This document shows positions 1-64,000 of a DNA stretch of 64,000 bases, in pieces. The stretch is from Turritopsis dohrnii. Taxonomy: Eukaryota > Cnidaria > Hydrozoa > Anthoathecata > Oceaniidae. Location: assembly GCA_027922465.2 (NCBI GenBank), contig BQMF02000276.1:541623-605622 (forward strand), in the 5' to 3' direction. The notes under the pieces were generated by a model that saw nothing but the letters and a program-made list of their open reading frames with translations, did no database searches and was not told the origin of the DNA. The translations under genes were made by a program, and so were the position numbers. Each line of letters opens with the position of its first letter. Within the stretch, counting starts at the first letter, position 1.

Positions 1-144
1 GTTGATAGAAAGCAAAAAACTATTAAACTTTTAAAACTATTTCTTGTTTGACCTGTTTACTAATAAACGCTGCTTTCAAGATGCGGCGTTTATTAAAGGA
101 TATACGATATACTTACTGGTTTTGAACTTTTTCATTGAAATTAT

Positions 145-215
145 TATTATTCAGGAAATACAGATTCGCAGGCCCATTAGTGCCTCTATGAATCGCTCGT
201 AATTATAAGTCCTAA
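145..215 (-). mobile_element. LINE 3' tail remnant
   Basis: On the minus strand this stretch reads GGGCCTG followed by a TGTATTTCCTG block and an (AAT)n tail. The same layout (AGCCTG, TTTGTATTTCTTA, then ATAATAATA) forms the 3' end of the better preserved LINE near 6690-6735. Only the tail is seen and no coding part remains here. Confidence 0.35.
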
Positions 216-236
216 CTTAAGCTTCTAGAGCTCCAT

Positions 237-660
237 AGTGTCGGTTTTCTTTTGTTACTTCTTATTGTCGTTTTTATTTCATTACTTCTTAGTGTCGGTT
301 ATTTTCGTTACTACTTTGTGTCGGTTTTCTATCGTTAGTTCTCAGTGTCGGTTTTCTTTCATTACTTCTTAGTGGTGGTTTTCTTTCGTTACTTCTTAGT
401 AGTGGTTTTCTTTCGTTACTTCTTGGTGTTGTTTTCTTTCGTTACTTCTTATTAGTGTCGTTTTTTTTTGTTTTTTTTTTTTTTTTGTTACTTCAGTGTC
501 GTTTTGCTTTCGTTACTTCTTAGTGTCGGTTTTCTTTCGTTACTTCTCAGTGTCGCATTTCTTACGTTACTTCTTTGTGTCGGTTTTCTTTCGTTTAACT
601 TCGTTGTTGAATTTTCTTTCGTTATTGACGTTAGTGGTGGTTTTTGTTCGTTTTCATTTT
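237..660. repeat. 27-bp minisatellite
   Basis: Imperfect tandem copies of a 27-bp unit, AGTGTCGGTTTTCTTTCG followed by TTACTTCTT, run for about 15 units with a poly-T expansion near 463-486. Short open frames on both strands are by-products of the low-complexity repeat and are not called. Confidence 0.85.
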
Positions 661-1368
661 TTAGCTTCATAGACTTTCTTTGGTATTTATAAGACTTCTT
701 TGTGTATTTTCTCTTCTTAGTTATTTCCGTTGTGCAGACTTTTTTGGTATTTTTGTCTTTTTTTTTTTGCAGGAGAAAGTCAGGAAGACTTTCTCCTGCT
801 CCACAAACAGTCTTGTCGCGATGAAATTGGTTTGTATATCTGTGAACGTCCCTAGAGAAATGTACCCCTCCGCAATGATTTCAACAAATTTGCCTATTGG
901 GATAACAGTGCATTAACTGCTGTTTATCTATCTAATCTAATTATTTTTCCCAGATTTCGGGTTGACCCTCTTATGTCACATAGAGTCTATGCAGAGTTCA
1001 GTAAATCAGTTGTTCCTTCATTATGATTCAAAATGTTTTAAATAGAGTCTTGCAAACTCTGAAAAGTAGACACTTAATAACTGCCATTTCGACAGGAGCA
1101 TACCCGGTAGAGGATCCAATGGTTTTTGCATACCTTTCGCTGCTTCTGTATAATCAATAACAACGAAGTGAAATACTTCAATTCTTTTGGCCTAAAGTTC
1201 TTCAGTGACATGATCAATTAATACAAAGTATGTTATATATGTACTTAAATTTGTTTGATCCAATTTGACAGATAAGTAACTTATGACGAAATGTTATCCA
1301 AACACAACGAGAATGGTATTTCCCATATATATGCAATGATCAATTACAAAGTAAAAAGATAGAAAATA
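661..1368. repeat. Duplicated 3' flank of GPCR copy 1
   Basis: No gene is seen. The reverse complement of about 940-1065 matches about 6165-6300 downstream of GPCR copy 2, sharing for example ACTCTATGTGACATAAGAG. About 1110-1368 matches about 26880-27127 downstream of copy 3. The segment is therefore part of the duplicated block that carries the receptors. Confidence 0.7.
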
Positions 1369-2257
1369 CTCCCCCAGTAAGTCGAACCTCTAAGGGACCA
1401 GGGAAATTAGTTCGACTTAACGAATGTTCCAATTAAACGAATCTCAGTCGAACTTTAGGAAAAATAAAATCTTAGTTCGAGTTAAGGCGATTTTTCTTGA
1501 CATTTTGAACGTTTTCATTTGTTTAGAAGGTGCGTCTAACAATCGTGTCAATGTGTGTTTTCTAAGGAATTACATTTTGCAATATGTCTGAGGTTGTGAC
1601 AACTGAAACAATTTGCATACAAGATGAGCTGCCAATTACCTTGATCACAAGTATGGATCTATCTCGGAATATTTATCAAGAGACATCATGTTCACAAAAC
1701 CATTTGGGCACCACAACTAGAGGAATTGTTGGAAGTATCCACGGAACCAGATAAACCTGTGGACAAGTTTGCTGTAGCTGTTAAAGAACCAACATCTTGA
1801 GGGGCATCCAAAAAAGACAAAACTGAAAGATTAGCAAAGACTTTCTTTTATTATCCGCGTAGTGACCCATACTCGAAGTGTCGTGCAGAGGGCACTGGAA
1901 AAAGATATAATCTTGGCAACGGAGATGGTTTACAAGTGCCATGCATACTATATAATATCTGGACAAGCTGAGTTTATGTCTATTCTACAAGAATTAGTTA
2001 GAATTAAAGAAATTTAATTTTTATATTCAAAAATTGTCTTTTTCCTCCTTCCTTTAAAGTAAAAAGTCATCCGAAGGAATTGTCTGAAGGGGAACTTAAA
2101 AATGGTTCGAGATAACGAATGTTCTAGTCAACCGAAGTTGGAGTTAATGAGTGTTTTTTATTAGAAAGCATTAGAGAATGTACAAGGGACTGGGAAAGAC
2201 AGTTTTAGATAATAAAAGTTCGAGTTATCCAGTGTTCGAGTTACTAGGAGTGAACTG
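1369..2257. mobile_element. Decayed pogo/Tigger-like DNA element
   Basis: The left end contains AGTAAGTCGAAC and the right end GTTCGAGTTACT, which are inverted copies with one mismatch. Further TCGAAC and TTCGAG boxes lie inside both ends, as is usual for pogo/Tigger TIRs. The interior has a broken frame starting near ATG 1583 that I cannot assign. The otherwise homologous flank of GPCR copy 3 lacks this segment: its sequence runs straight from the part matching 1368 to the part matching about 2260. Segment 1369-2257 is thus an insertion into copy 1's flank. The exact target duplication is unclear. Confidence 0.6.
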
Positions 2258-2514
2258 TCGATTTATCGGAAATAAAAAATTGCTACCCCAAGAAATTTGC
2301 TTGCTGTCCATTTTTCCGTGCTATTGCAAGTCACCAATCTTAGGTTTTTCGCCATTCTGATAAGTAGTATAAAAGAGACCCTGGGTGCATGGTTGTCGTC
2401 ATTCCAAGAATTAGGAAATGATAAATCCCCCGTGTTTCGATATTTGTTCTCCAAAGTTAGCTCTCCAGGTTGGTTCGGACTGTCTTTGAGGAACCTAAAC
2501 TTGCATAAACTGAA

Positions 2515-3465
2515 CTAGGCTAACTTGGGCAGCATACTGCAAACCAAAGACTTGATCGTATTACGATATGTTTTATTTTTGGACAAGACTATGATCGGAT
2601 TGATGACGCCTGACGTACATGTTAACCAAACACTAGCGGTTCCAACTTGTGAAACGATGCAGGTATGTGCAAGTACGCCATATACGACCTCCATCCCGAT
2701 TACTGGTAGCCACACCATATACAAGCAAATGATGATTATAGCAACAGCTCTTGCCAGTTTAAACTCGCCTAGCTTTCCATCTTGCATCCGTCCCAAATTT
2801 TTTCTTTCTTTCATAACGTATCGCAGAATTTTCATATAAAGAAATGAACACATAGCAAGAGGTATGGCGGTATGAATGGCCAAAAAGGGATAATACCAAA
2901 TAGGCTCAACATTCCACACGTATGCATTATTAGGTGTAGGTGTAAAATGAAACGCCATTAACAGAACAACAGACGCGCTATAGATCCATATGAAAGCAAT
3001 TCTCACGTATTCAAAAGTCCACGAATGCGTTGCTTGGTAACTGACTGTCGATACTACAGCTTGGTATCTGTCGTACGTCATAACAGTGACGTGTGCAAAC
3101 GGCGTGACAAGTGACAAGCACCAAAACGAATTTTGGAACATTGTGCCCAATTCCCCAAAAGACCAAAACGGGTAATGCCATATGTAATACACCTCCATCC
3201 AGGCTAGCGACATAGTAGTTATGAAGTCGCTAAACGACAAGCTTATCATGTAGGTGTTACCTTTCGTTCTCAAGTGTTTGTTGACAGCATAGGCAACCCA
3301 AAGCAAAACATTCTCCACAGCAGAGAAAGAAATGGACAGCACAAACAAAGTGACCATGGTGGTACGATAGTAAATGTTTTTAATGCAATCATCCTCATAT
3401 ACTGGTTCTGTTTCATTTCCATTTGCAAACGAATCATTGACAAAAACCAAATTTGTATTCAGCAT
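2515..3465 (-). CDS. Intronless rhodopsin-like GPCR, copy 1
   Basis: This 316-residue single-exon class A receptor has two N-glycosylation sequons (NDS, NET) before seven hydrophobic segments. Family landmarks are N52 in TM1, D80 in TM2, D132-R133-Y134 after TM3, W160 in TM4, P202 in TM5, W252-L-P254 in TM6 and N289-P290 in TM7. The usual TM3 disulfide cysteine is absent, no cysteine is seen in the second extracellular loop, and NPxxY reads NPIIV. TM7 has no retinal lysine and position 3.32 is Trp, so it is neither an opsin nor a typical amine receptor; the ligand is unknown. Compared with copy 3, a 1-nt insertion in the C-terminal tail shifts the frame and ends the protein 19 residues early, removing the Ser-rich tail. 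The ATG follows a conserved ATTATTAGAGG present in all three copies. Confidence 0.88.
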   Translation of the reverse strand: MLNTNLVFVNDSFANGNETEPVYEDDCIKNIYYRTTMVTLFVLSISFSAVENVLLWVAYAVNKHLRTKGNTYMISLSFSDFITTMSLAWMEVYYIWHYPFWSFGELGTMFQNSFWCLSLVTPFAHVTVMTYDRYQAVVSTVSYQATHSWTFEYVRIAFIWIYSASVVLLMAFHFTPTPNNAYVWNVEPIWYYPFLAIHTAIPLAMCSFLYMKILRYVMKERKNLGRMQDGKLGEFKLARAVAIIIICLYMVWLPVIGMEVVYGVLAHTCIVSQVGTASVWLTCTSGVINPIIVLSKNKTYRNTIKSLVCSMLPKLA

Positions 3466-3589
3466 CCTCTAATAATGGCATCGGGATTTTTTTTTAAACT
3501 TCCTAGAAGAATATGAAAATAACAATGCAGAATGCTTTGCATTCATCTTTTAAGTTAATTTTGTGAATACATTTATTTTGTCAAGCTCT

Positions 3590-3604
3590 CTCATTATATA
3601 TAAA
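3590..3604 (-). promoter_or_regulatory. Candidate TATA box of GPCR copy 1
   Basis: The minus strand reads TTTATATATAATGAG about 130 bases before the start codon of copy 1. The MITE at 3608 begins within a few bases upstream, so it now forms the distal promoter. The call rests on motif and position only. Confidence 0.4.
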
Positions 3605-3607
3605 CTA

Positions 3608-4223
3608 CAGTGTGTATCAAAATGTCTTATCCACCAACTTTCAAGGCGTATATCTCATTACATGTCTTATAAAATATTGGGAATTTTATATCACAAGAAA
3701 GAGCTTTTCGTGCTGTATCCATTAATATAAAATGTTTGCCAAAATATTTGTTCTTCGATAAGATATTGAAGAAAAACTCAACGATTTGGTTCATTGAATT
3801 CTTAAAAGTCAATTAACTGACATGCTAATGAATTTCTAATGGTGTAATTTTCTTTTGTTTTGCTGATGAAGCCTTTAGAAAACTTTAAGTATAGCTTTGC
3901 GTATCAATTTCCCATAGCAACTAATCATAAAAATTTCAAATAAAATTTTTTTACTGTGTGATGATTTTTAATTTTTTTTATTGTGTTTACAAATGGCCTT
4001 CATTGTAAAATGAGTTAATTGACTTTTAAGAATTCAATGAACCAAATCGTTGAGTTTTTCTTCAATATCTTATCGAAGAACAAATATTTTGGCAAACATT
4101 TTATATTAATGGATACAGCACGAAAAGCTCTTTCTTGTGATATAAAATTCCCAATATTTTATAAGACATGTAATGAGATATACGCCTTGAAAGTTGGTGG
4201 ATAAGACATTTTGATACACACTG
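3608..4223. mobile_element. Long-TIR Tc1/mariner-like MITE
   Basis: Two 211-bp terminal inverted repeats (3608-3818 and 4013-4223) flank a 194-bp AT-rich loop. The ends are CAGTGTGTATCAAAATG and its complement, and the insertion is bounded by TA on each side (3606-3607 and 4224-4225). The 61-codon open frames in both arms are mirror images translating identically, which shows the arms are nearly or fully identical. There is no transposase. The element sits between the two head-to-head GPCR genes. Confidence 0.85.
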
Positions 4224-4463
4224 TATATACTTTTAATGCATTTGCAATTAAACAAGAAAATTTTATTCTTAGGTCGTCAGAGATTTAATTGTTTTGAATT
4301 TTATTACAAGCTAGTGACTCCATTGTTGATAACAGCAAAAGATTTATATTTTGGTGTATATAAAGTTTATGCTTGCAGGAATGTGTGAAGAACAAAGTGG
4401 TCTTGGTAATAAAAAACTTTATTAACTAAAAATACATTTCTAATGTCTAATCATCGAGACATA

Positions 4464-4676
4464 CAGTGTGCATCAAAATGTCTTATCCACCAACTTTCAA
4501 GGCGTATTTTTCATTACATGTCTGATAAAATATTGTGAATTTTATATCTCAAGAAAGAGCTTTTCATGCCCTATCCATTACTATAAAATGTTTGCCAAAA
4601 TATTTGTTCTTCGAAAAGATATTGAAGAAAAACTCAACGATTTGGTTCATTAAATTCTCAAAAGTCAATTAACTGA
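4464..4676 (+). mobile_element. Solo TIR of the same MITE family
   Basis: This single arm begins CAGTGTGCATCAAAATG after a TA and ends at AAAGTCAATTAACT. It matches TIR 3608-3818 with scattered substitutions. No partner arm follows, so it is a half element upstream of GPCR copy 2. Confidence 0.8.
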
Positions 4677-4920
4677 CAAAGCCCGTGGACATTTTAACAG
4701 TGTGGGCTTATATGCGGGATAGGGTAAATCACTACCACGCTAATGTAAATGACAATCTAGAATTTGAATAAAACTGTGCAAAACGCATTATGAAAATACT
4801 TTCACATACCTCAATAACGTGTTGTTTCCGCTATCGCAGAGAATGAAGTTTCTTTGCGTATTCTGCATCACTATCGGATACCTGGGGGAGCGCCTCGACG
4901 CATGCGCATTCCAACTTTTG

Positions 4921-4928
4921 TATAAATC
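4921..4928 (+). promoter_or_regulatory. Candidate TATA box of GPCR copy 2
   Basis: TATAAATC lies 168 bases before the ATG at 5096, with a pyrimidine-rich CTCTTTCTCGTCAC about 30 bases downstream where initiation would be expected. Motif and position only; no transcript is visible. Confidence 0.45.
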
Positions 4929-5095
4929 GGATCACGTTCACAATATACTCTTTCTCGTCACTTGGTTTCAGTAAAAATGTTCAAAAACATTAGTCATTTT
5001 TTGTTTGACCATACCAATTAATTTTAAATGACTTCCACTTTCACAAGATGATTCTTCTGGTAAGTTTAAAAACATCGTGATAGCATTATTAGAGG

Positions 5096-6067
5096 ATGTT
5101 CAACACAAGTTTGGTTTTTGCCAATGATTCGTTTTCATATGGAAATGAAACAGAACCAGTATATGAGGATGATTGCATTAAAAACATTTACTATCGTACC
5201 ACCATGGTCACTTTGTTTGTGCTGTCCATTTCTTTCTCTGCTGTGGAGAATGTCTTGCTTTGGGTTGCCTATGCTGTCAACAAACACTTGAGAACGAAAG
5301 GTAACACCTACATGATAAGCTTGTCGTTTAGCGACTTCATCACTACTATGTCGCTAGCCTGGATGGAGGTGTATTACATATGGCATTACCCGTTTTGGTC
5401 TTTTGGGGAATTGGGCACAATGTTCCAAAATTCGTTTTGGTGCTTGTCACTTGTCACGCCGTTTGCACACGTCACTGTTATGACGTACGACAGATACCAA
5501 GCTGTCGTATCGACAGTCAGTTACCAAGCAACGCGTTCGTGGACTTTTGAATACGTGAGAATTGCTTTCATATGGATCTATAGCGCGTCTGTTGTTCTGT
5601 TAATGGCGTTTCATTTTACACCTGCACCTAGTAATGCATATGTGTGGAATGTTGAGCCTATTTGGTATTATCCCTTTTTGGCCATTCATACCGCCATACC
5701 TCTTGCTATGTGTTCATTTCTTTATATGAAAATTCTGCGATACGTTATGAAAGAAAGGAAGAATTTGGGACGGATGCAAGATGGAAAGCTAGGCGAGTTC
5801 AAACTGGCAAGAGCTGTTGCTATAATCATCATTTGCTTGTATATGGTGTGGCTACCAGTAATCGGGATGGAGGTCGTATATGGCGTACTTGCACATACCT
5901 GCATCGTTTCACAAGTTGGAACCGCTAGTGTTTGGTTAACATGTACGTCAGGCGTCATCAATCCGATCATAGTCTTGTCCAAAAATAAAACATATCGTAA
6001 TACGATCAAGTCTTTGATTTGCGGTTTGAGTCGAAGTAAGTCAGGTGGCTCACTTCGTTCTAATTGA
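5096..6067 (+). CDS. Intronless rhodopsin-like GPCR, copy 2
   Basis: This 323-residue receptor is nearly identical to copies 1 and 3 through all seven membrane segments and carries the same motifs (DRY, WLP, NPIIV). It is inverted relative to copy 1, so the two genes are divergently transcribed. Differences cluster in the N-terminus (FSYGNE versus FANGNE) and after TM7, where it ends in a unique short basic/Ser-Gly tail (GLSRSKSGGSLRSN). The start is supported by alignment of all three copies and the shared AGAGGATG context. It lacks introns, as many cnidarian GPCRs do. Ligand and G-protein coupling cannot be read from the sequence. Confidence 0.9.
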   Translation: MFNTSLVFANDSFSYGNETEPVYEDDCIKNIYYRTTMVTLFVLSISFSAVENVLLWVAYAVNKHLRTKGNTYMISLSFSDFITTMSLAWMEVYYIWHYPFWSFGELGTMFQNSFWCLSLVTPFAHVTVMTYDRYQAVVSTVSYQATRSWTFEYVRIAFIWIYSASVVLLMAFHFTPAPSNAYVWNVEPIWYYPFLAIHTAIPLAMCSFLYMKILRYVMKERKNLGRMQDGKLGEFKLARAVAIIIICLYMVWLPVIGMEVVYGVLAHTCIVSQVGTASVWLTCTSGVINPIIVLSKNKTYRNTIKSLICGLSRSKSGGSLRSN

Positions 6068-6680
6068 TTATACCGAAGCACCGAAAGTAGGGAATGTGGA
6101 GCAAAAACCATCGGATTCCTTTACTTGGGTATGTCTCAGTCGAAATGGAAGTTACCAGCCTACGTTTTAGAGTTTGAGAGAACTCCGTTTTAAACACTTT
6201 GAATTATTATGAAGGAACAACGGCTGATTTACTAAACTCTATGTGAACTCTATGTGACATAAGAGAGTCAATCCGAAATATGGGAAAAATCATAGTTAAA
6301 TCCTCACGCAGAGTAGTCACATGTCACGGAGATAGATTACAGTGTGCTTCAAAAAATTGAATTCAAAAAATATCATCGCAGTTTTTGAAGAAAAGATCCA
6401 ATTAATTTTTATAAATTTTATATTAATGGAGTCCGTATCTTTTGGTCTTTCTCATGATGTAATGGAAAAGTGGAAAAAGAGAAAATCGAAAAAATAAGTT
6501 TGAAAGAACTCATTAATTTCTTAACGATCAATCAAGAGATAAAGTTAACAACCGTAGCTTTATTGTTTAAAGGTGCAAAATCTTTTATGCCGTTATGTGA
6601 CATCTGAGACTCTCAATTAAAGTAATTGCTTACGGAAAATTTACGTATTTAGTTTACGAAAGTCTCATTTAAATTTGTAC
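6068..6680. repeat. 3' flank of GPCR copy 2 with degenerate TIR
   Basis: About 6165-6300 is the counterpart of 940-1065 downstream of copy 1 and marks how far the inverted duplication reaches. A TA followed by CAGTGTGCTTCAAAAA near 6341 resembles the mariner-like TIR at 3608, but the rest is too diverged to delimit. No gene is seen. Confidence 0.5.
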
Positions 6681-7225
6681 AGATTATTACTTATTATTAT
6701 ATAAGAAATACAAATTTTCAGGCTGTTAAAGCCTGTACAAATCGATCTTTTATGCAAGATGATCGAATTTAAGAAGATGGTCAGCCCAGTGTACCTCGAG
6801 TCGATTTTTGAAGCAGTTGGTAGATTCCATATTCACTAAGTCTCTTGGGACATTGTTCCATATTTTCACGTCTGGGTAGTAAAACGAGTTGTATTCTAAA
6901 CCTCTAATTCCAACTTTTGCAAAGGTCCGTTCAAGTTGGAAATCCTGTAAACTGATGGCTTTCATTCTGGGTTTGAAGGGGAAATGTAAGATGGATTTTT
7001 CGTACACGTAAAAGTGAATTTCAATGGTATCGCCTCTTAACTGATGACAAGTGTCGGTACCTTGTTAGCCTATTTCTTAATTTAATCTAATTTAGTATAA
7101 GTTATGTCCGTAATATTTATTATTATACGTTTTTATACATTATACGTAACACCATGCATATATATTTTATCCTATACGCTTTCTCTGTAAGAAGAACCAT
7201 ATTGATGGATGCAGGAAATATATTG

Positions 7226-7258
<33 letters not shown>

Positions 7259-8330
7259 TTCAGTTTTCTACGTCTTTCCGAGGAGTTTTAATCTGTCAAT
7301 TGGCTTAGTAGCTCTGCACTGTACGCCTGCGATGATGTCTTCTTGACGATCAGGCGAACACACGACTCCAGGTGTGGGATCTGACACCAGGATGATAAAC
7401 AGTTGACGAACTAATGGACCATCAAGATAATCGAAACTTCTTCGGATAAGACCTACTATTGTGTTTGCTTTATTAACGTTTATATTCATGTGGTCCAAAC
7501 ATGAGTGTACCTGATGTTATCAAATTTGTCAAGCGTATGTACGTGATACTTGCACGCGTTAAATTTTAGCAACCACTTTTCTGACCAGCCTTGTAGTTTG
7601 TTGATATCGTTCTTTAACGCCATATGGCATCCTCCTTGCTTCTTACAGGTACAAAGATTTTGGTGTTATCGGAGAGAATAAAATGTCTGACCAGGTGGAA
7701 TGAACAGACGCCAACACGCTTCCTTTGGATACTCCACTAACTACTTTCGCTGGGTACGATTTTTGGCTTCTTACTGTAACAACTTGCTCGCGGTTTTCTA
7801 GGAAAGCTTTTATCCAGGCATGCATCTTACCATCGATACCGATGATTTGATGATTTGAGTTTACTCCGAAATTTCCTGTGTGGTACAGTGTCAAAAGCTT
7901 TGGCGAAGTCAATGTAGATGGCATCAATAACTCCAACCGAGACAATTTTTTCAACACGCATATCCACGTAATACAATAGCTGCGTAGCATCTGATCGACT
8001 ATATATAGAATCAAACTGTTTTGAAGAATACAGGCTCTTCTTAACAAGTGATTCCATTAGCTTACATGTAGCAGACTTGATAAGTTTTCCAATAGTTGGA
8101 TTGTTTTGTTGAATAACTAGTGACTAATGGTTCATCTAGGAAGGCCTTCAATTCTTACAGCAGACATGGATAAACTTCATCTTATTCACGTTTAATTTGT
8201 CGGCTTCTGTTTCGACTATAGTCTTAGTGACTTGTAGATCAAGAAGTTTAGCTTGTGTTCACATTTCTAGGGATGAAATCTCTCCGCAAGACTCATTAGT
8301 AAATACTGACAATAGTGCATTAGCAGGATA
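6681..8330 (-). pseudogene. CR1/L2-type LINE reverse transcriptase relic
   Basis: Reading minus, successive fragments match non-LTR reverse transcriptase in order. They are a VFTNE...LLDLQVTKTI block (about 8330-8200), IYIDFAKAFDTVPHR (about 7890), WIKAFLENREQVVTV and SGVSKGSVL (about 7800-7700), NVNKANTIVGLIRRSFDYL (about 7480-7420), and a tail with RGLEYNSFYYPDVKIWNNVPR (about 6900-6840). Frameshifts and stops separate them and the YADD box is not intact. The 3' end has the hairpin CAGGCT/AGCCTG at 6719-6735 and a TAATAATA tail. A poly-A insertion splits it near 7060-7256. Confidence 0.75.
7062..7256 (+). mobile_element. Short retroposed insert with poly-A tail
   Basis: LINE coding similarity stops near 7060 and resumes near 7260. 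The intervening AT-rich segment ends on the plus strand in an uninterrupted run of about 30 A (about 7228-7256), opposite in direction to the host LINE. This suggests retroposition of a small transcript into the dead LINE. The family is not recognised and the 5' boundary is approximate. Confidence 0.45.
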
Positions 8331-8802
8331 TCAGCTATCAAACTCTCTCTAATTCGAACACCCAAGGAGCTGAAAGAAAAATATTTATAGAGAGTTCGAA
8401 TTCCAGAAGTTGACTACCTTATCGGGGATAATTTCGTCGGAGAAAATTTTCATCGGGGAAAATTTCGTTATTTTTAAGAATTCTACTAACACTTTCTTAT
8501 AAATTTCACTTTTCAAACTGGTGATGAGAAGACAATTTTGCGAAATACTTTGGAAATCAACATCTGTCTTTTTTCTTCGAGGTTCTCTTGTGTCCGTAGA
8601 AAACATTTTTTCGTATGCTAAGCAATGAGAAACAAACAAATAACAACATTCAATCCGATTCAAGTCATATTTTCCACGTGTTATATAAAGAAAGCAAGTC
8701 TCAATATATGTATACATGTATACAATGTATATTTGATTTTAATAATCTTCTAATCCAGATTCCAAATGTCAATAATACGATAGATGTTCACTCCCGATGT
8801 CG
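8331..8802. other. Intergenic, nothing recognised
   Basis: AT-rich sequence. An open frame of 110 codons (8385-8717, minus) has no recognisable motif and no splice or repeat support, so it is not called a gene. Confidence 0.5.
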
Positions 8803-9483
8803 TTAGTGCAAGCCAGGTTGGCTTTTTACACGAGAATCAAATTTATGGATGTAGAATGGAAGCCTTCTATCACTCATACTGTTGTCGTATAGGCGGCCAC
8901 CAGGTGCATTCTTTACAGAATCGAATTCGTCAAAAAAGTAGGGAAGTGTATCGTACAATTTATGTATTCCAGGATAGATGGGAACCCTGTGAACAGCCCT
9001 TCTTTCTCTTTTTGAGTCACCTATGTTTAAAGAAGAATCGTGGAGACCTGGAACGTTATCTGTGGTGGAGTCATGTAAACCAGGAACATTCTCTGCGGTG
9101 GAGTCATGTAACCCAGGAACATTCTCTGCGGCAGAGTCATGTAACCCAGGCCAGGTGTTTGAAAGAGAATCAAATTTGTGAATATAATATGGCAGGTTGC
9201 CATCCAAAGAGTTCTTTAAATCTAAAAAAAAACAAGGCAGATCAGCGACATTGTTCATTTTTACAAAGTTTTCACCGAACAGAAAGAGTTTGAAGAAGTA
9301 TAAGGGTTTTCTTTCAAGCAAAGTTTGACTAGGTCTGTTCCTAGATGTTGTTTATGGTGTGTCCGGTTCAGAGAGGTTTCAAAACATTAAAAAAGTTAAT
9401 ATTAATTTACCATTGCTGAATAAATGTCGACTTTCAGTCAAAGTAATAACACCAAGTACAGCAAGCACACTAAACAGTTCCAT
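8803..9483 (-). CDS. Secreted cysteine-free repeat precursor (two exons)
   Basis: Exon 1 (9483-9411) encodes 24 residues opening with a clear signal peptide, MELFSVLAVLGVITLT. Exon 2 (9221-8803) completes a 163-residue protein. The intron (9410-9222, 189 bp) has donor GTAAAT and acceptor T9-AG, and both exon ends are phase 1, so the frame joins cleanly. The mature part has no cysteine. It holds four 11-residue units of the type VPGLHDSTAEN. Three LP(Y/F)(Y/F)..(K/E)FDS blocks lie outside them, two of which read IHKFDS. Basic sites KRERR and DRR separate the blocks, and the chain ends in SQPGLH. This architecture is typical of processed peptide precursors or low-complexity extracellular proteins; I do not recognise the family. 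No Gly-Arg/Lys amidation signal follows the PGLH units, which argues against an amidated neuropeptide. Confidence 0.7.
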
Positions 9484-10595
9484 TATGGTGACTTCCTTCC
9501 CTGTTTCTTGTTCGCTATGAATAAGTACTGATGCACTCGTCGATCTGCTATTTAAATGAAGAAGAAGGAGACACAGTGAGCACCATCTGACAGGGGCCTT
9601 AACAAAAGCCTGAAAAATGTGAGACAAACATCAGGGAAATTATTGTTATTTATTTCCCTGAAAGACGAAAAGCTGGTTTCTTTTCGATAAATCTTCAGGA
9701 AGTATATCATATCTCACAAATTTGTCAAGATGTTTCTGTTTTTTCAATGGCTACACTTAATACCATCAAGATGGCTTTCACATTTTTTTTATTTTTCATG
9801 GAAATTAAGTTTCCAGATAGTTTCATTGATAACATTATTAACTTTAGAATTAATAGATTTGTTTTTGGCGCCACTTCGAATGTTAAAGAGGTCGATTATA
9901 AAACCATAATTGAGATAAAAGAAAACTTTATCATTGTCAATTCTTCAGTTTATAGCAAAAAATAGTGATGAAGAAATTTTAAATCTGCCCCTCAAGAAAT
10001 CCCAATAATAGGAAATGCCAACCTGGAACTCAGGGTCTCTTGCCTTTTCGATATAAGGACGGCGCCGTCCTATATCAAAAAGGAAAAAGAGCATAGGTTC
10101 AAGGTTAAAGAAATGGGTCTTTTCAGATTTGTTTTGAAAATTCCACGTGGCCGTTTTTCCGCAAACAAATATAGAAAAACAAACTTGATCCTTTTCTTGA
10201 CAATCTGTTTACATGATCTCTTTATCGTTTTTGTTTCTCATTTTTACTTAAATTATTGATACCATATGAGTCATAAAGATACGAGACTTTTAAGGAAATG
10301 TGCTTATCAATCTTATCGTACGTGGCCGAAAGGTCTTATTCGTATTCAGATCATTTTTCCAACTTGCCAAGAAAAGTGACTCGCTTTATTTAAGGTATAC
10401 CTCGTTTGCACCCCTGTGACTGCCAGAAACTTTTCGCCCCTAAGGCCGCCCGAAACTTTGCATTTCGAAGTATGTCCACTAAGCACTATGGATTTTAACG
10501 TTAACCCTATATTTAGCCAACTTCGTCCCGAGATTCGTTAATTTCCAAAAGAAACGAAAGGCCATGATGTGGAAGGTTTAATATTTATCTATAAG
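9484..10595. other. Intergenic with one long hairpin
   Basis: No supported gene. A 72-codon open frame (9747-9965, plus) is AT-rich and unremarkable. The one clear structure is an imperfect palindrome at 10043-10083 with a perfect 14-bp core, GGACGGCGCCGTCC, flanked by GATATA/TATATC arms and CCTTTT/AAAAGG. It is far more GC-rich than its surroundings. Confidence 0.6.
9548..9558 (-). promoter_or_regulatory. TATA-like box of the secreted repeat gene
   Basis: The minus strand reads CATTTAAATAG about 65 bases upstream of the ATG at 9483. ATCAGTACTT, initiator-like, follows at about 30 bases. This spacing would give a 5' leader of roughly 45 bases. Confidence 0.4.
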
Positions 10596-10598
10596 TAT

Positions 10599-10645
<47 letters not shown>

Positions 10646-10650
10646 TTTGT
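10596..10650. repeat. (ATTT)n microsatellite
   Basis: About 13 uninterrupted ATTT units. It lies next to sequence carrying GGGAAC boxes, as does the TTTA array at 18093-18138. Confidence 0.95.
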
Positions 10651-10716
10651 AGATTCATGAATAAGGGGTTTGTTCCCGGTATTGAAAATTAGGGAACATT
10701 GAAAATTTCGTGTCAT

Positions 10717-10909
10717 TTATGTCTAACGAGCCTAAAACCAATCAAATTGATATCATGGCACTCCTTGCAGATAGTCCATCTATGGGATATTCCACATTCC
10801 CCAATATTTTACTAATTGACATCGTTTTTGGACCAAGTTATAGAGATTTCAATTTCGGGAACACTGCTATTCAGAATATAAAGGAAATGGGCGTGGTCAC
10901 TCCTTTTTA
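10717..10909 (+). repeat. 193-bp perfect inverted repeat, left arm
   Basis: This segment is base-for-base the reverse complement of 12983-13175. It begins TTATGTCTAACGAGCC and ends GGGCGTGGTCACTCC plus TTTTTA. It is open in one frame, but identity includes third positions and stops immediately outside the arm. It is therefore a duplicated DNA unit rather than a conserved protein. It contains one TTTCAATTTCGGGAAC box (10847-10862). Confidence 0.9.
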
Positions 10910-11240
10910 TTGTGATATCTTCGGCTTGGGCTCCTCATAATAACACACGCATTCCACCTGATTCCACCTAGTGTTTCAGGTTTTAGATGCTAAATAATCG
11001 ATTTTTTTCGCCATTGCAAGTACTGTGTTAATATATGCGTTGAACATGGGGTTGTTGTGTCAACAGCACCAAGATGTGCCGATTGAAAAAATCCAAAAAG
11101 GCTCAAATTTCAAGGTTTTTCTTAGCATATTTTGTATTGATTGTAAAGAAACTGATGCTAGCGACTTTTTTCTAACAAGACTGAACAGTGTGACTCATTG
11201 GCTATAGCCTGAAACCCCATTTTTACAAAAAACGTAAAAT

Positions 11241-11678
11241 TTTCAATTTCGGGAACATACTGTTTTATCACTTAAATGCGTGTTTCCCAATTTAAAGCTA
11301 ACACTAACCAAATTTACAGATTGCAAATAATGTCTAATACTGGATAATAAACAAAAACCAAAAAAATGTTCGCTTTGCCATTATTTTGTGCGGTTTTAGA
11401 GAAATTAAGATTTTCACAATTTCAATTTCGGGAACTATTTACGTCGAATTTTGCAAAATTTTCAATTTCGGGAACATACTGTTTTATCACTACAATGCCT
11501 GTTTCCCAGTTGAAAGGTAACACTAACCCAATGTACGTGTGGTAAATGAAGCCTAATACCCCGATGATAAACAAACACAAAAAAAATATTCGCTTTGTCA
11601 TTATTTTGTACGGTTTTAGAAAAATTATCATTTTGAAAATTTCAATTTCGGGAACTGTTTACTTCGAAATTTGCAAAC
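11241..11678 (+). repeat. Diverged 219-bp tandem duplication
   Basis: Two units start at 11241 and 11460, both with TTTCAATTTCGGGAACATAC. They align through CTGTTTTATCACT, a TTCCCA block and AATATTCGCTTTGTCATTATTTTGTACGG-like sequence to a second TTTCAATTTCGGGAACT box (11420 and 11640). Substitutions are scattered, so the duplication is not recent. No coding signal. Confidence 0.8.
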
Positions 11679-12379
11679 TAAGCCATGATTCTTCCTCTTT
11701 TGAAAGATATGTGCGTTAATGGAAGATCGTTTGAGTACACTATATTTTTGGCAATTGTGTCCTTTCAGTATGTAGAATGAATCGAACTAGCTGTTTGAAG
11801 ATCGCCGTTTTCACAACTCTTTGACAACAAGTTATCGGGATGTTGGCAAATTTTAAGAATCTCTGTTTCAATAGCGAGGTTTCTGCAAAGAAAAGCTTTT
11901 TGCTTTCCTCGTTCACGCTAGCGTAAACTCCTGAATGTTAGTTATAGGACCTCTACTTCTCACAGTGTTGGTACCTCATAAAGACATCTTCTCCTATTCA
12001 TGCCTGAAGTATTTTGCCCACAACTTCGAGGTTTCTGCGAAGGATTTCTACCTGACACTGCTCGTTCATTTTATGCATTCTCAACCCAACTCTTTTTGTT
12101 TTAAAGATTATAAATGTTACCAATATTATCAAAAAGATGAGAGATTAAGACGAAGTAAAAAATCAAGAATTAATTCAACCTCCCAATGTCTGGCTTAAAA
12201 TTCTAAATGCATCATAATCTCATTGTGCGTATTTTTCGCACTCACTCTCTTGGTCACCAACACACAGTCACATGATACTTAAGGAAAGTTGGAAAGAGAA
12301 GTTCATGGGTAAATCTTTTAGACTACAACTTCAAATCATAGACGAGGCAATCAAAACATGTTGCAAGAAGTATATATTA
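11679..12379. other. Intergenic, nothing recognised
   Basis: There is a short internal echo of GAGGTTTCTGC(A/G)AAG at about 11877 and 12030. An 87-codon open frame at 11935-12198 has no motif. No gene, RNA or element is supported. Confidence 0.5.
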
Positions 12380-12788
12380 GGGAACTTACGAAAGTACGAC
12401 GGCAACGTGGACGACGACGTACAAGATATTCATCTTTAATGAATCACAAAGGAGCAGAAACTATACACTTGGGTTAAGAAGTTTATTTTATAATGCCTTT
12501 GAAGTTTGTTTTTTGAACTTTGAGACACAGAATCATGAAGGAACCAAGGAAAATTTTTCCGAAGTACTGCTATTCTCACGTCTTCGTTTTCAGTACGACT
12601 TCAAAATATTACTTTTCACGTTGTGTGTAGAACGTGCAAATCTGATAATGATATTAGTATGATTAAAAACATTTCCCAAAAGTATAGTGTGAAATGACTT
12701 CCATTCTAAAGCAATCTATGGAGTAAAGTGAATCTTTTGTTTGCCTCACGTCGTCGTCCACGTTGCCATCGTAGTTTCGTAAGGCCCC
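12380..12788. mobile_element. TA-flanked MITE with ~40-bp TIRs
   Basis: The left end reads GGGAACTTACGAAAGTACGA followed by CGGCAACGTGGACGACGACGT. The right end is its complement with a few changes (ACGTCGTCGTCCACG ... GGCCCC). TA lies on each side (12378-12379 and 12789-12790). The 409-bp element has no coding capacity. It lies between the two arms of the 193-bp inverted repeat. Confidence 0.8.
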
Positions 12789-12982
12789 TATTTTCTTCCG
12801 AACGACAACGCTTTAAATTAACAAATGATAACAACTTTAAAAAAAGTTATTTTTCTCATCATACGGACTTGAACATGTACCTGAAGTATGAATAGTATGA
12901 AGCATGAAGTTTGCATTTAATAACTTTGCTTATAAGAGAAATGTAAGTGAGCAGAATCAACCAAAGGAATGAAATAGAATGC

Positions 12983-13175
12983 TAAAAAGGAGTGACCACG
13001 CCCATTTCCTTTATATTCTGAATAGCAGTGTTCCCGAAATTGAAATCTCTATAACTTGGTCCAAAAACGATGTCAATTAGTAAAATATTGGGGAATGTGG
13101 AATATCCCATAGATGGACTATCTGCAAGGAGTGCCATGATATCAATTTGATTGGTTTTAGGCTCGTTAGACATAA
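12983..13175 (-). repeat. 193-bp perfect inverted repeat, right arm
   Basis: Exact reverse complement of 10717-10909, 2.07 kb away. The pair could fold as one stem or represent two copies of a short mobile unit in opposite orientation. Confidence 0.9.
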
Positions 13176-13497
13176 TGCTAAAAAAGAAGATCCACATTGC
13201 ATTCTCCATACCTTTTGCAAAGGTACTATAAGAATAAGTTGTAGTACATCCAAATTTATATTAATGGTGCTTATTGCAGAAACAAACATTGTTGAAAAGT
13301 CTCCCACAATAATTCCAAAGCAGCGTTAATTATAACTCAGCCACAGTTTGTAGAAAACCCAGGAAAAGTGTATCGAACAATTAATGAAATATGAACATAA
13401 CCTAACATAACATAACATATCACATATTAATGTTGCTGCAAATATCGTTTGTGTTCTGTGCGCACTTTGGATAATAAGGTTGTCTTTCCATATTTTA
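13176..13497. other. Intergenic, nothing recognised
   Basis: AT-rich with a short CATAACATAACATA repeat near 13400. No gene is supported. Confidence 0.5.
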
Positions 13498-15511
13498 GTA
13501 ATAGCGCCTCATCTCCTTCCCGTTGACAATCCTTTCAAATTCATTAATACGAATTTTGTTTTCTCTTCGACCTTTGATGAGCCCTTTAAATTGCTTTGAT
13601 ATGTGCGTAATTTCGGACCTTGAAAATATAACTCTTTCTTTTTCTTGGCCAGCTTTCTGTTTCAGAATGGTCTGAACCACTTGCGTCACTTTTTTGATCT
13701 ACAAATAGAAGTAGATTTTAAGAACCATAAAATTCACATAATAATACCAATCGCAAATTTCAAATACCTTCTGTGATCAAAGGACTTGTTGTGATAAGAT
13801 ATCGTATTTTATCTCGGAGAACTAAATCCGAGACTTTCGCGAGGGCAGGTACTGAAGGTTTTTTTTTCTCTTATCATTGCAAGAGTGATTTTTTTCGAAG
13901 CAATTTCTGCCGAAAAATGTTCTTCAATAATTTTATTTAGGTCAGCATCTGTTTCTTCGGAGTCTTCTTCTTGACGTAAAACATCTCTGAGGGTAGCACT
14001 TGTTTCCCCGGGCTTTTTTGATTTGTCTTGAAGGAAATATATCCTCTTTGCAGTGTCTTCTGAATGGCACATTAAGTTTGCCAAATCAGTTCGTAAATCT
14101 TGACGTGTTTCGTGCACTTTTGACACAGCATATTTCCGAACTAAATTTGCACTAACACGAGGCCTGTTCTTGGAATGTCCAACCGCTTTGCCCCAAAACG
14201 AATTTATCTGGGCGGAAGAATATAAACACGTGAACATTTTCAGTCGACATTCTCTTTACATTAAGGAAGAAAAATAAGTCTATATCTACCTGTAACCATG
14301 GAGGAAGACATTTTTGTGCCACTCCAGCTGATGAAAACGTAGCTTTTTCCGTCCCAATTATTATCTATGCCCTGTAGTTTATTTCTCATTTCGTGCACGT
14401 ACAGAGACATGTCCTTGTAGAGTTCCGCAGTAGCAACGATGCAAGCTGGCCCTGAGGTAGCCGCAGTCTTGTGATCCACTACATTGATCTTACAAGAGCC
14501 GTTAAGTAATGTAGCTCTGCTGAATTCTTGTAAAGTCATATTGGCCAAGGCACCGGTGCGTGACGCATTATCCAAGCAGAGGTACATGCAAAGATAATCT
14601 CTTACGTTCGTAAATAGCCGTTGTGTAGGGGCAACTTCCTGCGTCGCTAGAGTCTTTACTGTTTTTTTTACAGTAAGCAACTAAGTCCGAATTATCCAAT
14701 TGTTTAATATCTGATGCTTTGAATAACTGTGTTAGCTGATCCACATCCTTTTGTCAGCGCTCCTTTTTCATTTTTTTGAAATAAAGTGCAACCCAATTCG
14801 TACAAGTAACGACTAGCACCTGGCACTTTTCTTTGAATATTTTACATTCTTCTGGTTCGTCAGCAATGACAAAATAAAAGAAATACCGCAGAGAGCTAAC
14901 ATAACTTTTGACGGTCCCTGGCTTCCTCTGATTCTCAAAGATAACGAGCCATGAATCTCTGAGGATCTTTCGGTCAAATAGGGATGATAAGGCATACGAT
15001 TCTTCACTGCAGTCACGAAGTATGGAAATAACTTGCTTGACATGTTGTTGTGCTACACGTAAAGGTTTTGATTTAGCATCAGGGCTTGTCAACCACATTT
15101 GGAAGCTTTCAAATAAAGGATGGCCCTTCCATGGTGTCATAACGATTTCCATGTTTTCATCTTCCTCGGCTTCATCCACCATGTCTTCTTCTTCATTGGA
15201 AGACTCGTTACTCGAGTTGTCTGAAAAACATAAGCTTCATTGAACTTCATCAAATTTCTTAAAGTTTCTAATTGTCATTCATAGTAGGAATCAAAACAAC
15301 CATACACACGACAAAACCCTAACTTACTTTCTGCATCACATGTGGGACAGTCTAAAAAATTAATATCTTAATATAAACTTTCGTTTAGATATCAATCTAC
15401 TGTGTAACTTGTTCACTAAAATACCTTTTTCTATGTCAGGTAAAACATCCCCATAATCTTCATCAGTTTCTTTTCTGGAGATAGTACCCGGTAATTGAAT
15501 GTTCTGGATAT
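13498..15511 (-). pseudogene. Crypton-like tyrosine recombinase gene, spliced and broken
   Basis: Minus-strand exons at 15511-15425, 15351-15328 (24 nt, encoding CPTCDAE) and from 15220 are joined by introns with good GT...AG ends and consistent phase 1. The long exon gives a core-binding domain (FESFQMWLTSPDAKSKPLR ... GTVKSYVSSLRYFFYF). It then gives a recombinase domain with catalytic candidates R in NASRTGALANMT, K in VVDHKTAA, HxxR in VHETR, H in MCHSEDTA and Y in KRIYFL. A likely 80-nt intron lies near 14292-14213 and another near 13765-13705. The C-terminal part has a basic PRKRK stretch. Damage includes TGA at 14754-14756, a 1-nt insertion near 14683, an expanded A-run near 13859-13867, and a shift near 13630. 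Cryptons are the eukaryotic DNA transposons using this enzyme; a decayed host-domesticated copy is the alternative. Confidence 0.7.
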
Positions 15512-15654
15512 CTAAAATACATGCAATCAAAAGTGTAGTTGTGGCTACTTTGTAGAAAGTTGATGTTTCGCTGTGCAGAGAAGATATTTGTTAAATCGAA
15601 ATTCAAGTACCACTTTCTTTCTTTCTTTTCCGTTTCACTTGTGCAAGTTTTCAC

Positions 15655-16330
15655 GCCGTTAAGTAATGTAGCTCTGCTGAATTCTTGTAAAGTCATATTG
15701 GTTAAAGCACCGGTGCGTGATGCATTATCCAAGCAAGGTACATACAAAAATAATCTCTCGGAAATTGACTTTGGGAAAGGGCAACTTCCTTTGCCGATTG
15801 AGGTTTTACTGTTTTTTATTACAGTAAGACCCTAATTCAGAATTATCCGACTGTTTCATATCAGATGCTTTGAACAGTTGAATCAGCGATTCTTTTTCAC
15901 TTTCATAAAATGAAAGGCAACCCAATTTTTGCATGTAGCGACTTGGGTCTGTCACTTGTCTTTTAATTATTTTCATCCATCTGTTTTGTCGGTAAGAGCA
16001 ACATAAAAAAATATCGCAGAGAGATAAATAACGGTTGGCTATTCCAGGCTTCTACTGATTTACGTAGTTAATTAACTACAAATCTCTGAGGGCTTATTGA
16101 TCAAATAAGCAAGACAATACAAAACATTCTTCGCAGTTGTCACAAAGTATTAAAATGACCTGCTTGATAATAATATCCACGTTTTCGTTATTTTCTGGTT
16201 CATCAACCAAGTTGTCTTCCTCATTAGAAGAAAATGAAACCATAAATTTTGATAGTTTGTAGTTGCTAGTCAGGATCGTCAATCGTATCCCAGTCATTAC
16301 TTGTAGTTTGTTTTAGTTATTCGGATTCAC
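15655..16330 (-). pseudogene. Second fragment of the same recombinase family
   Basis: Minus-strand sequence near 15747-15660 repeats CLDNASRTGAL(T)NMTLQEF, and about 16200-16080 repeats the acidic EEDNLVDEPENNENVDI and ILCDNCEECFVLSCLFDQ segments of the neighbouring gene. It is more diverged and lacks the C-terminal catalytic half. It is an older, 3'-truncated duplicate lying in the same orientation. Confidence 0.65.
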
Positions 16331-16599
16331 CCTTTTGGAAATGCCTTTCAGGAGTTAGATAATTATCTTCCGATATAAGATGTTTCTGATGCAATCATTC
16401 GATGTTCGATGTTTCTGATGTTACTTCGGTGCATCTTTAGGTCTTTCCTTTGTTGTGTGTCTTTCAAAGCTTTGTGAATGTACTCTTAAGGTTTGGCACT
16501 AGTTGCTGAACTGGCAGCCATTTACGTAAAGGAAGCAAGCTCTCTCTTTGAAAGGAAAGAGCGAGCGAAACAGAGCATATGGGTATAGTCATGGATAGA

Positions 16600-17306
16600 A
16601 AAAAGGCCTGGGCAGACAGGAGAGTCTTACATTAGGATGAATCGGATGCACTTCCATTAGAACGGTTATATCTTTGCTTAATAAAAAATGACACTGTTTT
16701 TAGGACAAATATCAAACCTGGTGAACAGTGTTTCTACGATGTATTACAAGAGGGGAAACTTTCTGTGCGCTGTAATGTCAATTCAGAGTTAGTAAGCGAT
16801 CAATAGCAAGAATAATGGAAATGGTTGCAGGGGCTATCATTGAAGAAATGTAAAGCTGGAAACTCCATATTTCGATCGATAGAATTTTCCTAATATTATT
16901 GGAGCTATCGACGGAAACCATATGGTGTTAGAGCAATCAATCCGGTTCACATTACTGCAACTACAAGGGCAGTGGCAGCATTATTCTTATGGCTGCAGTT
17001 GATCCTGAATATGTATTCCTTTATGTCGAAATTGAAGGAGCTTTGGCACAAAGTCCATTAAGAATTGGACTGGAAGATAGCACTTACATACCAAAGCTAA
17101 CTAATTTAGTTTTGACTTAACACAATTTTCTCAGAATTGGAGAAATGATGAAATGATGTACCAAGAGATAGCTGGATCGATTTGGAGCCACCTGTGAATA
17201 GAAACTCGTCAAGACAAACGAAAGAAGTTAGAGAAGAATTCAAGCGCTATTTTAACGATAATGCAATGGGGAGCAGTACAAGTAGAACATTAAAAGAGAC
17301 TATGTA
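16600..17306 (+). pseudogene. PIF/Harbinger DDE nuclease relic
   Basis: Fragments in shifting plus frames match Harbinger transposases: NDTVFRTNIKPGEQ (near 16690), GAIDGNHM (near 16900), HYCNYKGSGSIILMAAVDPEY (near 16950-17015) and the end REEFKRYFNDN (near 17235-17270). Stops and shifts are frequent. The aspartate of GAIDG and the NYKG..SIILMA block are hallmarks of the family. Confidence 0.65.
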
Positions 17307-17429
17307 GAATGTAATAGAAAATATTTTTTGAAACATGAGTTATTTCAATACATCACGATGAATAATTGCTACCAGCAGGAGAAAAGAGGGCATAAGGATC
17401 GCGGCGATTAGTCTGTTGTTAATTCGATC

Positions 17430-17650
17430 GTACTTGCAACGCCGATAAAGGGTCTTGTGATCAGGGATTTTGATTTTTGCAAGACATTGCCCAGGTCTTC
17501 AACGTATATGTTAAAAAGTACTGGCCCTAACATGGAACCTTGTGGATCACCATTTTGTTGGGTCATATTTATGGTCGCTTGGTGTCGGTTTAATAGGGAA
17601 CCAGCAATCCAGTATAAATTAGGTTCAGGAAAGTTAAACGATTGCATTTT
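17430..17650 (-). pseudogene. LINE reverse transcriptase fragment
   Basis: One open stretch on the minus strand contains NGDPQGSMLGPVLFNIYVEDL, the conserved box preceding YADD in non-LTR reverse transcriptases. The YADD region and both flanks are missing. Confidence 0.7.
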
Positions 17651-17839
17651 TACTATGTTGAGTTGGCACAACCCTGCCTGAGGGCTCAACAATAGTTTCT
17701 TTCTTATGAAAACGTTCACTTGAAACCTCATTTTCATAAATGACATAAAGGAAACTCAGCTTATTCACACTGATACATCTAACATATTGAAATCAACATG
17801 CCACTATTGCACGAACTTGAGGTCAAAAAAGCTATTCCT

Positions 17840-18085
17840 TTAAGTTCCCGAAAATGAAAGTTCAAGTTCGTTTCATTTTCGGGAACATCAGGGAACATAA
17901 AGGAGCAACTTTTTTCAATATCGGGAACACGTTCCCTAAAATAAAATTGTTATTTTCAAATTCGGGAACAAAGGAAACAACACATTTCAATTTCGGGAAC
18001 ATGTTCCCGAAAATGAAAAATTAATTTCAATATCGGGAACAAAATTTAAAAACGGGAACATCGAATTTCATTTTCGGGAACATGA
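17840..18085. repeat. Cluster of GGGAAC boxes with palindrome
   Basis: At least eight GGGAAC/GTTCCC motifs occur in about 245 bp, most within TTC(A/T)A(A/T)(T/A)TCGGGAAC. At 17991-18012 two boxes meet as a perfect 22-bp palindrome (TTTCGGGAAC, AT, mirror), extending to about 34 bp with one mismatch. The exact 16-mer TTTCAATTTCGGGAAC (17985-18000) also occurs five times in 10847-11655 and once in inverted form at 13030-13045. Confidence 0.85.
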
Positions 18086-18091
18086 ATATTG

Positions 18092-18092
<1 letters not shown>

Positions 18093-18138
<46 letters not shown>

Positions 18139-19500
18139 GTAATATTTTGGCAGGTTTAACACCTCAGCAATCTAAAGTCGCTGTTATCAATGTGTGACCT
18201 GTATAAAACAAAATTACAATTTAAACTATTTAAAAGCTATTTAAAAACTACCCTTAAAAAAGATAAAAATGCATAAATAAAAAAGAAAATAAATAAATAA
18301 ACAAACAAGCCAAACAAACAAGCAAAAAAACAAAAAAAACAATAAATGAATAAACAAATAAAAGATTAAAATGCAATCATAAATGCTGCAGTATAGGGAG
18401 TTTCTCTGAATAAAGCTTCTTTTCGTAAAATCCTCTTCAGATCTAACATTACGAGGAAGATCCTTGTACAGTTTGGCGTCAAGATAAAAACATGAGTTCC
18501 TAGCAACTGTAAAAGGATCCCCTTGTTTCTTGTACCCAGAGTGTGAGTATTAAAATAGTGTGTGAAATTTTCACATGTTTTACCAAGCAAAAACTTCTTT
18601 ACTACTAGCGTTTTTCCTAATCGAGGAAGCAATGTCAGGTAGGTGACAGTCTTAACCCAAAACCTCTCTCGATCTTCATTCTAGTGACGCAATGCGTCCT
18701 AGCTCATATTGGTTTAACATTCAATTAATTTCACTTTGCTAAGTATACCAGTAGTGCGACAATCATCGTCTTGTAAATCATTTCAGCAGCCTTGTCATTT
18801 AAGTTGCCACGAATTCGCGTCAGCAGTTTCATTCTTCCAGCAGCTTTTCCGATGTTTCAGTTGGAAATTCTCTGACAAATTTAAAGTTGGGTCAATGGTG
18901 TTTCCCAAATAACAGTATCACTCGGCATTATGAATTTGGTCACCATTATAGAAGACTTTCATGTCCTCTGAATCATACATTCAGTTTTGCCCTTCTTAAG
19001 ATTTACAATGTGTTCATTTTCGTAACAAAATCTTCTGATCTCATTCAAGTCCTCGCTTAACATCTTATTGATTAAAATCACAGTTTTCACCGACGACACG
19101 TATATAGCAGTATCATCTGCATACATAATGATCTTGCTATATTTCAGCTTTACCGCGATGTTGTCAATATAAAGTATGAATATCAAAGATCCCAAAATTG
19201 AGCCCTGGGGGACTCCAGTTAAACACTTCTCTTCTTTCGACATAGCACCGCTAATGTCCACCTGTTGTCGTCTGTTAAACATGTAGTCGGTAAACCACAG
19301 ATGTTCGGATCCTTCGATGCCATAGGCGGTTAATTTGGTTAGCAAGATAGAATGGCTGATGGTGTCGAAAGCGCGTGATAGGTCAAGGAATACGACGTCC
19401 GTAAGATTTCCGTCATTCGCTGATGTTCTTATGTCATCAACTGTCATTGACATTGGCGAATAATTTATCACATGAAATTACTTTCTCCCCAGCACTTATT
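18093..19500 (-). pseudogene. LINE with reverse transcriptase and (TAAA)n tail
   Basis: The minus strand carries a 170-codon reverse transcriptase block (19471-18959). It holds VVFLDLSRAFDTISH, TGVPQGSILG and IIMYADDTAIYV, so the catalytic aspartates survive. Downstream, HTLGTRNKG and further C-terminal fragments appear in shifted frames (about 18560-18370). The element ends in a (TAAA)n tail at 18138-18093. It is 5' truncated and broken after the RT core; the clade is not certain. Confidence 0.8.
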
Positions 19501-19984
19501 TCCTAGTAGGAAAAAAGTACTGCTTCAGAAAATAAGTACTCCCCGTCGTTTTTTGGGGAAAACTGGAACAAAAGAAGAATAGTCTGAAAAGGTGAAATGT
19601 TTAGTATTTCGATTGTGATTTACAATTGATGAAATTTAGGGAATGCATTAACACTACCGTGATTTGACAAATCGCCTTAATTCCATTTCTCGATTTTAAC
19701 GATTTTTTCAAATTTTGGGAGTTGCTTTAATAAGGTTCAAAATAAGAATACGCTTATGTTTTTTCTTCTCACTCGCGGAAAAGTAGGTTAGGTAAATTTG
19801 AGATAATTTAGAGCCCTCTCAATAAAATCTGGACGTATATATGACCAGTAAATACAATTTTTCTCTTTAGTCGAACAAACAAAATGTCTTCTTCAGTTTG
19901 TCTAGGAAGGCAATTTGATACCGCATTTGCTTGAATAGGGATATTACAAATGGATCGTTCTATTGTTGACCTTTTGGCATAATA
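19501..19984. other. Intergenic, nothing recognised
   Basis: AT-rich sequence between a dead LINE and the distal part of a split Helitron relic. No gene, RNA or repeat is supported. Confidence 0.5.
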
Positions 19985-20292
19985 TTTATTTTTATAAAAA
20001 GAATTCTTTTTGCAATAAAAATTTTTTAAGAATATCTATTTCTTCAGGAATATCATCTATATTCAACTTATCCTTAGCAGCTTGACATGGGATTTTATTT
20101 TTGATCAAATTTTTATGACATATTAAGCAAATGCATAAACATGAATCGAAGCTAGCAGTTGATGTAAAACGGTAGGAACATTGAGGAACATATTTTTGGG
20201 CATGAAAATGAATAACAGTTTTTTTGTACATGCAGCGCTCGCAAACAACACAAATGTAATATGGTCCTTCATTAATTGACTTTAGGACACCC
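19985..20292 (-). pseudogene. Helitron-type relic, zinc-knuckle part (minus copy)
   Basis: The frame runs through EGPYYICVVCERCMYKKTV, then a C-x2-C pair and NKIPCQAAKDKLNIDDIPEEI. It aligns with about residues 312-400 of the plus-strand homologue at 24297. Upstream sequence of the same relic resumes at 22320, so a 2-kb insert splits it. The position of the split is after VSNFK and before SINEGPYY. Confidence 0.65.
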
Positions 20293-20425
20293 GTGGTGGA
20301 GCAAAGTCTTTGAAATACCCGTGGTTTCTCCTCCTACTACTACTCCTCCTCCTCCAAGTCATGAACGTTTTTATGCAGCGTTTACATGACATCGTTGCCG
20401 AATTCGCAAATTTTTCAGTAGGTTA

Positions 20426-22238
20426 ATTTTCATGAAATTTTGCACGGGTCACAATTGAAAGGTGCTGATTTCGAATTTGACAATGATTTTGCTAGGTTTG
20501 ACTAAAATTGGCCAATTTAGGTCAAATTTGAACCAAATTTCGAAAATTCTTCAACCCAGCAGGCACCAAACGTTAAACTAACGTTAATGTTACGTTATTT
20601 TTTACGTTGTGGTAACGTTAGTGGTTGGTTAGAATGGAAGTCTTTTTTTAATTAGTATAACGTTAAATACTTACGTTAGTATAACGTTAGAAAGTTACAT
20701 CAGGACAACGTTAAATTTTGTTAATTTACGTTAAATGTTATAACATCGTAATGACTTTTGAAGTCATTATAAACAAATCCCGGTGTCCATCCCAACAAAG
20801 TAAGAAAAATGACGAAAACAGCGATTATTCATAGAAGTTGATATTTACCTTTAATTGACAAGAAAAGTATATTTTTATGTCAATATTTACGCATGCTTAA
20901 TAGAAGAAAAAGAAACAAATATAACTGAAGGTGTTAAACGAATGCTTGTGGTTACGGCAAATTGCAATAAATGAAAATCAATGGAAATTCATGTTAGAAC
21001 AGATATCTATTTTCCAGCAGAGATATGTCCATAGAACAGACATTTTGTGCTTTCATATGTTAACAAAGCAAAACACTCTGGTGATACAACAAAATTAAGC
21101 AGAAACCTTGAGTAAAAGATTTCTATTCAAAATAATCAAGTACAGATGTTGCCAGCAAAACCAAAATTAAATAATCAAACTGAAAATTTAGTGGCTTTTA
21201 AGCAAAGCTCCCTAAGATCTCTAAACTACATTACTATGGAGATTTGAAGAATCAAATACCAAATGCTATTATAGATATGAACAGAAACCACAAAAGCAAC
21301 CAGAACCAAGAAGAAACCACAACAAACTCTTCGTGGGTGGTTTTTGGCGCCAACTTAGAACAAAGAAAAACAAAAGAGCGGATGGCACACACACCATTGT
21401 ACTTGCCTCGATTTCACCACTTCGTTCTGTAGTAGAAAAGTCTGTTAATTTTGTCGGGAATTATCGAGAAAACAGATGTCATAGATTTCTCGTTTTACGG
21501 AAGTATATAATAGATATATTATAGACATATTACCAAAAAAAAGACTTCCATTCTAACCAACCACTAACGTTACCACAACGTAAAAAATAACGTAACACTA
21601 ACGTTAGTATAACGTAAATTAACGAAATTTAACGTTGTCCTGATGTAACTTTCTAACGTTATACTAACGTAAGTAGTTAACGTTGGAGTAACGTTGATTT
21701 TACGCTGGTAACGTTAAACCTAGAATCAACGTTAGACTAACGTTAAATAAACGTTGGGTGCCTGCTGGGAATTTTCATGAAATTTTGCACGGGTCACAAT
21801 TGAAAGGTGCTGTTTTCGAATTTGACAATGATTTTGCCAGGTTTTACTAAAATTGGGCAATTTACGCCCAATTTGTACCAAATTTCGAAAGTTCTTCAAT
21901 TTTGATAAAAATTTGTAAGGATCACATTTGAAAGATGTTGATTTCGAATTTGACAATGATTTTGGTCAGATTTGACTAAAATTGGACAATTTGGGCGAAA
22001 TTTCAAAAGTTCTTCAATTTTCATGAACTTTTGCACAGAGCACAATTGAATGGTGCTGATTTCAAATTTGACAGTCATTTTGTCTGTTTTGACCCAAAAT
22101 GGACAATTTGGGCCAAATTTGTACCAAATTTCGAAAGTTCTTTTCACAAAAATTTGTGCAAAGCGCAAATGGAAGATGTTGATTTTGAATTTGACAGTCA
22201 TTTTGTTAGATTTGACCGTAATTTGGCAATTCGGCAAG
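20426..22238. repeat. ~120-bp tandem array inside a Helitron relic
   Basis: Units start near 20426, 21771, 21899, 22017 and 22149 and share GAATTTGACA(A/G)T(G/C)ATTTTG and CCAAATTTCGAAAGTTCTTC. Two alternating subtypes (TTTTGCAC... and AAATTTGTA/G...) suggest a dimer of about 245 bp. The first and second units are separated by the MITE at 20555-21769. Confidence 0.8.
20555..21769. mobile_element. MITE with AACGTTA-rich inverted ends
   Basis: The ends are CCCAGCAGGCACC and GGTGCCTGCTGGG. Inverted repeats extend about 215 bp at the left and 235 bp at the right and are built from many AACGTTA/TAACGTT motifs. Removing the element restores TTCTTCAATTTTCATG, as found at the other unit junctions. 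The insertion therefore duplicated only AA (20553-20554, 21770-21771). The interior has no coding potential. The superfamily is not assigned. Confidence 0.8.
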
Positions 22239-22319
22239 TTTGTATTTTTGAAACCAGATATGTATCGTTGTATTACGTCCTGAAGTCTTCAAGCCAAGCG
22301 GCTTCTTGTTAGAATTTTA

Positions 22320-23100
22320 AAATTAGAAACTCTTGTTGCATTAGGTGCTGTTCTCAGTTGATCTACGTTCTTTTTGAATTTTTTTATAATTTGGGTTGGC
22401 CTTCCGTACTTTTTCACTTGCCTCAAATTCTAGTGTAGATTTATATGCTTGCTCACGCGCTTTATATTCTGGTGTAGATTTTCGAGCTTGCTCGCGTGCT
22501 TTGAATTCCGAAGAAGTCCTTCGATTTTTGGAATAAGTTCAGTTGTTGGTTTTCTTTTTTGATTACTGAATTCCTTTTTATGAGCACAATATGCATTTTT
22601 TGCCTGATCTTGATTTTCTTTTGAAATCTGAATATTGAAATTCAAATTGGGTGTGATATTCATTTTTATTTTCATAATATGTTCAATGAGAAAAGACTCC
22701 TGCTTTCTTTTGGATGTAACTTTAAGCAATGTAGCAGTTCCGTCCGGACAGGTTTTACCTTCTTCATTTTGTCTATGGGAGTCAAGAAGAAAGTAACTCT
22801 TTTTGTTCCACAAAATAGATATACATTTATCCTTAATTAATGCAAGAGGGAGCCACTTGCTCTAAAAACTCCACAGTAAAGGTGAGATTCATTTTTTCAA
22901 TTTGAGATAGAAGGTCTGTAAACATTAAAAATTTGTCGATATTTAATTTTTTGTACATCAGATCCCCCATTGTCTACAACAAAATCAACATCTGTAGAAT
23001 CCCATGTTTCCAAATTTTTGGCTACAATAGAAAAAGGTGTACAACACGTACATTGATTCCCAGCAGTTGATCCAAAACGTGATGGAATGATGGAATGATT
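22320..23100 (-). pseudogene. Helitron-type relic, C76-like protease part (minus copy)
   Basis: The minus strand has a cysteine-rich block near 23060 (CTC), a D-x-D-FVVDNG block near 22990-22965, and an open frame 22813-22430 with SYFLLDSHRQN followed by SFLIEHIMKI and a Lys/Gln-rich region. LLDSH matches the D-x-H pair of the homologue at 24297. The relic continues at 20292 after a 2-kb insert. Confidence 0.6.
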
Positions 23101-23144
23101 TCTGTGTTCCTTTAGAAAACAACATAATTGATACTGTGTAAAAA

Positions 23145-23249
23145 CTGTTAGAATTTGTAGCGATATTAGAAAGACGAAACTGTTAGAATTTGTAGCGATA
23201 TTAGAAAGACGAAACTGTTAGAATTTGTAGCGATATTAGAAAGACAAAA
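23145..23249. repeat. Three 35-bp tandem units
   Basis: Three nearly identical copies of CTGTTAGAATTTGTAGCGAT plus ATTAGAAAGACGAAA start at 23145, 23180 and 23215. Confidence 0.95.
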
Positions 23250-24296
23250 TAGCAAAAATATTGTTAAAATAGTTTTAACACTCAACGAACCTCTAGTTTG
23301 ATGTAACAGTTTTCTCGTTTTACATTCGAATTCGAAATCGTAATCACAAGTTATGGTTTTTTCTCGTAGTTGTTTGTTTTTCGATTTTACTCGTGGTTTT
23401 TCGATTTTACTCGGGGTTTCTGTATTTTTCTTGTCGTTTGTCGTAGTTTTCGATATTGTTGTTTATATTCGTTATTTTCTCGTTTTATTACTAGACAATC
23501 AATTTTGCTGCTTAAAACTGCAGCGTACTCTATATGCTTTAGATTTTGGTTGTGTTGTCTTGGCTGAGTTTTGGTTTGGCTTGGCTTGGCTGAGTTTCTT
23601 GTAATGTTTTTTTTTCTGATGCTCTTTAATTTCTGTCTCTTTAACTTTCTCTTTTTCAATGTTTACGGTGCTGTACAATTTTTACGGTAGCAGCGAAGCG
23701 AATGCCGTATTAAAACACCCTGGACTCCTCCTACTACTACTCCGGCCGAAATGGCGGTTTAGCCTATGCCGCACATTATCCAAAGCGTTGAACAAAGGCT
23801 AAATTTCAAATCCTTATTTTGCTGACCAAATAATAAATGTTCAAAAGTATATTTAGAGTTATAATTTTCTAATACCATATCCTACTTTTAATTTTCAAGT
23901 TTATCTGTATATGAAAATATATAATGAACTAAAAATAAATTCTCTTAAATTAAAAATATTATTGCAATGTATATGGTCTGTAGTTCATGCTCGTCAAGCC
24001 TCGTTTTAAATTGCCTCGTGACAGAGCCAAATGAAATTGCAAGACAAAGTGTTCCGGTAACTTTCAAAGGGATAGAAAATTTATCAGTTATATTGTTTTT
24101 CTTAAGTGTTTTAATTCTTTTTCCTGCTGTTCCTTTTCAGGTACCGATTCTCTATCAAGCCCTCGTTGTCACTGATAGGGTCTGCGGTGGTAGTCGTTGT
24201 ACTGCTTGGTCCTCGTACCACAAAACTGAAACATTAACAAATATAACACCACTATTGGTTATATAGATTGTTACTCTCAGAACGAGAGCTCGTTAC
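23250..24296. other. Intergenic leader of the plus Helitron copy
   Basis: There is a low-complexity T-rich stretch (23350-23480). A GGCTTGGCTTGG motif is near 23580. CCTCCTACTACTACTCC at 23728 recurs near 20320 beside the other Helitron relic, suggesting shared element flanks. No supported gene. Confidence 0.45.
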
Positions 24297-25526
24297 TTGA
24301 ATATGTCTGTTTTGAAAACCATCCAAGGATCCTTTCATCAGGGTCATGAAATGTTTGGTGAAAGTGGTGGGAAGCAGTGTACGTGTTGTTCTTTATTTTC
24401 AGTTGTGTTTAATTTAGTTAAAAGTCCAGGACATTGGACTTCTTATGATTTAGATTTTGTTGTCAAAAATGGAGATATAATCTACAAATCTCTTCAAAAA
24501 AATACATACTTGATGATAAGAGAACTTCCCGAAAATGTAGTATTGTTTGATTCCCTTATTAATATTAGTTTTGCAGAAGAAAAAATTGGCTTAATAAATG
24601 GTAATAGTGTTGCTGGTGTGCTTTTTGATCGAAACATTACATTAAATTACAATGGACTACTCATAGTCATGAAGGGCATTTGTTTTAGTGTCTTATGGAC
24701 ACAAAAAAGGTACTTTTTATTTGATTCCCATAGTAGAAATTCTCAAGGAGAATTATGTTGTAATGGGTTTTCAATTTTAATGAAATTTAAGACAAGAAAT
24801 CTTCTGGAGGACTTTATTATTGAAAATTATTTGGACAGAAGTGATACTGATGTACAATTTGAAATTCACTATCTGACTTTGTCTAAAACAGTTACTTCTT
24901 TGGATCTTTATGTAAGTTACCGTCAGTTAAGAAAAAGTGTAACTGAAAAAGAAAGTTGTCGTAGGCGAAAGTCTACTGATGCAGAAAAACAAAAATGTAG
25001 ACAGCGAAATGCTACTGAAACTGCCAAGAAAAAATGTCGGCAACGAAATGCCACTGAAACTGCCAAGAAAAAATGTCGGCAACGAAATGCCACTGAAAAA
25101 GCAAAAAAGAAATGTCGTAAACGTAAAGCAACCAGTCTTGCTAAAGATACAAGCTGTAAAAAAACCCGACTGATGCAAGAAAACTCTCAGTTATCTGATC
25201 GTATTTCAGCTTTTAAAATGGCAATACAAGAAGGACCGTATTTCATATGTGTGATTTGCAATCGCTGTTTATACAAAAAGACAGTTAAAATTTTTAATGA
25301 TACCCTGTATGGTGTAGAATTTCAACATCTCTTCACTTTTGTTGAAAGTTTTGATGGCAATCTTTACATTTGTTACACATGTGACAAACATATTCGAAAA
25401 AAGAAAATCCCATGTCAGGCTGTGGGAAATAAGTTAGAAGTGCATGAATTACCACAAGAAATTATGTGCCTCAATCATCTTGAAAAAATTTTGCTTGTAA
25501 AGCGCATGTTGTTTAAGCGAAGATGA
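24297..25526 (+). CDS. Helitron-type N-terminal protein with C76-like protease domain
   Basis: This 409-residue open frame begins with a domain resembling the C76-type (herpesvirus tegument-like) deubiquitinase fold: GSFHQGHEMFG, then GKQC with Q27 and C28, and FDSHSRN with D143 and H145. That family uses Cys plus an Asp-x-His pair, so all three positions are present. Residues about 225-275 are a basic repeat of the type CRQRNATETAKKK. Then follow CVICNRC...CYTCDKH and KKIPCQAVGNKLEVHELPQEI, the region that precedes the Helitron-like N domain in Helitron polyproteins. TGA at 25524 ends this frame. The next segment continues in another frame after an apparent internal deletion, so it is probably one half of a degenerate transposon protein rather than a host gene. 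Confidence 0.65.
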   Translation: MNMSVLKTIQGSFHQGHEMFGESGGKQCTCCSLFSVVFNLVKSPGHWTSYDLDFVVKNGDIIYKSLQKNTYLMIRELPENVVLFDSLINISFAEEKIGLINGNSVAGVLFDRNITLNYNGLLIVMKGICFSVLWTQKRYFLFDSHSRNSQGELCCNGFSILMKFKTRNLLEDFIIENYLDRSDTDVQFEIHYLTLSKTVTSLDLYVSYRQLRKSVTEKESCRRRKSTDAEKQKCRQRNATETAKKKCRQRNATETAKKKCRQRNATEKAKKKCRKRKATSLAKDTSCKKTRLMQENSQLSDRISAFKMAIQEGPYFICVICNRCLYKKTVKIFNDTLYGVEFQHLFTFVESFDGNLYICYTCDKHIRKKKIPCQAVGNKLEVHELPQEIMCLNHLEKILLVKRMLFKRR

Positions 25527-26250
25527 AAGCCATTTGAATATTGCACCAGGTGAAAATAGAACAGTTGAATCATTTTTGAATGATGATTATTGTGAAGAGC
25601 AAGCGTTTCCTTATTTGCTACCAAAAGGAAAATTTGGATACAAGGTTCTTAGATCTGTACAATTATCTCCAGTAAAATATTTCAACCAAAGACTGCTTAA
25701 CTACACACAAAGATTTTCTTCAAACGCAGATTTCATATTTTTTGGGCATTATATTGTACAACAAATAAATCTTCTTAATCAAATGAATATTGCCACATCT
25801 AAAGTTAATGGAAGCTTGAATGCTGGTCAGTTGCAAGCTAATTATAAAGAGACAGTTCGACAATTCATTTCAGAAGATAAAGGTTTCACTTTCATGAAAT
25901 CTGTCAAAGGAACTCCTGCATACTGGAAGAATTTTCTGTATGATGTATTGGCCATGGTTAAACAACTTGGTCTGCCAACCTTTTTTTTTAACATTATCAT
26001 GTGCGGACTTGAAATGGAATGATCTTATATCAATTGTTAATAAATTAAATGGTTTTGAACATCAAGAAGGAGAAATGCACTATTTTGAAAAACGCAGAAG
26101 ATTAAATGCCAACCCGGTACTAACCGCTAGACATTTCCAATTTCGAGTGGAAACATTTTTAGGACTAATTGAGATGTTTTCTTATAATGAGATTTCGTGT
26201 CAAAACATGAAACAACATTTACACAAAAAATTACAACTAAATTATTGTAT
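25510..26250 (+). pseudogene. Helitron-like N domain, frameshifted
   Basis: The frame runs SEDESHLNIAPGE ... AFPYLLPKGKFGYK ... LGLPTFF. It then needs one base fewer in the T-run at 25981-25989 to continue LTLSCADLKWNDLISIVNKL and ARHFQFRVETFLG. These boxes are characteristic of the helitron_like_N domain. Similarity ends near 26250, and no PIF1-type helicase domain is in the window, so the element is 3' truncated. Confidence 0.75.
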
Positions 26251-27341
26251 GAACACTGCTACCGTTTTGCACTATTTGGTTCTTGTTTATCTTTATTTCT
26301 ATGAATCTGTATCGCCGTATTTCTGTTTTTCTCTTTTCTTTCTTCTTTTTCTCTCGTCTTTTTCCTCAATTTTAAGAAAACAATGTACGTATAATTTACA
26401 GACCAATTATTTTGAGAATTTAGAAGAAAAGGGACTACATATTCTTCATATTTAAAGCAAATGAATACAAAAGAATTTAACACATAAATGAAAATACTAT
26501 TCATAAGAAAAAAAATGTAAGTCCTTAAAATACATATAGTCGGCTCTACTTTTTGCCAAAATTTCGCCTCGCCTCGCGCCAACACAGCCGTAATTAAACA
26601 GTTCTGGGCTTCGCCGTGACCTGAATAAAAAGTTATTTAAATTCAAAGTTCGACTTTTTTTTTTGAGAAACACTGTAACTATTATAATGTAATATAGATA
26701 TATTCGTTCAAGTAGCAGTATCGGGTAGTTCAAATAGTTGAAATAAGAAAATAAAAAAAAACTACATTTTATAACAAAGTTTCGAGTTTCTCTTCGTCAG
26801 GTAACCAGTTATTCTGCGTAGGCTAACCGCCATTTTGCCATTTAAATGAGAGAAAAGGGTTTTAATGAATGGGAAGGGTTTTATACTGCACTTACTCTCT
26901 CTATGCTTCTGCATAACCAATTTCAACGAAGTAAAATCAACAAAGTTTTTGATCTAAAGTTTTTTAGTGCTATGCTTTAATTAATACAAAGAATGCTATA
27001 CATGTACAACTTAAAAAATTTTTGATCTGATTTAGCAGATTCATGAGTAATTTATGACTAAACTTTTTCCAAAAATAAGAACAAGAATTTTCCATATATA
27101 CAATGATTAATTACAATGTAAAGTGAAAATAGAGTTATCAGAAATAAAAAATAGATACCCCATGAAATTTGTTTGGTGTCCATTTTTAAGTGTAATACAA
27201 TCTTGTAATACGATCTTTCCGTGCTATTGCAACACAGAGTCACCAATCTTGGTATAAAAGAGACCCTGGGTGCATGATTGTCGTCATTCCAAGAATTAGG
27301 AAATTATGAATCCCCCGTGTTTCGATATTTGTTCTCCAAAG
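26251..27341. repeat. Intergenic; 3' flank of GPCR copy 3
   Basis: 26251-26880 shows nothing recognisable. About 26880-27341 is homologous to the flank of GPCR copy 1 (1110-1368 plus 2258-2514) but lacks the pogo-like element. It therefore represents the uninterrupted arrangement. Confidence 0.65.
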
Positions 27342-28349
27342 TTAACTTTCCAGGTTGGTTCGGATTGTCTTTGAGGAAGCTAAACTTGCATCACTTGAAC
27401 TAGCCTTGCTTCTCCGCATACCGCAAATCAAAGACTTGATCGTATTACGATATGTTTTATTTTTGGACAAGACTATGATCGGATTGATGACGCCTGACGT
27501 ACATGTCAACCAAACACTGGCGGTTCCAACTTGTGATACGATGCAGGTATGTGCAAGTACGCCATATACGACCTCCATCCCGATTACTGGTAGCCACACC
27601 ATATACAAGCAAATGATGATTATAGCAACAGCTCTTGCCAGTTTGAACTCGCCTAGCTTTCCATCTTGCATCCGTCCCAAATTCTTCCTTTCTTTCATAA
27701 CGTATCGCAAAATTTTCATATAAAGAAATGAACATGTACCAAGAGGTATGGCGGTATGAATGGCCAAAAAGGGATAATACCATATAGGCTCAACATTCCA
27801 CACATATGCATTGCCAGGAGCGGGTGTGAAATGAAACGCCATAAACAGAACAACAGACGCGCTATAGATCCATATGAAAGCAATTCTCACATATTCGAAA
27901 GTCCACGTATGCATCGCTTGGTAACTGACTGTCGATACTACAGCTTTGTATCTGTCGTACGTCATAACAGTGACGTGTGCAAACGGCGTGACAAGTGACA
28001 AGCACCAAAACGAATTTTGGAACATTGTACCCAATTCCCCAAAAGACCAAAACGGGTAATGCCAGATGTAATACACCTCCATCCAGGCTAGCGACATAGA
28101 AGTGATGAAGTCGCTAAACGACAAGCTTATCATGTAGGTGTTACCTTTCGTTCTCAAGTGTTTGTTGACAGCATAGGCAACCCAAAGCAAAACATTCTCC
28201 ACAGCAGAGAAAGAAATGGACAGCACAAACAAAGTGACCATGGTGGTACGATAGTAAATGTTTTTAATGCAATCATCCTCATATACTGGTTCTGTTTCAT
28301 TTCCATTTGCAAACGAATCATTGACAAAAACCAAACTTGTATTCAGCAT
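27342..28349 (-). CDS. Intronless rhodopsin-like GPCR, copy 3
   Basis: At 335 residues this is the longest of the three paralogues and probably the reference form. It has the same seven-helix body (YDRY, WLP, NPIIV) and a Ser-rich C-terminal tail (RRSKASSSDASLASSK) that copy 1 has lost by frameshift and copy 2 has replaced. A tail of this kind is a usual target for receptor kinases and arrestin; that is inference. It lies about 21 kb from copy 2 and in the same orientation as copy 1. No conserved TM3 cysteine and no retinal lysine are present. The ligand is unknown. Confidence 0.9.
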   Translation of the reverse strand: MLNTSLVFVNDSFANGNETEPVYEDDCIKNIYYRTTMVTLFVLSISFSAVENVLLWVAYAVNKHLRTKGNTYMISLSFSDFITSMSLAWMEVYYIWHYPFWSFGELGTMFQNSFWCLSLVTPFAHVTVMTYDRYKAVVSTVSYQAMHTWTFEYVRIAFIWIYSASVVLFMAFHFTPAPGNAYVWNVEPIWYYPFLAIHTAIPLGTCSFLYMKILRYVMKERKNLGRMQDGKLGEFKLARAVAIIIICLYMVWLPVIGMEVVYGVLAHTCIVSQVGTASVWLTCTSGVINPIIVLSKNKTYRNTIKSLICGMRRSKASSSDASLASSKTIRTNLES

Positions 28350-28829
28350 CCTCTAATAATGGTATTGGGAATCTTTTTTTAAACTTCACCAGAAAGATCC
28401 CAAAACATAACTGTGAGATATTGGAGCCTGTTTGCGTTTAAATATTTTCCATTTCCACCTATCAGAGAACGTTTTGCAATAATTCTTTTCATCGAGTTAA
28501 TTTCGTGAATCATTATAATTTTCGGGTGTCAATTTGTTGGGCTCTCTTTCCATTGTAACTCATTTCATCAATAATGCAGGCACAATATGAAGACAATATG
28601 AAATATCCTTGAATGTTCGTGAAAAAAATCCCATCTGTATTACACATTTACCATTTTGATGTTAAAAGCTTTTAAAATTGTATTTAGTATGTGAAATATG
28701 AACAAGAATATCACTCGAAATAAAACAACTTTTTCAAAAAGATTTTCGTTTCTTCATGAAAAATAAAAAGCGATATGCCAACCCCTTTTATTTTCATGAA
28801 AAGTAAAAAAAGTATTAAAAAAAATATTT
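28350..28829. other. Upstream region of GPCR copy 3
   Basis: The first 50 bases before the ATG match copies 1 and 2, including ATTATTAG just before AGGATG, a possible 3' splice site for an untranslated first exon. Weaker similarity to the copy 1 leader continues to about 28560. No clear TATA box; nothing else seen. Confidence 0.45.
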
Positions 28830-29130
28830 ACCGACTGGTAGCCTTGTGGTAGAGTGCTCGCTTCCTGTTCGGGAGGTCGTGGGTTCAATCCTCGACCGAG
28901 TCATGCCAGCGACTATAACAGTGTGAATCAATCCTCTCTGCTTAGCACTCAGCAAGAGAGTAGGAATGATGTCTAGGGTGGTTGTCTAGTTGAGCGGTTC
29001 CTGTCATTACAGCTTCCGTAGCCCAAATGGGGGCTTTAAATGCTCTAGGACCTCCTTCGCAGGACCCTCATTGATAACAGTACCTTACGGAACTGAAGAG
29101 GCTATCCTGGGTAAACATTCGTAAATAAAT
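28830..29130 (+). mobile_element. tRNA-derived SINE
   Basis: The head has an A-box-like TGGTAGCCTTGTGGTAGAG (28837-28855) and a B box GGTTCAATCC (28882-28891) at tRNA spacing, ending CGAGTCA. The body ends in GAGGCTATCCTGGGTAAA and a short AAATAAATA tail, like LINE-matched SINE ends. The acceptor stem pairs poorly and there is long extra body, so it is not a functional tRNA gene. Confidence 0.8.
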
Positions 29131-30534
29131 ATGTATTAACTTTTAATAAAAACAAATTTTACATTACACGGAAAGAATTCAAAGAACCACATAACACCTT
29201 TAATGGGATTCTTTCTCGCTCCGCAAATGCACACCCCTATTCCACAAGACAGTTCTTATGAAGGTATTATAAAAGGCCTTAAAAAGCCCTTTGTAGCATT
29301 TGAAGGCGCTGCACAGTTCTTTCACTGAAGGATGACAGGCCCACACTGTAGCGGATTTTCAGGTGCTTCATTTCGGGAGTCGAAATAACAATTTCTTTTC
29401 AGAAGATATAGCTTTATCTTTCTTAGAAATTAACAAATATCCACAGTTTAAAAACATTAAAAATTAAACTCAATATCATCCTATGAATAAATATACTTCT
29501 CAAAAGTTTAAAAATCGTCACTGTTTAACTAAACTGAATTACAACTAAAACTTATGTTGATTTACGTTAAAAACTTATCTTTTTTTTAAAAATCAACTCA
29601 ATATCGATAGAATAAAGCGAAGAATATAGCGATTACAAAAATTAAACTCAATATCATCCCATGAATAAATATACTGTCCAAAATTTTTAAAAAAAGCAAA
29701 CTAAAGAAGGATGATAGACCTTTTCATTAATTACATCACTTTCGATCCTTACAAGCATCGCCTCGCTTCTAATCAGCGTAATAATGATACGTTAAAGAAT
29801 GACAAGGTCTACTGTTTCGCACGGACGTCCGTTTTCGCTCTTTCCCCATAATAAAGTAATAAGTAAATATAAATAATAAGTATATATTTTCCCATACCAC
29901 CTAACTTGATATTGATTTTATATTTACTGGCTGTTTCCAAAATATTATGTATTAGTTACGCATTTCCGCAAAAGCTTTCAAGAACCACACCTCAAAGGAA
30001 GAAAGATTGTTTACCATGGAGTCTGTTATTTCAAAAAAATTACAAAACTTTCTGCTTTGTGAAAGGGTTCCTCGCGGCTTATACTTTTTCATTAGATTTA
30101 AACCATTTCTCCTCATTTTAAGGATGTGTGTTAATAACCAGTTCTCAAACTCTACAGTTTTCTTATAAAACTTTTCATGAATCGTCATGTATCCAAAGCA
30201 AAATATTTATCGTTATTTCTACCGAAATTTACTCTTTTTGGAGTAAGCGAGTCCATCATCTCAAAGTCTGACATCACTCCAGTGCTAGCGCCACATCATT
30301 GATAGTGTTCGAAATCTGGACCACTGTCGTTTGATCTCCAAAATTACGTTGATATGTTCGATGCAACTTTCAACATGGATATTGTGTCCTCAAACAACAC
30401 GCAATCTTTACTGAACGTTCATATCTGCATAAAGCATAGTTCTTTGCAGGCTTGACCATTCGCAAATTTTTTAAAGAATTGGCCGCTGAAACTCTCTGAA
30501 ACTTTAATTCCATTGCACATTTATTTCGGTATTT
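29131..30534. other. Intergenic with a short repeated segment
   Basis: No gene supported. ATTAAACTCAATATCATCC followed by (T/C)ATGAATAAATATACT occurs at about 29461 and again at about 29640. Confidence 0.5.
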
Positions 30535-30832
30535 GCAGCGATGGTGTAGTGGTTAGTAACTTTGAGTGCGACCGCTGCGACCCGTGTTCGAGTCCAGTCA
30601 TGTCGCTTCTCAATACACCACTCCGATGCGCTTTAAAAGCAGCGTGTCAGCCCATTAGGAGCCATCGACTGACTGCACACCGGCCTTCGGGCAAGTTAGA
30701 GCAATGCTATACGTATCTCTGGCGGTAAGTCAACTAACAGTTGCAAGTCGGCGGGCGGAAGAACCAACCATTTCGGATGGAAGCCCAAGGACTAAAAACT
30801 CTCGTTACTTACTTACTTACTTACTTATTTAT
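30535..30832 (+). mobile_element. tRNA-derived SINE, second family
   Basis: An A-box-like GATGGTGTAGTGGTTAG (30540-30556) and a B box GTGTTCGAGTCC (30583-30594) mark an RNA polymerase III head. The body ends in a (CTTA)n array at about 30803-30830. Its sequence differs from the SINE at 28830, so two families are present. Confidence 0.8.
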
Positions 30833-32879
30833 GCATTCGGGAGATAAATGAATTATGTGTATTATTGTGTGCAGCAATAACTTGTTGATTACTTGTATCA
30901 CGGTTAGTTCAGATAATAAGTTGTAACGCTTTGTGAATGCCGAATTGATCACGTGACAACAGTGATGGTACGTGAAAATAGCGTTGCAATAACGTTATGT
31001 TATAGGTGAGTGTGGTAACAAAAAAAATCTGTTTGGGGCAACTCCAATTAGATTTAGTAGTTCATTTTCACATGCGAATTATCAAAAGTTTCATAAACAG
31101 GTCACTTTCCATGCATGGGGCAACATCATTGAAAATTAAATGCACGGTGATGGCATATACAGCGATCTTGTTTGATGGATGCGAATATAAACGTGTAGCT
31201 GAAATATCATTAGAAACTTTTCTTGGGCTGGATGACTTTTTGAACCATCTTTATTTTTCCACAACTTTTGTGTACACTCAGGTGGAATTTTCATGGCACT
31301 GTCATTTCCAAGCCAAGCAGAAATGAGTTGTATTCTTTTTGAAAAAAAAAATATATATATATATATAAGACTTTAATTTTTCAGCATAAATAAAAATCCT
31401 AGACAGGTCATGGACAGCTGAACATCAACCAGGGGGTTGAAGTATTCAATTTCAACTCGGTTTGTCAAGATCTTTGTTGGCTTCAACTGGGTTTAAACTT
31501 TTCTCATGTGAACAGATTTTATTAAAACGAGCGGGAATCTCGATATAATATTCCCAAATTGCCTCTCAAAGACCATTGCCAAACAAAATTTTGTGGTCTG
31601 AAGTATATGGAAGTATTGATTAAAGCCTACTTTAACGCTCAAACGATAAAAACTGTTGTGCATTACCCCCGGATAATTAGCTCCACCCCACTCCCTAGGA
31701 AGTTCTTTTACACGAGAAATTAGGTAAAAGAAGATAATTATTAGATATTATTATTAGATAAGTTATGGATGGAAATACTGATATACTCACACACCACTCA
31801 GCAAAAATAGTTATCAACAACAAGTGAACAAAGAAAGATCAGAGCAGATAGTGTTTGGAAAAACATTTTTTCTGATGTATGATATCTTAGCTTTCTATCA
31901 AAAGGACCAACCCCCAAAGAAAAAGTTTCTTTTAAAACAAAAACAAAACAAAAAAAACACTCGGATTTATGACAAAATTTGTTGAAAGTTAGAGTAGAAA
32001 CAGGTAAACATTTTATCTGAACATATCATTGATATCTTCAAAGATTGCTTTAGCGAGATTTTCAATGATCATAACACAACCTTTCTTCTTTCGAATTTTA
32101 CCTTGATAAGCCACGAAGCTAGTAAAATATGCCGACTTTCAAATGCACTAATCGCATAAAAACAAACCGAGCAAAAGGTTATCGTTGGAGTATGCATGGG
32201 TAAACTTTTAAGTGACCACGAATTCCATTTTGTTAAAAAAATGGCATTTATTCACAAAAGTCAAAATAATTCAGTACAGGGTTTAAAAACAAAAAAAATT
32301 ATTAAAATCAGTTCAAATATTCACATAGATGTACCAAACAACAAAATGTTGCAATAGTCCCTAGTCAAATTTGTTACGAGTGTTGAAGATAGGTCAAGAA
32401 TGTTTATCAGATTTGCACGTGTGGAAGAAATCAATTCTACCTGTGACTAGAAGGACACTAGCTAACACAGAAGAAGAACTCCACCTTGCAGTCAAACAAA
32501 GGCACTACATAAGAAAATTATAAAGAATTTTCTCACTTCTTTCTCAAGAGAAAGTAAATATTTCACCGTCTTTGTTATGAAAAATAAACGAGCTAGACAG
32601 TAAAAGCATAGTCACAGGAACTATGTCAAAAATTATACTGACCCCAAAGATTGATGCAAATGTATTGTATAATGATATTTTAAAATGAATGCTTATTAGT
32701 TTCAAAATAAAAAAAACAAAACGAAAAAAAAAAACAAACTAGAGGATTACTACTATGTAAAATTAAATTTATTTTACAAGAATACTTTGTTGCACTAATA
32801 ACTCTCTCCATACACTAAACACACCACATTATCATTTTTAAGGTCAAAGACAAAATTCATCTGGAACATTTGGGAGAAA
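30833..32879. other. Intergenic, nothing recognised
   Basis: AT-rich with A-runs and a short (TA)n near 31351-31366. A 106-codon open frame (31006-31326, plus) shows no motif, signal or splice context and is not called. Confidence 0.5.
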
Positions 32880-33230
32880 TTTCGAATTTCTTTGGTCATG
32901 AGCTTTCGAACTCAGGATAGACAAAAACACAACCTACGTCGTCACGATTTCACGATTACCCGACAAAAGTGTCTTAAAGACGTTAAAAATGGAATAACCT
33001 GCCACCGGACGTTGAGCAAGCACCATCACTTAATACCTTCAAAAGTCGACTCGACAAGTTACGGAAAAGTGCTGGTATCATGTTCGATATCGATCTGAAT
33101 CTCGTCGAAACAACAACCTCCCGACAAACGAGATTTCGACAAGTCGTCAAAGATTGAACCTGGTGTTAAATGCACCATGTGCCTACTTCCAGAAATTTGT
33201 ATAATATTAATAATATAATATATAATAATG
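32880..33230 (+). pseudogene. LINE 3' end relic
   Basis: Shifted plus frames give NLRRHDFTITRQ, then AP(S)LNTFKSRLDKLRKSAGIMFDIDLN, the usual C-terminus of RTE/CR1-like pol proteins. An AT-rich TAATATAATATATAATAATG tail follows. Only the last part of the element remains. Confidence 0.6.
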
Positions 33231-33289
33231 AGCATGACAGAATGTGCGGAAGAAATTTTCATTAGGGAATTGTTATTTTTGTTTTAGTT

Positions 33290-33487
33290 ATGTTTTGGTT
33301 AATGTTTGTTGTGATCGGTATGATGTCAAACAAAGTAACCGACGCTTTAAAAATGCATGTTGTTCCCAGGGATCATACCCCTGATGTTCTGGAGTATATG
33401 GCTTACATATATAAAATTTTATCCATAAAGGATGCTGATGGGAATGAGATTCACAATGCAAACGTGGTCAGGAGTTTCTTTGACTAA
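33290..33487 (+). CDS. Possible TGF-beta/BMP-type propeptide exon
   Basis: This 65-codon frame starts with a hydrophobic signal-like segment (MFWLMFVVIGMMSNKV). It continues P-D-V-L-E-Y-M-A-Y-I-Y-K-I-L and ends NANVVRSFFD. The pattern P..YM..LY followed by ANtVRSF is characteristic of BMP-family propeptides. TAA follows directly, no good splice donor is visible before it, and no later exon or cysteine-knot domain is seen nearby. It may be a first exon with a non-obvious donor, a pseudogene fragment, or chance. The family assignment is my reading of a short motif. Confidence 0.35.
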   Translation: MFWLMFVVIGMMSNKVTDALKMHVVPRDHTPDVLEYMAYIYKILSIKDADGNEIHNANVVRSFFD

Positions 33488-33987
33488 TTTCTAGAAATCT
33501 CTCTGTAATTTCCTCATTCGCTGGCTTGAAACAGTTCCGCAATATTTCAAATTCTATTCATATAAACAGGAAAGTAAGCCATCAAGAAATTAAAATGAAT
33601 CGTAAAAAAACAAACAAACAAATAATAAAAACAAAACAAACCCTAAACTTTACACATGTAGAGAACCGTCACTTTCTATATTATGGCCAACATTTCTTTT
33701 AACATTTTTCAAATTTAAATTTATCTGGTAAGAAGAATATTTTGGCAAACCAATTACTGAGATCTGGCCACACAATAGACACACCACATGAATGGCAACT
33801 GAAGTCAATGCAAAAGAAATTAATTGGCCAAATTAGCATGTAAAAATAACAATAATAAGAGTTTGGTATAACAGAGATATAAAACATAATGTGTATTATA
33901 GATATAACAAGATTTTGAAAAATGAATGCTTCGATGATTGTTTATGCATGAAGAGAACATTATGCATTTCTATTTCATTATTTCATT
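33488..33987. other. Intergenic, nothing recognised
   Basis: AT-rich spacer between the short propeptide-like frame and the convergent P450 gene. No exon with a mature TGF-beta-type cysteine pattern is visible here. Confidence 0.5.
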
Positions 33988-35499
33988 TCATCTCTTCTCA
34001 AACCGAAAATGGACTTTTTGATCTGGTATAATGATCATTTCATTAATGCTACCGATATTCTCATTAACAGGAAAAATCTTGTAATTCTTAATGAGTTTCG
34101 CAATAAAAACCAGCAACTCATTCTCAGCAATTCTTCGACCAGGGCAGCTCCTCATCCCGTGGCCAAATGGCATGACAGTATATTTCTGGGAGTTGTCCCT
34201 AGCAACAGGACCTCGCTTCTCGTGTGTGCGAATCCATCTCTCAGGTTTAAATTCTTGATGATCACCAAAGTATTTTTTCTTGTTGTAAGAATTTATAATC
34301 ATAGAAACATTAGTACCAGCAGGCACTTCGTATCCAGATAACACAGCGTCAGACTGTAATATGCGAGAATGTCCAACAACTAAAGGATGCAGTCGAAAGG
34401 ATTCTTTCAAAACACCTCGCACATAACTTAGATCCTGAAGAATATCTACCGTGATTGTTTGTTGATCTCCAAGGACAGCTGTTACTTCTTTGTAAATATT
34501 TTCTTGAACGCGAGGGTTCTTGGAAAGTTCAATAACTGTCCACATAGCTGTCTGTGAGATTGTATCGATAGCTGCCCGTAACACATCATTATGCAGGATA
34601 AAATTCTCATCATCTGTTAAGTTAGCATTTCTATCTGTGACATAGTGATCATCAAAACGAGCATATAACACTTTACCATGTTTGACCACTTTGTCCATAA
34701 CATCTTGAAAGTTTCTCCAAACCTTAGTACGAAAGTGACGGTGATGCGGCAAAGAGAATTCAATTTTCACCCAATTTTTAAAAAATTCCAAATGTCCTTC
34801 ATAGAATCCTCGTATGTCCTCATCAATTTCATGGTACGGCTTAAACATACCCAACCGTTGACGAAAAACAACCATTCCTGCATTTTCAAATGTCCAACGA
34901 CTGATATGTTTTTGAAAATCATGGATAATACGAGTATCTTCCTCCAGCAAGGTACGTTCAATATACTCAAAAAACTCATCAGAAATGGCAGAGAATGTTG
35001 GTACCATTTTGAAAATTTCCTTAGGAACAGTAATTGGACGCAAGCTATCTCTAACTCTAGACCAAGTGTCGCCCTGCATGTCAACTATAGATAATGGCAG
35101 GTTGCTTCTTTCATGATAAGCTTTCAATGACCAGATGGGATCCCTTTTCGGTGGTTTACTCCGGGTTTCCTGCTGAAAGACCGTTGAAAAGTCTTCTGGA
35201 TTGGCAGTATGAACTTTATATTCCCCAACGCCAATTTTTTCTCGGTATATCTCACCATATTGCCCGACACGCATGTCAAAGAATTCATGAAGCTTTAAAA
35301 AACTATATTTTCCACGAATGAAACCCAGCATGGTTAACATGGGGCTTGGAACGACTGGGATGTCTGAAAATGGTTTTACATCCTTAGTTTCAGCATTTCT
35401 ATCTACAGTTGCAGTTGCCTCTATGGTTGACTGCCATCGGATATGATAGACAAGTGGGGGAAATCTAAGGCTTTTCTTTAAAGCAGGCCTTAGAAGCAT
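33988..35499 (-). CDS. Mitochondrial-clan cytochrome P450, single exon
   Basis: A complete 503-residue P450. The Arg/Lys/Leu-rich N-terminus (MLLRPALKKSLRFPP) without acidic residues looks like a mitochondrial import signal rather than an ER anchor. Landmarks in order are the helix C WxxxR (TWSRVR, near 147), the helix I AAIDT at 309-313 in place of the common AGxDT, the helix K ExxR at 366-369, PERW at 419-422, and the heme loop FGHGMRSCPGRR with thiolate Cys452. Mitochondrial P450s take electrons from adrenodoxin-type ferredoxin and hydroxylate sterol-like or secosteroid substrates; the substrate here is unknown. The whole frame is open without an intron, unusual for a gene family that is normally split. 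Length and motif order are normal and nothing suggests decay. Confidence 0.95.
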   Translation of the reverse strand: MLLRPALKKSLRFPPLVYHIRWQSTIEATATVDRNAETKDVKPFSDIPVVPSPMLTMLGFIRGKYSFLKLHEFFDMRVGQYGEIYREKIGVGEYKVHTANPEDFSTVFQQETRSKPPKRDPIWSLKAYHERSNLPLSIVDMQGDTWSRVRDSLRPITVPKEIFKMVPTFSAISDEFFEYIERTLLEEDTRIIHDFQKHISRWTFENAGMVVFRQRLGMFKPYHEIDEDIRGFYEGHLEFFKNWVKIEFSLPHHRHFRTKVWRNFQDVMDKVVKHGKVLYARFDDHYVTDRNANLTDDENFILHNDVLRAAIDTISQTAMWTVIELSKNPRVQENIYKEVTAVLGDQQTITVDILQDLSYVRGVLKESFRLHPLVVGHSRILQSDAVLSGYEVPAGTNVSMIINSYNKKKYFGDHQEFKPERWIRTHEKRGPVARDNSQKYTVMPFGHGMRSCPGRRIAENELLVFIAKLIKNYKIFPVNENIGSINEMIIIPDQKVHFRFEKR

Positions 35500-36304
35500 T
35501 GCTTATGTTTTTGCCTAAAATGAATATAAAAATATAAGAATAATAAAAACAAATTTGTAACACATTGTAGAAGCAGTTATTGGAGAAAAAACAAAAATTT
35601 AATAAGGCAAATCATCAATGGCTGATTTTACATGCAGAAACAGTTTTGCCATTACATTGATGTCATTTGCCATGTTGACGTAATATATACAGAATTACCG
35701 ACGTCAAATATTTTTTGGATCACTTCTTCGAGCACTAACACCATGGCAATTGGGATTTGCACATATCCTTTTTTCAATGGATATATATATATAAAAAGTT
35801 TTATCTGGGTTAGTATAATAATAGTTGAAATGTGAGAATAGAATAATACCACAACATTTGCAACCTACAAATATTTTTCGGCACTTTGAACAGGCCTTTC
35901 AGGCGTTAAAAAGCAATGTATAAAGTGAACACATATTACAGTGCTTATATATGTTGTGTTGACGTCAAATTTAAACTAGTTGGCTTTAACCAGTTTCCAC
36001 TAAACGTTCCAAAGCTTTGATAGATTTGCCACCGTCACATGTTAGACCATATTCATTAATCAAATATATATATATATATAAAATTATTTCGAACATAATG
36101 ACAAATGCAGCCATTAACTAAAAGTAATGTGCAATCACTTAGTTCATATATGAATTTCCCAAGGATACTTCAATTAAGTTGGTTGCTATTTCTTGCAAAA
36201 TAACTCTGTAATCGCTCTTAATAGGAACAAGAGCCAGATAATGCAAAATAGTAGCAGCAAATGTACTTGTCACATAAATGATATTGAAAGTTTACCAAAG
36301 TTAA
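35500..36304. other. Intergenic upstream of P450
   Basis: AT-rich with short (TA)n runs at about 35778-35792 and 36066-36081. No promoter motif is convincing and no gene is seen. Confidence 0.5.
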
Positions 36305-36964
36305 AGCTTGGTTCCTACCTGGCAATAAAAACCTATTAATTGTAGATTAATAAAAATTTGTTGCCGAAATGGCGATGACGAGGTTTTGGTGTGAATGCTC
36401 AGACGACAAAAAATTATCAAATAAATTATCGCCAAGTTTTGAGGCGATAGAAAATTATCGTGTTATGAAATCAAAATTATGTGACAATTTTCTATCGCCA
36501 AATTCTGGTGATAATTTAGAATGAATGAAATTTGGGAAGAAAAGAAATTCATGGCATTCGAATGGGATTTTGAACGAAATTTTGAACAGAGGTTTGTACA
36601 TGAAGAAGGCGCCTTTCGGAAGTTGTTAAAATTTATCCTTGCTTGTATATAAGCAGGGCAGAGAATATAAAAACAAGTAGATGTAAAACAAAGGGCGTGG
36701 AGAGACATTGCCAAGGAGTTGAAAATGGAAAAACAGTTGTTGGCGCCTTGTACAACGGCAAATAGCCAATGTCAAAGATCCAACAAGAAGAGCATGACAT
36801 TTGCATGTCATCGTGTGTCTATATGAAAGAATTTTAATTTGAAGATAGAATCATTTTTGGTGAGAACCGGTTGGCGATAATTTTTGTGAAGCCGATTCAT
36901 GAATTTCGTGAATTTTAGTACCAATTTCTGTCACCAAAAATCCATCACCCAGTGGGAACCAAGC
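36305..36964. mobile_element. TTAA-flanked MITE
   Basis: The ends AGCTTGGTTCC and GGAACCAAGC are inverted, and TTAA lies directly outside both (36301-36304 and 36965-36968). Internal motifs such as GGCGATAGAAAATTATCG and its partner CGCCAA recur in both directions. A TTAA target is typical of piggyBac and Kolobok elements. No transposase. Confidence 0.8.
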
Positions 36965-38964
36965 TTAAGGGAATAATGATTTACGGGAAGAAATTTTCAT
37001 GGTATTTAATTTCGCGGTTGAGAAGGTGAAAATGGCCAATTTTTGCTTAATTTTGTGATTGGCCAATATTAACGTGTTTCTCAGAAAATTAAATTCACGG
37101 TTTTCAATTTTCAAACAAATATATACTTAAAAGAAATATGCCTCATTTTTGTGAATCGTTGGTTCTTTCATTATTAGAGGGAAATTAAGCCTTTATCAAA
37201 AACGTTTTATATTAGCTGCAGAAACGTCATTAAGCTCATTAATCTTCTGTGATCATTAAAAATGATCTTAAATGATAATTATACTCAGTTTTTCGTTTAG
37301 TCTCCAACAACGGATGCCATTGCAGTGCTCTGCGATGGAAATTTTGACGTCATAGTGTGATCGCTCTTTTTGTAAGGATTGCATGAATTAGAATATTTTG
37401 TTTTAGCTGATGAAAGTTCTTAAGTTCTTCGTGATGTAAAACCTGTATATTAAAAAGTGTTTTGTTTTTAGATTTTTTAGATTTATAGCATATATTATAT
37501 ATATTATATACGTGTGTAAGTGAGTTTTTGAACAAGTGTATATTTTAGATGTATAAAAAATGAAATCTTCAGTGTAACTTTCATTTTTCTTGAATCGTTG
37601 CTGATAAACTTATTTTACATTTTGCTGTTTCTTGATGTTTAAGATTGTTATGTTGATGAATGCCCAAAACACTTCTGTTATATCAGTGATGTATGCCGGA
37701 TTGGAACCTCATGAATATGCCACCACAGACAAATATCTTTGTGTATCTTTGTTGTTTTTCTACCGTTTCTCGTGTCTTTATTAGAACATGAAAAGTGAAA
37801 AGCAGGTCATCATGTGCTGCCTACGTCTGATATTTCTGCAAATGAAATTCGCTCTGTGACGTCATGATATTTATAACGAAAGCTGTAATGGCGATTTAAC
37901 TAACTTGTTTTTTAGCAGTTTTATTCATTTGGAACACCATTTATACATAAAAAAGGGTTCCTCTAGGATGAATGAAGCATTATATTTCATGCTCAAAATC
38001 AGAAAAGAAATTTTAAGGCTTAATTTCGAGAAAATAAATTGAATAGTGGAGTTTATATTATAAACTTTATAAGTTAACAGCTCATAATTAATTTGCTTTC
38101 CTTTATCACTTACCATAAGGGATGAAATGATGGCGAAATTCAATTCCAATAGAAAAACACGCGTCTTCTGCGAAAAAAAATAAAAATAATGATATCATGA
38201 AACCAAAAATGTATTCGAAATAACTGTTTTTTAACTAGTCATAATACATAATATATACAAGAAAAGTAATAACTAAGAAGGTTTAAAGTGATTACATGTT
38301 TTTTTTAAATCGTGTTCGAATTAGCGGATATGTATAATAATTTGAAATCAGGAACGAATGCAGTGATCAATAGTAAATCAATAGTAAGTGCTAATACCCC
38401 ACGATAAACACCAACAAAGTGTAGAAAATTGTCATAAACAGTCTAGAGGATTACTTTTAAAAGAAGAAATTCAATATAATATAAAATAACTTCCTGTCCT
38501 CCTGTCATGCACATGATGTAATCAAACATTAATAATGGCTGTTGGATCGATCTCGCATATGCAAACTTCTGGCATGATGGATTTCTTGTTCTGTCTCATT
38601 TTCTTCCGAAAAGAAAAAATATCTTAATTTCCTTCATGAAGTGGAAAACATGGAAAAGGTAAAATAAATAATGTAACCCACAGCATCAACACATACAACT
38701 GCTATTATGGCAACCATCTTTTAAAAACAAAACTTTCGTCGCGACTACCAACCTTGATATCTCCCCAGGGGGTTCTTACAAATAAATAAATTCGTGGCAA
38801 CTCTCGCGCACGGTGAAGACCGTAAATCATCATTTGTTCAACAATTTCAGACCAAAAAAGCTTCATGGATTGTAAAAATTGTAGAAATCTTTTGGGTCAG
38901 TACGTACAACCTCGAATCGAACCCAGAGTTTTGCCTTTACAGCGCGGCGAAAAAGGTTTATTAA
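36965..38964. other. Intergenic, nothing recognised
   Basis: Two kilobases of AT-rich sequence. The longest open frames (61-74 codons) have no motif. No RNA gene or repeat could be supported. Confidence 0.5.
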
Positions 38965-40057
38965 CCCTTTGAATGCCAAGGACGTATATATACGTCCAAC
39001 TTTGCTATTCACGGCAACCAAGCATTTTTCACCTCAGCAACCATGGACGTACCTTATCGGGGAAAAAAAAGTCGGGGGTAAGTGACTAATTTTTTGGGCT
39101 AGTGACTAAAATTTTCCCCGACCAAATTTTCCCCCGACTTTTCAACACCCGTCCAAAAATTTCACCCGATTTTTCATTTCCCCGTCCAAAAATTTTCCCC
39201 GGTTTTTTTAATCCCGCCCAAAACATTTCCCCGATTTTTTAGTCCCCAACCGAAACTTTTCCCCGATTTTTGATAATCTCAAGTAGAGTCTATCTATCGA
39301 TTTTCGACTGGAATTATGACGGTCAAGCAAAGGAAGGGGAATCGAATGAAGTTGAATCAGCCAGTCAATGAGGACGATACAGATTTTTCTGTTACGATTA
39401 AGGGAAACAAAATTGATGTCAGTGAAAATAAAATGGATGTCAGAGTGAAGATATAATTGATGTTTGTGAAAGCAATATGGATGCCAGTGATGAAAATAAT
39501 GACGATCAAACCTCAAAAACTGTTATTGTATTAGATTGAACTCTTAATTAGTTATTTTGTAATATAATTTTTAGTTCAAATTGAAAGTGTCGACAAAAAT
39601 TGTGTTCCATTTTCTACTTGTATTGCAAATTTTGGTCAGGGAAAAGTGACTTATTTAGAAATTTTAGTCGGGGAAAAGCGACTAATTTCGAAATTTTGGT
39701 CGGGGAAAAGTGACTAAAATTTCTCGAGGTGACTAAATTTTTCCCCGACCAAAATTTTCCCCGACTAAAATAAATCCCGACTTTTTTTTCCCCGATAAGG
39801 TATATATACGTCTTCACGCGTTGTGATCGCCGACCGACCGTGTTTCATCTGAGCGACCAATGACGTATCTGTACGTCCTAATAAAGCTTCTCCAACGACC
39901 ACGGACGTATATATACGTCTCCAACTGTAGTTGTAATTGGACGTATATATACGTCATTGGTCGTTGACATAAAAAGGTATCGGATTCTGCAAAAAGTTCC
40001 GATGACGTATATATACGTCTTTGGTCGCTGGGCAAAAAAGCCTTGGCATTCAAAGGG
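38965..40057. mobile_element. piggyBac-like MITE with 16-bp palindromes
   Basis: The ends CCCTTTGAATGCCAAGG and CCTTGGCATTCAAAGGG are perfect inverted repeats flanked by TTAA (38961-38964, 40058-40061); a CCCTTTG start is usual for piggyBac. Its body carries the palindrome GACGTATATATACGTC at about 38981, 39904, 39940 and 40002. A degenerate copy lies near 39860 and one copy is split by the nested element. There is no coding sequence of its own. Confidence 0.88.
39052..39800. mobile_element. TA-target element nested in the piggyBac-like MITE
   Basis: The ends CCTTATCGGGGAAAAAAAAG and its complement are followed inward by repeated TCGGGG/CCCCGA boxes. Flanking TA (39050-39051, 39801-39802) is the centre of a host palindrome: deleting the element restores GACGTATATATACGTC. 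The middle (about 39290-39535) resembles a decayed acidic coding remnant with repeated D-V-S-E-N-type triplets; no intact frame. Confidence 0.88.
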
Positions 40058-41349
40058 TTAAAGGGGAAGTAAACTTTTTTCTTCCATTCAAATCTCCTTG
40101 TCAATCTCAAACAAGAAATGCTGCGCATGTGAACAAATCGCGTTTCCTGCTTGAGAGGGTTACATAAAGTTAGGTCTCTTTTAAAAATGAACATGAAGGA
40201 AGATGCAGCAAACAAAATTCACAAAATACAACACAAAGCGATTTATTCAACACATGTCAGTCAAATTCGGAGATAAGCCGTTGAAAAAGAAAGGGAAGAA
40301 ACCTCTTCGAGGAAGTCCTGGGAACGACTCGCTGTTTAATCAAGTCAAGCGGCCCGGGGAGAGCCCCATGATGAAAAATGTTAGTTTACTGGTTCAGCAC
40401 ATCACAGGCTTATGTAAAATAAACCTAAAGGCTTATAGAATTTTTTTGGAATTTAACGAATACTAAAATTTGATTGGTTCATTTTTCTATCCACATTTCT
40501 ATTCAGAACACAAATAGAAAAAGTAGAACTCATTTCAACTTTTTCTAAAATATCCGAACATTCATGTTTCCTGATTGATAACCGGATTTCCCGAAAAATG
40601 TCGTAGCAAAGTTTGTTGCCTAGACCTTACAGTTCTTGTTGGGATGGTGACATCAGGCATTTATGAGACTTTTCACGGGTTATTAAGGTGATCAGAAAAA
40701 AGAGGTAATTTTTTTGTTCCGATGTCCATGCAAAACAGAATATTTATTCACTTTTCCTACTAACTACATGATGAAAACACCATGATGTTTGTTACATACA
40801 CATCAATCACTCCGTCACTGTTTCTGCCAATATCAGGCTTCATCAGCATGCCTAGGTTTGCATATAGAACCAGACATGGACAGCAACATCACATTGATTT
40901 ACACTTGAACATATATATATAGGCAAAAAGAAATAACATGTCTAAAGCGAATTAAACAAAATTAAAACAATTTCTATACATGTGTTAACTAAAATGATAT
41001 ACCTTTCATGCCTTCATACTGATACAACATTGAAGAAAGTCATTATTGATAAATGAGCTTTTATGGCAGCTCACAACCCCCATCGCACAAATCCTACCAT
41101 GCATTTGAAAAAATGACGACAAACACATTAACATAAGTGATGAAATTCAATTAAAAATGAGTAATGAATAACTTTCTATCCATAGATAAAAGGAAAATAA
41201 GAAAAGCTGAAATTAAAAAAAACAACCCAAAATCGCGAAATTAAGTACCCACAAAAAATGTCCGAAACCAAAAATCGCGAAAGTAAATACCCGCGAAAAG
41301 TACAAATTTTACAATCGCGAAATGAAGTACCCGCGAAATTTAATACCTT
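40058..41349. other. Intergenic with short CGCGAAA repeats
   Basis: TTAAAGGGGAAGTAAAC at 40058 resembles the end of the TTAA element at 61821, but no partner end is found. Three copies of a TCGCGAAA..TAA.TACCC block lie at 41232-41340; related CGCGAAA motifs occur near 56640. No gene is supported. Confidence 0.45.
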
Positions 41350-41353
41350 TAAG
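41344..41353. other. Left attachment boundary of the recombinase array
   Basis: Host sequence TACCTT runs into TAAG, after which unit sequence TTAGCTAACC begins. TAAG recurs at the unit junction and at the right boundary. Confidence 0.65.
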
Positions 41354-41592
41354 TTAGCTAACCATTTCTTGTTCACTGCGCGTCAATTATTAATGACATG
41401 GCTCATGCAGCGAATTAAATCAATTCGAAGAAAATCGAAAGCTTCTTAATGCACAAAATTATTACGGCCGTCAGTTTGATGCAAATAGATGATGAAACAC
41501 TTCTGCCATTTTCGTTTTTTTTCTTAAACTTCTTTTTACTTGGTTCTAACAAAACATTTCCTGCTTACATAGTCAAACCTTAGAATAAAAAA

Positions 41593-44035
41593 TTGCAAAG
41601 TTTCTTCTTACGTAACTCTTACCCTAATTATTGTGCTTCTTACACGTTCTTACAAGTTCTTACTCGTTCTTACCCAGTTACCCTTTGGAATAAAATATTA
41701 CTAAGTTGCTTCTTACGCGCCTCTTACCCAAATGTGTGCGCTTCTTACGCGTTCTTACACGTTCTTACTCGTTCTTACTCAGTTACCCTTTGGAAAAGAA
41801 TTTTGCTGAATTTTTTCTTACGCGCCTCTTACCCAAATTGTTGTGGTTCTTACACGTTCTTACACGTTCTTACTCGTTTCTACCCAGTTACCCTTTGGAA
41901 TAAAATATTACTAAGTTTCTTCTTACGCACCTCTTACCCAAATGTGTGCGCTTCTTACGCGTTCTTACACGTTCTTACTCGTTATTACTCAGTTACCCTT
42001 TGGAATAAAATATTGCTAAGTTGCTTCTTACGCGCCTCTTACCCAAATGTGTGTGCTTCTTACGCGTTCTTACACGTTCTTACTCCTTCTTACTCAGTTA
42101 CCCTTTGGAAGAGAATTTTGCTGAATTTCTTCTTACGCGCCTCTTACCCAAATTGTTGTGTTTCTTACGCTTTCTTACACGTTCTTACTCGTTCTTACTC
42201 AGTTACCCTTTGGAATAAAATATTGCTGAGTTTCTTCTTACTCGTCTCTTACCCAAATTTATGTGCTTCTTACGTGTTCTTACACGTTCTTACTCGTTCT
42301 TACTCAGTAGCACCTTGCAAGAGAATTTTACTAACATTTCCTCTTACTTGCCTCTTACCCAAATATCCGTGGTTCTTACGTGTCCTTACACGTTCTTACT
42401 CGTTCTTACACAGTTACCCTTTGGAATAAAATATTGCTGAGTTTCTTCTTACGCGCCTCTTACCAAAATTTCTGTGGTTCTTACGCTTTCTTACACGTTC
42501 TTACTCGTTCTTACCCAGTTACTCTTTGGAATGAAATATTGCTGAGTTTCTTCTTACGCGCCTCTTACCCAAATGTGTGCGCTTCTTACGCGTTCTTACA
42601 CGTTCTTACTCGTTCTTACTCAGTTACCATTTGGAATAAAATATTGCTAAGTTGCTTCTTACGCGCCTCTTAGCCAAATTGCTGTGGTTCTAGCATGTTC
42701 CTTCCAGGCAACCACTGAGTAAGAACAAGTGAGAACGTGTAAGAATGCGTAAGATCCACAGATATTTGGGTAAAAGGCGCGTAAGAAGGAACCTTGTAAA
42801 ATACTTTTGCAAGGTACCACTGAGTAAGAACGAGTAAGAACGTGTAAGAACACGTAAGAACCAAGGATATTTGGGTAAGAGGCAAGTAAGAAGAAATCTT
42901 AGTAAAATTCCCTTGCAAGGTGTTACTGAGTAAGAACAAGTAAAAACGTGTAAGAACGCGTAAGAAGCACATAAATTTGGGTAAGAGACGAGTAAGAAGA
43001 ATCTTAGTAAAATTCTATTCCAAAGGTAAACTGTGTAAGAACGAGTAAGAACGTGTAAGAGCACGTAAGAAGCATACACATTTGGGTAAGAGGCAAGTAA
43101 GAAGAAAGTCAGCAATATTTTATTCCAAAGGGTAACTGAGTAAAAACGAATAAGAACGTGTAAGAACGCGTAAGAAGCACATAGATTTGGGTAAGACACG
43201 AGCAAGAAGAATTTTAGTAAAATTCTATTCTAAAGGGTAACTGTGTAGGAACGAGTAAGAACGTGTAAGAACACGTAAGAACCACCGATATTTGGGTAAG
43301 AAGCGAGTAAGAAGAAACTCAGCAATATTCTATTTCAAAGGGTAACTGAGTAAGAACGAATAAGAACGTGTAAGAACGCGTAAGAAGCGCACACATTTGG
43401 GTAAGAGGCGCGTAAGAAGCAACTTATCAATATTTTATTCCAAAGGGTAACTGAGTAAGAACGAGTAAAAACGTGTAAGAACGCGTAAGAAGCACATAAA
43501 TTTGGGTAAGAGACGAGTAAGAAGAATTTTAGTAAAATTCTATTCCATAGGTAAACTGTGTAAGAACGAGTAAGAACGTGTAAGAACACGTAAGAACCAC
43601 CGATATTTGGGTAAGAAGCGAGTAAGAAGAAACTCAGCAATATTTTATTTCAAAGGGTAACTGAGTAAGAACGAGTAAGAACGTGTAAGAACGCGTAAGA
43701 AGCGCACACATTTGGGTAAGAGGCGCGTAAGAAGCAACTTATCAATATTTTATTCCAAAGGGTAACTGAGTAAGAACGAGTAAAAACGTGTAAGAACGCG
43801 TAAGAAGCACATAAATTTTGGGTAAGAGACGAGTTAGAAGAATTTTAGTAAAATTCTATTCCAAAGGGTAACCGGGTAAGAACGAGTAAGAACGTGTAAG
43901 AACGCGTAAGAACCACAGCAATTTGAGTAAGAGGCACGTAAGAAGAAACTTAGCAATATTCTGTTTCAAGGAGCAACTGTGTAAGAACGTGTAATAACGT
44001 GTAACAAGAAGTAAGAACCAAGGATATTTGGGTGA
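41593..44035. repeat. Opposed 105-bp satellite arms, unit 1
   Basis: About 11 units run forward (41593-42690) and about 13 run inverted (42706-44035). Each unit holds three CGTTCTTAC(A/T/G) decamers, CAGTTACCCTTTGGAAT and CCTCTTACCCAAAT. Because 105 is a multiple of three, stop-free frames up to 278 codons arise on the outward strand of each arm. These look like repeat artefacts, not proteins. The two arms could pair as a hairpin of more than 1 kb per side. Confidence 0.9.
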
Positions 44036-44048
44036 AAGTTGTGCATGA

Positions 44049-44054
44049 TTTATT
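44049..44054 (-). terminator. Polyadenylation signal of recombinase gene, unit 1
   Basis: AATAAA on the minus strand, 32 bases past the stop codon and just before the satellite arm. The equivalent in unit 2 is at 49095-49100. Confidence 0.5.
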
Positions 44055-44085
44055 TCCTTCAAACGAAATAAAAAATGATCGGTCT

Positions 44086-45942
44086 TTACAAATTTATAGA
44101 AAGGCTCGTGTTGCGTTTAAATGTCAGAGATTCTGTGCGCATCCGAAGTGAGTCTTTATTTCGACAAGGGTGAAACGAGTATTCAGAATCCTTCAGTATA
44201 AGGCTCCAACGACCTTTTCCATATTTGGTAATACCTTTTCTCAAAAACATGTCTTCGTCTTTTGTAAACTTCACTTTCGAAGAAATTTTTGATTTTTCAT
44301 GAACGACTTCTTTTTTTAAATCAACATCGAAACTGATTCGAGATCGGAATTCTGGATCTATTTGTATTTCGGCATTAGAGTTGCTTTCGGGATTACACGA
44401 AATGGTGTTGGTGATTGTTACATCGTCGTCATCGTTCTTGTCGTCAGTATTTTGTGGTGAAGAACTGCTACAAGGCTGCGACAATATTGTTTCGGCTTGA
44501 TCGAGTACTTGCTGATCGAATGTACGCGCCGTGCTGTTGATTGACCTTAAAACATCCATCATGCCTGCACTCACTTCCTTTCGTTTATCGCCAATCAGTT
44601 TCTCCATGCATTGTTTGCTGCGTGAAGCAACGTCTCTTGACAAACTCTTTTGATAAGCTACTTTGGCCACGTGAGAACTGTGCTTTTGGTCACGTGAAAC
44701 AATTTCTCTTTCCGATTGGCTGAGTCTTTCCGCACTTTCAGTCTCTACAATTTGTCGATAGCGAGTCGGATGTATGTATTTGCCAATAGCTTCGTGAACG
44801 AGGACGCTCATGGCTGAAGAGAACGCGGTGTATTGCTTCCCCTTGTTTGTTACGAGCAAATAGTCGCAGTTGGGATTTAGTTTCGGTCGAACTAACTGGA
44901 TATAAAAATCAAGAATTTCCATAGTTTCAGAATCGAGAATCACAGTGTCAAACAAATATCTATCGGCAGTTTTAAATTCCTTCTGATCGATGTAACCTCC
45001 ATTGGTCTTGGCTTTATCAATCATTTCTATGGCTAAGTGTTGATAGGTCATTGGTCTGGAGCACTTAACACGAACAAATAAATACGTAGCAATGAATCTC
45101 GTTGCAAACGCCAGTTGAGATACCGACACGTTTCGTTGGTCTCTGCATTCTTGTAGGATGTCCCGAAAACGATTGATGTGATATGGGATGACGTTTTCCA
45201 TTTCTTCTAAGGTTGCCCAACTGTTTCGAGCAACGAGTGTCTCTAAATCCAGATTGCGAGAATACTCGAGTTTCTTTCTCTTTCCGAGATTTTCTTTACC
45301 ACGTCGTATGTAAACTTCGGTGACCGCAAAACAACGTAAAGTGCTGTCAGATACACCGTTCGCTTTTCGAAAGTCCAGTATGTCTGATATTGATTTTAAG
45401 TAATTCAACGACGCCGAACAACTTAGTTTCCAATCTTCTTCAAGAGTTTTAAGAAAGTCCATAATGATGGAGGGTGTACCTAAGCAACAATCGACGAATT
45501 CTTCGGTTAAACACGATTCGGAATCCAAGTCGTCCACACTAGCCATTAAAAACTTCATACATCGTTGTGCACATTGCTTTGCTTCTTTCTCAGACTTCCC
45601 TCCTCCACATGGTGTACGCAGCCAGTTCAAAAATGTCTTTCCAATACCATCGTTAATAGAAAAGGAAGGCTTGTGTGCCGTACATACTTTCTTTCTGATT
45701 GGCTGTTGTGCTTCTACTTCTTCCCTTTTGATATCTGTAGCTTCGTCAAAATAGTAATACCAAAAATGTTTTACATCGATATGTTTGCGTAAACCTCGAC
45801 TGCTTTTAAAACCAATGTGTAAGCAATTTTGCACAGGGCAGATGTATATATTTCTATCGTTTGGACGTAATACCAACTTTCTTTTATGTTTAGCGGCGCC
45901 ATTGATTCCAACCCAGTTCACAACTAATGTTCTCTTCGACAT
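44086..45942 (-). CDS. Tyrosine recombinase with zinc finger and Myb domain, copy 1
   Basis: An intact 618-residue intronless protein. A C2H2-type finger (C35, C40, H54, H59) is followed by the aromatic run WYYYFDE. An N-terminal core-binding region lies at about 100-230. The catalytic region carries R296 (KCSRPMTY), K324 (candidate), H391-P-T-R394, H421/H424 (QKHSSH) and Y430 (KVAYQK), the R...HxxR...H...Y set of tyrosine recombinases. An acidic Ser/Asp linker (490-515) leads to a Myb/SANT domain at about 555-605 (FTKDEDMFLRKGITKYGKGRW), resembling the telobox class of TRF proteins. It would cut and rejoin DNA at the element's attachment core, with finger and Myb domains supplying sequence recognition; the last point is inference. 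Differences from copy 2 are K224 and H302. Confidence 0.85.
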   Translation of the reverse strand: MSKRTLVVNWVGINGAAKHKRKLVLRPNDRNIYICPVQNCLHIGFKSSRGLRKHIDVKHFWYYYFDEATDIKREEVEAQQPIRKKVCTAHKPSFSINDGIGKTFLNWLRTPCGGGKSEKEAKQCAQRCMKFLMASVDDLDSESCLTEEFVDCCLGTPSIIMDFLKTLEEDWKLSCSASLNYLKSISDILDFRKANGVSDSTLRCFAVTEVYIRRGKENLGKRKKLEYSRNLDLETLVARNSWATLEEMENVIPYHINRFRDILQECRDQRNVSVSQLAFATRFIATYLFVRVKCSRPMTYQHLAIEMIDKAKTNGGYIDQKEFKTADRYLFDTVILDSETMEILDFYIQLVRPKLNPNCDYLLVTNKGKQYTAFSSAMSVLVHEAIGKYIHPTRYRQIVETESAERLSQSEREIVSRDQKHSSHVAKVAYQKSLSRDVASRSKQCMEKLIGDKRKEVSAGMMDVLRSINSTARTFDQQVLDQAETILSQPCSSSSPQNTDDKNDDDDVTITNTISCNPESNSNAEIQIDPEFRSRISFDVDLKKEVVHEKSKISSKVKFTKDEDMFLRKGITKYGKGRWSLILKDSEYSFHPCRNKDSLRMRTESLTFKRNTSLSINL

Positions 45943-46501
45943 TTTTAAAACTTTTTTAATTTATTTAAAAACATTTTTTATTTTATTTAAAAACATTTTT
46001 TATAACTTCAAACATATAACTTTTAACTTAACGATTTACACAAATAAAAAACGAATACTTAGTTCTTTAAACTTGAATGACATATTTATACCGTAGTGCG
46101 TTTCACAGGAGAGTCATTTATTCATTCCTTTTGACAAAGGAACAATGTATTCCTTTTAAGTGGTATACACAAACTGTTCCATTACAAAAAGAATAGTTCG
46201 TGCCTTATGTAGTGAACAATCAAGACTTAATTAAAAGGAAACATTTTGGAGTGCGCGATGGAACAAAACGATCCTGTTAAGGCACTCCATATTGATCTCC
46301 TTAGTAGTGAACAAACTTTTCATTCACAAAAGAACAAGAGTGCACGATTTGTATAACAATGAAACACAGAGAACGTTATAGACTATTAAGGAACAATTAA
46401 GCGTGTCAAACTCTGTTCATTGACAGTTCACTGTCAAAATATTCTCAAGGGTCTTTCAACAAGAGTTTGAATGGGACAAACGACCCGAGTAAAAATTATA
46501 A

Positions 46502-46519
46502 AGCTACAATAAGTTAGCT
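46502..46519. other. Recombined junction site between units
   Basis: AGCTACAATAAGTTAGCT has inverted 5-bp arms (AGCTA/TAGCT) around the 8-bp spacer CAATAAGT, which contains the TAAG shared by all boundaries. This is the arrangement expected of a tyrosine-recombinase core site formed when a circle's ends join. Confidence 0.6.
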
Positions 46520-46752
46520 AACCATTTCTTGTTCACTGCGCGTCAATTATTAATGACATGGCTCATGCAGCGAATTAAATCAATTCGAAGAAAATCGAAA
46601 GCTTCTTAATGCACAAAATTATTACGGCCGTCAGTTTGATGCAAATAGATGATGAAACACTTCTGCCATTTTCGTTTTTTTTCTTAAACTTCTTTTTACT
46701 TGGTTCTAACAAAACATTTCCTGCTTACATAGTCAAACCTTAGAATAAAAAA

Positions 46753-49081
46753 TTGCAAAGTTTCTTCTTACGTAACTCTTACCCTAATTATTGTGCTTCT
46801 TACACGTTCTTACAAGTTCTTACTCGTTCTTACCCAGTTACCCTTTGGAATAAAATATTACTAAGTTGCTTCTTACGCGCCTCTTACCCAAATGTGTGCG
46901 CTTCTTACGCGTTCTTACACGTTCTTACTCGTTCTTACTCAGTTACCCTTTGGAAGAGAATTTTGCTGAATTTCTTCTTACGCGCCTCTTACCCAAATTG
47001 TTGTGGTTCTTACACGTTCTTACACGTTCTTACTCGTTTCTACCCAGTTACCCATTGGAATAAAATATTACTAAGTTTCTTCTTACGCACCTCTTACCCA
47101 AATGTGTGCGCTTCTTACGCGTTCTTACACGTTCTTACTCGTTATTACTCAGTTACCCTTTGGAATAAAATATTGCTAAGTTGCTTCTTACGCGCCTCTT
47201 ACCCAAATGTGTGTGCTTCTTACGCGTTCTTACACGTTCTTACTCCTTCTTACTCAGTTACCCTTTGGAAGAGAATTTTGCTGAAATTCTTCTTACGCGC
47301 CTCTTACCCAAATTGTTGTGTTTCTTACGCTTTCTTACACGTTCTTACTCGTTCTTACTCAGTTACCCTTTGGAATAAAATATTGCTGAGTTTCTTCTTA
47401 CTCGTCTCTTACCCAAATTTATGTGCTTCTTACGTGTTCTTACACGTTCTTACTCGTTCTTACTCAGTAGCACCTTGCAAGAGAATTTTACTAACATTTC
47501 CTCTTACTTGCCTCTTACCCAAATATCCGTGGTTCTTACGTGTCCTTACACGTTCTTACTCGTTCTTACACAGTTACCCTTTGGAATAAAATATTGCTGA
47601 GTTTCTTCTTACGCGCCTCTTACCAAAATTTCTGTGGTTCTTACGCTTTCTTACACGTTCTTACTCGTTCTTACCCAGTTACTCTTTGGAATGAAATATT
47701 GCTGAATTTCTTCTTACGCGCCTCTTACCCAAATGTGTGCGCTTCTTACGCGTTCTTACACGTTCTTACTCGTTCTTACTCAGTTACCATTTGGAATAAA
47801 ATATTGCTAAGTTGCTTCTTACGCGCCTCTTAGCCAAATTGCTGTGGTTCTAGCATGTTCCTTCCAGGCAACCACTGAGTAAGAACAAGTGAGAACGTGT
47901 AAGAATGCGTAAGATCCACAGATATTTGGGTAAAAGGCGCGTAAGAAGGAACCTTGTAAAATACTTTTGCAAGGTACCACTGAGTAAGAACGAGTAAGAA
48001 CGTGTAAGAACACGTAAGAACCAAGGATATTTGGGTAAGAGGCAAGTAAGAAGAAATCTTAGTAAAATTCCCTTGCAAGGTGTTACTGAGTAAGAACAAG
48101 TAAAAACGTGTAAGAACGCGTAAGAAGCACATAAATTTGGGTAAGAAACGAGTAAGAAGAATCTTAGTAAAATTCTATTCCAAAGGTAAACTGTGTAAGA
48201 ACGAGTAAGAACGTGTAAGAGCACGTAAGAAGCATACACATTTGGGTAAGAGGCAAGTAAGAAGAAAGTCAGCAATATTTTATTCCAAAGGATAACTGAG
48301 TAAGAACGAATAAGAACGTGTAAGAACGCGTAAGAAGCACATAGATTTGGGTAAGAAACGAGTAAGAAGAATTTTAGTAAAATTCTATTCCAAAGGGTAA
48401 CTGTGTAAGAACGAGTAAGAACGTGTAAAAACACGTAAGAACCACCGATATTTGGGTAAGAAGCGCGTAAGAAGAAACTCAGCAATATTCTATTTCAAAG
48501 GGTAACTGAGTAAGAACGAGTAAGAACGTGTAAGAACGCGTAAGAAGCGCACACATTTGGGTAAGAGGCGCGTAAGAAGCAACTTATCAATATTTTATTC
48601 CAAAGGGTAACTGAGTAAGAACGAGTAAAAACGTGTAAGAACGCGTAAGAAGCACATAAATTTTGGGTAAGAGACGAGTAAGAAGAATTTTAGTAAAATT
48701 CTATTCCAAAGGTAAACTGTGTAAGAACGTGTAAGAACGCGTAAGAAGCGCACACATTTGGGTAAGAGGCGCGTAAGAAGCAACTTATCAATATTTTATT
48801 CCAAAGGGTAACTGAGTAAGAACGAGTAAAAACGTGTAAGAACGCGTAAGAAGCACATAAATTTTGGGTAAGAGACGAGTTAGAAGAATTTTAGTAAAAT
48901 TCTATTCCAAAGGGTAACCGGGTAAGAACGAGTAAGAACGTGTAAGAACGCGTAAGAACCACAGCAATTTGAGTAAGAGGCACGTAAGAAGAAACTTAGC
49001 AATATTCTGTTTCAAGGAGCAACTGTGTAAGAACGTGTAATAACGTGTAACAAGAAGTAAGAACCAAGGATATTTGGGTGA
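46753..49081. repeat. Opposed 105-bp satellite arms, unit 2
   Basis: Forward arm 46753-47850 (about 11 units) and inverted arm 47866-49081 (about 12 units). It is the same unit as in the first copy, with scattered point differences and a partly deleted unit near 48700-48740. The central turn, around TTCTAGCATGTTCCTTCCAG, is identical in both copies. Confidence 0.9.
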
Positions 49082-49131
49082 AAGTTGTGCATGATTTATT
49101 TCCTTCAAACGAAATAAAAAATGATCGGTCT

Positions 49132-50988
49132 TTACAAATTTATAGAAAGGCTCGTGTTGCGTTTAAATGTCAGAGATTCTGTGCGCATCCGAAGTGAGTC
49201 TTTATTTCGACAAGGGTGAAACGAGTATTCAGAATCCTTCAGTATAAGGCTCCAACGACCTTTTCCATATTTGGTAATACCTTTTCTCAAAAACATGTCT
49301 TCGTCTTTTGTAAACTTCACTTTCGAAGAAATTTTTGATTTTTCATGAACGACTTCTTTTTTTAAATCAACATCGAAACTGATTCGAGATCGGAATTCTG
49401 GATCTATTTGTATTTCGGCATTAGAGTTGCTTTCGGGATTACACGAAATGGTGTTGGTGATTGTTACATCGTCGTCATCGTTCTTGTCGTCAGTATTTTG
49501 TGGTGAAGAACTGCTACAAGGCTGCGACAATATTGTTTCGGCTTGATCGAGTACTTGCTGATCGAATGTACGCGCCGTGCTGTTGATTGACCTTAAAACA
49601 TCCATCATGCCTGCACTCACTTCCTTTCGTTTATCGCCAATCAGTTTCTCCATGCATTGTTTGCTGCGTGAAGCAACGTCTCTTGACAAACTCTTTTGAT
49701 AAGCTACTTTGGCCACGTGAGAACTGTGCTTTTGGTCACGTGAAACAATTTCTCTTTCCGATTGGCTGAGTCTTTCCGCACTTTCCGTCTCTACAATTTG
49801 TCGATAGCGAGTCGGATGTATGTATTTGCCAATAGCTTCGTGAACGAGGACGCTCATGGCTGAAGAGAACGCGGTGTATTGCTTCCCCTTGTTTGTTACG
49901 AGCAAATAGTCGCAGTTGGGATTTAGTTTCGGTCGAACTAACTGGATATAAAAATCAAGAATTTCCATAGTTTCAGAATCGAGAATCACAGTGTCAAACA
50001 AATATCTATCGGCAGTTTTAAATTCCTTCTGATCGATGTAACCTCCATTGGTCTTGGCTTTATCAATCATTTCTATGGCTAAGTATTGATAGGTCATTGG
50101 TCTGGAGCACTTAACACGAACAAATAAATACGTAGCAATGAATCTCGTTGCAAACGCCAGTTGAGATACCGACACGTTTCGTTGGTCTCTGCATTCTTGT
50201 AGGATGTCCCGAAAACGATTGATGTGATATGGGATGACGTTTTCCATTTCTTCTAAGGTTGCCCAACTGTTTCGAGCAACGAGTGTCTCTAAATCCAGAT
50301 TGCGAGAATACTCAAGTCTCTTTCTCTTTCCGAGATTTTCTTTACCACGTCGTATGTAAACTTCGGTGACCGCAAAACAACGTAAAGTGCTGTCAGATAC
50401 ACCGTTCGCTTTTCGAAAGTCCAGTATGTCTGATATTGATTTTAAGTAATTCAACGACGCCGAACAACTTAGTTTCCAATCTTCTTCAAGAGTTTTAAGA
50501 AAGTCCATAATGATGGAGGGTGTACCTAAGCAACAATCGACGAATTCTTCGGTTAAACACGATTCGGAATCCAAGTCGTCCACACTAGCCATTAAAAACT
50601 TCATACATCGTTGTGCACATTGCTTTGCTTCTTTCTCAGACTTCCCTCCTCCACATGGTGTACGCAGCCAGTTCAAAAATGTCTTTCCAATACCATCGTT
50701 AATAGAAAAGGAAGGCTTGTGTGCCGTACATACTTTCTTTCTGATTGGCTGTTGTGCTTCTACTTCTTCCCTTTTGATATCTGTAGCTTCGTCAAAATAG
50801 TAATACCAAAAATGTTTTACATCGATATGTTTGCGTAAACCTCGACTGCTTTTAAAACCAATGTGTAAGCAATTTTGCACAGGGCAGATGTATATATTTC
50901 TATCGTTTGGACGTAATACCAACTTTCTTTTATGTTTAGCGGCGCCATTGATTCCAACCCAGTTCACAACTAATGTTCTCTTCGACAT
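49132..50988 (-). CDS. Tyrosine recombinase with zinc finger and Myb domain, copy 2
   Basis: 618 residues, intact, with the same domain order and catalytic residues as the copy at 44086. Only two amino-acid differences are seen (K224R and H302Y), neither at a catalytic position, although residue 302 lies six residues after R296. Maintenance of two long open frames without a stop suggests recent activity. It has no introns. Its 5' flank (50989-51555) is AT-rich and matches 45943-46509. Confidence 0.85.
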   Translation of the reverse strand: MSKRTLVVNWVGINGAAKHKRKLVLRPNDRNIYICPVQNCLHIGFKSSRGLRKHIDVKHFWYYYFDEATDIKREEVEAQQPIRKKVCTAHKPSFSINDGIGKTFLNWLRTPCGGGKSEKEAKQCAQRCMKFLMASVDDLDSESCLTEEFVDCCLGTPSIIMDFLKTLEEDWKLSCSASLNYLKSISDILDFRKANGVSDSTLRCFAVTEVYIRRGKENLGKRKRLEYSRNLDLETLVARNSWATLEEMENVIPYHINRFRDILQECRDQRNVSVSQLAFATRFIATYLFVRVKCSRPMTYQYLAIEMIDKAKTNGGYIDQKEFKTADRYLFDTVILDSETMEILDFYIQLVRPKLNPNCDYLLVTNKGKQYTAFSSAMSVLVHEAIGKYIHPTRYRQIVETESAERLSQSEREIVSRDQKHSSHVAKVAYQKSLSRDVASRSKQCMEKLIGDKRKEVSAGMMDVLRSINSTARTFDQQVLDQAETILSQPCSSSSPQNTDDKNDDDDVTITNTISCNPESNSNAEIQIDPEFRSRISFDVDLKKEVVHEKSKISSKVKFTKDEDMFLRKGITKYGKGRWSLILKDSEYSFHPCRNKDSLRMRTESLTFKRNTSLSINL

Positions 50989-51555
50989 TTTTAAAACTTT
51001 TTTAATTTATTTAAAAACATTTTTTATTTTATTTAAAAACATTTTTTATAACTTCAAACATATAACTTTTAACTTAACGATTTACACAAATAAAAAACGA
51101 ATACTTAGTTCTTTAAACTTGAATGACATATTTATACCGTAGTGCGTTTCACAGGAGAGTCATTTATTCATTCCTTTTGACAAAGGAACAATGTATTCCT
51201 TTTAAGTGGTATACACAAACTGTTCCATTACAAAAAGAATAGTTCGTGCCTTATGTAGTGAACAATCAAGACTTAATTAAAAGGAAACATTTTGGAGTGC
51301 GCGATGGAACAAAACGATCCTGTTAAGGCACTCCATATTGATCTTCTTAGTAGTGAACAAACTTTTCATTCACAAAAGAACAAGAGTGCACGATTTGTAT
51401 AACAATGAAACACAGAGAACGTTATAGACTATTAAGGAACAATTAAGCGTGTCAAACTCTGTTCATTGACAGTTCACTGTCAAAATATTCTCAAGGGTCT
51501 TTCAACAAGAGTTTGAATGGGACAAACGACCCGAGTAAAAATTATAAAGCTACAA

Positions 51556-51562
51556 TAAGGTA
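51556..51562. other. Right attachment boundary of the recombinase array
   Basis: TAAG continues into host GTA. Joining left host TACCTT with this boundary gives TACCTTTAAGGTA, symmetric about one central base. It is a plausible unoccupied target. Confidence 0.6.
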
Positions 51563-51977
51563 ATTGTTTATATTTTTACTTATTTTATTGAACCAACTTT
51601 TCTTTCTTTGCTTCTTGACGTGTGATAAATGAAAGAGACTTATTGATGACAAGATTTTTTTACTATCTACTGGTGCCTTTTCATGATTTTAATTCTAAGT
51701 ACAGGCACTTGAGCTGGGCTTTCACAGCTTGAAAAAGTAGATTCTTATTTTTGAGTGTCACATTAGGAAATTTATCAACAAAGAGAACACAAAGGTAAAT
51801 AAAATCCACCATCAGCATTAGGTGAAAAAGAAAGCCACTTAAAATTGCTTATCTGATCAATGCGGAAACAGTGGCCATTATGTAAGAATCTATGACTTTT
51901 ACCAGTAATAAAGTGGAAATAGAAGAAATGTAGAAATAACTGGATAATTTCCAAATTTTTCAAATAAGGCTAATTCT
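51563..51977. other. Intergenic, nothing recognised
   Basis: AT-rich spacer between the recombinase array and the 3' end of a LINE. Confidence 0.5.
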
Positions 51978-54651
51978 TCATAATGCTTCTGTCAACAGAG
52001 AACTAGGTTGCTGACCTTCCCCAGGGATTAATTTCTTTCTAAGAGATGCCACAGATCTGCGATGGGAGAGTGTGTCAAGTTTACTTGCAAGTTCATCACC
52101 TACAGCATTACAGATTCTTTTCTGGATACGATCTAAAAGATTTAGAGAATCAGAGGGTGCACCACCCCAGATATGGCAACAATACTCAATACAAGGTCGA
52201 ATAGTAGATTTATAGAGGTAAAGAATGGCATCAGGGCTGAGGTATGCTCTTGCACGAAGAAGGGAGCCCACCTTCATCGAGGCTGACTTAGCGATTGCCT
52301 CAATGTAGGAGCGCCAGGAGAAGTCCTGTGAAAAAATGATGCCGAGGAGACGAAAGGAGTTGTTTTCTTCCAACTGGGTGCCATTCATGGAAATTGACGG
52401 TAAAAAGGGATCTTTAGTATGATTTACAGATAGAAGTTTCGTTTTTGTGGAATTGAATGTGACCAGCCATTTCTCTCCCCACTCAACTATAGATTGCAGA
52501 TCAAACTCAATTTCGCCTGCCATTTCTACCTGGCTGAACAAATCTGATTTTGGAGTACAGGAATAGATGGTTGAATCATCAGCATAGATGGCAAGCTTGG
52601 AAATAATGTCATCAGGCAGATCATTGATGAAAAGAAGAAAAAGGGTTGGCCCAAGGACAGAACCTTGGGGAACACCTGCATTGATGGAATGTGTCGATGA
52701 TGATTGCCCGTCTAAAACAACCTTAAGCCTACGATTACCAAGGAAGGAACAAATCATCTCATAAAAGAGACCCTTAACTCCATATGCAGCAAGCTTTTTC
52801 AAAAGACCAGTATGCCATACTTTATCAAATGCCTTGGATATGTCAAGAGCAACAGCTCTTGCCTCCCCAGATTTATCTAATGCAGTGTAAATTCTATCAG
52901 TTATCACTGTAAGGAGGTCAGCAGTTGAGCGTTGGGAGCGAAAGCCATATTGAGAATCTGAGAAGAGGTTATTAGATTCAAGGTGATTAACAAGAGCATT
53001 ATTGATAAAGGCCTCAAAAATTTTACTCATAACTGGTAGGAGACTAATGGGTCTGTAATTTCGTGGATTAGATCGATCACCATAATTTTTAAAGACTGGA
53101 ATTACAGAGGCAAACTTCCAAGATGAAGGAAAGCAAGATTCGGCTATGCACTTGTTATATAGACGAGAAAGTACAGGAGATAATTCAGGTGCACACTTTT
53201 GAAATAGGATGACAGGAATTCCATCAGGGCCAGTAGCCTTAGAAGCATCAAGATTTGAAATGATGGAAGATATTTTAGCTGGTGTGATAAAGCAGCTATC
53301 CAGTACTTTATTAGTCCTCAAGGGAAATTCCGGAACAGCATGGTCAGAGTCATCAAGAGTAGAGTTAGTACTGAAAATATTAGAGAAGAGTTCAGCTTTA
53401 TCCTTAGATGATGATAAAACCTCTGGACCATTGAAAATGGGAGGAATGGATGACTTTTTATTGTTGGTGACACTTTTAATGATGCGCCAAAAATCTCGAG
53501 AGCCAATTTTTTGTGAAGAGATACGATTACGGGTTTCTTGTTGATATGTAGACTTTGCATTATTAATGACAGATTTGCAGTGATTTCGTGCTTGGTTGAA
53601 AAGAACCTTATTATGAGAAGACTTCTCACGTTGATATTGATGAAAGTGAGCAATTGCTGCAGCACAAGCAGGTGAGAACCAGGGAGAGGAGTGAGGTTTA
53701 ACACGAAATTTTCTACTGGGGATAAATGCTTCAATACCAGATGTAAGCCAAGATGTAACTTCCTCTGCACATTTTTCAGCTGGATTTGAAAACACATTGT
53801 ACCAGGGGACATCGCGAAGAAAGTCTCGAAAATTATCCCATTCACCACGTTCATAACTGAAGAGAGTGCGATGAAAAGGAGATTCAGAAGCAGCTTTGCA
53901 ATTAAGAGATGTTAAGACAGAAACTACGCCATGGTCAGAGTTGCCAAGAGGAGCTTCACTAGATGCTTTACAGATATCAGGATTTGATGTTAAAAAGAGA
54001 TCAAGTAGAGATGGAGATTGATCATCACGATCAGGAAAGCGAGTAGGAAAGTCAATGATTTGGTGAAGAGATTGAGATAGGGCAAAATTTAGAGTATGAA
54101 TTCCTGAGTGAGAGATTCCATTTGAGAATTTGAGCCATTTTTCATGATGAACTGAAGTCACCAAAAACAAATATGTTGGCACTGTGATGAATTGATAGGG
54201 CCTTGTCAATACTTTCAGATATAGAGTCTATAACAGAACAGTCTTGGGATGATGGAGATCGATAAAGAAAGAACAGATAGCTTGTTGAATGGAGCAACGA
54301 AAGACGAAAGCACATGTATGGCAAATCAGGATCCTCCAAATCACTCACACGAGTTATAGGTAAATTGTCTCGAAGGTATACACCAAGGCCATGCATGTGG
54401 GTTTTAGAGTCCTTACGACGTAGAGGAAGATAACCTTGAAAGAGAAGATCATTTTCTGTGTCAATATTGGAATTCAGATTAGTCTCCGAAATTGCAAGGA
54501 TGTCAGGAGAGTTGTTAGAAATGAAAGCATGAATGTGAGAGAAATTTGTACGAAAACCACGGACATTTGTGAAAGATATGTTCAGTGGGGCCGGGTTAAT
54601 CGAATTGGGTTTTGAAGCTGGTTTTTTTGTGTTTTTTCTTTGATTAACCAT
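51978..54651 (-). pseudogene. Non-LTR retrotransposon (endonuclease plus reverse transcriptase)
   Basis: The minus strand encodes an APE-type endonuclease segment (54651-54142: SFTNVRGFRTN, PDILAISETNLN, YMCFRLSL, FVFGDF). One base out of frame near 54150 follows a 743-codon frame (54209-51978) with endonuclease end (LLDLFLTSNPD, GNSDHGVV) and reverse transcriptase: SKATGPDGIP (323-332), NPRNYRPISLLP, DISKAFD (456-462), GVPQGSVLG (512-520) and YADD (542-545). The C-terminus keeps CIEYCCHIWGGAP and then diverges after HRRSVASL, so the 3' end is truncated or replaced. CR1/jockey-like. A single frameshift in otherwise intact domains indicates a fairly young copy. Confidence 0.88.
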
Positions 54652-55290
54652 TTCATAAGGGAAGTTTAGATAGAGAAATTAAATAAAAAGAACAAACATA
54701 ACATGTACTTGCAAAAAGTCTGATTGTGTCAATAGTGTTGGTTCATCAATAAACCTTCTGCCGTAACAGAAGGCTCAGGGTGTGGCCTCGACAAAGCACA
54801 CCAGACACATTTGCTGGGAAACCCTCCATGCGCGACATGGCACAACAAATGTCCTGATATTTTACAGCTGCTGATGGAACAGCCTCTCTTAAGCGCTACC
54901 AAAAAAGTTCGGGTTCCTAACTATCAGCCGGCCTCAGACCAGTAACTGAGTTTTTGAGTTGTACCCTCACCAAGAGATGACTTACCAGAGTTTCAACACA
55001 ACAGCGACAGTTCACAAGCAGACAAAGAGCACATACAACAACTAGACAAACAGAAAAAGGTGAAAGAAACCAGCGTTCAGTGTCCTAGCTTAGAAACAAG
55101 GTAAACTTGACTTTACCTCTAACTAAGCCACTGACAAAGATGGAGTTCGAGGCTGGCCAGTAGGAAGATCCTACCTACTCCATAAAGATTTACAGTTTTC
55201 TCAGGGTGTTACATCAGAGTTTTCCTTCTCCTAGATGGACTGCCTTCACCACGGCTTAATGGAGCCCCATCTACCCCATATTATACAACA
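54652..55290 (-). mobile_element. Probable 5' leader of the LINE
   Basis: This sequence is less AT-rich than its surroundings and extends upstream of the endonuclease start. It contains an inverted pair CTTCTGCCGTAACAGAAG at about 54756 and CCTTCTCCTAGATGGACTGCC near 55228. No other feature accounts for it; assignment as LINE 5' untranslated sequence rests on adjacency only. Confidence 0.4.
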
Positions 55291-55796
55291 TTGTTTCCTG
55301 TGTGTTCAATCTGAACAAATCTAGCGGATTTTTATCTTCTTCAAGGTTATCTTGGTTAACTTGTTCTTCACGCAAATCTTAAGTGGAAATCTCAGACAAA
55401 TCTAGGAAATCAATAGGAATGTTATCATGATGAATTTTATGTCAAATGGATTGTGTTCCTGAAAATATTGAAGACCTGAATAACTACATTCTGGAGAGAC
55501 AGACGCAAAATAAACATGTCCATAGAAAGCTAACTTTCTTTTCAGTTTTATGATAACTAAACGTCAGCTCCACATGGAAATACATTGGTCACAGAAGTAT
55601 CAAAGGGTACATTGCAAATACAACCTTTCAATTTCGGAAATTGACCTTTCAGCGTTATTGTAATATAATTGCTTTAATTGAAGAAATAGTATCTTGTATC
55701 GCATAAATGGCGATAATTGGATATTATACTGTGTTTCATTACAATAGGTTCAAACATATCTTTTATAAATGCATTTAGTTCACTTAAAAAATAAAT
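55291..55796. other. Intergenic, nothing recognised
   Basis: AT-rich spacer. No gene, RNA or repeat is supported. Confidence 0.5.
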
Positions 55797-55991
55797 TCAA
55801 GTAATGTTGCCATTTGAAGCAGATGAACAGTCAGAATCACCAACTACTTTACTGTGTAAATCAAATAAATATATATATTGAATGTCTTCAATATCCCAGA
55901 GAAGTGCAGAACTGTAACCTGCACAAGTAAAAATAGCACCGGTACCCATATCATTGGCTGTGAGATTTTTTTTGAGTTTGAAAAAGGTCAA
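55797..55991 (-). pseudogene. Orphan C76-like protease fragment
   Basis: The 64-codon frame contains GTGAIFTCAGYSSALLWDI then IQYIYLFDLHSK. This matches the second half of the protease domain at 24297 (GICFSVLW...RYFLFDSHSR), including the Asp-x-His pair. The cysteine half is absent. It is probably a remnant of another Helitron-type protein. Confidence 0.5.
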
Positions 55992-56702
55992 TTTCTTCTA
56001 AAAAAAGATGATTTACCATACTTAGAAAAGCAACTTGACTAAACGTACAGCATTCTTTTTCTAAAACAAGCATTCGAATTAGTTCGCAAGTATTTACTAT
56101 AGTACACTGCAATGACTTCTTTTTCTAAAACAAACATTCGAATTAGTTTGCAAGTACACTGCAATGACTTCTTACCTTTCAGATAAAATTTTGTATAAAA
56201 ATCATTTTGTTTTGTAAGGGGTGCCTTGGTCTCTTTCACCAAAATTAATAAACGGGGGGTCTTAATAAGGTCCGTCCTGGTGGTGAAAATTTTTGAAAAT
56301 TAATAAGCGTCCCCCCCCCCCCCCCCCCCTCCCCCTTGTATTTGGCACCCGAGAGTACAGTTCTTTCGCGCCTAATATTTGCATGCAAGTTCACCATACT
56401 GTACCGGAACGTATTTGAAACACAGTACAGTCGACGCTCATTATCTTTTGTAATGTCGAACGTTTTTGTCGGTCCCTTGGGGGTTCGAGATAATGAGCGT
56501 CGAAGATTGTAACAAATTAGCTTTCTTCTCTTCTCAACTTTGTTCATAGAAATATCATAACAAATACCAAGTGCATACATCGTAAAAAGAAGAAATAAAA
56601 TCTAGTCTAACATTTTTTGGTGAAAGATTTTTCACCAATTCGCGAAAATTAATTCCTGCGAAATACAAAAAATTTCGCGAATGAATTTCTGACTTTAAAG
56701 TA
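55992..56702. repeat. Poly-C tract and foldback of pogo-like ends
   Basis: An interrupted C-run lies at 56309-56336. At about 56430-56508, TCGACGCTCATTATCT and AGATAATGAGCGTCGA face each other across about 45 bp that includes TCGAAC and GGTTCG. They look like two pogo-type termini left almost end to end. CGCGAAA motifs near 56640 recall those at 41232. No gene. Confidence 0.6.
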
Positions 56703-57164
56703 CACGCTTTTTTTTTTATAAGAACCAGTAAAATCTGACCCGAGGCTGGCTGTTCTTATTTTTTGAGCCTTTTTCAGCCTGAATTGTTCTTATTTTGTTC
56801 TTAGCTTTAAGAACACAGCTTCAAATTTCAGCCTCATTTTGTTCTTATATTATAGAACAGTAAAATTTAAATTAATCTTTTTAAAAACAACTGTTTAAAA
56901 GCATGATTGCTGTTCGGCAATGACCCGATATGAGTATGCAAGGTAAAAAAAACAAACTTCTAAAGCATTTGCCAGTGAGTGAATTCACATCATGAGTTGT
57001 TCCTATCATGAATTGTTCTTATTTTATAAGAAAATTCAGGCTTAGGCTGTTCTTAATTTTTGAAACATTAATTTGAGCCTCAGGTTGTTCTTATTTTGTT
57101 CTTATGTTTTGGCCAAATCTGAGGCTCATGTTCTTATAAAATTGTTCTTATAAAAAAAAGCGTG
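56703..57164. mobile_element. TA-flanked MITE
   Basis: The ends CACGCTTTTTTTTTTATAAG and CTTATAAAAAAAAGCGTG are inverted, with TA on both sides (56701-56702 and 57165-57166). The interior is rich in GTTCTTAT/ATAAGAAC motifs in both directions. 462 bp, no coding capacity. Confidence 0.85.
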
Positions 57165-57219
57165 TATTACACAAGGAATATTTGTACAGTTATTAACTCT
57201 CCTGCCTAGTTTATATCTT

Positions 57220-57298
57220 AATTATATTTCATTCTGCTTGTATGTTAGATCCAAACATTCAATAACATAATAAAGTTGAATCGAATGATCTTTATCCA
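57220..57298 (+). repeat. 79-bp direct repeat, left of Gypsy element
   Basis: Identical to 60936-61014. It contains AATAAAG and lies directly upstream of gag. It is probably the surviving end of a 5' LTR. Confidence 0.75.
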
Positions 57299-57324
57299 TG
57301 TTTGGATCTTTTAACTCTTGATCA

Positions 57325-58380
57325 GTGAATATTTTGTTGGCCTTGGTGGAAATGGTTGTCTTGGATTGTCCCATACCTGGTTGTGGATTCCAAACAAATG
57401 ATGTTGAGGTCGTTGGTGCTGCTGCTATCCTGAACCTGCATGCACACACCCACACTGCTACACCTACTACTGCCGCCCCTCACCTACAGAGAGCACCCAA
57501 GCTGGAGCGTCCAAGGATCGGGCTGAATGCCACCTCAGAGGACTGGAACGCATTCATACGTCGATGGGACACTTTCCGAGTTGGATCCGGGATACCAGCC
57601 CCTGCTGAGTCAACACAACTTCTGGAGTGCGCTCATATCCAACTGATGAATATTATTCTCCGTGCTGACCCCACATTCACCACCCGTCCGATTGCTGACG
57701 CGTTGCAGATCTTCAAGTCCCACGCCGTTGTCCCGGTCGCGCTTGGGGTTCTGCGTTCTGAACTCGCCGCCATGAAGCAAGATCCCGAGGAACCCTTCCG
57801 CACCTTTGCTGCCCGAGTTCAGGGGAAGGCTGAAACTTGTGAGTTTCACACCGAGTTCGCTGGAATCTGCTCTGGATGCAATGCTCCATTTGGTGGGCGT
57901 GTTTATTATACAGACTGTGCGGTACGGGATGTTTTACTTAATGGAATCGCTGATACCGATATACGGAGGGAAGCACTGAGCGCAGAACGCATACAAGAGA
58001 AATCTGTGAATGAAGTCATCGCGCTCATCGAAGGCAAGGAAATGGCCAGAAACGCAAACTCATCATTCAGCCTTTCTGCCGTATCGGGTTATCGGAGAAG
58101 CCGAAAAGAGCACACCATAGCAGAGAAGTCCCAGAGCAAACCGTCACCATCGCTGGAGGAACGTGAAAAAACTGCCCCTTGTCCGGACTGCGGGCAGACC
58201 TATCACCTATTCAGTAAGAAGTCGCGTGGATGGAATTCCAATCCTCATCAGCGATGTGAAGGATGCTGGAAGAAACTACGCAGCCGAAAGCGTGTCGAAA
58301 ACAGTTCCATCGGACTCGCGGCCTCTGACCCTTTTGGTCAAATCTCCAGCATAACCAACAAGAAGAATATGCAACACTAG
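57325..58380 (+). CDS. gag: Ty3/Gypsy-type Gag
   Basis: A 351-residue frame with an N-terminal C2H2-like finger (CPIPGCGF ... LHAHTH). A capsid-like region follows (WNAFIRRWDTFRVGSG ... LRSELAAMKQDPEEPFRTFAARVQGKAE). The C-terminal zinc element is CPDCGQTYHLF...GWN...CEGCWKK instead of a classical CCHC knuckle. This Gag type occurs in invertebrate Ty3/Gypsy elements that use a proline-rich start. The true start could be the Met at about 57352, before VVLDCP. The frame is intact and ends 36 bases before pol. Confidence 0.8.
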   Translation: MNILLALVEMVVLDCPIPGCGFQTNDVEVVGAAAILNLHAHTHTATPTTAAPHLQRAPKLERPRIGLNATSEDWNAFIRRWDTFRVGSGIPAPAESTQLLECAHIQLMNIILRADPTFTTRPIADALQIFKSHAVVPVALGVLRSELAAMKQDPEEPFRTFAARVQGKAETCEFHTEFAGICSGCNAPFGGRVYYTDCAVRDVLLNGIADTDIRREALSAERIQEKSVNEVIALIEGKEMARNANSSFSLSAVSGYRRSRKEHTIAEKSQSKPSPSLEEREKTAPCPDCGQTYHLFSKKSRGWNSNPHQRCEGCWKKLRSRKRVENSSIGLAASDPFGQISSITNKKNMQH

Positions 58381-58416
58381 ATCTTCAATAAGACTGAGTG
58401 GCGGCGCTGCAAGACG

Positions 58417-60981
58417 ATGGCTCATCCGGAAGTTAGTCTGAAGCTCCAACCAACCACGACGAACTCCAGATCACTAGATATCACTGGGATTGTAGACTCC
58501 GGGGCCCAATCTGACTTATGGTCCCTGGAAAAGTATATCAGCGCCGGATTCCAGAAGGAAAATCTAACACCAGTATCCATCAGCCTCTTCGCAGCAAACC
58601 GCTCACCAATCAAAATCAGCGGAGCTTTCTCCGCCGTATTGGAAGGTACATCCTCAATGGGAAAGTCAATCAAATGTCGCACATTGGTGTATGTCAGCCC
58701 TGATGTGAAACGCTTCTACATGTCCTACAATACTATGATCGAGTTGGGTATCGTTGACAGCAACTTCCCAGCTGTTGGCACCTTCCCTCCCCCTCCTCAG
58801 CGTACCACTGGTGATTCAGACGGAGCTCCATGTCCACAGACAGTGAATGAGATCTGTGGGGCAATGAAGGACGATGGATCACATTGCGGTTGCCCCCGAC
58901 GCACAAACGTTCCTGGTCGACCAACATTTCTTCCTTTCAACTGCCATCCTGAAAACAACAGCTTGATGAAGGAGTGGCTGCTCAAACGCTATTCTGGGTC
59001 TACATTCAATGTATGCCCTCACCAGGGTTTACCGGAGATGACTGGCCCTCCTGTCGAAATCCATCTCAAGGAGGGCGCCCAGCCTGTCGCTTGTCACAAA
59101 GCAGCATCCATACCACTGCACTGGCAGGATCAGGTACACGATGATCTCAAACGGGATGAGGCTCTCGGGGTTATCGAACGTGTACCATTCGGAGAGCCTG
59201 TTGATTGGTGCCACCGCATGGTCGTGACACGTAAGCCAGATGGTTCACCTCGTCGTATAGTTGACCTTTCCCCCTTGAACAAGCATTGCAAGAGAGAGAC
59301 TCACAATTCTGAATCTCCATTTCATTTGGCAAGACGGGTGCCGCACAACACATGGAAGACTGTAGTAGACGCTTGGAATGGTTTCCATAGCGTTCCGCTG
59401 CGTGAATCAGACAAACACCTCACCACCTTCATCACACCATTTGGTCGTTGGCGTTATCGACGTGCGCCGCAAGGGTACGTTTCATCCGGCGATGGATATA
59501 ACCATCGTTTTGATGCGATATTAGCTGATTTTGAAAGGAAAGAGAGGATCGTTGATGATACCCTTTACCATGACACAGACCTCGAGAAACACTGGTGGCG
59601 CACAATCGATTTGCTGACCATGCTTGGTGAGGCTGGCATCGTCTTAAATCCTTCAAAATTTCAGTTTGCCCAACGCGAGGTTCAATTTGCTGGCTTTCGA
59701 ATCGGAGAGAGAACCATTGACCCACTTCCTAAGTACTTTGATGCCATAAAGAACTTTTCAACCCCGAAATCTGCAACTGATATAAGAAGTTGGTTTGGCT
59801 TAGTAAATCAGGTCACTAACTACGCACAGCTGAGAGACTACATGGCACCGTTCCGTCCTTTCCTCTCTCCACGCTGCCCCTTCACTTGGAATAAGGAACT
59901 CAATGATGCTTTTGAAGAGTCCAAAGTAGCCATTATGGATGCCATCAAGAGTGGAGTGGAAATCTTCGATGTCCACCGACCCACCTGCCTGCGTCCGGAT
60001 TTCTCCAACAAAGGTATCGGATACTTCTTGTTCCAGAAACATTGTCGATGTTTATCTGATGTCCCAGATTGCTGCGCTGATGGCTGGCGAATCTCAATGG
60101 CTGGCTCGCGATTCCTGACACCTACCGAGCAACGTTATGCACCAATTGAAGGTGAGGCATTGGCCCTAGTTTGGGGCCTCGAACAGACAAAATTCTTCAC
60201 GATGGGATGTGACAACCTGACAGTTGTCACCGATCACAAGCCTCTCACCAAGATTTTTGGAGACAGAACCTTGGACGAGATCAGTAACACTCGACTGTTC
60301 AGATTGAAGCAACGTGCTCTGCCCTGGTTTTTCCGCATCACACACTTGCCGGGTAAAACTTATCATGCGGCCGACGCTGCGTCACGTAATCCATCACCAT
60401 CTGCAATACCATCCGACGTAGACATGTCCGAGACGGTCATAGCAGCCGCAATAAGAAGGGACGCTGAATCTGTAACCGCGATCACTTGGGATCTCCTGAA
60501 GAAAGAAACCCAGAGTGATCCTAATTTAACCAGTTTACTCGAGGCGATACGCAGCGGCTTCCCGGACAGATGTCGTCAGTCTCCTGCTATCATCCCGTTC
60601 TGGCAATACCGTCATGGATTGTACGAATCAGATGGCGTCATTTTGCACAGTGATCGCGTCGTCATTCCTACTTCTCTGCGACCAATGGTTCTGAAGTCCC
60701 TTCACTCTGCTCACCAGGGAGTCTCCACTATGTCAAATCGCGCAAGGTCTATTATGTTCTGGCCTGGCATCACTGATGATATCAATTGCACTAGGGCTCG
60801 ATGCCAAGACTGCAATACCAGTGCCCCGCCTCAAGCTGCCCTACCAACTACAGCTACAATTATATTTCTACTACAATTATATTTCATTCTGCTACTACTA
60901 CAATTCATACAATACTACTACATTCATACTACTACAATTATATTTCATTCTGCTTGTATGTTAGATCCAAACATTCAATAA
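58417..60981 (+). CDS. pol: Ty3/Gypsy-type Pol, integrase truncated
   Basis: 854 codons. Aspartic protease DSGA is at 27-30. Reverse transcriptase has RRIVDLSPLN, a TPFGRWRYRRAPQGY box and a catalytic VDD at 379-381 in place of YxDD. RNase H follows (EGEALALVWGLE near 578, VVTDHKPL). The integrase zinc region (HSAHQG near 763, CTRARCQDC near 790) is present, but the DDE core is missing. The frame instead runs through an ACTACTACAATTATATT-type low-complexity stretch into the right 79-bp repeat. The element could encode polymerase but not integrate by itself. No envelope gene is present. Confidence 0.88.
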   Translation: MAHPEVSLKLQPTTTNSRSLDITGIVDSGAQSDLWSLEKYISAGFQKENLTPVSISLFAANRSPIKISGAFSAVLEGTSSMGKSIKCRTLVYVSPDVKRFYMSYNTMIELGIVDSNFPAVGTFPPPPQRTTGDSDGAPCPQTVNEICGAMKDDGSHCGCPRRTNVPGRPTFLPFNCHPENNSLMKEWLLKRYSGSTFNVCPHQGLPEMTGPPVEIHLKEGAQPVACHKAASIPLHWQDQVHDDLKRDEALGVIERVPFGEPVDWCHRMVVTRKPDGSPRRIVDLSPLNKHCKRETHNSESPFHLARRVPHNTWKTVVDAWNGFHSVPLRESDKHLTTFITPFGRWRYRRAPQGYVSSGDGYNHRFDAILADFERKERIVDDTLYHDTDLEKHWWRTIDLLTMLGEAGIVLNPSKFQFAQREVQFAGFRIGERTIDPLPKYFDAIKNFSTPKSATDIRSWFGLVNQVTNYAQLRDYMAPFRPFLSPRCPFTWNKELNDAFEESKVAIMDAIKSGVEIFDVHRPTCLRPDFSNKGIGYFLFQKHCRCLSDVPDCCADGWRISMAGSRFLTPTEQRYAPIEGEALALVWGLEQTKFFTMGCDNLTVVTDHKPLTKIFGDRTLDEISNTRLFRLKQRALPWFFRITHLPGKTYHAADAASRNPSPSAIPSDVDMSETVIAAAIRRDAESVTAITWDLLKKETQSDPNLTSLLEAIRSGFPDRCRQSPAIIPFWQYRHGLYESDGVILHSDRVVIPTSLRPMVLKSLHSAHQGVSTMSNRARSIMFWPGITDDINCTRARCQDCNTSAPPQAALPTTATIIFLLQLYFILLLLQFIQYYYIHTTTIIFHSACMLDPNIQ

Positions 60982-61014
60982 CATAATAAAGTTGAATCGA
61001 ATGATCTTTATCCA
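60936..61014 (+). repeat. 79-bp direct repeat, right of Gypsy element
   Basis: Exact copy of 57220-57298, taken as the 3' LTR end. Upstream at 60862-60935 are partial copies of its first 25 bases, which suggests slippage or repair at the deletion point. Confidence 0.75.
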
Positions 61015-61633
61015 ATATTTGATCAACTGCTACTAGGGGCCCTGCTGTTCGGCTTGCAACAATTAAAGATTGCATCACCTGATTCAAAACATAGTGTAAA
61101 TCCCAAGATGTCCATAATAATACTTTCTTGATAGCACTGTAACATATTGTAAACCATTTTCGGTACATTGAAAACCTGTGTGCTGTTTAACCAAATTTTG
61201 GATCATGTATATATATATAAAGTGAAAAGGTTCTTGAACTACTTTAGAAAAATTTGGTCCTGGGTTACTTTCAATTCCATATACAACTACATAAATTTTA
61301 AAGCAGCTAAATGCAAATTTGAGCAGAATAAAGCAACAATACTAAAATAATAATTGAGCACTGCTGAATTGTGCTGGATAATCTTATTGAGTAATTTCAA
61401 GTTTACATGAACAAAAATATGAGCGATGAAATGGAACAAAAACGTCATTCAAAGAAAATAACTGTATTATACATCCTACACACATTCACGTCCGCTTCAA
61501 AGAATATGGCAGGGCACATTGATCTGAACGGTAAAGGCTGTGATTCTTGATCAAGAAACTTCCAGGCTAAAAAAATGTCCACACGAAACCTTTGCATTCC
61601 AAACACCTCGCGTATAACGCGATTTGAAAAATA
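61015..61633. other. Intergenic, nothing recognised
   Basis: AT-rich; short (TA)n near 61206-61217. No gene is supported. Confidence 0.5.
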
Positions 61634-61962
61634 CAGTACACATCCGTTAATTCGAATGCCGCTTAATTCGAACATTCTTTATTTCAAACAAACTCTTCAG
61701 TCCCTTGAGATTGTTCTAATAAAGTCTTTACATTTTGTGCCACTTAATTCGAACTCTGTTTATTCGAACATTTCGTTAATTCGAACAGTTTTTTCGGTCC
61801 CTAGGCTAAAAAAGCACTCGTTAAAGGGGAACTAAACTCAAAAAATCAAACAAAATTGATTTTTTTGTGCCATTTGGAAGAATTTTAAAAATGATAAACG
61901 TCGGTTTTTGCATTTTCAAAAAATCATTTTTTTCGTTCCCGATCGGGAGATATTGCCATTTA

Positions 61963-62808
61963 AGGTCGGTTTCCACTGCGGTATAAGATGGAATAAGCTG
62001 GTATAACCAAAATGGAATAAGATGGAATAAGAAAATTGTTTACTTAAACCTAATTAATTAAGCACGTTCCAATTGGAATACTATCTTGTCTCGAAAAACT
62101 TTCGTGACAGAAAGAGAGAGAAGTTTTAAGAGAAAGATGGTTGAGTTCGAGTGCGATGAAAGTGAAGATGATTTGTTGGAAATGGCTTCCCTTGTAATAA
62201 TCTTAAGGAGGCGAAGGAAAAAACAAAACCGTGAGGTGAAAAAGAAAATTCGTCGAAAACCCAAATTCTGGGTTCGTGATATTTTTCAGTTGAGAGAGGA
62301 ATATGGATAATATCACCGATTGATCAAAGAATTGCGTGAAGGGGATCGTGAATACTTCTTCAGGTAAGCGTATCTCTTTGTATCCCTTGCTTGACTTATC
62401 GTACAAGCAAGGGTACGTTTTGATTACTTCAGCTAACCTTTCTTCTTCGGAAAGACACAACGTGAAAGCCATTTCCTTATCAATCACACATAAACTCTCT
62501 TGTCAATGTGTGAATCAAAACAAACAGCAAAATTCGAAAAAGATTCCTTACAGTGTGACGTCACAGACATCAGGTGTGCGCGGCATCGTTTGATGTCTCA
62601 AAAAATGTTGGTATAGCGTGGTTTTGCTTTAAGATCTTATTCCATCCAGGAATAAGAAAAAAGATGGAATAGTGTGGAATAAGACAGAAAAAAATTGGTG
62701 TAGATTTTTTTATTAGACGTTTCCACTGCGGTATAAGGTGGAATAACCGTCTATTCCATTTTGGTTATACCAGCTTACACCATCTTATACCGCAGTGGAA
62801 ACCGACCT
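61963..62808 (+). mobile_element. PIF/Harbinger element with transposase exon
   Basis: The ends AGGTCGGTTTCCACTGCGGT and the complementary ACCGCAGTGGAAACCGACCT are flanked by TTA on both sides (61960-61962, 62809-62811), the TWA target of PIF/Harbinger. The left TIR continues as ATAAGATGGAATAAGCTGG. A diverged extra TIR copy lies just inside the right end (about 62718-62750). Confidence 0.88.
62137..62363 (+). pseudogene. Harbinger transposase N-terminal exon
   Basis: The frame opens MVEFECDESEDDLLEMASL, then a basic run and KPKFWVRDIFQLREEYG. TAA at 62308 replaces a probable Glu codon, and the frame goes on YHRLIKELREGDREYFFR to a good splice donor CAG|GTAAGC at 62361. R..YW/FVR, EYH.L..EL and E.FFR are hallmarks of the family's N-terminus. 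The DDE exon is absent, so the element is non-autonomous. Confidence 0.75.
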
Positions 62809-63544
62809 TTAAAGTTTTTTCTCAAACCTTAATCTTCATGGTAACGTGACATCACAATGTTCACAAAGAAATTGCTGATATACAAATATGTAAAAACAAC
62901 TGAAGAAATATTAATGATACACTGACAGAATTTGGTATGTGTAGTGGCAAACATCTAAAGGTATCGAATCACTAAAAATAATTGTTGCCATAGTTACCCT
63001 GGCTTGTTTCCAGGTCTCCTCTGTTTTTTGCTGACAAACCTATAAATGAGAGATGCGCTCAGGTAAGAGAAACGAAATTTTAGAAAATGGAACAGTTTTC
63101 ACTAGAAGTAAAATTAAAAGCAAAATTCGCCGCAGTGACAGCGTTGGATGCTGATATATATGGCTTTGTCAGCAAAAAATAATAGAGACCAGGAACCGAG
63201 CCGGAGTAGCAATGGCCATAAATGTCTTCGCTATTTTCACAACTGCAGTTATTTACCACACTCTACATGCAATGTTCTAATAACAATGTATCATTAAAGC
63301 ATTCTGAGTTATTCACATATTTGTATATCAGCAATGTCTTCTTTAACGTTGTGATGTCACGTTGCCATGGAGATCATGTTTTGGAAAAAACCTTAAAACG
63401 GCAATATCTCAAGATCGAAAGATGATTTTTTGAAAATTCAAAAACTGACTTGCATTTTTAAAGCTATTTCAAGTAGTGCAAAAAAAATGAACTTGTGATT
63501 TTGTTTAGTTTAGTGCCCCTTTAATTCGAACTTTTGCACACTAT

Positions 63545-64000
63545 TAATCTACAACTGTAGTGAAAATGAAGACATTTTTCTTATGGTGGTAAAATTTCTT
63601 TCGACTTTTCAATAAATTGTGCATTCCCAGTAAAATGAAATTTACAAGGTATTTGGAGTCCTTTATCATCATCCAAATAATTATGGAGTTATTAGCAAAA
63701 ACCAAAAGGCAAAAAAATCTTTGTTTACACAAGTAATTAATCTTTCGGTGAAATAAAAGAGAATATACGCACATGCATGACGTCATACATACTTTTTCGG
63801 CTTTGTTTACTTTTCGTATTCAATATTTTGCTTTATTATCGTTAAAAATAAAACCAGGTGGTTTTCTTTATAATTATACACACTATCATTATTCAATGAG
63901 ATAGTTTTCTACCTTTTTAACTTTTCATACATTCCAACATCTCACATTCACAATAGAATTTAATCGCTATTCAATTTTGTTTACACAAGCGATGGAAGAA
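63545..64000. other. Intergenic, nothing recognised
   Basis: AT-rich to the window edge; no gene, RNA or repeat is supported. Confidence 0.5.

Follow-up and report, generated by a model that had tools for sequence, protein, structure and literature searches.

A 64,000-bp stretch of the Turritopsis dohrnii genome (hereafter the window) carries two adjacent copies of a mobile unit that, judged from sequence comparisons and a structure model, is probably an autonomous, Crypton-like element. Such an element would form circles, have a new architecture, and build mosaic arrays by site-specific accretion. The supporting observations are a predicted tyrosine recombinase fold with invariant catalytic residues, constant unit ends, precise pairs of empty and filled sites, and the mosaic composition of the arrays.

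Organization of the two units

The units lie head to tail at 41350-46509 (5160 bp) and 46510-51555 (5046 bp) and are joined at TAAG, a sequence that is present at 41350, 46510 and 51556, confirming the first-pass annotation, which had placed it at all three boundaries. Between them there are 21 substitutions and two indels, of 1 bp and 115 bp, and outside the indels they are approximately 99.6% identical. Of the substitutions, 16 lie in the satellites, four in the ORF and one in the right arm, and the 233-bp left end has none. These differences show that the tandem did not arise by copy-paste duplication during assembly, and the head-to-tail arrangement proposed initially is real. The features of the locus are as follows.

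41175..41349 (+; start approximate): left flank, the end of a CGCGAAA-type dispersed repeat, forming the left half-target (...CCCGCGAAATTTAATACCTT)
41350..41353 (+): core TAAG at the host/unit 1 junction; the empty site has one TAAG
41350..46509 (+): unit 1, 5160 bp
41350..41582 (+): unit 1 left end (TAAGTTAGCTAACC...GTTCACTGCGCG), 0 substitutions relative to unit 2
41583..42691 (+): unit 1 satellite array, 105-bp period, TTCTTAC orientation
42714..44033 (+): unit 1 satellite array, inverted, GTAAGAA orientation; 85.6% self reverse-complement match
44086..45942 (-): unit 1 ORF, 618 aa; C2H2 zinc finger, tyrosine recombinase and TRF-like Myb
45943..46509 (+): unit 1 right arm, ending in AAAGCTACAA
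46510..46513 (+): core TAAG at the unit/unit junction, AGCTACAA-TAAG-TTAGCT, putative attP sequence
46510..51555 (+): unit 2, 5046 bp
46743..47851 (+): unit 2 satellite array, TTCTTAC orientation
47874..49079 (+): unit 2 satellite array, inverted, with a 115-bp deletion relative to unit 1
49132..50988 (-): unit 2 ORF, 618 aa, intact
50989..51555 (+): unit 2 right arm, ending in AAAGCTACAA
51556..51559 (+): core TAAG at the unit 2/host junction, followed by GTA (right half-target)
51557..52037 (+): right flank, a dispersed repeat; empty site in paralogous copies

The other listed ORFs of the unit are at most 278 aa long and lie inside the satellite arrays or on the strand opposite to the recombinase ORF and its upstream side. 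No terminal inverted repeat was found at the unit ends in a self-comparison with a word size of 20, which detects long repeats only.

A predicted tyrosine recombinase

Tyrosine recombinases share a catalytic set of the form R...K...(H/K/N)xxR...(H/W)...Y, and this set is complete in the 618-aa ORF. Its residues R296, K324, R394, H421 and Y430 are invariant in all 120 aligned sequences, and position 391 of Box II is N in 89 of these and H in the other 31. The structure model of the protein (mean pLDDT 68, pTM 0.39) predicts a SAM-like core-binding domain followed by a catalytic domain, with XerA, XerD and Cre as the best matches. An N-terminal C2H2 zinc finger and a C-terminal TRF-like (TRF1-like) Myb domain at 555-611 flank the recombinase, and the ORF is under purifying selection. 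Thus, the assignment of the ORF to the tyrosine recombinases, already made by the first-pass annotation, is supported by predicted fold and residue conservation, with catalysis as a prediction.

Searches by sequence returned no recombinase match for this ORF in Pfam (E up to 1) or PDB. The DUF3504-type Pfam model gave no match (E up to 1; P0001) and is absent from the families listed for 21 members. No match to GCR1_C was listed, and the C-terminal domain that was found is Myb-type. Neither reverse transcriptase nor RNase H was detected in the 618-aa ORF, the one ORF of the unit that was scanned (the others are at most 278 aa). Among viral contigs and bacterial/archaeal genome contigs, no relatives were confirmed. 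A homologue (P0114) exists among hydrozoans such as Clytia.

Unit ends are constant across the genome

Genome-wide searches covered 435,911,712 bases in 891 contigs. A protein search yielded at least 71 copies (71 of 1005 candidates were scored), and in 63 of the 71 the matching segment is free of stops. The 30 best copies were read with flanks of up to 1.5 kb, and all 30 possess the right end GCTACAATAA, so the right boundary of the window units recurs elsewhere. The 14-mer AAAGCTACAATAAG occurs 119 times in the genome compared to 12 times for its reversed control, and 40 further right ends, hand-picked and thus non-random, were read from 100 listed places. Among the resulting 70 right ends, 41 are followed by host sequence and 29 by the left end of another unit (TTAG...). 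These 29 tandem junctions include 12 different left-end 22-mers and look like products of site-specific integration beside a resident copy, as the first-pass annotation had proposed for the window.

The internal junction of the window carries AGCTACAATAAGTTAGCT, where the inverted arms described previously are present as the 5-bp pair AGCTA/TAGCT. Beyond this junction that description holds in part: across the 29 tandem junctions the right arm reads TAGCT in 11, TAGTC in 10 and TAGTT in eight, which leaves CTA/TAG as the sole constant portion.

From the opposite side, the first 211 bp of unit 1 match 32 places in the genome, some partially. The 30 matches with loci comprise 16 host junctions, 13 junctions to the right end of another unit, and one partial match. 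One of the 13 has a GCTACTT variant right end. The core is TAAG in all 13 of these tandem junctions and in 13 of the 16 host left junctions, the remainder being AAAG (two) and TGAG (one), and it departs from TAAG at one of 41 host right ends. The core is TAAA at C349 and TAAC at the right end of C4. Conservation of TAAG at independent insertions, which the first-pass annotation had anticipated, is thus found at most ends, with AAAG, TGAG, TAAA or TAAC at a few. The two outer cores differ at C4 (TAAG/TAAC) and at C407 (AAAG/TAAG), where mutation is a possible cause; the ends at C407 are 7.1 kb apart and may enclose two units. Presumably, the TAAG direct repeats mark the site of crossover.

Candidate arm-type sites are also present. 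The sequence TAGTGAACAA occurs twice in the right arm, with the count of one-mismatch sites equalled in one of 200 shuffles, and TTGTTCACTG occurs in the left end. Their identification as arm-type sites is suggestive only.

Insertion is precise and uses a recurrent target

Removing both units in silico yields TACCTTTAAGGTA, and precise empty sites of this kind, which the first-pass annotation had suggested seeking in the rest of the genome, were found among the paralogues of two loci. The right flank of the window (481 bp) has at least 24 other full-length matches at 94-98% identity (40 of 601 candidates scored), eight of which were fetched. The exact empty site is present in all eight of these paralogous loci as left flank, single TAAG and right flank, with 90.9-98.2% identity to the joined flanks of the window. 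Gaps reach 42 bp (two copies), and none lies within 10 bp of the junction. The second locus holds the unit on C404, for which four of six fetched paralogues are empty (C175, C366, C79 and C209). The joined C404 flanks align to C175 across the junction with 99.87% identity over 769 bp. An array with a different left end occupies the paralogue at C349, and at C471 the match ends before the junction. Because the C404 left flank is repetitive (69 matches listed), these empty sites are paralogous, with allelism unproven. On these sequence comparisons, units insert with single-base precision and repeatedly use one kind of site.

Rather than being a one-off host site, the target recurs in dispersed CGCGAAA repeats. 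The hexamer CGCGAA/TTCGCG is found within 60 bp of 15 of 16 host left junctions, compared with five of the 40 on the right (Fisher P = 1.4e-8), with a background of six in 891 60-mers of the window. After TAA, the host flank begins with GGTA in 29 of 40 distinct right junctions. The pattern CGCGAAANTTNATNCCYTTAAGGTA, allowing at most two mismatches, has 2,545 matches in the genome and none for the control. Twelve empty CGCGAAA repeats were read and have mirror-image ends, TACCTTAAGG...CCTTAAGGTA in 11 and TACCTTAAAGG...CCTTTAAGGTA, with an extra A/T, in one. The fixed orientation of insertion could result from the GTA that follows TAAG on the right, since the mirror-image end would present GGA or a similar sequence.

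Two other relationships between repeat and unit were considered. A composite element, in which the CGCGAAA repeat and the unit form one mobile piece, is contradicted by the variation in length and sequence of the flanking repeats between near-identical units and by the existence of empty CGCGAAA repeats. Mobilization of these repeats by the same recombinase is not supported, given the mirror-image ends and the lack of duplicated bases outside the 12 copies read. Their sequence fits an ordinary inverted-repeat element with a TA or TTAA duplication.

Satellites form an exchangeable left module

The giant satellite arms emphasized in the first-pass annotation are real in the window, where they are inverted arrays of 105-bp period, although they do not define the element because other copies with a related ORF and right end have a different satellite or none in the 1.5 kb beside the ORF. 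Beside related right parts, the 105-bp GTAAGAA satellite is found in L001-L015 (with little in L012), and a 369-bp GGGCC-rich satellite in L016-L026 and L029; L027, L028 and L030 lack any tandem repeat over that distance. In L008, the GTAAGAA type adjacent to the ORF is followed by 429 bp of the GGGCC-type module. Copies L001 and L003 differ at seven sites in the ORF and right arm, yet at 110 of 1359 positions in the satellite, which indicates that the left module has been exchanged. On this sequence evidence, the satellites are an exchangeable left module.

Arrays are mosaic

Where places were compared, successive right ends on the same strand are spaced from 4,026 bp upwards. On C446, three successive right ends are followed by three different left ends, and on C143 three successive right ends are all followed by the same left end. 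One left-end 22-mer is common to seven of the 29 tandem junctions, including the three on C143.

Ten copies were chosen for a comparison of satellites, from which L013 was dropped because its anchor string was not found. Units 1 and 2 of the window differ at 11 of 1245 positions, unit 1 differs from the copies on C404 and C271 at nine of 1359 and 10 of 1360, and unit 2 differs from each of the latter at nine of 1245. The window units are therefore no closer to each other in the satellite than to copies on other contigs. In the ORF and right arm they differ from each other at five sites and from L006 (C518) at five and four sites, from which about two changes appear to be shared by the window units. 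The sequence data fit well with independent acquisition of the two units from a common pool.

Proposed mechanism and alternatives

The simplest account would be that TAAG is the site of conservative, site-specific recombination and that a circle serves as the donor. The recombinase would join the TAAG cores of both ends to release a circle with the junction AGCTACAA-TAAG-TTAGCT, indistinguishable in sequence from a tandem junction, and this circle would be inserted by crossover inside the TAAG of the recurrent target (CGCGAAA repeat on the left, TAAGGTA on the right). Later circles of the same or related families could insert at unit junctions, because every junction would keep the core and one unit-derived half-site, and would thereby generate head-to-tail and often mosaic arrays. 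The window would represent a two-unit array in this scheme. The zinc finger and Myb domains may participate in binding the ends. We infer the circular intermediate, strand exchange, the order of accretion, and the roles of these domains and of the candidate arm sites. There is about an even chance that the units constitute an animal tyrosine recombinase family that combines mosaic arrays built by serial site-specific integration in the manner of bacterial islands, a library of landing sites provided by one conserved position in very abundant repeats, and the swapping of whole left modules between closely related units.

Several observations weigh against this account. A 4-bp footprint alone is equally expected from a 4-bp target-site duplication, the inverted junction arms are short with CTA/TAG alone constant, position 391 is mostly N where H is expected, Pfam and PDB gave no recombinase match by sequence, and the fold derives from a model of pLDDT 68 and pTM 0.39. 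The core departs from TAAG at some host junctions (three of 16 left and one of 41 right). In addition, the roughly two changes shared by the window units relative to L006 are compatible with local amplification. If TAAG were such a duplication made by an unseen DDE-type transposase, with the recombinase ORF as a passenger, then one TAAG in empty sites and two in filled sites would be expected, as is seen. However, this is very improbable, given that the longest ORF encodes a predicted tyrosine recombinase under purifying selection and that the remaining ORFs, of 278 aa or less, are in satellites or overlap the recombinase ORF or its upstream side on the other strand. The self-comparison found no inverted repeat at the ends, where short ones would be undetectable, and the unequal outer cores at C4 and C407 also count against a duplication, allowing for mutation and for two units at C407.

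An unlikely though more plausible alternative is a single site-specific insertion followed by unequal homologous crossing-over or replication slippage, which would make the tandem junction a passive by-product. This would account for the near-identity of the window units outside the indels, their shared changes, and the 22-mer that recurs on C143 and elsewhere, but not as readily for the 12 left-end 22-mers at 29 junctions, the three different consecutive left ends on C446, or window units that are not each other's closest relatives in the satellite. An error of assembly could be suspected because the source is a diploid PacBio assembly that was purged and for which a heterozygosity of 1.88 is reported (PMC9835754); the 21 substitutions and two indels between the units, and the 29 tandem junctions read genome-wide, many of which involve different left ends, make this the least credible explanation. 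Finally, the satellite arms might be the functional core of the unit, as an array of binding sites read by the TRF1-like Myb domain. Unit 1 has 52 and 47 10-bp phased GTAAGAA motifs in the two orientations versus six and six elsewhere in the window (53.8 kb). However, Myb residues W579 and 594-602 (RNKDSLRMR) are unchanged in copies with the 369-bp GGGCC-type satellite or with none within 1.5 kb, which argues against specific pairing of Myb and satellite. Reading of the satellite by Myb is not supported, and a functional core of this kind is quite doubtful. Site-specific accretion of circles remains the favoured explanation.

Comparison with known elements

The DIRS and Ngaro retrotransposons use a tyrosine recombinase for integration and encode reverse transcriptase and RNase H. 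The jellyfish unit shares the recombinase, but a DIRS-type reading was rejected because the 618-aa ORF contains no reverse transcriptase and the other ORFs do not exceed 278 aa.

Cryptons carry only a tyrosine recombinase, several groups have terminal direct repeats of 4-6 bp, and circle excision with site-specific integration has been proposed for them, according to the relevant sections of the survey by Kojima and Jurka (2011, PMC3212892). The jellyfish unit resembles them in that a tyrosine recombinase is the sole enzyme recognised, with no reverse transcriptase or DDE transposase (618-aa ORF scanned; others at most 278 aa), and in its short direct repeats and precise empty sites. For animal Cryptons, those sections report neither terminal repeats nor a C-terminal domain, whereas the jellyfish unit has a TAAG core, a C2H2 finger and a C-terminal TRF-like Myb domain. 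The Myb domain at 555-611 and the TAAG repeats set it apart from CryptonA and CryptonI as defined there (PMC3212892), and it has a Myb-type domain in place of the C-terminal GCR1_C domain of CryptonF. The unit further differs from Cryptons in its mosaic arrays and in having a target that recurs within dispersed repeats. By the proposed mechanism it works like a Crypton, and it is outside the animal Crypton groups as those sections of PMC3212892 describe them.

Salmonella genomic island 1 is likewise an integrating element able to integrate in tandem at its attachment site, as stated in the part of PMC2297512 drawn on here. That island inhabits a bacterial chromosome and relies on conjugation, whereas the jellyfish unit resides in an animal genome with thousands of potential targets. 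Coral CMITE arrays also consist of mobile units in tandem in a cnidarian host; the excerpted account (PMC2872659) describes piggyBac-like TTAA MITEs of about 100 bp, for which the authors favour replication slippage. In the open literature covered, no description was found of an element combining a tyrosine recombinase with Myb and zinc-finger domains, of cnidarian tyrosine recombinase arrays, or of satellite-bearing Cryptons.

Implications

Head-to-tail stacking of units at one exact four-base site inside other repeats is more familiar from the mobile islands of bacteria than from animals. The mobility of Crypton-type elements in animals has so far been inferred mostly from sequence, and the animal Cryptons covered in the consulted sections of PMC3212892 lack terminal repeats. 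In this genome the unit ends, core, empty and filled sites, and mosaic arrays can each be read from the sequence, and numerous open copies are almost identical, so that circle formation, target choice and accretion are accessible to direct tests. An animal recombinase whose natural short targets number in the thousands could also help to explain how tyrosine recombinases choose their sites, and the arrays show a route from transposons to long tandem DNA.

A chimeric left module, candidate accessory sites and unequal cores

The left module of L008, one of the genome copies selected by its recombinase ORF, is a chimera in which satellite of the 105-bp type adjoins the ORF and is followed by 429 bp that match the module of copies carrying the 369-bp type. 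Elsewhere in the units, the right arm contains two copies of TAGTGAACAA (window positions 46210-46314), and the left end contains TTGTTCACTG (41369-41378). These right-arm and left-end sequences are possible accessory binding sites.

On two contigs the outer cores differ from each other, reading TAAG/TAAC on C4 (loci L036 and L014) and AAAG/TAAG on C407 (L054 and L024), the latter of which may hold more than one unit. Such differences could stem from crossover within a mismatched core, or they may instead have arisen by mutation.

A 149-bp CGCGAAA inverted-repeat element is present genome-wide, including four places (L101-L104) with almost the same sequence. Its termini are TACCTTAAGGG...CCCTTAAGGTA, and no repeat was seen beyond its TACC/GGTA. 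Its insertion may have duplicated either TA or TTAA.

Other coding features of the window

Domain matches identify the following ORFs, with the three receptor domains at E values of 8e-28 to 9.8e-29.

2515-3465, minus, rhodopsin-type 7-transmembrane receptor domain
5096-6067, plus, rhodopsin-type 7-transmembrane receptor domain
24297-25526, plus, 409 aa, Herpes_teg_N match (E 1.7e-6, above Pfam's cut-off)
27342-28349, minus, rhodopsin-type 7-transmembrane receptor domain
33988-35499, minus, intact cytochrome P450, 503 aa (E 5.2e-63)
51978-54209, minus, reverse transcriptase
58417-60981, plus, reverse transcriptase with RNase H and integrase zinc-binding domains

The 409-aa ORF encloses a 39-bp tandem repeat (24991-25117). 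At the edge of the minus-strand reverse-transcriptase ORF, positions 52041-52400 share 99-100% identity with 14 other places among the matches listed, which suggests recent spread.
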